This document shows, piece by piece, positions 1-32,432 of a stretch of DNA of 32,432 nt. This DNA is from Hyphomicrobiales bacterium. Its GTDB lineage: Bacteria > Pseudomonadota > Alphaproteobacteria > Rhizobiales > Beijerinckiaceae. Within the stretch, counting starts at the first letter, position 1; each line of letters opens with the position of its first letter. A program made the position numbers and the translations under genes. Under the pieces are notes generated by a model. It made no database searches. It saw only the letters and a program-made list of their open reading frames with translations, and had not been told where the DNA came from. Where the stretch lies: positions 1-32,432 of the forward strand of contig JAQGJH010000083.1 of the NCBI GenBank assembly GCA_028290705.1, given 5' to 3'.

Positions 1-1024
1 GGCCGAAATGATCCATGCTCCAGCCGTTGTGCAGCAGGCTGTCGAGCGAGACATGCACGATTTTCGCGCCGATCCGGCTCGTCTGGCGGTCGAACTGTTG
101 CAGATAGCCGTTGAGGTCGATCCAGTCGAGACTGACGACGAGATCCGCCTCCTGCAGAGCGGCTTTCGCGCCGGCCGACATCCAACCGCTGGGCGGGCCG
201 ATGTGCTGCGGATGTTCGGTCGGGAACACGGCGCGCTCGCGCAACGAGGCCAGCACGGCCGCGCCGCTGCGTTCCGCCAGCGCGACGCGCCGGTCCCAAT
301 CCTCCTGCAGCCGAGAACCGCGGCCGAACATCAGAAGCGGACGCTTCGCGGCGGCAATCATCGACGCGACGTGCTCGATCTCCTCCGTCGATCCGGACGG
401 CGCAGCCGGAGCGGCGAAACGCGCGAGATCGGGAAGCACGAGTTCGCCCTCGACGGGCTCTTCCTGCAGGCCTGCATCCAGGCAGATGTAGACCGGTGCC
501 CGCGGCGCCGTGGTGGTGATCTGGAGTCCGCGAATGACGCCTTCGATGAGCCCGTGCATGGACCGCGGCTCGTCGTCCCATTTGACGTAGTTGCGCAGCA
601 AGGCGCCCTGGTCCTTGGCCGTGTGGATCCAGTCGATCCATGGGCGGCGCTTTTCAGGCTGCACGGGTCCGGTGGCGCCGAGGATCAGCATCGGGACCCG
701 GTCCGCCCAGGCGTTGAAGATGCCCATCAGACCATGCATGAGGCCGACGTTGCTGTGCAGCACGCAAGCCAGCGGGCGATCTGTCGCCTTGGCGTATCCA
801 TGGGCGATCGCCACGACATGATCCTCGTGCAGGCAGAGCAGCATCTGGGGATCCTCGTTGCCGAGGTAATTGACCAGGCTGTCATGCAGGCCGCGATAGC
901 TCGCTCCGGGATTGAGCGTGATGTAGGGGATGCCGGATTCGCGCAGCAAGCGCGCAACAATGTCGCTCTTCCAGGCAAGCGGCGGGGTGTTCACGGGCGT
1001 CGACGGACGATCGATGGATTTCAC
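1..1024 (-). CDS. ThDP-dependent acetolactate-synthase-like enzyme (3' part missing)
   Basis: The minus strand is open from a GTG at 1024 to the window edge, giving about 341 residues of an enzyme usually near 550. The start is set by GGGAGG just upstream of the GTG. The N-terminal pyrimidine-binding domain covers about residues 15-185. It has the family signature around residues 66-80 (LHEDHVVAIAHGYAK), where Glu67 would activate the ThDP aminopyrimidine. The central domain follows (RPLLMFGRGSRL, then ADLVVSLDWIDL). The C-terminal domain with the GDG...NN Mg-ThDP motif lies off the window, so the reaction cannot be read. Relatives include acetolactate synthase, benzoylformate decarboxylase and many unassigned decarboxylases or lyases. 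It diverges from the receptor gene at 1323 and probably belongs to the same catabolic island, perhaps decarboxylating a 2-oxo acid (inference). No frameshift is seen. Confidence 0.88.
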   Translation of the reverse strand, partial: MKSIDRPSTPVNTPPLAWKSDIVARLLRESGIPYITLNPGASYRGLHDSLVNYLGNEDPQMLLCLHEDHVVAIAHGYAKATDRPLACVLHSNVGLMHGLMGIFNAWADRVPMLILGATGPVQPEKRRPWIDWIHTAKDQGALLRNYVKWDDEPRSMHGLIEGVIRGLQITTTAPRAPVYICLDAGLQEEPVEGELVLPDLARFAAPAAPSGSTEEIEHVASMIAAAKRPLLMFGRGSRLQEDWDRRVALAERSGAAVLASLRERAVFPTEHPQHIGPPSGWMSAGAKAALQEADLVVSLDWIDLNGYLQQFDRQTSRIGAKIVHVSLDSLLHNGWSMDHFG

Positions 1025-1322
1025 GAAACCTCCCAAACTCACGTCGCAGATCCGCGTTTCCGCAACGCGTCGCGTCCGGATGCATGCGTGTCCACCTGCG
1101 TCAATAAGCTACAGGATGTACTTATTTAGGGTGCTGTCAACCCGCTGATCTTGCTGCATTGCCGATCTGCACACGCGTGCAGCGCACTGCCGACAACTTG
1201 TTCGCATGCGCCAGAAAAGAGGCTGTGGCGCGTCTCTCCCAACGAGCGTAGCCTGACGCCGGCGGCGCGTCTGCGCAGCCGCTCGAGAGGCGTGACAAGC
1301 GCCCCGCATCAGGGAGGTGACG
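1025..1322. promoter_or_regulatory. Divergent promoter region between the ThDP enzyme and the receptor operon
   Basis: About 300 bases without a convincing gene separate two divergently transcribed genes. The stretch around 1095-1141 is AT-richer than its surroundings. It holds CTGTCAAC at 1134-1141, which reads GTTGACAG on the minus strand and so contains a TTGACA hexamer. No good -10 box could be fixed with confidence. CTGTTGACA occurs again at 16343-16351 near a second catabolic operon, so this may be an operator or simply a -35 element. Confidence 0.4.
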
Positions 1323-2363
1323 ATGCCAGGCATGATCCGTTCATGTGCAGCCGCATTGATTTTTGCCGCTTCGACACTGGCCGCCTTGCCGGCATGGAGC
1401 GCCGACGATGAAGCCGTGGCGAATTTCTATCGAGGCCGGCAGGTCAAGGTGATCATTTCAGGCGCGGTGGGTTCGGACTACGACATGTATGCGCGCCTGA
1501 TCACACGCCTGATGACGCGATACCTGCCCGGCAATCCGACGTTCCTGCCGCAGAACATGCCGGGCGCCGGTCATCTGACCGCCACCAACTATCTCTATTC
1601 CATTGCGCCGCAGGATGGCTCGGTCATCGGCATGGTGGCGCGCAACATCCCGCAGGTGGCGTTGCTGAAGGAGCCGAATGCACGCTTCGAACCGGCGAAG
1701 TTTCAGTGGCTCGGCAATCCGGAGGTTTCGCCACAGATCTGCGCGACGATTGCGGGCGTTTCGGTGCAGAAGGCCGAGGATCTGTTCAAAGACGACCTGC
1801 TGATCGGTGGCGCGGGAGCCGCCTCTTCGCCCAGCGAGGTGGCGCATTTCCTCAGGGGTCTCCTGGGCATGCGATTCAAGCTCGTGGAAGGCTACAAGAG
1901 CGTTCCGGAAGTCTCGCTCGCGATGATGCGGCGCGAAGTTCATGCGGTGTGCCAGTCGCTCTACGCACTTCAAGGCGGCAATCTGGCGGGCTGGATCGCC
2001 GACGGACGCCTGAAAGTGCTGTTCAATTTCGAGAAAGAGCCCGTGCCCGGTCTCGACGCGCCGTCGATCTATCGCTTTCTGAAGACCGACGAGCAGCTGA
2101 GCCTGATGAACTTCTTCACCGCGGCGGCACGCCTGGGGCGGCCGATGCTGGCGCCGCCGAACGTGCCTGCGGAGCGCGTCGCCGCCCTGCGCAAGGCGTT
2201 CATCGAGGCCGTCAACGATCCGGAATTGCATGAAGAGGTCAGACGCGTCGGCGGACAGGTCACGCTGGTGACGGGCGAAGAGGTCCAGAGCATCGTCGAA
2301 GGCATCATGAATACTCCGATCGAGGTGGCGCAACGCGTTCAGGCCATGACACGCGGCCAATAG
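1323..2363 (+). CDS. Bug/TctC-type periplasmic solute receptor (1 of 3)
   Basis: This 346-residue protein is a secreted substrate receptor of the tripartite tricarboxylate transporter (TctC/Bug) type. Such receptors bind carboxylic acids in the periplasm and deliver them to TctA/TctB. A signal peptide covers about residues 1-27 (basic start, hydrophobic AAALIFAASTLAAL, cleavage after AWSA). The mature part has the fold's N-terminal strand (QVKVIISGAVGSDYDMYARL), then LPQNMPGAG and APQDGSVIGM. ATG 1323 is chosen because GGGAGG lies 6 bases upstream; a GTG two codons earlier overlaps that site. It closely parallels the receptor at 19448 (shared PGNP, QNMP, VEGY and C-terminal VNDP blocks) and differs from the one at 7771. 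It heads an apparent operon with the FAH-family gene 13 bases downstream. No transporter membrane subunit is nearby. The ligand is unknown; an organic acid is inferred. Confidence 0.88.
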   Translation: MPGMIRSCAAALIFAASTLAALPAWSADDEAVANFYRGRQVKVIISGAVGSDYDMYARLITRLMTRYLPGNPTFLPQNMPGAGHLTATNYLYSIAPQDGSVIGMVARNIPQVALLKEPNARFEPAKFQWLGNPEVSPQICATIAGVSVQKAEDLFKDDLLIGGAGAASSPSEVAHFLRGLLGMRFKLVEGYKSVPEVSLAMMRREVHAVCQSLYALQGGNLAGWIADGRLKVLFNFEKEPVPGLDAPSIYRFLKTDEQLSLMNFFTAAARLGRPMLAPPNVPAERVAALRKAFIEAVNDPELHEEVRRVGGQVTLVTGEEVQSIVEGIMNTPIEVAQRVQAMTRGQ

Positions 2364-2376
2364 GAGGAGCGCCAAC

Positions 2377-3270
2377 ATGAAGATCCTCCGTTACGACGAT
2401 GACCGCCTGGGACTGGTGAATGGCGACACCGTCGTGGATGCCAGCGGGCTTGTGCCCTTCCGTGAGCATCGAGGACCGCAGGGAGCCGTCGAATTCCTCA
2501 TCTCGGGGTTCGATGATCTTCGGCCGCGTCTCGCCACCCTGCTGGAGGCCGGCGAAAAGCGGCCGTTGTCGAGCGTGCGACACCGCTCCCCTCTGGCGCG
2601 GCCGAGCCGCGTGCTGGCGGCCTTCGTGAACTACTGGAACGACCCGGACCGGAGCGGCGGCCGAAAGCCGCTCGAATTCTTCCACAAATCTCCGCATCTG
2701 ATCGGGCCGGGCGGCGCGATCGAGCTTCGCGACATCGAGGCCGTGGCGGAATTTCAGCCTGAGGTGGAACTCGCCTTCGTGATCGGCCGCGCCGCAAGCC
2801 GGGTTCGAGAAGCCGACGCGCTCGATCATGTCTTCGGCTACGTGCCCTATGTCGACGTTTCGGCGCGTGGAATGACCCGCAAGAGCCAGTTTCTGCCCAA
2901 GGGACAAGACGGTCTCTCGGCGTGCGGTCCGTGGATCACCACGCGGGACGAGATTCCCGATCCGCATGCCCTGACCATCCGCTCCTGGGTGAATGGCGAG
3001 GCGCGGCAGGACTTTTCGTCGTCGTTGATGATCTATTCGATCGAGGAACAGATCGCCTGGCTCAGCCGCTTCGTCGAACTTCGCCCGGGCGATCTGGTGA
3101 CCACCGGCGGATTTCATGCCGGACTTGGTCCGCTCAACGTCGGCGATGTCCTGGATATCGAGATCAGCGGTCTGGGTCGCGCGAGTTTCGAGACCAGCGG
3201 CGACAGCCCCCGAAAAGTCGCACATTTCAAACCCGGCGGGGGCGGCGGCATGGCCCTGACGCCCGTCTGA
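2377..3270 (+). CDS. Fumarylacetoacetate hydrolase (FAH) family protein
   Basis: This 297-residue protein has the FAH fold. The family contains C-C bond hydrolases, 2-oxo-acid decarboxylases, hydratases and isomerases that act on 2-oxo or enol acids using one divalent metal. The metal site is visible: Glu129 and Glu131 (PEVELAFVIG) and Asp160 (YVPYVDVSARG). The C-terminal core has GPWITT, WVNGEARQDFS, MIYSIEEQIAWLSRFVELRPGD and TGGFHAG, all usual family blocks. An AGGAGG ribosome site lies upstream of ATG 2377. It follows the receptor gene by 13 bases and probably shares its transcript. The substrate is likely a branched or unsaturated keto acid made by neighbouring enzymes, but this is inference. 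The exact reaction cannot be told from sequence. Confidence 0.9.
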   Translation: MKILRYDDDRLGLVNGDTVVDASGLVPFREHRGPQGAVEFLISGFDDLRPRLATLLEAGEKRPLSSVRHRSPLARPSRVLAAFVNYWNDPDRSGGRKPLEFFHKSPHLIGPGGAIELRDIEAVAEFQPEVELAFVIGRAASRVREADALDHVFGYVPYVDVSARGMTRKSQFLPKGQDGLSACGPWITTRDEIPDPHALTIRSWVNGEARQDFSSSLMIYSIEEQIAWLSRFVELRPGDLVTTGGFHAGLGPLNVGDVLDIEISGLGRASFETSGDSPRKVAHFKPGGGGGMALTPV

Positions 3271-3391
3271 GCCACGCTCCGCCGGGGAGCCGACCGCTTG
3301 ACGTGGATCGTAAACTGTCGACAATTGACAATAAGGACGTCGATGCGTCCGTCCCGCCGGGTTATGGCGGACCAAGGGAGGTGCGCCGCGC
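3271..3391 (+). promoter_or_regulatory. Candidate promoter and GntR operator upstream of the MmgE/PrpD operon
   Basis: This 121-base gap lies between the FAH-family gene and the first MmgE/PrpD gene. TTGACG at 3298-3303 is a possible -35 element, with ACAATT at 3321 as a weak -10 after 17 bases. AACTGTCGACA at 3313-3323, followed by ATTGACA, overlaps this region. The same 11 bases occur, inverted, at 16281-16291 just upstream of the second GntR gene. An operator for a FadR-type regulator is a reasonable inference. The downstream gene has its own GGGAGG ribosome site near 3375. Confidence 0.45.
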
Positions 3392-4765
3392 ATGACATCC
3401 GAGATCACCCCGCCGGTCGCCGAGACGCTTGCGGACTGGCTCGCCACCGCCTCGCTCGACACTCTCGGCCCGGAGACGGCGGAGATCTGCCGCCGCATCG
3501 TTCTGGACGTGGCTGGCCTGTGCATCGCGGCACGCCACGAAACATACGTTCAGGCCACCATCGCGGCCGCCGGTCCGGGCGATGCAACGGCGATCGGCCA
3601 TGCACGCGCGTTCGATCCCTTCAGCGCCGCCCTGATCAACGGCACGGCGGCGCATGGCGAGGATTACGACGACACGTTCGAGGGTGGCCCCGTGCATTCC
3701 GGCGCCGTCGTGGTGCCTGCCGCCATGGCGATCTGCGAACTCGAAGGCTTGGGCGGCGAGCGACTGCTGCTGGCCACCGCCTATGGCGCAGAACTGCTCT
3801 GCCGCCTGAGCCTCGTCACGCCCAAGGCCATCCACAAGGCCGGCTTCCATCCCACCGCGGTTTGCGGAACCATGGCGGCGGCGGGCGCGGTGTCGGTGGC
3901 GCTCGGGCTGACGCGGGACCAGACGGTTTCCGCGTTGGGCATCGCCGGCAGCATGGCGTCCGGCATCATCGAATATCTCGCCGAGGGCACGTGGACGAAG
4001 CGGATGCACGCCGGCTGGGCTGCACAATCGGGCATGCGCGCCGCCCTGATGGCGCGCGGCGGCTTCATCGGCCCCCGTACCGTCTTCGAAGGCACGCACG
4101 GGTTCTTTCATGCCTTTGCGCCGTCGAGAAAGCCTGATTATCAGCCGCTTCTCTCCGATCTCGGCTCTCGTTGGGTGATCGACGACATCGCCTTCAAGCC
4201 ATTCGCCTGCGGAACCATGACGCAGCCCTTCATCGACTGCGCCATCGCGCTCGCGCGTGAAGGCGTCCGCGCGGAAGACATCTTGGAAATCTCTTGCGAC
4301 GTGGGAGAAGGAACGGTCCACCGGCTGTGGGAGCCGCTTGCCGTCAAGCATCGGCCCCAGACGCCCTATGCGGCGAAGTTCAGCACGCCGTTCTGCATGG
4401 CGATCGGGTTCCTGGACGGCAAGGCCGGGCTCGGGCAATTCACGGATGAGCGCATCCATGATCCGCAGGCGAAAGAGCTGGCGGCCAAGATCCGCTACGT
4501 GGTCGACCCGAACGATCCCTACCCCGAGCGTTTCGTGGGGCATCTGGCGGCCAGATTGAAGAACGGGGACACGCGCGTGATCCGCCAGGACTACATGCGC
4601 GGCGGCGCCAAGGCCCCGATGAGCATTGCGGAGCTCGAGACGAAGTTCATCGACAATGCGATCTATGGCGGATGGACGCGGCAGGCGGCCGAAGAGGCAC
4701 GGGGCGGCATCGAGGCCTTGTTCGATGCGCCCGACGCTTCGCTTTGCCGCCGGCTGCGTCAATGA
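3392..4765 (+). CDS. MmgE/PrpD family protein (first copy)
   Basis: This 457-residue protein is full length for the MmgE/PrpD family, which includes 2-methylcitrate dehydratase, cis-aconitate decarboxylase and iminodisuccinate epimerase. The mainly helical N-terminal domain carries the conserved LINGTAAHGEDYDD segment (His88 to Asp94) followed by VHSGAVVVPAAMA. AGFHPTAVCGTMAAAGA and the later KRMHAGWAAQSG block are also typical. The C-terminal lid-like domain includes KPFACGTMTQPFIDC and AKFSTPFCMA. ATG 3392 follows GGGAGGTG. Its stop overlaps an ATG in another frame, and the GntR gene begins about 60 bases on. A second, diverged copy lies just after that regulator. The substrate is unknown; dehydration or isomerisation of a polycarboxylic acid is inferred from the family and from the acid receptors nearby. 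Confidence 0.92.
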   Translation: MTSEITPPVAETLADWLATASLDTLGPETAEICRRIVLDVAGLCIAARHETYVQATIAAAGPGDATAIGHARAFDPFSAALINGTAAHGEDYDDTFEGGPVHSGAVVVPAAMAICELEGLGGERLLLATAYGAELLCRLSLVTPKAIHKAGFHPTAVCGTMAAAGAVSVALGLTRDQTVSALGIAGSMASGIIEYLAEGTWTKRMHAGWAAQSGMRAALMARGGFIGPRTVFEGTHGFFHAFAPSRKPDYQPLLSDLGSRWVIDDIAFKPFACGTMTQPFIDCAIALAREGVRAEDILEISCDVGEGTVHRLWEPLAVKHRPQTPYAAKFSTPFCMAIGFLDGKAGLGQFTDERIHDPQAKELAAKIRYVVDPNDPYPERFVGHLAARLKNGDTRVIRQDYMRGGAKAPMSIAELETKFIDNAIYGGWTRQAAEEARGGIEALFDAPDASLCRRLRQ

Positions 4766-4826
4766 GCCGAGCGTCGAAGCCGCCGCGCGTCCCATGACAA
4801 CACCGGCATTGCAAAAGGCAGATTCC

Positions 4827-5534
4827 ATGTCTTCGGTCGCCGACAACATCGCACTGATGAAATCCCGTTCGCTCGCTCTCCTGCTCGAGTCCGAGATGGA
4901 GCGGATGATCATGGCTGGGGAGATCGCGCCCGGTGACCGCATCAACGAGAACCAGCTTGCGTTGAGGTTCGGGACGAGTCGAGGGCCGATCCGGGAGGCG
5001 CTGCGCGCTCTCGAAGCCGGCGGCCTGGTGGAGCTGAGGCCCAACCGCGGCGTCTTCGTGCGGCGGCTGTCGATCGAGGAGGCGTGCGACATCTATGCCG
5101 TGCGCGCCGCTCTGTTCGGGCTGGCGGGCCGGCTTTGCGCAGCGCGGCTCGGCCGCGCCGAAGTGGCGGATCTGAAGCGTCAGGTCGCCGCCATGGAGAA
5201 GGCCGCGAAAAGCAAGGATTTCGATGCCTATTACCCGCTGAACCTTCAGCTGCACGAGTTCATCGTCGACCATTCCGGCAACCCGGTGCTGGCCAGTCAT
5301 TATCGCGATCTGGTCAAGCTGCTGCATCTGTTTCGGGCGCGAAGCCTCGTGCAGGGCGGTGGACTTGCCATTTCGAACGGCGAACATCGCGACATGGTGG
5401 ACGCCATCGCGGCCGGCGACGGCGAGCGCGCGCACCAGTCTCATTTCGACCACGTCATGCGGGCGCGCGAGCGCCTGATGTCCGCAGTACGCGACCTCCC
5501 GGCCGCATCAGAACACAAGAAGGCAACTCGATGA
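4827..5534 (+). CDS. GntR-family regulator, FadR/FCD subfamily (first)
   Basis: This 235-residue transcription factor has an N-terminal winged helix (about residues 20-80; ENQLALRFGTSRGPIREALRALEAGGLVELRPNRGVFV). A C-terminal FCD ligand domain follows. The FCD metal or acid site is suggested by DAYYPLNLQLHEFI, NGEHRDMVDAI and HFDHVM, with three conserved His. ATG 4827 is preferred because AAAGGCAG precedes it; ATG 4794 is in frame but lacks a ribosome site. FCD regulators usually sense a pathway organic acid and repress the linked operon. Here the gene sits between two MmgE/PrpD genes, and its stop overlaps the next start (ATGA). A plausible operator is the AACTGTCGACA motif at 3313 (inference). 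Confidence 0.92.
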   Translation: MSSVADNIALMKSRSLALLLESEMERMIMAGEIAPGDRINENQLALRFGTSRGPIREALRALEAGGLVELRPNRGVFVRRLSIEEACDIYAVRAALFGLAGRLCAARLGRAEVADLKRQVAAMEKAAKSKDFDAYYPLNLQLHEFIVDHSGNPVLASHYRDLVKLLHLFRARSLVQGGGLAISNGEHRDMVDAIAAGDGERAHQSHFDHVMRARERLMSAVRDLPAASEHKKATR

Positions 5535-6940
5535 CCGCCCAACAAAATGTCACGTCCGATGCGATCCACTTCATCGAAACCGTGCAGACCCGGGACCTGC
5601 CCGCCGAGGCGATTCGGATCGGCAAGCGCTGCATGGTCGATACGCTCGGGCTGTATCTCGCGGGCGGTCTCGAGCATTCCGTGCAGATGCTGGCTCGCGA
5701 TGCCGTCGAGACCGGCGGTCGCGAAGACGCCTATGTGATCGCGGCCGGTGACAAGCGCGTGCCTGCGCCGCTGGCGGCGCGTGTTCTCGCAACCGCAGGC
5801 CATGCGCATGATTGGGACGACACGCAAGTGTCGCACGATCCGGCGCATGTCTATGGGCTGCTGACGCATCCGTCCGTGCCGCCGCTCACCGCCGCACTGG
5901 TGATGTCGCAAAAGCTCGGCAACGTCGGCGGCGACGCCTTCATGCTGGCGTTCCAGACCGGCTTCGAAGTGGAGTGCAAGATCTCCGAATGGATGAAGCC
6001 CGTGCATTATCGGCGGGGGCATCATTCGAGCGGCACGGTGGGCACGTTCGGGGCAGCCGCCGCGGCCGCCAAGCTTCTCGGTCTGACGGGTGAGAAGCTG
6101 GCGCATGCGCTCGGCATCGCGGCGAGCCTGGCAGCCGGCATCCGCTGCAACTTCGGCACGATGACGAAGCCACTGCATGTCGGCCGCGCGGCAGAGAACG
6201 GCGTGACGGCGGCGCTGCTCGCGGCGCGCGGCTTTACGGCCGACCCGACCTGCCTCGATGGCCCTTGGGGATTTTTCTCGGTCATGGCGGAAGGCGCTAC
6301 CGAAGAGAAGTTCTCGCAGGGCTTTGGCCGCACCTATACGATCGTGGACCCGGGCGTCAGCATCAAGCCGTATCCGTCGGGCATCCTCACCCATCAGTCG
6401 ATGGACGCCATGTTGACGCTCGTGACGCAGCACGACGTCAAGCCCGATGAGATCAAGGAGATCCGCTTCTACGCGGGGAAGAACATCATCGAGCCGATCC
6501 GTTATCCGGTCGCGGTCAATCATCTGCAGGCCAAGTTCTCGATGCCGGCGCTGCTGTGCATGATCGCGCTCTGCCGCCGGGCGAGCCATCATGAATTCAG
6601 CGATGATTTCGTGGCGGGCGCAGCCATGCAGGACATGCAAAGGCGCACATCGGTGCATCTCGATCCGGAGATCGACGCCCAGGGATACGATCTCATCCGC
6701 TCGCGCATCGAGGTCGACACGAAGGATGGCCGCACGCTCACGCAATGGGCCGACGAACGCTATCGTGGAGGACCGCTCAACCCGATCAGCGATTCAGATC
6801 TCGAAGGCAAGTTCCGGATGTGCGCGGAAGGCGCGATCGACGAGGCCGCGCAGGCCCGCTTGCTCGAGGCCGTGCATGGCATCGAGCGGCTCGGCAATGC
6901 CGCGACACTCGCCGACATGATGGTCTATCGCGCCGTGTAG
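5531..6940 (+). CDS. MmgE/PrpD family protein (second copy)
   Basis: This 469-residue protein belongs to the same family as the gene at 3392 but is clearly diverged from it. Conserved blocks include ATAGHAHDWDDTQ, the PSVPPLTAAL helix, HHSSGTVGTFGAAAAAAKLLG and MTKPLHVGRAAENG. The open frame extends upstream through the regulator gene, but the natural start is ATG 5531. It overlaps the regulator stop by four bases and begins a typical N terminus (MTAQQNVTSDAIHF). Two tandem family members around one regulator suggest two successive or stereospecific steps, or a hetero-oligomer; sequence cannot decide. The reaction is probably a dehydratase, isomerase or decarboxylase step on a carboxylic acid (family knowledge). 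Confidence 0.92.
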   Translation: MTAQQNVTSDAIHFIETVQTRDLPAEAIRIGKRCMVDTLGLYLAGGLEHSVQMLARDAVETGGREDAYVIAAGDKRVPAPLAARVLATAGHAHDWDDTQVSHDPAHVYGLLTHPSVPPLTAALVMSQKLGNVGGDAFMLAFQTGFEVECKISEWMKPVHYRRGHHSSGTVGTFGAAAAAAKLLGLTGEKLAHALGIAASLAAGIRCNFGTMTKPLHVGRAAENGVTAALLAARGFTADPTCLDGPWGFFSVMAEGATEEKFSQGFGRTYTIVDPGVSIKPYPSGILTHQSMDAMLTLVTQHDVKPDEIKEIRFYAGKNIIEPIRYPVAVNHLQAKFSMPALLCMIALCRRASHHEFSDDFVAGAAMQDMQRRTSVHLDPEIDAQGYDLIRSRIEVDTKDGRTLTQWADERYRGGPLNPISDSDLEGKFRMCAEGAIDEAAQARLLEAVHGIERLGNAATLADMMVYRAV

Positions 6941-6949
6941 AAAAGATGT

Positions 6950-6973
6950 CCGAGACGCCGGAAAGGCGTCCGG
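6950..6973 (+). other. Intercistronic hairpin before the SDR gene
   Basis: CCG, a bulged A and GACGCC pair with GGCGTC and CGG around a GGAAA loop. No U-run follows; instead a ribosome site (AGGAGGAAA) comes directly after. It looks like an mRNA-stabilising or translation-modulating hairpin within the operon rather than a terminator. Confidence 0.4.
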
Positions 6974-6989
6974 ATCAGGAGGAAACGCC

Positions 6990-7739
6990 ATGAAGGAATT
7001 GGCAGGGCGCACTGCCCTGGTGACCGGCGCGGCGCGCAATATCGGGCGCGCCATCGCGATTGATCTCGCCCGGGCGGGCGCAGCGGTTGGGCTGATTGCG
7101 CGCGCCGATCGTGCCGGTCTCGACGAGACCGCGGCGATGATCCGCGCGGAAGGCGGCCGCGCCGAGACGATCCTGGCCGACCTGACCGACGAAGCGCTCG
7201 TGGCGGCGGCGGTGGCGCAAACCCATGATGTCTTCGGCAGCCTCGACATTCTGGTCAACAATGCGGCGCTTCGCTCGGAGGCGGTCTTCGAGGACATCAC
7301 CCTGGCGCAGTGGCGCGCGATCTTTTCCGTCAATCTCGAGGCTGCATTTCTGACCTCGCAGGCGGCGCTGCCGCATCTGCGCCGGAGCGACGCCGCGGCC
7401 ATCGTGCATATGGGTGGACTGACCGCCTATACGGGGGCGCGCCATCGCGCCCATGTGGTTGCCGCGAAGGCCGGCCTCGACGGATTGACGAAAGCCATGG
7501 CGCAGGATCTCGCGGAGGACGGGATCACGGTCAATCTGGTTTCGCCGGGCCTGATCGACACCGCGAGGGGCGGACGCTCCGCCGCGCAACCGGACCATCA
7601 CAAGCATCACGCGACGCTGCTCGGACGTCGGGGCCGACCGGAAGAAGTGGCCGCCATGGTGCGACATCTCGCTGGTCCGAACGGCCGCTACATCACCGGC
7701 CAGACCATCCACGTCAATGGCGGGGTGTTCCTGCCGTAA
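6990..7739 (+). CDS. SDR-family protein lacking the catalytic Ser and Tyr
   Basis: This 249-residue protein has the classical short-chain dehydrogenase/reductase fold. The NAD(P) motif TGAARNIG is at 12-19, ADLT at 63-66, VNNAA at 89-93, the structural Asn at 115, and a C-terminal ITGQTIHVNGG. The active site is abnormal. The usual Ser about 13 residues before the Tyr is Gly143 (VHMGGLTAYTG). The Tyr of YxxxK is Val156 (HVVAAK), while Lys160 remains. The DNA in this stretch reads cleanly, so a frameshift does not explain it. It could use other residues (His151, His155 or Tyr147), catalyse a non-redox step, or be non-catalytic. AGGAGG precedes ATG 6990, and it is probably co-transcribed with the upstream MmgE/PrpD gene. 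Confidence 0.9.
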   Translation: MKELAGRTALVTGAARNIGRAIAIDLARAGAAVGLIARADRAGLDETAAMIRAEGGRAETILADLTDEALVAAAVAQTHDVFGSLDILVNNAALRSEAVFEDITLAQWRAIFSVNLEAAFLTSQAALPHLRRSDAAAIVHMGGLTAYTGARHRAHVVAAKAGLDGLTKAMAQDLAEDGITVNLVSPGLIDTARGGRSAAQPDHHKHHATLLGRRGRPEEVAAMVRHLAGPNGRYITGQTIHVNGGVFLP

Positions 7740-7770
7740 GCGTTTCATGCCCTCACCGATGGAGAGTCTC

Positions 7771-8757
7771 ATGCATTTCACACGCACGCTCCTTCTCGCA
7801 GGAACACTCGCCGCCGCCACCCTGTCGACGGCTCTGGCGCAAGCCCAGACCTATCCGGCCCGCGCCATCACGGTGATCGTCCCCTACGCGCCGGGCGGCA
7901 ATACCGACGTGGTGGCGCGCATCGTCACGGAACACATGAGCCGCACGCTGGGACAGCAATTGGTCATCGAGAACAGCGGCGGCGCGGGTGGCACCACGGC
8001 TTCCGGACGGGCATCGAGATCGGAGCCGAACGGCTATACGCTGCTGGTGGGGCAGATGGGCACGCATGCGGCCAGCGTCGGGCTCTATCCGAAGCTTGCC
8101 TATGACCCCGTCACCGATTTCGAGCACATCAGCCAGTTGTCGGACACGCCGATCGCCATCCTGGCGCGCAAGAACTTTCCGGCCAAGGATCTGGCGGAAC
8201 TGATCGCCATGCTGAAGGCCGATCCGGCCAAGTACAACAACGGCCATGGCGGCGTCGGCGCGACCTCGCACGTGTCCTGCCTGTTCTTCACGTCGCTCAT
8301 CGGTGCACGTCCGCCTATGATCGCGTATACGGGCTCCGGCCCGGCGCTCAATGATCTCGTTTCCGGACAGTACGACTTCCTTTGCGATCAGATCCCGCAC
8401 CTCGTCCAGCAGGTGAAGACCGGCAACATCAAGGCTTACGCCGTGGCCCTGCCGGAACGCACGGCAGCGCTGCCCGACGTGCCGACCACCCGCGAGGCCG
8501 GGCTTCCCGAATTTCAGGCCTCCGGATGGAACGCCATGTTCGCGCCCAAGGGAACGCCGCGCGAAATCGTCGAGCGGTTGTCGCGCGCGGTCAACGCAGC
8601 GCTGGAAGATCCGGCCACGAGCCAGAAACTCATTGCCATCGGGGCCGAGCTGCCGCGCAAGGAGTCACGAAGCCCGGACGGCCTGCGCGCTTTCGTGCAG
8701 AGCGAAATCGCCAAGTGGACGCCGATCATGAAGGCTGCGGCCGGCGGCGCGAAGTAG
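7771..8757 (+). CDS. Bug/TctC-type periplasmic solute receptor (2 of 3)
   Basis: This 328-residue protein is a canonical Bug-family receptor. The signal peptide is residues 1-27 (TLLLAGTLAAATLSTALAQA), and the mature protein begins near QTYPARAITVIVPYAPGGNTD. Other family landmarks are IENSGGAGG, PNGYTLLVG, YDPVTDF, MIAYTGSGPALNDLVSGQ, LPDVPTTREAGLPEF and WNAMFAPKGTP. ATG 7771 is chosen because GGAGAG lies just upstream; in-frame ATGs at 7747 and 7759 would add residues before the signal sequence. It belongs to a different branch from the receptors at 1323 and 19448. It ends the region-1 operon, and its last 32 bases overlap the exonuclease gene on the other strand. The ligand is unknown, probably a carboxylate. 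Confidence 0.92.
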   Translation: MHFTRTLLLAGTLAAATLSTALAQAQTYPARAITVIVPYAPGGNTDVVARIVTEHMSRTLGQQLVIENSGGAGGTTASGRASRSEPNGYTLLVGQMGTHAASVGLYPKLAYDPVTDFEHISQLSDTPIAILARKNFPAKDLAELIAMLKADPAKYNNGHGGVGATSHVSCLFFTSLIGARPPMIAYTGSGPALNDLVSGQYDFLCDQIPHLVQQVKTGNIKAYAVALPERTAALPDVPTTREAGLPEFQASGWNAMFAPKGTPREIVERLSRAVNAALEDPATSQKLIAIGAELPRKESRSPDGLRAFVQSEIAKWTPIMKAAAGGAK

Positions 8758-9643
8758 CCGCCGGAGTGGATCTGCGCGCCGCCGCCTTGCGGCGCGCGGC
8801 CACGCGGGAGCTCGCGACAGGCTTTTTCGTGACCCTCGCGGACTTTCGGCCAGCCGCCTTGCCGGGCGGGGATGGCGCGAGTTCAATCCACATCGGGGCA
8901 TGATCGCTCGCGCCGTCGCGACCGCGCGCGTCCCGATCCACACCGCAAGCCACGAGTCGCCTGGCGAGATCGGGACTCAGCAGCGCGTGGTCGATCCGCA
9001 GTCCGGCGTCGCGCGCCCAGGCGTTGCGCCAGTACTTCCAGAACGTATAGATGCGCTCCTGCGGGTGGAGGTGACGCACGGCATCCGTCCATCCGTCCGA
9101 CAAAAGAGCCGCGAAGGCTTTTTGAGCCTGCGGATGCATCAGCGAGTCGTCTTTCCACGACGCGGGATTATAGACGTCGAGATCCGTCGGAATGACGTTG
9201 AAGTCACCCATCAGGATGACGGGGTGACGCTCAGCCAGCAGCGATGCGGCATGCGTGCGCAGGCGTGCGGCCCAGGCCAGTTTGTAGTCGAATTTGGGCC
9301 CGGGCTGCGGATTGCCGTTCGGCAGGTAGACACAGCCGATCAGTACACCCCTGACGGCCGCTTCGAGGTAGCGCCCCTGGGTGTCGGCATCGTCGCCCGG
9401 CAGTGCGCGACGCGTTTCGACCGGCTCGACGTCACGCGCCAGAATCGCGACTCCGTTCCAGCGCGCCTGACCGGCCCATGCGGCGCCATAGCCTGCGCGC
9501 TCGAGCGCGGATCTGGGGAATTTGTCCTGTGGGGCCTTCAATTCCTGCAGACAGACGATGTCGGGTGTCGTTTCCGCAAGCCAGTCGATCAGGTGAGAAA
9601 GCCTGCCGTTGATGCCGTTGATGTTGAACGTCGCGATGCGCAT
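8726..9643 (-). CDS. xthA: Exodeoxyribonuclease III (AP endonuclease)
   Basis: This 305-residue enzyme cleaves DNA at abasic sites and degrades duplex DNA 3' to 5' in base-excision repair. The exonuclease-endonuclease-phosphatase fold is complete: MRIATFNINGING at the start, the metal Glu in CLQELKAP, WNGVAILAR, YLPNGNP, the catalytic GDFNVIP, and SDHAPMWIEL near residue 260. The start is the ATG at 9643, where the conserved domain begins; an in-frame ATG eight codons earlier is less likely. About 45 extra residues after the domain are very rich in Arg, Lys, Ala and Ser, and may aid DNA binding. This tail is encoded partly antisense to the end of the receptor gene at 7771. It is a housekeeping gene not linked to the catabolic genes. 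Confidence 0.95.
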   Translation of the reverse strand: MRIATFNINGINGRLSHLIDWLAETTPDIVCLQELKAPQDKFPRSALERAGYGAAWAGQARWNGVAILARDVEPVETRRALPGDDADTQGRYLEAAVRGVLIGCVYLPNGNPQPGPKFDYKLAWAARLRTHAASLLAERHPVILMGDFNVIPTDLDVYNPASWKDDSLMHPQAQKAFAALLSDGWTDAVRHLHPQERIYTFWKYWRNAWARDAGLRIDHALLSPDLARRLVACGVDRDARGRDGASDHAPMWIELAPSPPGKAAGRKSARVTKKPVASSRVAARRKAAARRSTPAATSRRRPQPS

Positions 9644-9750
9644 GTGGACTGACCCCGCGATTGGCAATGCTTCACCCTGGTCGGAACAAGGCCGCGTCTG
9701 TGAGGTTCCTGCTTTGGAGAGCCAGCGGAAGCCTCCGGCGGAGGGTTTTC

Positions 9751-9906
9751 ATGGACACGAGGGTGAAGATGATCGTCGCGGCGATCATCACGGTCGCGAT
9801 AGTGATCTTCGCGCTTTGGGCGCTACGGCTTCCGCCCTCGAATGCAACGCCGTCGCCGATCGTCGGAGAAGCAAGTCAGCCCGCTCTTCGGAACAGCGCG
9901 AATTGA
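9751..9906 (+). CDS. Small single-pass membrane protein, hypothetical
   Basis: This open frame of 51 residues begins at an ATG with GGAGGG six bases upstream. It encodes one hydrophobic helix (MIVAAIITVAIVIFALWAL) near the N terminus, then a polar Pro/Ser-rich tail. No family is recognised. It diverges from the exonuclease gene by 107 bases, and its end overlaps the convergent methyltransferase gene by 31 bases. It could be an inner-membrane microprotein. Confidence rests on the ribosome site and the clean helix only. Confidence 0.5.
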   Translation: MDTRVKMIVAAIITVAIVIFALWALRLPPSNATPSPIVGEASQPALRNSAN

Positions 9907-10499
9907 AACTTCTGCTCAACACTCCAAGGCGTCTTGTGCCCATGTCGCTCCTGATGAAGTAGCTCGAAGCTCGGGCCGAGAAGCTCTGCGAGCTGGCGGG
10001 CGTCATAGCGCATCACGGGTAATCCGCTGCAGGTCGCCGGGCCATCAGGCGCGAAGACTCCGAATATGGCGAACCCGCCGGGCGCCACTGCTTGACGAAG
10101 TGTCGCCAGATAAGCCTCGCGGGCAGCCGTTTCCGTGAGAAAGTGAAACGCAGCCCGATCATGCCAGATCCCATAGGTACGGTCGTTCCGCCAGGCACTG
10201 ACGTCCGCCACGACCCAGCCGGCCTTCGATGCCGCGTCGCCGAGCCGCGACTTCGCGTTGTCCAGCGCCCGGCTCGAGAGATCGAGAACCGTAACATCGG
10301 TGAAGCCTCGCTCGAGCAATCGATCGACGAGGCGCGATGCGCCGCCGCCGACATCGATGAAAGGCGCATCAGGTGCAATTCCGCTGCGGTCGATGAGACG
10401 GAGGGACAGGTCTGGTATATCCTCAAACCAGCTCACGCCGTCCTCACGGCGCGTGGAATAGACCTCGTTCCAGTGGCCGCTGCCGCCGACTTCGCTCAT
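9876..10499 (-). CDS. Class I SAM-dependent methyltransferase
   Basis: This 207-residue Rossmann-fold methyltransferase has SAM motif I at PFIDVGGGASRLVDRLLERG and the acidic ribose contact in VTVLDLSSRAL. Motif II lies around WVVADVSAW, and post-I features include WHDRAAFHFLTE. The N-terminal HWNEVYSTRREDGVSWFEDIPDLS block is typical of a widespread family often annotated methyltransferase type 11/12 or thiopurine-methyltransferase-like. The start MSEVGG at 10499 follows GGAGGG; ATGs 12 codons upstream are less suitable. The substrate is unknown; detoxification of small nucleophiles is one possibility (inference). Confidence 0.88.
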   Translation of the reverse strand: MSEVGGSGHWNEVYSTRREDGVSWFEDIPDLSLRLIDRSGIAPDAPFIDVGGGASRLVDRLLERGFTDVTVLDLSSRALDNAKSRLGDAASKAGWVVADVSAWRNDRTYGIWHDRAAFHFLTETAAREAYLATLRQAVAPGGFAIFGVFAPDGPATCSGLPVMRYDARQLAELLGPSFELLHQERHGHKTPWSVEQKFQFALFRRAG

Positions 10500-10655
10500 G
10501 CGTCGCCCTCCAATTTTGCCCGCCCTCATCGCCATTCCGCGCCAGCCAGGGCTCTACCATAAAAAATGGTCGATGTGTGTTCCTGCGCACGTCCGGCGCG
10601 CATGACCTTTGCCAGGCTGTGCCGCAGGGTGAACGAAGCTCACCGGGGGACCAAC

Positions 10656-11060
10656 ATGAAAGCATCCACATTTTCATTCCGCGCCGCCGTGCTCCTCGCG
10701 GTCGCGGGAATTTCGCTGGGCGTCTACATGGGCGCGTCGCACGACCACACGATGCGTGCGGTTCACGCACACATCAACCTGCTGGGCTGGGTCTCACTTT
10801 TCCTGATGGGCATTTTCTACAAACTGCATCCCGCGCTCGACGTAGGCCGCGCGGCGAAATGGCAGGCCGCCATCTGGACATTTGGAACCGTCGTGTTGGC
10901 CAGCGCAATCGCGGGAATTTATGCGGGCTATCCGGCAGCCGAGCCTTTCGCCGCCGCAGGATCACTCTTGCTGCTGGCGGATTTGCTGCTGTTCGCCTAT
11001 CTGGTTTTTCGTCCTGCAGGATCGACCGCGGGCGATCGTGTCGCCGCCCCGGCGGAATGA
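10656..11060 (+). CDS. Four-helix membrane protein with haem-copper-oxidase-like His motif
   Basis: This 134-residue protein has four predicted membrane helices: AAVLLAVAGISLGVYMGA, INLLGWVSLFLMGIFYKL, AIWTFGTVVLASAIAGIYAG and AGSLLLLADLLLFAYLVF. Between helices 1 and 2 lies SHDHTMRAVHAHINLLGW. It resembles the His-bearing helices of haem-copper oxidase subunit I and related NorB/NnrS-type proteins. The start at 10656 follows GGGGA, and an upstream extension in frame lacks any protein-like character. The His cluster could bind haem or metal, but the protein is far too short to be an oxidase. It stands alone, divergent from the methyltransferase gene. The function is unknown. Confidence 0.75.
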   Translation: MKASTFSFRAAVLLAVAGISLGVYMGASHDHTMRAVHAHINLLGWVSLFLMGIFYKLHPALDVGRAAKWQAAIWTFGTVVLASAIAGIYAGYPAAEPFAAAGSLLLLADLLLFAYLVFRPAGSTAGDRVAAPAE

Positions 11061-11065
11061 GCGGT

Positions 11066-11638
11066 TCAGCGCCGACGGCCGAGACCGGGGATGTCGTATT
11101 CCGGACCTGCGACGTCACCCGGCCATACGTCGAAGAAGCCGCCGGCGCGGGCTGAGAGCGTCGAGGTTGCACGCTCCTTTGTCGCCATCACGTCATTGCG
11201 GCGAACGGCAGGCCTGACGGGCGCGCGCGCATCGCGTGCGCGAGGCGGCGCGTTCGGGGGCGGGCCTGGGGTCGCGCGCGACGACTTGGCCACGCCTGCC
11301 TTGCGCTCCACCGGGACTGCATCCGGGCCAGCGATGTCCTTGGGCGCGGCAGCGTCGGTCGTCCGTGCCGTTTGCTGATCCGTGTCACCGGGCGGAACTT
11401 TGGAGGGGCGGATCGACTGCGTCGTCTGATCCTGCGCCGGGGGATCGTAGATGCAGTCGGCCTTCGCCTCGACCAGGTACTTGCGGCCGTTCTTCTCCAC
11501 TTCCGTTTTTTGGAAGGTGTTCTTCGACACCATCTCGCGGCAAGCCGCTTCCGTGTTCAGGACGACCGGCGCCCGAAACTCATGGAGAATCTCGCCGTCC
11601 TGACCGTAGAACATCGCCAAGAGGATGAACTTCCACAT
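11066..11638 (-). CDS. Hypothetical protein with Pro/Ala/Arg-rich C-terminal half
   Basis: This 190-residue reading frame starts at ATG 11638, preceded by GGGAGCG. The first 75 residues look folded: a short hydrophobic start (MWKFILLAMF), then GEILHEFRAPVVLNTEAACREMVSK and YLVEAKADCIYDP with two Cys. Short proteins with a similar segment occur as hypothetical proteins in alphaproteobacteria. The remaining 115 residues are low-complexity and probably disordered. They could be real, or the true product might be a shorter variant, since high-GC DNA keeps frames open. The gene ends five bases from the convergent membrane-protein gene. No function is assigned. Confidence 0.55.
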   Translation of the reverse strand: MWKFILLAMFYGQDGEILHEFRAPVVLNTEAACREMVSKNTFQKTEVEKNGRKYLVEAKADCIYDPPAQDQTTQSIRPSKVPPGDTDQQTARTTDAAAPKDIAGPDAVPVERKAGVAKSSRATPGPPPNAPPRARDARAPVRPAVRRNDVMATKERATSTLSARAGGFFDVWPGDVAGPEYDIPGLGRRR

Positions 11639-11703
11639 GACCCGCGCTCCCGGACTTCGTCTCGATTACGCATCAGCGCCCGAAAAGCTCCAGGCGGCGA
11701 AGA

Positions 11704-12123
11704 TCACGCGTCGGCCGGCCCCGCCATCAGGCTCAATCGTCGCCAGAGCGCCACGTCCTTGACGAGAAGTCCGTAGCTCGTCCTCTGGATCAAACCCTTG
11801 TCGACCAGCGCCAGGAGCTTGCGCCGGCAGGTCTCGCGCTGAACACGTGAGAATTCCGCGACGGCCGCGAAGCTCACCGGCTTCGAATACACGTCGTGGG
11901 GATGGAGATCGAAATTCAAACAGCCCACCGCCACGAACAGAAAAGCCTCGTCGATCTCGAGTTCGTGCCGGCGGCGCACTCTGTTGACCAGTTCAAGAAA
12001 CCTCGATGAGTGACGCGCCAGCGCACCCAGATCCGCGTTATCGTTCACCAAAAATCTCCCACCCGCCAAGTCACGAGCCTTTAACTCGGCTGTGCCTCGG
12101 GCGTTCGACTCTTCAAGCCGCAT
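11704..12123 (-). CDS. Small winged-helix DNA-binding protein
   Basis: This 139-residue protein has a C-terminal helix-turn-helix plus wing (VSFAAVAEFSRVQRETCRRKLLALVDKGLI, then TSYGLLVKD). In it, SRVQRETCRRKL looks like the recognition helix. The N-terminal part (residues 30-75) is mixed helical and contains RFLELVNRVRRRHELEIDEAFLFVAVG. The architecture recalls MarR- or Crp-tail-like regulators, but no family is certain. The start is ATG 12123, with a GTG one codon upstream; no strong ribosome site is seen. It is probably a local transcription regulator of unknown target. Confidence 0.65.
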   Translation of the reverse strand: MRLEESNARGTAELKARDLAGGRFLVNDNADLGALARHSSRFLELVNRVRRRHELEIDEAFLFVAVGCLNFDLHPHDVYSKPVSFAAVAEFSRVQRETCRRKLLALVDKGLIQRTSYGLLVKDVALWRRLSLMAGPADA

Positions 12124-12264
12124 CACGGCGAAGTGATGCCTGACCTGAGCCAGGCCAACTTGCCGACGAGTGGTCCGAACCGCGGACGAACGCGATCATC
12201 CTCGCCCCGGAAGCCATCGGTGTCTTTGTTCAAGGATGTCGAGTTTCGAGCGACGGGCGCAGCT

Positions 12265-12489
12265 TCAGAGTTGCTCGACGACGGCCCGCCCCTTGGCTGA
12301 GGCGATGAGGCGAACATAATTTGGGTCAGGATCCTCGACCACGTGCAAAAAGCCCTGGTCTATGAGACGGCCGATCATGGTGTCGTTCTGTACCGTGTAG
12401 TCGAGTACGCGTCGATCCTGCGTCCGATCCAGAAAAGCGACTTCAGAGGTCGAGAGCTCATCCACCAGCATCGAGCGATCATCCGGCAT
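12265..12489 (-). CDS. Hypothetical 74-residue protein
   Basis: This short frame starts at ATG 12489 after GAAGGTGG, a good ribosome site. The sequence has balanced composition with many charged residues (MPDDRSMLVDELSTSEVAFL; RRVLDYTVQNDTMIGRLIDQ). Its end (ARLIASAKGRAVVEQL-like) recalls the wing and last helix of small winged-helix proteins. It lies upstream of, and on the same strand as, the winged-helix gene at 11704, separated by 141 bases in which no convincing gene is seen. The function is unknown. Confidence 0.55.
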   Translation of the reverse strand: MPDDRSMLVDELSTSEVAFLDRTQDRRVLDYTVQNDTMIGRLIDQGFLHVVEDPDPNYVRLIASAKGRAVVEQL

Positions 12490-12565
12490 GCGCCACCTTC
12501 AATTTTGCGAACGGCCGGATGCGCCCCGTGAAGCAGCGCCTGACAATTCAGCCATGTCGAGAGTC

Positions 12566-12662
12566 GCCGCATCAGCGGCACGTGGTTAAAACGTGCGGCT
12601 GCGCCGCAGGTTCCACATCAGGTCGTGACAGCATTGAGGGCGGCAGGGTGTCGCTGCCACCC
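12566..12662 (-). terminator. Cluster of hairpins downstream of the cysteine-hydrolase operon
   Basis: Just after the stop at 12671, GGG-C-GGCAG (12638-12646) pairs with CTGCC-A-CCC (12654-12662), leaving one mismatch. Further on, GCACGT (12578-12583) pairs with ACGTGC (12591-12596) around GGTTAAA. Flanking GCCGC/GCGGC arms can form additional small stems. No clear U-run follows, so this is a likely but unproven transcription end for the minus-strand operon. Confidence 0.4.
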
Positions 12663-12670
12663 TCGCGACG

Positions 12671-13393
12671 TCAGCGGCGGATGCCACCCAGATAGTCGAG
12701 GGCGGCCGACAGCGGCACGACATCGCCGTACTTCTGGTTGATGTCAAACAGATTGAGCGCGTGTGTCGCCTCATGGCGATCGAACACGCACTCCTCGACG
12801 ACCTGCACGCGATAGCGGTGCGAAGCGGCATCCACGACCGATGCGCGCACGCAACCGCTGGTCGCTTCTCCACAGACGATCAGCGTGTCGATCTGGTGGA
12901 ACGTGAGATGTCCGGCGAGCGGCGTTCCCCAGAAGGCGCTGGGCGCGGTTTTCTTCAGCACGACTTCGCCAGCCAAGGGCTTCACTTCGTCCATGATCTC
13001 GGCCGAGCGCCGCTTGCGCTCGAGCGCCGCTTCGTCGACTGCGGCGGCGCCCCGTCCGCCCGGCAGGCTGTCGCGATGGGCCGCGTCGAACCAGCCCAGC
13101 ATGCCGGAATCGCTCAGCATGGTGATGTGCACGATCGGGATTCCGGCCGCGCGGGACGCCTGAAGCAACCGTTGAATGTGCGGCAAGGCGTTCCAGCCCG
13201 CCATGCCGCAACTCGACGGCCAGGTCTTGATGGCGTCCAGCATCGGCTCCGGCTTGTCGCCAAAGACCGCTCGGTAGAGGTCGACCAGCAGCAGGGCCGG
13301 ACGCGCGCCGCCGCCGACGCGCTTGTCCGGAGACCTGGCGAGGTGATCCTTGTCGGATTGCGTGAGATAGGGATCCCAGATTCGACCCGTCAT
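12671..13393 (-). CDS. Isochorismatase-family cysteine hydrolase
   Basis: This 240-residue protein has the isochorismatase-like fold used by N-carbamoylsarcosine amidase, biuret hydrolase, ureidoacrylate hydrolase and nicotinamidase. The catalytic triad can be seen: Asp38 (LLLVDLYRAVFG), the Lys in VVLKKTAPSAFWGT, and the Cys in VCGEATSGCVRASVVDA with its cis-peptide neighbourhood. WPSSCGMAGW and VHITMLSDSGMLGWFDAAHR line the substrate side. MTGR at 13393 is chosen as start because AAAAGGCGAC precedes it. It is the last gene of the minus-strand set that also carries DUF1989 and YcgG-type proteins. Hydrolysis of an amide or carbamoyl C-N bond is therefore likely; the substrate is unknown. Confidence 0.9.
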   Translation of the reverse strand: MTGRIWDPYLTQSDKDHLARSPDKRVGGGARPALLLVDLYRAVFGDKPEPMLDAIKTWPSSCGMAGWNALPHIQRLLQASRAAGIPIVHITMLSDSGMLGWFDAAHRDSLPGGRGAAAVDEAALERKRRSAEIMDEVKPLAGEVVLKKTAPSAFWGTPLAGHLTFHQIDTLIVCGEATSGCVRASVVDAASHRYRVQVVEECVFDRHEATHALNLFDINQKYGDVVPLSAALDYLGGIRR

Positions 13394-13496
13394 ATCGTCG
13401 CCTTTTCTCTTCGTTGAACCCGCCACATCATGTTGCGCCGGAGCACGGAAGAAAAGTCTTGATTTGCAGCGACCGCCCCACCGGGTGCCTAGAGCT

Positions 13497-14078
13497 TCAG
13501 CAGATCTCGTAATGAATGGGCTTGAAGCTGTAATTGTTGGACTGGAGCGCGGAACAGGCCGTCAAGGCCACGACGAGGTCCATCTCGGCCCTGAACAGGA
13601 CGTGGTCGCCAGCGCGGCTCAGAGGCGGCTCGACTTTGAGTTCGCCAGTGTCGCCATCCAGCCGCACGTTCATGAAGACGTTGAAGGCGACGGGGATCTG
13701 GTCGGGCACGATGCCATAGGGTTCAAGCGCCGTCGCCAGATTGCCGAAGCAGCCATGATGCGGATGTTCGTCGCCGTAGATGATCCGGAACGTGTCCCGC
13801 GAGCAAGGCGTCAGCAGGAAGTCGTGGCGCCCGACCGTGTCTTCGAGAACGTTCAGCATGATCCTGCTGCGGTTTGAATAAATCGGGTCGCCTTTGGTGA
13901 TGAAGATGCGGCTGACGTAATCCAGCGTGCGCCCCGACGAGATGACCTCGCGGACGTCGTCGGCGTTGAACGCCAGAAGGTCCGAGACCTGTTCGCCCTG
14001 CGGGTCGATGACCTTGAGCTGCTGTCCCTTGGCGAGACGGAAGGCGACGCCGCTCCGGGGCGCGATCTCAAAGGGCAT
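13497..14078 (-). CDS. DUF1989 / urea-carboxylase-associated family protein
   Basis: This 193-residue protein is a single-domain DUF1989 member. Landmarks are the GVAFRLAKGQQLKVIDPQGEQ opening, VSDLLAFNADD, GRTLDYVSRIF, the PCSRDTF segment, HPHHGCFGNLA, a PVAFNVFMNV strand and the C-terminal LVVALTACSALQSNN. The Cys and His residues in CFGN and TACSA are family-conserved and probably form a metal or catalytic site. Relatives paired as subunits act as carboxyguanidine deiminase in guanidine breakdown; single-gene members are uncharacterised. ATG 14078 is chosen because the domain begins there; an in-frame extension would overlap the upstream gene by more than 120 bases. The short 11-base overlap with the YcgG-type gene implies translational coupling. 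Confidence 0.9.
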   Translation of the reverse strand: MPFEIAPRSGVAFRLAKGQQLKVIDPQGEQVSDLLAFNADDVREVISSGRTLDYVSRIFITKGDPIYSNRSRIMLNVLEDTVGRHDFLLTPCSRDTFRIIYGDEHPHHGCFGNLATALEPYGIVPDQIPVAFNVFMNVRLDGDTGELKVEPPLSRAGDHVLFRAEMDLVVALTACSALQSNNYSFKPIHYEIC

Positions 14079-14754
14079 CGTAGAACTTTCTCTGCTTCGG
14101 ATCGAAGGGGCAGCGCCAGTCACCACCCACCGCCCGACCGGAATATTGCCGGGCTTCGGAAGCTTCGCCATGCCGGGCGAGCATGGGGTTGACCGAGCCA
14201 TTGAAGTTTTCGTCCCGTGTCAAAATCGACGAACGCAGCTTTTCGTACTGGCCGGACTCGCGCAACAGCTCGAATTGGTCGTGGAGATTGAAGGCCAGCG
14301 CGGCATATTTAAAGCGACGGGCGGCACGGCTGGCGCGGGGATGAAGGCCGACGACAAAAAAACCTTCGCCGCCGAAGCTGAGCGAAAAGTGAGGATCTTC
14401 CGGATCGGAACTCACGCGAGCATCATAATTTTGACCGTGCATCGCGTCCTTGTTGGACAGGGACTGCACACGATCCCACAGCGCATCTTCGAAGTCGGCT
14501 TCGCTCATGTCGTCGGATTTTTCGAACAGAACGACGAAACTCCGGAAGGGCTCGGAATTCTCCGAGTACTTGTGTGCGAAAGACGTCAGGCGCTGAGAGA
14601 TGGCCACGTCGTCCCAGGCGGATCTGATGTCCCGCGCAATATAGACTTCGATGTTGTTCCGGCTCAGGGCCGCTTTCGCGCCGACACAGACGAACTGGGA
14701 GCGGCGGATGAATTCAAAGAATTCGTCCGTAGTTTCGGGCGCAGCCATACGCAT
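14068..14754 (-). CDS. YqcI/YcgG-family protein (GntA-like haem N-oxygenase family)
   Basis: This protein of about 228 residues belongs to the YqcI/YcgG family. A studied relative is GntA, a haem-dependent enzyme that N-hydroxylates the guanidino precursor of guanitoxin. Family blocks seen are FVCVGAKAALSRNNIEVYIARDI, FRSFVVLFE, FEDALWDRVQSLSN, DPHFSLSFGGEGFFVVGLHPRASR and the C-terminal DWRCPFDP. The His in GLHPRASR is a candidate haem-binding residue, judged only by position and conservation. The start is uncertain (ATG 14754 or 14748; neither has a strong ribosome site). It overlaps the DUF1989 gene by 11 bases. An N-hydroxylation of a guanidine- or urea-like compound, followed by deimination or hydrolysis, is a reasonable hypothesis. 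Confidence 0.82.
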   Translation of the reverse strand: MRMAAPETTDEFFEFIRRSQFVCVGAKAALSRNNIEVYIARDIRSAWDDVAISQRLTSFAHKYSENSEPFRSFVVLFEKSDDMSEADFEDALWDRVQSLSNKDAMHGQNYDARVSSDPEDPHFSLSFGGEGFFVVGLHPRASRAARRFKYAALAFNLHDQFELLRESGQYEKLRSSILTRDENFNGSVNPMLARHGEASEARQYSGRAVGGDWRCPFDPKQRKFYDAL

Positions 14755-14914
14755 TACAAGCAGTCCGATCGTTTGAGCCTGAAAGATGCACAACCCGCCG
14801 CCCTCGGGGTGGGTCGAGGACCGCATCGCAGATCCAATACCGCACCAGGAACGTCGCCGTCCGTCGCGCGCAGCTCAACACGCTTTATCGAGATTGGTTG
14901 CAGGCGGCGCTCCC

Positions 14915-15550
14915 CTAGTGCGACGCCGCCGTGTCGGCGTAAGCCGGACAGGCATTGCTGAAGGCATCGAGCCATTCGACCAGCGACGGAAAATCCGACC
15001 GCCAGTCGACCTGCTTCCGCCAGTCGAAATAGCCGAGCGCGCAGGCAATCGCGATCGCGCCCGCATCGGGCCTGGCGGGATCGGGGGCTCTCTCGACGAG
15101 ACTCGCCAGGCCGCGGACGAGCTTGCCGCGCTGATGGTCGATCCAGGGTTCGTAGCTGAACTCGGCTGGCCGCCGCATACGCTCGTAGGTGATCAGTAAT
15201 CCAGCTTCGATGAGCCCGTCGCCGAGTGCGTGAAACACCAGCGTTTCGACGCGATGCGCCGTGGGGAACAGGCGCGGGGTGTCGAGCAGCGTGTCGAAAA
15301 ACTCCAGGATGACGCCCGAATCGTAGATTGCCTGGTCGTCCGAGGTGACCAGAACCGGCATCTTGCCGAGCGGATTGGCGCGCCGAAGTTTGTCGCCCTC
15401 CGTCCACGGGTCGCCCTTTTCGATGCGAAGACGGGCCTTCAAACCGCAGACCTGCGCGGCGATCTTGATCTTGCGTCCGAAGGGCGACGTGGGAGTCGAA
15501 ATCAGCATCATGGCTTCGTCTGACATTTGCGAAACACCTTCGGCTTTCAT
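14915..15550 (-). CDS. Glutathione S-transferase family protein
   Basis: This 211-residue protein is a canonical two-domain GST. The thioredoxin-like N-terminal domain begins LISTPTSPFGRKIKIAAQ, where the Ser/Thr of TSPF would sit at the thiolate, then NPLGKMPVLVTSDDQAIYDSGVILEFFD, the glutathione gamma-glutamyl site. The helical C-terminal domain includes GAIAIACALGYFDWR and FPSLVEWLDAF. ATG 15550 overlaps the upstream GntR stop (ATGA) and has GGAGGA before it; an alternative is ATG 15526. Coupling to the regulator suggests it is part of the regulated pathway, for example conjugation or glutathione-dependent isomerisation. About 160 bases without a gene separate it from the YcgG-type gene, so a second promoter may exist there. 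Confidence 0.92.
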   Translation of the reverse strand: MKAEGVSQMSDEAMMLISTPTSPFGRKIKIAAQVCGLKARLRIEKGDPWTEGDKLRRANPLGKMPVLVTSDDQAIYDSGVILEFFDTLLDTPRLFPTAHRVETLVFHALGDGLIEAGLLITYERMRRPAEFSYEPWIDHQRGKLVRGLASLVERAPDPARPDAGAIAIACALGYFDWRKQVDWRSDFPSLVEWLDAFSNACPAYADTAASH

Positions 15551-16269
15551 CGGTCATCCTCCGACGTAACGCTTGCGCCCAGTGCAAGGGTCCGCCGCGT
15601 CCGCGCGCTGGCAATGTGGCGTTGCATCGTAAGCTCCGCCAGTTGCGGATCACGATCCACCAGCGCGCCGAGCACTCGCTGATGCTCGACCAGTGCGCGC
15701 TGACGCAGTGTGCGATTGTCGTTGCGGCTCCGATAGAGCCGCAAAAGCGGGTAAAGCTGATGACAGAGCAGCTCGATCAGCAGGGGATTGCGGCTGGCCT
15801 GGGCAATGCGAAAATGGAAGTCCTCGTCGGCCTTGCCGAGCGCGTTGTGCCGTCCGTCCACCCATTCCTGCAACTCGGACTCGTGTCGGCGGACGCACGC
15901 CGCCAGAGCCGAGATTTCGTCATCGGTCATGCGCGTCGCAGCCTCGCGGGCCGCCAGTCCCTCGAGCGCTTCGCGAACGGTAAAAATCCCGGCCAGCATT
16001 TCGGGCGTCGGCTGCACGACACGCGCGCCGTGATTCGCCGTCCGGACGATGAGACGCCGCTCCTGCAGACGATGGAGCGCTTCGCGCAGAGGCCCGCGAC
16101 TGACGCCATAGCGCTGCGCCAGCATGGGCTCGCTGATCTTCGACCCCGGGGCCAGTTCGCCCTGCAGGATTGCTTCCGTGAGCATGTGGAACAGCTGCTC
16201 GGCCAAGGTGCCGGTCGCGTCCTCATCTGCCTCGGGGGTGACTTGCCCGCCTAGAGCTTTCCGCACCAT
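15547..16269 (-). CDS. GntR-family regulator, FadR/FCD subfamily (second)
   Basis: This 240-residue protein has an N-terminal winged helix at about residues 20-88 (AEQLFHMLTEAILQGELAPG, EPMLAQRYGVSRGPLREALHRLQERRLIVRTANHGARVV). An FCD ligand domain follows. Candidate FCD metal or acid ligands are in KADEDFHFRIAQ, VEHQRVLGAL and MQRHI. ATG 16269 follows GGAG. The gene leads the minus-strand set (GST, YcgG, DUF1989, hydrolase) and diverges from the LeuCD/lyase operon, so it could control both directions. The palindrome CTGTCGACAG at 16280-16289, immediately upstream of its ribosome site, is a good autoregulatory operator candidate. Similarity to the methylcitrate-operon GntR regulators is suggested by architecture and by the neighbouring PrpB-like lyase, not proven. 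Confidence 0.92.
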   Translation of the reverse strand: MVRKALGGQVTPEADEDATGTLAEQLFHMLTEAILQGELAPGSKISEPMLAQRYGVSRGPLREALHRLQERRLIVRTANHGARVVQPTPEMLAGIFTVREALEGLAAREAATRMTDDEISALAACVRRHESELQEWVDGRHNALGKADEDFHFRIAQASRNPLLIELLCHQLYPLLRLYRSRNDNRTLRQRALVEHQRVLGALVDRDPQLAELTMQRHIASARTRRTLALGASVTSEDDR

Positions 16270-16458
16270 CCGGCTCCATCTGTCGACAGTTCCTGCTTAG
16301 CACAGGCCGAAGTAGATGCAAAATGCAGGATCATCCTCGAATCTGTTGACATACTGAGCGCGGCCGGTAGCTTTGTGTGCTGCTCGGGCCAGCAAGGCGC
16401 CGACCTCGCACGGCGAGCAGGCATGCAGCGTCATGCCGCAAGGGAGACGAGCCTTTCC
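16270..16458. promoter_or_regulatory. Divergent promoter/operator region between GntR and the LeuCD operon
   Basis: This 189-base region separates divergent genes. For the plus strand, TTGACA at 16346-16351 and TAGCTT at 16368-16373 (16-base spacing) form a plausible promoter. For the minus strand, TTTGCA and TAAGCA with 17 bases between them can be read around 16298-16326. The palindrome CTGTCGACAG at 16280-16289, extended to AACTGTCGACAG on the minus strand, and CTGTTGACA at 16343-16351 are candidate GntR operators. The plus-strand ribosome site is AGGGAG near 16441. Confidence 0.5.
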
Positions 16459-17847
16459 ATGCCGATGACCATGCTGGACAAGATCTGGAATGCGCATTTC
16501 GTGGCGCGGCGTCTCGATGGACGCGAGATGATTTACGTGGACCGGCACGTACTCCACGAGTTGCACGCACCCCATGCGTTCGAGAAGCTCGGGGCGGCGG
16601 ACCGTGCTGTCCGGCGGCCCGACCTGACCTGGTCGGTGCTGGACCACACGGTGGCGACGAAGCCGGGGCGGACGGAGTTCACGAACCCGGACGGCGCCTC
16701 GTTCCAGCAAGCCATGCGGGCCGGAAGCCGGAAAAATGGCATCCGGATCTTCGACCTCCACGAACCCGAACAAGGCATCAGCCATGTGGTGGCGCCGGAA
16801 CTGGGTCTCGTGCTGCCGGGCGCGACGCATGGCGTGCCGGATTCGCATGCCTGCACGGTGGGAGGGCTCGGGGCGCTGGGGCTCGGCTGCGGAACCAGCG
16901 AGCTCGAGCATATCCTGGCGACGCAGACGATCGCGCTGAAACGACCCAAAAGCCTGCGGATCAACCTGCCGGGCCGGCTCGACAGATACGTCGGTGCGAA
17001 GGACGTCGCGCTGCGGATTCTCGCCCTGCACAAGACATCGTTCGGGCGCGGCTACGCAATCGAGTTTGCCGGTCCAGTGGCGCGCGCGCTTTCGATCGAG
17101 GCGCGTATGACCCTGTGCAATCTCACGATCGAAATGGGATCACGGTCGGGCTTCATTGCGCCCGACGACGCGACCTATGAATATCTGGCCGGCCGGCCCT
17201 TCGCGCCCCGTCGAGCGAACTGGGACGCCGCTTTGCGCCAATGGACGAAGCTTCCCGGCGATCCGGACGCGGCTTTCGATCACGAGATCACCGTCGATTG
17301 CGGCGGACTCGCGCCGCAGATCACCTGGGGAACCGACCAGGGACAGACCATCGGGCTGGACGAAGTCGTCCCGCAGCGTGACGTGGACGGAAGCATCGAG
17401 AAGGTCGAGCGGGCCTTGGCCTATATGGGGCTCGAGCCCGGACGCCCCATCGCGGGCACGAAGATCGATCGTGTGTTCATCGGCTCGTGCACGAATGCGC
17501 GTCTCTCCGACCTGCGCGCCGCCGCGGCCATCGTGCGGGGCCGGCGGGCCGCGCCGGGCGTCATTGCGCTGGTGGTGCCCGGCTCGACGAGCGTCAAGCG
17601 TGCGGCCGAACGCGAAGGTCTCGACCGGGTCTTCGAACAGGCGGGATGCGCCTGGGGCGAGAGCGGCTGCTCGATGTGCGCCGGGGGCAACGGAGACCGC
17701 GGGCTGCCGCAAGAGCGCATCGTCTCGACCACCAACCGCAACTTCGAAGGACGGCAGGGCAAGGGCGTGCGCACGCATCTCGCCGGGCCAGAAGTGGCGG
17801 CTGCATCGGCCATCGCGGGCTGCATCGCCGATCCCCGGCACATGTGA
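16459..17847 (+). CDS. LeuC-like aconitase-family hydro-lyase, large subunit
   Basis: This 462-residue protein has the layout of 3-isopropylmalate dehydratase large subunit, an iron-sulfur enzyme that moves a hydroxyl through a dehydrated intermediate. [4Fe-4S] ligands are visible as the Cys in FIGSCTNAR and the CxxC in GCSMCAGGN. The substrate loop reads PDSHACTVGGLG where true LeuC usually has GDSHTSTHGAFG, and CSMC is followed by AGGN rather than LAMN. These differences and the setting beside a PrpB-like lyase argue for a substrate other than isopropylmalate, for example a methylated maleate/malate pair as in dimethylmaleate hydratase (inference). The start is ATG 16459 with AGGGAG 12 bases away; ATG 16465 is possible. 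The small subunit follows 8 bases downstream. Confidence 0.9.
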   Translation: MPMTMLDKIWNAHFVARRLDGREMIYVDRHVLHELHAPHAFEKLGAADRAVRRPDLTWSVLDHTVATKPGRTEFTNPDGASFQQAMRAGSRKNGIRIFDLHEPEQGISHVVAPELGLVLPGATHGVPDSHACTVGGLGALGLGCGTSELEHILATQTIALKRPKSLRINLPGRLDRYVGAKDVALRILALHKTSFGRGYAIEFAGPVARALSIEARMTLCNLTIEMGSRSGFIAPDDATYEYLAGRPFAPRRANWDAALRQWTKLPGDPDAAFDHEITVDCGGLAPQITWGTDQGQTIGLDEVVPQRDVDGSIEKVERALAYMGLEPGRPIAGTKIDRVFIGSCTNARLSDLRAAAAIVRGRRAAPGVIALVVPGSTSVKRAAEREGLDRVFEQAGCAWGESGCSMCAGGNGDRGLPQERIVSTTNRNFEGRQGKGVRTHLAGPEVAAASAIAGCIADPRHM

Positions 17848-17855
17848 GAGACAGA

Positions 17856-18500
17856 ATGAAGCCCTTCATCGTCACCACCGGAATTGCAGTCCCGTTCGAC
17901 GAGGATGACGTCAATACCGACAAGATCGCTCCCATTCCCACGCGACGCTCGCTCAAGCCCGATCTCGCCGAAATGTTCTTCCACGCCGCACGTCGTCAGG
18001 CCGACGGATCGCTGGACCCGTCGCATGTCCTCAACAAGCCGCGATATGCCCGACCCTCGATCTTCGTGACGGGGCGGAACTTCGGGTGCGGATCTTCGCG
18101 CGAGGGCGCGGTCTGGACCTTTCTCGCCGTGGGGATCACCTGCATCGTCGCCAGATCCATCGCCGATCTCTATCGCGAGAATTGTCTGCAGAACGGCCTC
18201 CTGCCGGTCGAATTGCCGGACGACCGGATGGACGCCTTGCTGGCGCGGGTGCAGCAGGCCGACGGTCTGGAGCCGTTCACAGCCGACTTGAGGACGTGCG
18301 TGATCTCGGGTCCGGGCGGAGCCGATCTACCGTTCGACATTTCCGAGGCCGATCGCACCCGGCTGCTCGAAGGGCTCGACGACATCGGCATGAGCCTGAA
18401 ACACGCGAGCGCCATTGCGGACTGGGAAGAACGCACGCGCCTGCATGCCCCTTGGCTGCAGCAGCCCCACGAGGACGGCAGGGCGGAGCGCACGACATGA
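17856..18500 (+). CDS. LeuD-like aconitase-family hydro-lyase, small subunit
   Basis: This 214-residue swivel-domain subunit pairs with the LeuC-like protein just upstream. Typical motifs are VPFDEDDVNTDKIAPI near the N terminus, RPSIFVTGRNFGCGSSREGAVWTFL, and ARSIADLYRENCLQNGLLPVEL. Genuine LeuD normally has SREHAPWAL; here the motif is SREGAVWTF, so a strongly conserved His is Gly. This supports an altered substrate. ATG 17856 has GAGAGACAG upstream; the open frame extends further back only as a shadow of the large-subunit gene. Its stop overlaps the lyase start (ATGA), so the three genes are translationally coupled. Confidence 0.9.
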   Translation: MKPFIVTTGIAVPFDEDDVNTDKIAPIPTRRSLKPDLAEMFFHAARRQADGSLDPSHVLNKPRYARPSIFVTGRNFGCGSSREGAVWTFLAVGITCIVARSIADLYRENCLQNGLLPVELPDDRMDALLARVQQADGLEPFTADLRTCVISGPGGADLPFDISEADRTRLLEGLDDIGMSLKHASAIADWEERTRLHAPWLQQPHEDGRAERTT

Positions 18501-19387
18501 ACCTGCGCCGGAAGTTTCGCGACCTGCTGGCCGCGCCCGGGCTGCTGCTCGTTCCGGGCGCCTATGACGGGCTGTCGGCCCGCATCATCGAGGAACAAGG
18601 ATTTCAGGCCATCGTAGCCGGCGGATACGCGGCGGCCGGCAGTCTGCTCGGGCAACCCGACACCGGTCAATCCAACATGCGCGATTTCGCCGATCATTAC
18701 GGGCGGATCTGCAGCGCGGTCGACATTCCGGTCTATGCGGATGGCGATACGGGCTTCGGCGGCGTCAACAACGTGCGCCAGACCGTCAAGGCGTTTGAAA
18801 AGGCGGGCGTCGCGGCGCTGTTTTTCACCGACCAGGTTTTCCCGAGCCGGTGCGGATACCTGCCGGGCAAACAGGTCATCCCGCTCGAGCAGATGCTCGC
18901 CAAAGTGAAGGCCGCGTTGGACGCCCGAACCGACGAAGCCATGATGATCTGCGCGCGCACCGACGTCTTCGCGCTCGAAGGCGAGGACGAGGCGATCCGC
19001 AGGTGCCGGGCCTTCATGGAAGCGGGAGCCGACATGGCGAAGCCGCAAGGCATCGACACGCCGGAGGGAATCGGCCGTGTGCTACGGCATGTGCCCGGCC
19101 CTTTCGTGGCGACGCTCTCGCAGGCTGCGGGTCCGAACCATCTCGATGCCGAGCAACTGGAAGCGCTCGGCGTCCATGCCGCGACCCTTCCGTCGCTGAC
19201 ACTGTTCGCGGCCGCGCGGGCCGTGCGGGAGGTTCTCGGAAAGATCAAGCAGACCCGCAGCGTCGCCTCGGTGCAAGACAGACTCATCGCGCTCGACGAC
19301 TACTATCGTGTCGTCAGGCTCGATGAGCAATTGGCGCGCGAGGAGTCCTACGACCGAGATGCCGCCAGCCTCACGCAGAAGTTCTAG
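18497..19387 (+). CDS. Isocitrate lyase/PEP mutase family lyase, PrpB-like
   Basis: This 296-residue protein is a member of the superfamily of methylisocitrate lyase, 2,3-dimethylmalate lyase, oxaloacetate hydrolase and PEP mutase. The N-terminal VPGAYDGLSARIIEEQGFQAIV and the Mg-binding YADGDTGFGG (Asp82, Asp84) are standard. The active loop reads DQVFPSRCGYLPGK. The catalytic Cys119 that marks true C-C lyases is present, but the usual K-R/K-C-G-H is S-R-C-G-Y, losing Lys and His. The later ICARTD and GADM segments also fit. The expected reaction is cleavage of a 2-hydroxy diacid or triacid to pyruvate, glyoxylate or succinate plus an acid. ATG 18497 overlaps the LeuD-like stop. Confidence 0.9.
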   Translation: MNLRRKFRDLLAAPGLLLVPGAYDGLSARIIEEQGFQAIVAGGYAAAGSLLGQPDTGQSNMRDFADHYGRICSAVDIPVYADGDTGFGGVNNVRQTVKAFEKAGVAALFFTDQVFPSRCGYLPGKQVIPLEQMLAKVKAALDARTDEAMMICARTDVFALEGEDEAIRRCRAFMEAGADMAKPQGIDTPEGIGRVLRHVPGPFVATLSQAAGPNHLDAEQLEALGVHAATLPSLTLFAAARAVREVLGKIKQTRSVASVQDRLIALDDYYRVVRLDEQLAREESYDRDAASLTQKF

Positions 19388-19447
19388 CTCTCAAAGAACC
19401 CGCACCCGGAGCAACCGGGGCGATCACACCTTTCGGAGGACAACGCC

Positions 19448-20479
19448 ATGAAAAGATCTCGCTCACTCGTCGGATGCGCATCCATTCTCCTTGCGTCGCT
19501 CTTCGTCCCGGCATCCGCACGGGCACAATCGGATCCGGACTTTTTTCGCAACAAGCAGATCCGGCTGATCGTCGGATTCGCGGCGGGCAACGAATACGAT
19601 CTCGGCGCACGTTTGCTGGCGCGGCACTGGGCCCGGCACATTCCAGGCAACCCAAACATCATCGTGCAGAACATGCCGGCGGCCGCGAGCGTCGTCGCGG
19701 CAAACTACATCGCCACGCAGGCGCCGGCGGACGGAACCGTGATTGGCGCGATCACCCGCAACGTCGTCAATCAGGCGCTGCTCGGCCACCCCAATCTGGT
19801 GGCGGACCCGAAAAAGCTGATCTGGATCGGCGGCACGTCCTTCCCGGGCCGGGTCTGCGTCGCCGGCAGGAACGCTCCGACGAAAGACGCCGCGGACCTT
19901 TTCACCAAGGAGCTAATCGTCGGCAGCAATGGCGCGGGCAATTCGACTCACATCCTTCCGACCGTGTTCAACCAGTTGCTCGGGACCAAGTTCAAGATCG
20001 TCGAGGGCTATCGCGGAACGGCGGACATCCTGCTGGCGATCGAGCGCGACGAAGTACAGGGAGTTTGCGCGTCATACGGACAGTTCAAATCGAGCGCCAA
20101 ATTGTTTCAGGATGGAAAACTCCGCATCTTGTTCCGCGCCGAGGAAGCGGCAATGCCGGAGATTCCGGACGCCAAGTCGATCTATGATTTCGCCAAGACG
20201 GAGCAGCAGAAGCAGTTCATGCGTTTCGTCTTCTCGAGCACGGAGTACGGCCGGCCGTACGTGCTGCCGCCCGGCGTTCCGGCGGATCGTGTGCAGATCC
20301 TGCGCAAGGCCTTCGTGGACGCCGTCAACGATCCGCAATTGATCGCCGAGGCCGAGAAATCTCAGATCGACATGTCGTTCCGTTCACCCGAAGATCTGGA
20401 GGCCATCACGGCCTCGCTCTACAGCACGCCTCCGGGTCTCATCGAGGACGTCAAGAAGCTGCTGCCCAATATGAACTAG
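19448..20479 (+). CDS. Bug/TctC-type periplasmic solute receptor (3 of 3)
   Basis: This 343-residue receptor has a signal peptide at residues 1-26 (SILLASLFVPASARA) and the Bug-fold opening QIRLIVGFAAGNEYDLGARL. QNMPAAASVVAANYIA and APADGTVIGAITRN follow, then LIVGSNGAGNSTHILP. It shares order and many blocks with the receptor at 1323 (PGNP, QNMP, DG-VIG, IVEGYRG versus LVEGYKS, GVCAS versus AVCQS, RKAFVDAVNDP versus RKAFIEAVNDP), so the two are paralogues. GGAGG lies upstream of ATG 19448. It follows the lyase gene by about 60 bases and probably shares its operon. The ligand is presumably the acid processed by the LeuCD/lyase enzymes (inference). No TctA/TctB gene is present. Confidence 0.9.
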   Translation: MKRSRSLVGCASILLASLFVPASARAQSDPDFFRNKQIRLIVGFAAGNEYDLGARLLARHWARHIPGNPNIIVQNMPAAASVVAANYIATQAPADGTVIGAITRNVVNQALLGHPNLVADPKKLIWIGGTSFPGRVCVAGRNAPTKDAADLFTKELIVGSNGAGNSTHILPTVFNQLLGTKFKIVEGYRGTADILLAIERDEVQGVCASYGQFKSSAKLFQDGKLRILFRAEEAAMPEIPDAKSIYDFAKTEQQKQFMRFVFSSTEYGRPYVLPPGVPADRVQILRKAFVDAVNDPQLIAEAEKSQIDMSFRSPEDLEAITASLYSTPPGLIEDVKKLLPNMN

Positions 20480-20538
20480 CGTGCAAGGCCTGCGCTCCAC
20501 GGGGCGCGGGCCTGGGCCCCGAATGACAGTCAACGGAG

Positions 20539-21264
20539 ATGACAGTGTCGAGCTTCGCATTTGCAACGAGCACAACGAACGGGGTCGTCCGCATCGATCT
20601 GAGCCGCCCCGACGAGGGCAACAAGTTGACGCGGGGCATGATGCGGGACCTGTCCGAAACCATCCGCAAGCATGGCCAGGAGGCGGACACGCGCGTGGTC
20701 GTCCTCGAAGGTCGCGGCGATTTTTTCTGCGCCGGGCGCGATGGACGCGGCGAGACCACCGATGGACTCAAGCCGCATGAAGTGCGCGAACAGATGATGG
20801 GCGCGGTCCTGTCCGTCTACGCTGCCATCAACGCCTGCCCGCTACCGGTCGTGGCGCTGGTGCGCCGGCCTGCCGTCGGCTTCGGGGCGGCGCTTGCGGG
20901 CGGGTGCGACATCACCCTCGTGGCCGAGGACGCGAGCCTCGCCTTCAGCGAGATCAAGCACGGAATTCCGCCGACGCTCGCGATGGCGGCCGTGATGAAG
21001 AAAGTGCCGGCCAAGGCGCTTGCCTGGCTGATCTTCTCCGGCGCCGACGTTTCGGCCCGGGAGGCCGTGACGATGGGCCTCGCCAGCAAGGCATTCGCTG
21101 CGGACGCCTTTGCGGCCGAGAGCGACCGCTTCCTGAACGAACTTGCTTCGCGTCCGCGCATCGTCCTGGAGACGATCAAGAAGTTCATGCTCACCGCGCA
21201 GGACATGTCCGCCGCGCAACAATCGGAATATGCCGGCACGTTGCTGGCGCTCGTGCGCTCCTGA
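20539..21264 (+). CDS. Enoyl-CoA hydratase/isomerase (crotonase) family protein
   Basis: This 241-residue crotonase-fold protein normally acts on acyl-CoA thioesters by stabilising an enolate. The CoA-side FFCAGRDGRGE loop and oxyanion-hole segment VGFGAALAGGCDI are present. Of the two catalytic Glu of true hydratases, the first (in GGxCEL) is Ala here (GFGAAL). The second is kept in FSEIKHGIPP. This pattern suits isomerases, decarboxylases or lyases more than a hydratase. GGAG lies very close to ATG 20539, so translation might instead use GTG 20545, where the spacing is better. It is the fifth gene of the plus-strand operon. No CoA ligase or transferase is in the window to make its substrate. 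Confidence 0.9.
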   Translation: MTVSSFAFATSTTNGVVRIDLSRPDEGNKLTRGMMRDLSETIRKHGQEADTRVVVLEGRGDFFCAGRDGRGETTDGLKPHEVREQMMGAVLSVYAAINACPLPVVALVRRPAVGFGAALAGGCDITLVAEDASLAFSEIKHGIPPTLAMAAVMKKVPAKALAWLIFSGADVSAREAVTMGLASKAFAADAFAAESDRFLNELASRPRIVLETIKKFMLTAQDMSAAQQSEYAGTLLALVRS

Positions 21265-21330
21265 TTTGACACGGGCCATGGGCCCACGGGATGAGCATCG
21301 GCATCAAAGCTTCAAGAAAAGGCGATACGA

Positions 21331-22128
21331 ATGACGGGCGCAATCGAGAAGACCATGGTCAGCCGGGGCGCGGTCCGGCTTGAGGTGCTGGCTCAGGGAT
21401 CAGGACCCACGATGGTGCTCCTGCCCTCGCTGGGCCGCGGCGCCGAGGACTTCGACCCGATGGCCGAGCACCTGGCTCAGGATGGCTTTCGCGTCCTGAG
21501 GCCGCAGCCGCGCGGCATCGGCTCGTCCAGCGCCACGCCGACCTATGCGGATCTCGAGGATTGCGCGGGAGACGTTGCGGCGGTGATCGAAGCTGATAGG
21601 AACGGCCCGGCCATCATGGTGGGGCATGCGTTTGGCAATCGCGTGTCGCGCATGCTCGCCACTGCGCGGCCGGACCTCGTGACGGGCGTCGTGCTGGTGG
21701 CCGCCAATGTCGGGCATGCGCCCAGCCCGCCGAACGTGCGCGAGGCGATCCGCAACAGCGCCAACCCGGACCTGCCCGACACGGTCCGGCTCGAAGCCCT
21801 GCAATTCGCCTTCTTCGCGCCTGGCAATGATGCGAGCGGGTGGCTGCGCGACTGGTATCCCGAGGTCCTGGCCAGCCAACGCCATGCCGGAGATCAGACG
21901 GCGCGCAGCATCGACTATGCGGCCGGGCGTGCGCCGGTCCTCTACATGCAGCCCAGCCACGATCCGCTGGCGCATGCGGAAGACGCGGTCGAATACAAGG
22001 CCGCGCTCGGGGATCGACTGACCGTGGTGAAGATCCCGTCGTCGAGCCATGCGGCCATCGCCGAACAGCCTGTCTTCATCGCCCGGGAGATCGGCACGTG
22101 GGCGCGCACCATCCTCGATCGGCCATGA
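21331..22128 (+). CDS. Alpha/beta-hydrolase-fold protein with Ala in place of the nucleophile
   Basis: This 265-residue protein has a clear alpha/beta hydrolase fold: oxyanion strand MVLLPSLGRGAEDF, the RPQPRGIGSS turn, a nucleophile elbow, a lid region, and late acid and base positions (PSHDPLAHAED, SSSHAAIAEQP). The elbow is GHAFGN at 98-103, so the nucleophile Ser is Ala100 (GCG codon), with no frame disturbance. The protein may therefore catalyse a nucleophile-independent reaction such as a retro-aldol, lyase or decarboxylation step, or may bind without hydrolysing. Start ATG 21331 follows AAAAGGCG. It is the last gene of the LeuCD/lyase operon. Confidence 0.9.
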   Translation: MTGAIEKTMVSRGAVRLEVLAQGSGPTMVLLPSLGRGAEDFDPMAEHLAQDGFRVLRPQPRGIGSSSATPTYADLEDCAGDVAAVIEADRNGPAIMVGHAFGNRVSRMLATARPDLVTGVVLVAANVGHAPSPPNVREAIRNSANPDLPDTVRLEALQFAFFAPGNDASGWLRDWYPEVLASQRHAGDQTARSIDYAAGRAPVLYMQPSHDPLAHAEDAVEYKAALGDRLTVVKIPSSSHAAIAEQPVFIAREIGTWARTILDRP

Positions 22129-22157
22129 CCGCGGCGCCTCGCGCTCTTTCGTCCAGC

Positions 22158-22182
22158 GATGTCTCGGCGTTGTCCGAGCATC
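22158..22182 (+). terminator. Hairpin between convergent operons
   Basis: GATG, a bulged T and CTCGG pair with CCGAG and CATC around a six-base loop, giving nine base pairs. It lies about 30 bases after the stop of the hydrolase gene and before the convergent HlyD-type gene. No U-run follows on either strand, so it may mark transcription ends without being a classic intrinsic terminator. Confidence 0.4.
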
Positions 22183-22284
22183 CTCAGGGCGCAAGACGCT
22201 GACATGCTGCGACCCAAAGGACTGCGCTGAGAGAAAGTCCCCACATCAAGCCATAGTAGAAGGCAATCGGCATGGCGGCGTCTC

Positions 22285-23628
22285 TCACCTTTCCCGGAAA
22301 GTGCGCTCGAACTGGTCGGTGAACGGTTTGACGAAGTATGAAAGCGGCGTCCGCTCTTCGGTCGCGATGAAGACTTCGACAGGCATCCCGGGCAGCAGCT
22401 TGCGATCGCCCAGCTTGCCGGCATCGGCCGTGAACCGCACTTCGCCGGTGTAATGCATCTGACCCGTCGCGGCATCACGTGTGACCGAGGGCGAAACGTG
22501 CACCACGTCGCCGCGGATTTCCGGGGTCGTATTTCTGTTGAAAGCCGTGAAGCGGAGGCGTGCGTGTTGTCCCGTGCGGACCTGATCGATGTCGGCCGGA
22601 GCCAGCTTCACCTCGACCCGCAGGTCCGCCTTGTCGGGAACGATCGTCATCATCCGCGCCGCCGGAGTGACGACTCCTCCGACGGTGAAGACCGTCAGTT
22701 CGTTCACCCAACCGGATATCGGGGCGCGCACGTCGACGCGCGACAGCCTGTCCTCGATCGCCACGCGCCGGTCCGCCAGCTCTGAAATGCGCGCATCGAC
22801 CTGCCGCAGTTCGCGCTGCGCATCGGTGCGCGCCGTCTGGTCCACCGTGATGATCTGAAGCCTGGCTTCACTGATCCGCACGTTGGCGCGCGCGATGGCG
22901 GCATCGATCTCGCCGGCTTCGCCCCGCAGCCGGATCCATTCGACGTTGATCGCATGCACGCGCGCGCTCGAGATGAGCCCCTGCTTCAGAAGCTGGTTCA
23001 GTTTCGACCGCTCGGCCTCGACAATGCCGATCTCGTCGCTCTTTGCGCTGCGCCTGGCCGCCAGGCCACGCAATTCCTCGCCCGTCTGTTCGATGCTGAA
23101 GGCGAGTTGTTGCTTCTGGCTGTCGCGATGCTGCTTGTTGCCGGTGAACAGAAGCGTCTCGCCCAGGATCGTCGTTTCGACCTCGGGCAGCAGATCACCA
23201 AGATCGGCCGGGAATTGCAGCGTTTCGAGCGTGTCGCGCTCGGCGATCAGGCGCGTGCGGCGTGCCAGCAGTTCGCCGAGCTGGGTCCGGGTGATCGAGA
23301 GCTCGGCCTTGATCTGGACGTCGTCGAAGCGCAGCAGGATCTGGCCTTTCTGCACGTGATCGCCTTGCCGCACGGCGATCTGGTCGACAATACCACCGTC
23401 GCGATGCTGAACGTCCTTCAGATTGTCATCGACCTTCAGGACGCCCTGCCCGATGACCGCGCCTTCCAGTCGCGCCATCGCCGCCCAGCTGCCGCAGACG
23501 CCGACGAGGAAGACCGCCATCACCAGGCCGGCGGTGACGTGCGGCCTGATACGGAATTGCCGGGCCGCTGGCGGAGACGACATGCTGCGGCTCACGTCTT
23601 CGTAGAGATTGCGTTGCTGCTCGCCCAT
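22285..23628 (-). CDS. HlyD-family type I secretion adaptor (PrsE-like)
   Basis: This 447-residue periplasmic adaptor links an inner-membrane ABC exporter to an outer-membrane TolC-type channel. One membrane helix lies at about residues 30-52 (VTAGLVMAVFLVGVCGSWAAM). The first half-lipoyl segment follows (VDDNLKDVQHRDGGIVDQIAVRQGDHVQKGQILLRFDD). A long coiled-coil hairpin spans about residues 105-300, rich in Arg, Glu, Leu and Ala. The second lipoyl half and beta-barrel come next (VRAPISGWVNELTVFTVGGVVTPAARMMTIVP). The C terminus (LLPGMPVEVFI) is the usual family end. AAGGGG precedes ATG 23628. It is the last gene of the secretion operon, 28 bases after the RTX gene at 23657. No TolC homologue is in the window. 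Confidence 0.94.
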   Translation of the reverse strand: MGEQQRNLYEDVSRSMSSPPAARQFRIRPHVTAGLVMAVFLVGVCGSWAAMARLEGAVIGQGVLKVDDNLKDVQHRDGGIVDQIAVRQGDHVQKGQILLRFDDVQIKAELSITRTQLGELLARRTRLIAERDTLETLQFPADLGDLLPEVETTILGETLLFTGNKQHRDSQKQQLAFSIEQTGEELRGLAARRSAKSDEIGIVEAERSKLNQLLKQGLISSARVHAINVEWIRLRGEAGEIDAAIARANVRISEARLQIITVDQTARTDAQRELRQVDARISELADRRVAIEDRLSRVDVRAPISGWVNELTVFTVGGVVTPAARMMTIVPDKADLRVEVKLAPADIDQVRTGQHARLRFTAFNRNTTPEIRGDVVHVSPSVTRDAATGQMHYTGEVRFTADAGKLGDRKLLPGMPVEVFIATEERTPLSYFVKPFTDQFERTFRER

Positions 23629-23656
23629 TTGCGTATTCCCCTTGTCGTCGCTCTTG

Positions 23657-25609
23657 TCAGGCGAGTTCGCCGTAAATCAGCTGTTGACGGCCGTGAAGGC
23701 TGATCGAATAGGCGATCTCGGCGTCGTCCGAAGCCTCGTCACGGTAGACGTCGATGTATGTGTCCTCTTCGTCGTCGTCGTCTCTTCGTTCGACCCGGAA
23801 GCGGAAGCTCCGCACGTCATCCGACGCATTCAGGAACTGGTTCTCGAACCGCGCATCGTCATCGCGATCATCACGGTCGTCTTCGTCCTCATCCTCGTCG
23901 CGTCGACGAATCTCGTATCCGCGCACGAGGATGCGGTCGCCGACTTCGAGATCAGTGATCTCGTGCACGTAGGCCATGTGAGGCGCCGCTTCGACCGGCT
24001 CAGGCGTTGCGAACGAGAAGGTGTTCTGGCCGCCGCCGCCCGTCAGCGTGACGGGGACGTCGCCGACGGCGAACACATCGTCACCGCTTCCACCCACGAA
24101 GGATTCGAAGCCCGAGAAGCCATCGGCGCCCGACTCGCCGCTGGCCGTTCCAGCCGCGATGTCGATCAGAATGCCGGTCTGCGCCGCGGCGAACGAAAGC
24201 GTGTCACGGCCTTCGCCCCCCTCGAACAGATCGGTCGATCCGTCGGCTGCCGCCAGCACGACGTCGTCGCCCGCATCGCCGGACACGCGATCCGCACCCG
24301 CGCCGTCGGCCAACACGTCGTGGCCGTCACCGCCGGATACGAGATCATCGCCCGCGCCAGCGTCAATCGTGTCTCGGCCTTCCTCGCCAAAGAGCCGGTC
24401 CTGACCGGCGCCGCCGAACACGACGTCCGATCCGAGCCCCGCCATGATCAGGTCGTCGCCCGCGTCCCCATACAGGACGTCGTCGCCATCTTCTCCGAAG
24501 AGCCGATCGTCGCCGCTTTCGCCACGCAGGATGTCGTGGCCGGAGCCGCCATACACGACATCGTTGCCGGCTCCGGCGTAGACGATGTCGTTTCCCCCGC
24601 CTGCCAGGATATGATCGTCTCCGGCGCCGCCGTGGATCACATCGTTGCCGCCGCGCGCATCTATGATGTCGTCGCCGCCGCCCGCCTCGATCGAGTCGTC
24701 CTTCAGTGTGCCGACAAGAATATCGGCGTTTTCGGTGCCGGATAACGGCGGCTTGCGCATGACGTCGAAAGTCGCAGTCTGCGACACCGCCTGTTTGCCA
24801 TCGCTGATCGAAAAAGCCAGCGTCACCTGCCCGAGCTGCCCTTCGCCCGGCGTGTAGATCCAGCCGCCCTCGGCCGCTTCAATCTTTCCTGACGACGCCT
24901 TCAGCCCGGTCACGCCCAGCGTGTCACGATCGGGATCCACCGCGCCGCCGAGCAGCAGCGCCAGCGGCAGGAAGACCGGATGCGATTGCACAATGTCGGA
25001 CAGGCGCAATGGCCCGGTGACGCGCGGCGCGCGGTTGCGTGCCTCGTCGTCCTCGATTGGCTTTTCCTTGTCGCCGCTCTTGGAACCACCGGCATCGCCG
25101 GCGCCGCTCGCTGCTTGGTGACGGCTCGATGTCGCAGGTTCGCGCGGTGCGGCATTGTCGTTGACGGGACCCGCGAAGGAGTGCGGAATGAAAGCGTCGG
25201 CCCGTGCTGACAGCCGCTGGAAATCGAGCGGCTTCTCGTCTTCGAAAAATCGTTCGAAGATGCGCCCGCCGCTCCCCATGGGGCGTAGGGGAAGCGCCGA
25301 AGACCCGCCCTCGGAGTCTTCTTCCGCCTCGTTGCGGCGCTCGGCCGATGATCCTTCATCCTCACGCTGAGCGGCGAGTTGCGCCGGACGCAAGGCAGGT
25401 GTGTCCGGCGTCTGCTCCTGAGGCCTGGAAATCTCGGGCGCGGGCGACGCGACCACGAACAGGCTCTTGAAATACACCAGGACCCCGGTCAGCAGAGCCG
25501 CAATCGCTGCAGGCGTGCGCAGCGACGTGGGCACATCCTTCTGCGCATAGGCGGCGTGCGAGGGGCCGGTCTCCTCCGGGGCTTGCTGCTTGGGCGCGAT
25601 CTTGATCAT
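23657..25609 (-). CDS. Membrane-anchored RTX protein with cadherin-like domain and acidic tail
   Basis: This 650-residue protein has an unusual layout. A cytoplasmic-looking N terminus is followed by one hydrophobic helix at 33-53 (PAAIAALLTGVLVYFKSLFV) and a disordered Pro/Glu/Ser linker to about residue 195. A cadherin-like beta domain spans about 200-285 (GWIYTPGEGQLGQVTLAFSI, then SDGKQ). About ten nonapeptide RTX repeats (GGxGxDxLx type) run at 291-470, where Ca2+ would bind. The tail at 570-622 is extremely acidic and Arg-rich (RRRDEDEDEDDRDDRDDDAR). The usual type I C-terminal secretion signal is not evident. The gene overlaps the exporter stop by four bases and precedes the adaptor gene. 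It could be an accessory of the secretion complex or a surface-tethered protein. The function is unknown. Confidence 0.88.
   Translation of the reverse strand: MIKIAPKQQAPEETGPSHAAYAQKDVPTSLRTPAAIAALLTGVLVYFKSLFVVASPAPEISRPQEQTPDTPALRPAQLAAQREDEGSSAERRNEAEEDSEGGSSALPLRPMGSGGRIFERFFEDEKPLDFQRLSARADAFIPHSFAGPVNDNAAPREPATSSRHQAASGAGDAGGSKSGDKEKPIEDDEARNRAPRVTGPLRLSDIVQSHPVFLPLALLLGGAVDPDRDTLGVTGLKASSGKIEAAEGGWIYTPGEGQLGQVTLAFSISDGKQAVSQTATFDVMRKPPLSGTENADILVGTLKDDSIEAGGGDDIIDARGGNDVIHGGAGDDHILAGGGNDIVYAGAGNDVVYGGSGHDILRGESGDDRLFGEDGDDVLYGDAGDDLIMAGLGSDVVFGGAGQDRLFGEEGRDTIDAGAGDDLVSGGDGHDVLADGAGADRVSGDAGDDVVLAAADGSTDLFEGGEGRDTLSFAAAQTGILIDIAAGTASGESGADGFSGFESFVGGSGDDVFAVGDVPVTLTGGGGQNTFSFATPEPVEAAPHMAYVHEITDLEVGDRILVRGYEIRRRDEDEDEDDRDDRDDDARFENQFLNASDDVRSFRFRVERRDDDDEEDTYIDVYRDEASDDAEIAYSISLHGRQQLIYGELA
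24200..24739 (-). repeat. RTX nonapeptide repeat block of the membrane-anchored protein
   Basis: The coding DNA repeats in 27-base steps that encode GGxGxDxLx units (for example GGNDVIHGGAG, GDDHILAGG, GNDIVYAGAG). They should stack as Ca2+-binding beta-rolls outside the reducing cytoplasm. The units are diverged from one another, so this is an old protein repeat, not a recent DNA tandem array. Confidence 0.85.
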
Positions 25610-27366
25610 GCCGGCACCCTCATGCCCTGCGAGACGTCGCCGCCCTGTTGCACGGTGGTCTGGGCTGCCGGCCGGTTGAGCGCCGCGAGAATCTGGTCCT
25701 TCGGACCAAAAGCCACGAGCTTTCCGGCCTGCACGACGCCGATCAGATCGACCGCGGCCAGCACGCTCGGCCGATGCGCGATGACGATCGCGATCCCGCC
25801 GCGATTGCGGACGCTTTCAATCGCGCCCTGCAGGGCGGCATCGCCCTCCGCGTCGAGATTGGAGTTGGGCTCGTCGAGGACGACCAGGAAGGGGTTGCCG
25901 TAGAGCGCTCGCGCCAGGCCGATGCGCTGGCGCTGGCCCGCCGACATCGAAAGGCCCTGCGACCCGAGCTGCGTCTGGTATCCGTCGTGCAGCCGCACGA
26001 TCATCTCGTTCAAGCCAGCCGCGCGCGTCGCCTCGATGATCTTGCGCGGGTCTGGGTCAACCGCCAGCCGCGAAATGTTTTCCTCGACCGTCGCATCCAG
26101 GAGGCTGACGTCCTGCGGCATGTAGCCGATCTGCTGGCCGAGCATCTCGGGTCGCCATTGCGACAGCTCTGCCCCATCGAGGCGAATGTGACCGCGCAAG
26201 GAGGGCCATACGCCCGTCAGGGCCCGCACCAGCGTGGTCTTGCCGCCTGCGCTGGGTCCGATGATGCCGACCGCCTGTCCGGCACGCACTTCGAAGCTGA
26301 TGTCCGATAGCAGCACGTGGCCCGTCCCGGGGGCCGCGACCGTCAATCGCTCGACCGAGAGGCTCGACACCGGCGTGGGCAGATCGGTCGCCTGGGTGGC
26401 GGACGCGAAGGCGGCAACGGTCTCGCGCAGCCGCTGGAAGGCTGCACGTGCGCTGACGAAGCCCTTCCAATTGCCGATGGCCGTATCGACCGGCGCGAGC
26501 GCCCGTGCAGAGGCCACCGAGCAGGCGATGATCGCCCCGGCGGACAGTTCGCCCTTGATGGTGAGAAATGCCCCAAGACCGAGCAGAGCGGATTGCAGCA
26601 GCATCCGCAGCACGCGCGAGATGGCCCCGAAGGTTCCCGAAATGTCGCTCGTGCGCGTCTGCAGCTCCAGATGCTCGGCATTGGCCTTGCTGAATCGCGC
26701 CACCGCTGCGCCCGAGAAGCCCATGGCTTTGACGACATCGGCGTTGCGGGCGTTGGAATCCGCGATGCCGTTGCGATGGATGGCCGCCGCACGCGCTGCA
26801 CCATTCAGCCGCCGCGTCATCACCTCGCTGACGAGAGTCAGCAGCGCCAGCACGAAGGCGCCGGCAATCGTCATCGCGCCGAGCCACGGATGAAGCAGGT
26901 AGATGAAGGCGAGATAGAGCGGGATCCACGGCAGATCGAAAAAGGCCGAAGGGCCCTGACCCGCCAGGAAGCCGCGCACGTTGTCGACGTCGCGCCCGCG
27001 CTCGAGGCTTTCGGGAACCGAGAAGCCGAAGCGCGGCATGTCGATCGCGACGCTATGGGCCAGAGGGCCGATCCGCGCATCCAGCCGCGCGCCGACACGC
27101 ACCAGGACCTGCGAGCGGATCACGTCGAACCCACCTTGAAAAAGATAAAGCCCGATGGCCAGCACCGACAATGCGACCAGCGTCGGAATGCTGCCGCTCG
27201 TCAGCGCGCGATCGTAGATCTGCAGCATGTAGAAGGAGCCGGTCAGCGCCAGAACGTTGATCACCCCCGAGACGACGAAGAGAAACGCTGTCGTTCCCGC
27301 CATTCCCTGGGTGAGATGTTCGAGCGCGCGCTTGCGGGCCAGTGTGACGTCCTTGGTCTGTGCCAT
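25606..27366 (-). CDS. Type I secretion ABC transporter, permease-ATPase (PrsD-like)
   Basis: This 586-residue half transporter exports RTX proteins across both membranes together with an adaptor and TolC. The transmembrane domain covers about residues 25-320 (helices near 25-50, 62-80, 145-160, 165-182, 255-290). The ATPase domain covers about 335-570. Walker A is GPSAGGKTT (370-378), the Q-loop is YMPQDVSLLD, the signature is LSMSAGQRQR (472-481), and Walker B is FLVVLDEP (493-500), followed by the switch His in IAHRPS. Like PrsD-type exporters it lacks the N-terminal peptidase-like domain of HlyB. Start ATG 27366 lies 75 bases after the peroxidase/RTX stop. Its stop overlaps the next start. 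Confidence 0.95.
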   Translation of the reverse strand: MAQTKDVTLARKRALEHLTQGMAGTTAFLFVVSGVINVLALTGSFYMLQIYDRALTSGSIPTLVALSVLAIGLYLFQGGFDVIRSQVLVRVGARLDARIGPLAHSVAIDMPRFGFSVPESLERGRDVDNVRGFLAGQGPSAFFDLPWIPLYLAFIYLLHPWLGAMTIAGAFVLALLTLVSEVMTRRLNGAARAAAIHRNGIADSNARNADVVKAMGFSGAAVARFSKANAEHLELQTRTSDISGTFGAISRVLRMLLQSALLGLGAFLTIKGELSAGAIIACSVASARALAPVDTAIGNWKGFVSARAAFQRLRETVAAFASATQATDLPTPVSSLSVERLTVAAPGTGHVLLSDISFEVRAGQAVGIIGPSAGGKTTLVRALTGVWPSLRGHIRLDGAELSQWRPEMLGQQIGYMPQDVSLLDATVEENISRLAVDPDPRKIIEATRAAGLNEMIVRLHDGYQTQLGSQGLSMSAGQRQRIGLARALYGNPFLVVLDEPNSNLDAEGDAALQGAIESVRNRGGIAIVIAHRPSVLAAVDLIGVVQAGKLVAFGPKDQILAALNRPAAQTTVQQGGDVSQGMRVPA

Positions 27367-27407
27367 GATTTTCTACGCCGGTCTGAGAACATCGATCGGA
27401 GAAAGGA

Positions 27408-27433
27408 GGCGGCAGGGAGCAGGCCCCGCCGCC
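27408..27433 (-). terminator. Hairpin between the peroxidase/RTX gene and the exporter
   Basis: GGCGGC-A-GGG pairs with CCC-C-GCCGCC around a six-base loop, eight bases after the peroxidase/RTX stop. On the transcribed strand it is followed by TCCTTTCTCC, a weak pyrimidine run. It could act as a leaky terminator, giving more effector than exporter message. Confidence 0.45.
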
Positions 27434-27440
27434 CGACGCA

Positions 27441-30400
27441 TCAGCGGATGAAGTTCGCATCCGTGAGTGTGTGATGACCCTCGAGCTCGAGACGGAATTC
27501 CGCATCGGCCTGCGTGTCGACATTGCCTTGCACCACCGTGATCTGGCCCGCGGCCGTCGTCTCGTAGGTGATCGTCAGCTGTCCGGCGCCGCTCAGGCTC
27601 GCCCCCAGCGTGAAGGCCTGGTCGCCCGCAACCCCGAGATTGGCGTCGATCCCCGAGAGATCGATCTTGTCGCCAGGTTCGAAGCCGAGAATGCGGTCGC
27701 CGTTCGCCGCCGCATAGGTTTCGAACCGGAACGTATCGGCGCCGTCGCCGCCGTCGAGGATGTTCGCCGCCAGGCTCGCGGTGATGATGTCGGCTCCCGA
27801 GCCGGTGATGACGTTCTCGATGCTCGTGAGCTGATCGGTCCCGCTCTGCGCGCTCGATGCCGAACCGCGCGACCCAGTTCCGAGATCGACCTGCACGCTG
27901 GCGGTGAGAGCCGACATGTCGAGCGTGTCGACGCCTTCTCCACCATCGTAACTGTCATCGCCGTCGCCGACGGACGCCACGAACATGTCGTTTCCGGCTT
28001 CACCCGCAACGATGTCGTTTCCGGCGCCCGCGTCCACGAGGTCGTCGCCTGCGCCCGCAAAGATGCGGTCGGCTCCGGCCTCACCGTAGATCATGTCCGC
28101 ACCGCCTTCGCCGAACAGGTGGTCGTCGCCTGCGCCGCCGAACACGATGTCCCGGCCCTCGCCGGCCTTGACGAAATCAGCGCCGTCGCCGGCCGAAATC
28201 GTGTCGGCGCCGCCGCCGGCCACGATGACGTCGTCACCCGCGAAAGCGATGATGTCGTCGTTCGTGGCTTGCCCGGTGAGCACGTCGGCCTGCGCGGTTC
28301 CGACGATCAATCCCGATGATGGGGGCGTCGGGTCGACGTCCGTCACGGGAGGCGCTTCCTCAACGTCTTGCTCGTCGTCTTGCTCTTCCTCCTGCTCAGG
28401 AAGATCGTCGTCGTCAGGCGTGAACCCGGAGCCCTGGCCCGGGTTGTCGTCATCGGCGTCTTCTGCTTCCTCCTCGTCCTCGTCGTCCGCCTGCGCAACC
28501 GCGATCTCGGGCAGGCCGGCGGCCGCGAAGGTGATGGAATATGCGCCGGTGCGAACGGTTTTGGTGCCATTCCCGTTGTCCAGCGTTTCCACGGCCGCGA
28601 GGTTCGATCCAGCCGGCAGCTCGATGACGTCCTGCGGCCGAAGCGTCCCGATGATCGTGTCATTGCCGCCGTTCGAGCGGAACACGATGCGATGCGCGGA
28701 TGCGAGGCTCGTGATGTCCACCGTGTCGTCGGTTGCCGCGCCGTCGATCGTGATGGTGCTGAAATTCAGGCTGGTGCCGGTGAAGTCTCCCACCACCGCG
28801 ATGCTGTCGCCGCCATTCGCTCCGCCGGCCGCTCCGCCCGGCGTCGTGACGCCGAGCGTGTTCACCCGGATCTCCTCGATGTTGTCGAGCTCGGCGATCA
28901 CCGCGCCGTTGCGCGCGATCACGATCTCGGTGTTCAGCGCCAGCGCCAGGCCGGTGAAGGCCGAGAGCGCGGCCGCACGACTGTAGATGACGAAATTCTC
29001 GGCTCCGGTCGCACCGTTGAGCTGGTAGGTATCGACACCGGCTCCGCCATCCACGATGTCACGGCCACCTGCGGTCGATCCCTGGGTGATCGTGTCGTTG
29101 CCGTCGAGCCCGAAGATGATCTGCGAGCCGTTTCCACCGTTGAGCGCATTGGCGGCATTGGTTCCGGCCGTGACGCCGAACGACTGTCCATTGAAGTTCA
29201 GCGTTTCGACATTGCTGATCGTATCCGTGCCATCCACACCGTTGACATCGGTCACGACGATCTGGCCGGGCGTCGCCGTGAAGGCAAAATTGCCGACCGC
29301 ACTGCCATAGACCGCAGTATCGGCGCCCGCGCCGCCGTCGAGCCTGTCGTCACCCGCGCCGCCGTTCAGCGTATCCGCCCCGCCCTGGCCGTTCAGGATG
29401 TCATTGCCTGCATTGCCGTTGAGCGTGTCATTTGCCCCAAAGCCAAAGACGCCGCTGGTGCCGTTGGCGATGTCGTCGCCGGCGGTGCCGTTGAACGTAT
29501 TGGATACGAGCGGAATGGCGTTCCAATTGTCGCCGACCACTCCGGTCGGGACGGAGAAGAGCGTTTCGACGTTACCGGCGCCGTCCGTGAAGGTCACGCG
29601 AACACGCAGGACATCCCCCACCTGGCTGCCAAGCCCCAGCACGCCGTCGTTCGGAGTAAAAGATGGACCGGTCGCGTTGATCAACAGATTGGTCCAGGTG
29701 GCTCCCCCGTCCTCCGAGACCTGCCACTGATACGCAAAAGTCCCGAGCCCATTGGCGTCCGAAATTCCAGAGGTGTCGACGGTCAGCGTCTGCCCTTCCG
29801 TCGGCGTCTGATCGCTGATCACCGGCAGGCCGACGGGCGCAGCATTGAACAGTGTCGAGACATCCACGACGCCGTCGGAGAAACGCAGTTTCTCGATGTT
29901 GAACAGCCGGTCGGTTCCGTCCGACTCGCGGGCGCGGCCGCTCGTGGGGTCGACAGGCCCGTCGCTGACGGTGACGTGTTCGACCATGATGCTGCCATCC
30001 TGGTTCGCCGTGAACGCGTAATTGTCCTTGAGATCCCAGAAGACCGCCGTGTCGACGTCACCGTCCCTGCCGCCGTCGAGGATTTCTCGGACAATGTGCA
30101 GCTGCGACGGATTGAAGGTTCCGTCGAACATGAGTTCGGCCAGCGTGCGGCCGCCGTAAAGAACATCGCCGCCGGCATCATGGATGGGCTCCGACATGCC
30201 GTCGGCGCTGCCGATCTCGATGCCGTCCGTCGTTCTCAGGCTGATGCGGACGTTGAGCCAGCGGTCGCCATCGAGAATGTCGTTGCCGGCCATCCCCTCG
30301 ATCGTGTCGCTGCCGCCGCCGCCCATGATGATGTCCGAGCCATCGGACGTGTCCATCACGATCGTTTCAGTCTTGCCCGCCACCGTGACTTGTGTGCGCG

Positions 30401-32432
30401 TCAGGTGATCGGTGAGCTGATCGAGACCCGAGATCAGGCCGATGTTCTTCTCGAGGAGCGCGTTCGAATAGGAGTCGAGCGGCGCATCGGGATCGACTTG
30501 CGTGGCATTGCCGTTGGCATCGTAGGCGCCGATGACGAACTCGCGGCCGATCAGTCGATCGTCCTTGTCCCAGCCAGAAAGGCCTTCGACGAGATCGAAG
30601 CGATCACGCAGGATGTTGTCCTGCTGGTTGGTGAAAATCGAAACGTTCATGTCGGAGTTGGCGGCCTGGTCATTGCCCTTGTGGATGGCCCAATCGAAGC
30701 CCGCCATGCCGTTGTTGCGCTGGATGCCGGGGCCCTGGACCATGATGTCGTCGCCCGACTCGGCGTCGTAATCATTGTCGTTGCCGCGGCCGTTCAACAC
30801 GTCGTGCCCGATGATCGTCGAGTTGAAGAACAACTCGGAATTCTCGCCCGCGAGAGTGTCGAAGCTGTCACCGCCTTCGATCCAGTCGTCGCCCTCGTTA
30901 CCGGCAAGGAAGCTCAGGCCGCTCGGCCCCTGGATGAAATCGTCGCCGCGACCTCCCGAAACGGTCTTGTCCTCGGACCCGCCATAGATGAAGTCCTTAC
31001 CGGCGCCGCCGAAGATGAGATCAAGGCCGTTGCCGCCGTTGATGACGTCGTTACCATCATCGCCGTGGATCACGTCCGCGGCGCCGACATCCGTGCCAGA
31101 ATCCGTGATGATGTCGTCGCCGGCGCCGCCATGCAGATGATCGACACCGAAGCCGCCTTCGAGGCGGTCATTGCCCGCAACGCCCCAGATCGTATCGTCG
31201 CCCTCTCCCGCGATGAGGATGTCGTTCTCACTGGTGCCACCCAGCACGACGTGGTCGCCGCCCGTGTAGCGCAGCACGTCCGTGTCGCCGTCATTGTCGA
31301 GATCCTGCCGGATGACCAGCGGATTGATGGCTGCAAGCACCGGGTTCGATCCGAGAGGATCGGCCTTTCCGTCCGGGCCGAGGCCGGTGTATTGGCGCGT
31401 CTGATCCATCTCGAGAATGTAGGCGGCGGTCTGGAAGGCCGCGCCATTGATGTGGACGCCGGATTCGCCGATGTCCGTGTTGCGCTCGAGGAGCTGCGCG
31501 AACGAATCCGCCTCCAGTTCGTTCAGCAGGTTCAGGCCCTGGGTGCGGCTGAGATAGTAGAGCCGGTCGCCGTCCTGCAGTCGCTCCATCTGGACTTCGA
31601 AGACGAAATTGAAGGTCGAGCCGAGCATGCCGCCGAAGGGCATCTTCTTCTCGGCCAGGCCGCCAATCCAGAAATCGACGGTGTTCAGCCCGGATTCGAG
31701 GTCGGACCAGCTGCCGGAGCTGTTCAGGAACTCGATGCGGTCCCCGGGTTCGCCATTGCCGCCCAGCACCAGCAGCGTCGCCGCCGCCCGCTTGCCGGCG
31801 AGGGTGGTCTCGTCGGTGATCGACTCGTGCTTCCCATAGGCCGCGATGAAGTTGATGATCGAGGCCGGGTTCTTCAGGTTCAGCGCGAAATCCACCCAGC
31901 TGTCATAGGGCTTCAGCTGGGTATCCGACGTCGCCGCGAAGAAGGTCTCGCGCGCCGCGTTGAGCGACGGCATGCCGACGTCCCGGCCGCGGGCGAGGTT
32001 GATGGTGGCGAGGTCGAGCGGCAGGCCGAGCAGGTTGTCGCGCAGCGCCCCGGTGACGAACTCGTCGATCTCGTTGCCCGTCTGGCGGGTCATGCCGCGG
32101 ATGATCGCGCCGGCCGCCGCATCGGCGGTGCCCCCGGCGGCGAAGGCCAGCGGGTTCAGGAAGGCCTCGATCAGCCCGATGTCCTGGTTGACCGGCACGC
32201 CGTCCACCATGGAGATCCGGGCGACGTCCTCGGTGAGCATCGAGTGGCCGAAGCGGTAGACGACATGGGCGAATTCCGCCGTGATGGCGGGGTCGATGTC
32301 GACCGAGGGCTCGAAGACGAAGACATCGATGTCCGGCTGGATCTTGCGGGCGAATTCCTCGAAGACGAGGTGCTGGTACTCCATCTCGGTGACGAAGCGT
32401 CCCGCCTGGAACAGCCGCTCGCCGTCCCAGAC
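27441..32432 (-). CDS. Secreted animal-type haem peroxidase with RTX repeats, MopA-like (5' end missing)
   Basis: The frame is open to the right edge, giving about 1,663 residues and lacking the N terminus. Numbering from the Met at 32384, residues 1-345 are the C-terminal part of an animal-haem-peroxidase domain. The proximal haem His47 is in VVYRFGHSML, and the family motif NLARGRDVGMPSLNAAR is at 129-145. RTX repeats follow at about 375-530 and 680-705. Then come an Ig-like domain at about 850-950, RTX repeats at 961-1120, an acidic linker at 1298-1345, RTX repeats at 1357-1485, and a serralysin-like C-terminal domain ending HHTLTDANFIR, the probable type I signal. This architecture matches Mn(II)-oxidising MopA-type peroxidases of marine alphaproteobacteria (family knowledge). 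The distal His and Arg are off-window. The exporter genes follow. Confidence 0.9.
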   Translation of the reverse strand, partial: VWDGERLFQAGRFVTEMEYQHLVFEEFARKIQPDIDVFVFEPSVDIDPAITAEFAHVVYRFGHSMLTEDVARISMVDGVPVNQDIGLIEAFLNPLAFAAGGTADAAAGAIIRGMTRQTGNEIDEFVTGALRDNLLGLPLDLATINLARGRDVGMPSLNAARETFFAATSDTQLKPYDSWVDFALNLKNPASIINFIAAYGKHESITDETTLAGKRAAATLLVLGGNGEPGDRIEFLNSSGSWSDLESGLNTVDFWIGGLAEKKMPFGGMLGSTFNFVFEVQMERLQDGDRLYYLSRTQGLNLLNELEADSFAQLLERNTDIGESGVHINGAAFQTAAYILEMDQTRQYTGLGPDGKADPLGSNPVLAAINPLVIRQDLDNDGDTDVLRYTGGDHVVLGGTSENDILIAGEGDDTIWGVAGNDRLEGGFGVDHLHGGAGDDIITDSGTDVGAADVIHGDDGNDVINGGNGLDLIFGGAGKDFIYGGSEDKTVSGGRGDDFIQGPSGLSFLAGNEGDDWIEGGDSFDTLAGENSELFFNSTIIGHDVLNGRGNDNDYDAESGDDIMVQGPGIQRNNGMAGFDWAIHKGNDQAANSDMNVSIFTNQQDNILRDRFDLVEGLSGWDKDDRLIGREFVIGAYDANGNATQVDPDAPLDSYSNALLEKNIGLISGLDQLTDHLTRTQVTVAGKTETIVMDTSDGSDIIMGGGGSDTIEGMAGNDILDGDRWLNVRISLRTTDGIEIGSADGMSEPIHDAGGDVLYGGRTLAELMFDGTFNPSQLHIVREILDGGRDGDVDTAVFWDLKDNYAFTANQDGSIMVEHVTVSDGPVDPTSGRARESDGTDRLFNIEKLRFSDGVVDVSTLFNAAPVGLPVISDQTPTEGQTLTVDTSGISDANGLGTFAYQWQVSEDGGATWTNLLINATGPSFTPNDGVLGLGSQVGDVLRVRVTFTDGAGNVETLFSVPTGVVGDNWNAIPLVSNTFNGTAGDDIANGTSGVFGFGANDTLNGNAGNDILNGQGGADTLNGGAGDDRLDGGAGADTAVYGSAVGNFAFTATPGQIVVTDVNGVDGTDTISNVETLNFNGQSFGVTAGTNAANALNGGNGSQIIFGLDGNDTITQGSTAGGRDIVDGGAGVDTYQLNGATGAENFVIYSRAAALSAFTGLALALNTEIVIARNGAVIAELDNIEEIRVNTLGVTTPGGAAGGANGGDSIAVVGDFTGTSLNFSTITIDGAATDDTVDITSLASAHRIVFRSNGGNDTIIGTLRPQDVIELPAGSNLAAVETLDNGNGTKTVRTGAYSITFAAAGLPEIAVAQADDEDEEEAEDADDDNPGQGSGFTPDDDDLPEQEEEQDDEQDVEEAPPVTDVDPTPPSSGLIVGTAQADVLTGQATNDDIIAFAGDDVIVAGGGADTISAGDGADFVKAGEGRDIVFGGAGDDHLFGEGGADMIYGEAGADRIFAGAGDDLVDAGAGNDIVAGEAGNDMFVASVGDGDDSYDGGEGVDTLDMSALTASVQVDLGTGSRGSASSAQSGTDQLTSIENVITGSGADIITASLAANILDGGDGADTFRFETYAAANGDRILGFEPGDKIDLSGIDANLGVAGDQAFTLGASLSGAGQLTITYETTAAGQITVVQGNVDTQADAEFRLELEGHHTLTDANFIR
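27930..28316 (-). repeat. C-terminal RTX repeat block of the peroxidase
   Basis: Consecutive glycine- and aspartate-rich nonapeptides (GGADTISAGDGADFVKAGEG, GGAGDDHLFGEGGADMIYGE, AGAGDDLVDAGAGNDIVAGE) precede the serralysin-like tail. They are expected to fold on Ca2+ binding after export and to pull the long protein through the channel. Confidence 0.85.
28350..28493 (-). repeat. Acidic low-complexity linker in the peroxidase
   Basis: Codons for Asp, Glu and Gln recur as near-simple GAN repeats, encoding DDEDEEEAEDADDD and later DDDDLPEQEEEQDDEQD. The segment separates two RTX-bearing halves and is probably a flexible, cation-binding spacer. Simple repeats of this kind can vary in length between strains. 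Confidence 0.7.
29025..29504 (-). repeat. Middle RTX repeat block of the peroxidase
   Basis: Nonapeptides such as FNGTAGDDIANGTSG, NAGNDILNGQGGADTLNGG and AGDDRLDGGAGAD alternate with short non-repeat beta segments (FAFTATPGQIVVTDVNG). This layout is common in large secreted RTX adhesins and enzymes. Confidence 0.8.
30795..31262 (-). repeat. First RTX repeat block, directly after the peroxidase domain
   Basis: Units such as GGTSENDILIAGEGDDTIWG, AGNDRLEGGFGVDHLHGG, GNDVINGGNGLDLIFGG and AGKDFIYGGS follow the haem domain without a long linker. The run is interrupted by less regular segments (NSTIIGHDVLNGRGND). Confidence 0.82.

Follow-up and report, generated by a model that had tools for sequence, protein, structure and literature searches.

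By what route does a giant peroxidase leave the cell, acquire its haem and stay close by? We examined a locus that raises this question, on a 32,432-nucleotide stretch of DNA (the window) that is one entire contig (C55) of a 3.0-Mb assembly with 148 contigs and 73.9% completeness. The list of open reading frames, searched with Pfam and TIGRFAM-type profiles, contains four genes in a row on the minus strand, which are given here in order of transcription:

27441..32432, minus strand: peroxidase gene, truncated at its 5' end; 1663 amino acids encoded in the contig, open at the contig edge
25606..27366, minus strand: type I secretion ABC permease/ATPase of the PrtD type, 586 amino acids (TIGR01842, 650 bits, cut-off 510)
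23657..25609, minus strand: cadherin-RTX gene, 650 amino acids (Pfam Cadherin_5 and HemolysinCabind, alignment, linkage to peroxidases)
22285..23628, minus strand: HlyD-family type I secretion adaptor, 447 amino acids (TIGR01843, 339 bits, cut-off 209)

A gap of 74 bases separates the peroxidase and ABC genes, and the ABC and cadherin-RTX genes overlap by 4 bases. The same four-gene order occurs on plasmids of Azospirillum, Limimaricola, Paracoccus and Tardiphaga and in L024, a locus from a Beijerinckiaceae MAG (JAIEQX010000344). L024 is the closest relative of the window over the whole operon. Its proteins are 88% (ABC), 88% (HlyD) and 56% (N-terminal part of the cadherin-RTX protein) identical to those of the window. 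We consider it likely that the locus is a dedicated export operon for a giant extracellular haem peroxidase, a judgement that extends to the mechanism and the cadherin-RTX role set out below.

The peroxidase and its relatives

The original prediction for this DNA had described the truncated frame as an animal-type haem peroxidase of MopA-type architecture, with three RTX blocks, a tail for type I export and its own exporter genes downstream. All of these features were recovered. Pfam PF03098 matched the frame with 127.1 bits (E = 1e-36, cut-off 25); the best stretch covers profile positions 248-447 and a second one positions 447-523. The best solved relatives by sequence are the cyanobacterial lactoperoxidase 8S6C, peroxinectin A and the mammalian eosinophil, lacto- and myeloperoxidases. 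A loose scan found 22 RTX nonapeptides, whereas 200 shuffles averaged 3.3 and never exceeded 10. Eighteen of the 22 fall in three clusters, and the other four are isolated. The serralysin model NF035945 aligns by its C-terminal part with residues 1538-1656, at a score below its whole-protein cut-off, and the two exporter genes that follow both exceed theirs.

30849..31238, minus strand: RTX cluster 1, 9 nonapeptides (residues 399-528)
29310..29489, minus strand: RTX cluster 2, 4 nonapeptides (residues 982-1041)
27918..28139, minus strand: RTX cluster 3, 5 nonapeptides (residues 1432-1505)
27465..27821, minus strand: C-terminal region like that of serralysins, probably the type I secretion signal (NF035945 positions 336-456 of 462)

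RTX repeats, a C-terminal signal region and adjoining ABC and HlyD genes are the marks of a type I substrate. The peroxidase carries all three, and we infer from them that it is secreted and folds with Ca2+.

We compared the peroxidase with known systems. Long peroxicins (the name appears in PMC4420034 and PMC6247904) are giant open reading frames of about 1600-3300 amino acids with haemolysin-type Ca-binding repeats (PMC4420034). With 1663 residues, about 550 missing ones and three RTX clusters, the window protein would by its sequence be one of them, a single-domain member of the MopA/PepA kind whose relatives share its architecture and distal motifs. MopA of Erythrobacter sp. SD-21 (2138 amino acids, one peroxidase domain) resembles it in having one N-terminal haem peroxidase domain and C-terminal RTX repeats, with an expected length of about 2200 amino acids for the window protein; this likeness is one of architecture and not of directly aligned sequences. 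Unlike SD-21 MopA, which has three PERCAL motifs (PMC3396595 Table 3), the part of the window peroxidase in the contig contains no strict PERCAL motif, the N-terminal half of the domain lying outside it. A loose PERCAL motif at residue 478 falls outside the catalytic domain, and the full L024 frame has one strict motif.

PepA (PP_2561) from Pseudomonas putida KT2440 shares the haem peroxidase, RTX repeats and serralysin-like tail (PMC3396595) but has two peroxidase domains with PERCAL inserts. A protein from P. putida W15Oct28, whose size and PERCAL count lead us to regard it as the PepA/MopA orthologue (PMC3396595 Table 3), has two peroxidase domains and 10 PERCAL motifs. At its locus, unlike the window, the ABC and HlyD genes lie upstream, divergent and adjacent, with no gene between them. 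Plasmid p3 of Azospirillum argentinense Az39 (WP_040137410 and the next three genes) has the four-gene order of the window and one peroxidase domain, with 59% identity in the compared region; it differs in that its gene is complete and plasmid-borne, with kinase- and regulator-like genes beside it. The L024 peroxidase is 93% identical to that of the window over residues 301-720. It differs in being only 70% identical over residues 1-300 and in having both the N-terminal half of the domain and a divergent kinase/regulator pair.

The family is broad but thinly spread. The 80 named relatives retained from among the matches listed, of 581 confirmed, belong to the Alphaproteobacteria, Betaproteobacteria and Gammaproteobacteria, with a single MAG of the Chloroflexota; the set is exclusive of the proven MopA proteins of Erythrobacter SD-21 and Aurantimonas SI85-9A1. 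In a quick tree search with long branches and SH-aLRT support only, the window fragment groups with Sphingomonas oleivorans (L026), an Aurantimonadaceae MAG (L052) and L089 (SH-aLRT 96), and the P. putida W15Oct28 protein sits in a different clade. Matches at E = 1e-60 or better occur in 27 of 397 genomes of the order, including the window's own, so the distribution is patchy. Four of 36 other genomes of the genus have a match at E = 0.001. Two-domain proteins of Alphaproteobacteria (L021, L064, L081, L091, L102 and others) have second domains that form one distant group (14 rows, SH-aLRT 100), unlike two-domain Pseudomonas proteins, in which the second peroxidase domain is close to the first. 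The peroxidase by itself thus belongs to a known kind of enzyme, and the novelty rests on the operon with its cadherin-RTX gene.

We also considered the genes around the operon. Catabolic neighbours had been predicted and are present, including two MmgE/PrpD proteins, an SDR, two TctC receptors, an aconitase, a PEP mutase-like protein, an ECH and a hydrolase:

3392-8757 and 16375-22128, plus strand: organic-acid catabolic-looking region (Pfam), convergent with the secretion operon

The setting looks incidental, however. The adjoining genes (16375-22128) lie on the strand opposite to the operon and converge with it, and in L024 an RTX frame follows the HlyD gene instead; we therefore set aside a functional link between the peroxidase and the catabolic genes. 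Near the peroxidase of Paracoccus sp. MC1862 there are likewise acyl-CoA genes and a TctC-type receptor, presumably by chance.

A NarX/NarL-like histidine kinase and a LuxR-type response regulator were both matched in 32 of 93 long-peroxicin loci, L024 included, which suggests that peroxidase expression is regulated. The pair often lies just upstream of the peroxidase and divergent from it; the window ends before that point.

L024:5571-7720, divergent from the peroxidase: histidine kinase and response regulator pair (Pfam)

The end of the contig

Residue 2 of the window peroxidase aligns with residue 552 of L024, which places about 550 N-terminal residues beyond the contig edge. The window spans its whole contig, so the half of the domain that bears the distal His, the Arg and the ester-forming acidic residues is out of sight. 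Within the window's own assembly, the N-terminus of the Azospirillum protein matched nothing beyond the window, the N-terminus and head of the L024 protein matched the window alone, and the L024-type histidine kinase found no match; these empty searches are weak because the assembly is only 73.9% complete. Alignment of 26 relatives to the window fragment shows next to no variation in the distal motifs FGQFFDHG and GDGRxNE, and those of L024 align with the distal sites of 8S6C. The window copy, whose distal half lies off the contig and had no match elsewhere in the assembly, is presumed to be catalytic. That missing half could also mark a broken or non-catalytic remnant, but we think this very improbable: the frame is open up to the contig edge, the exporter genes are intact and the proximal motifs are conserved. 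Two other draft contigs, L017 (G038:C279) and L020 (G002:C38), break in the same gene 70-75 residues upstream of the window's break, so this region may be hard to assemble.

The part of the gene nearest the edge differs from the rest:

31611..32432, minus strand: terminal segment of differing origin, approximately codons 1-274 (identity break, head and tail trees, GC3 change)
32241..32258, minus strand: proximal-His motif YRFGHS, aligned with YRVGHT of the bacterial lactoperoxidase 8S6C
31968..31988, minus strand: GRDVGMP motif, with the Asn that should bond the proximal His ahead of it

Identity between the window and L024 peroxidases is 68-71% over residues 1-300, 91-95% over residues 301-700, 88% over residues 701-800 and then 51-88% per hundred residues; finer steps place the break near residues 245-260. 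The resulting tail-minus-head difference of +23.5 points is the largest among 3655 pairs of relatives (mean -13.5, sd 7.1). Trees of the two parts disagree. The head tree, built on residues 1-245 with 46 rows, joins the window to S. oleivorans with support of 82.8, under the 95 mark. A group of window and L024 is rejected for the head (p-AU = 1e-6) and a group of window and S. oleivorans for the tail (p-AU = 7e-7), both groups having been named after the identity profile was seen, so that these p values are not blind. In the tail tree (residues 256-720), window and L024 join with support of 100. Independently of this, GC3 drops from 94.5% to 81.8% at codon 274, with a log-likelihood gain of 14.6; the largest gain in 500 shuffles, scanned at every fifth position, was 8.5. 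The head-tail GC3 difference in the genes of 82 relatives averages 0.7 and reaches at most 6.7, and none of 25 further segments of 250 codons, taken from the 16 genes of the window that were measured, exceeds 85.2% GC3.

Because identity, tree position and GC3 all break near codons 245-274, the terminal 0.8 kb or so has another origin than the rest. This bears on the two motifs, YRFGHS and GRDxGxP, on which the original prediction had relied: both are present, but both sit in this segment. There, YRFGHS and TINLARGRD, which hold the proximal His and the Asn that bonds it (role as given in PMC4420034), align with 8S6C and eosinophil peroxidase. We conclude that the segment, motifs included, is either a swapped catalytic domain or an assembly chimera, and we lean slightly to the chimera, in which a foreign peroxidase piece was joined at a conserved stretch and the organism's own catalytic domain is L024-like. 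The location of the segment at a contig end of a draft assembly, the record identity jump, the opposite pairings rejected by the AU tests and a GC3 break far beyond the relatives' maximum all point that way. Against it, recent natural recombination or domain replacement would look identical, and the 74% complete assembly yielded no second, L024-like head. The mosaic end is thus a warning that YRFGHS and GRDVGMP may be foreign to this organism. What remains of the peroxidase domain does belong to the contig, as do RTX tail and exporter, and the designation as a peroxidase gene stands regardless, since the domain from about residue 250-275 onward lies outside the terminal segment.

The cadherin-RTX gene

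The third gene of the operon encodes a protein with the following features:

25448..25504, minus strand: predicted single transmembrane helix, residues 36-54 (Kyte-Doolittle mean 2.13 over 19 residues)
24761..25036, minus strand: cadherin-like domain, residues 192-283 (PF17892, E = 2.9e-14)
24068..24631, minus strand: RTX cluster, 12 nonapeptides (nonapeptide scan)

We asked how often this gene accompanies peroxidases. From 91 loci examined, the 42 with an ABC gene in view form the count; the other 49 have less than 1.5 kb of downstream sequence (26 loci) or no ABC match in view or within 7 kb (23 loci). The ABC gene is followed by a cadherin-RTX gene in 22 of the 42 loci, and in two more (L016, L052) when these are read further. 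In two loci (L021, L073) the gene in this place is shorter, and its product is hydrophobic near the N-terminus and matches nothing in Pfam; in 16 the HlyD gene follows directly. The ABC proteins divide in the same way, with 55-88% identity to the window in loci with a cadherin-RTX or short gene versus 35-50% in those with HlyD directly. On plasmids, the closest 29 ABC homologues (58-71%) all lie in the 32 peroxidase records, and the thirtieth (51%) does not.

When the cadherin-RTX protein was searched against the 397 genomes, all 13 matches that start before query residue 100, the window's own included, lie beside such peroxidases, on the same contig and within about 12 kb. Other matches cover later parts, mainly the cadherin domain, and some of them are beside peroxidases and some are not. 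The gene was found in 17 of the 27 peroxidase genomes, 16 by same-contig search and one (G037) by reading; these searches scored a limited number of candidates in each genome (5 or 6 where there were more), and G037 was missed in this way. No same-contig match was found in 10 of the 27 genomes with a strong peroxidase match, one of which (G223) has a match on another contig. These 10 genomes indicate that the cadherin-RTX protein is not essential to the enzyme class. All 27 listed plasmid records with a match that starts at or before residue 225 fall within the 32 peroxidase records. Among the matches listed, 13 further plasmid records match later parts only, and 36 more records stand beyond those listed. 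In three of these 13, H90-H92, which are not peroxidase records, the match starts at residue 250, inside the cadherin domain. Nothing in the S. oleivorans genome, nearest to the head of the window peroxidase, matched the N-terminal region of this protein.

When 23 sequences were aligned, two of which are shorter forms, the helix region proved recurrent, and so did the cadherin domain outside the short forms. The N-terminal hydropathy peak ranges from 1.34 to 2.13 in the 23 sequences measured and is 1.6 or more in 17 of them. Under a simple rule for picking starts, the 4-base overlap with the ABC gene recurs in 11 of 20 loci. A profile search found no solved structure for the N-terminal part, and a literature search that covered few subscription papers found no published description of the protein; the one paper that came close names cadherin solely in a table of motifs. 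Thus the cadherin-RTX protein, probably membrane-anchored, is apparently undescribed.

What might the protein do? One parallel is the Rap/PrsDE system of Rhizobium leguminosarum. Rap proteins are extracellular, bind polysaccharide and are exported by PrsDE, and they have a cadherin-like domain, as does the cadherin-RTX protein, which may also share their type I secretion and Ca2+ binding (PMC9298526). The cadherin-RTX protein could likewise be a second, fully secreted matrix protein that shares the exporter. Its Cadherin_5 (PF17892) domain fits this idea, as do the exit of Rap proteins with cadherin-like domains through PrsDE (PMC9298526) and the L135 homologue, whose C-terminus reads as serralysin-like. 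We nevertheless doubt it, while granting it a real chance. Unlike Rap, the protein has a predicted membrane helix, which argues against release, and a linkage to peroxidases; a hydrophobic N-terminal stretch in all 23 measured sequences is unexpected for a released substrate, and the linkage is strict. A bolder proposal makes it a dedicated fourth exporter component for long peroxicins of Alphaproteobacteria, held in the inner membrane and tied to the ABC gene by translational coupling, which would retain the peroxidase on the cell or aid its haem uptake and folding during export. We offer this detailed version tentatively and think it rather unlikely to hold as stated.

Substrate and proposed mechanism

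By analogy, Mn(II) is the best-precedented substrate, with halides or phenols also possible; this is a matter of precedent and not of evidence from the locus. Direct Mn(II) oxidation by bacteria is known for two types of enzyme, of which the MopA-type peroxidases form one; MopA proteins of this architecture oxidize Mn(II) in several Alphaproteobacteria, with that of Erythrobacter SD-21 needing haem and Ca2+ (PMC6247904). The Mn-oxidizing Bosea strain BIWAKO-01 carries a MopA-like gene together with a multicopper oxidase (PMC5122683), and two Bosea loci (L037, L084) in our set have the same four-gene operon. Genes annotated with a multicopper oxidase domain also lie near the peroxidase on two Rhodobacterales plasmids (L021:1983-4316 and L131:1-1460), an intriguing pairing for Mn oxidation.

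The enzyme may instead act on substrates other than Mn(II), as a haloperoxidase or as a general phenol or radical peroxidase in defence, matrix cross-linking or oxidative stress. Of the substrates assayed, CyanoPOX (8S6C), its closest solved relative by sequence, used iodide with the highest efficiency (PMC11776367), the PepA domain shows peroxidase activity with haem (PMC3396595), and the window fragment's clade is separate from the P. putida protein. The alphaproteobacterial MopA record (PMC6247904) and the Bosea BIWAKO-01 gene, which does come with a multicopper oxidase (PMC5122683), speak against this alternative. We give it a substantial chance, somewhat short of even.

With Mn(II) kept as the best-precedented substrate, we propose the following model for the operon. 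The peroxidase would be made unfolded in the cytoplasm, where its serralysin-like C-terminus would be recognized, and the adjacent PrtD-type ABC transporter and HlyD adaptor would move it out. RTX substrates of type I systems are exported C-terminus first, and Ca2+ then folds their RTX parts. A TolC-like outer-membrane protein, absent from the window, would complete the exporter. Outside the cell, Ca2+ would fold the RTX regions, and the N-terminal domain would take up haem and oxidize its substrates. The cadherin-RTX protein, whose N-terminal helix probably serves as an inner-membrane anchor, would face the periplasm beside the exporter. There it may serve the exporter/peroxidase pair, either by helping export or by holding the enzyme at the cell; haem loading is a further option.

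If the cadherin-RTX protein is indeed a dedicated exporter component, it would represent a kind of type I secretion accessory for which we found no description in the literature searched. A gene so closely tied to peroxidases, and located inside their exporter operon, is a direct candidate for the step at which these giant enzymes are exported, loaded with haem or retained.
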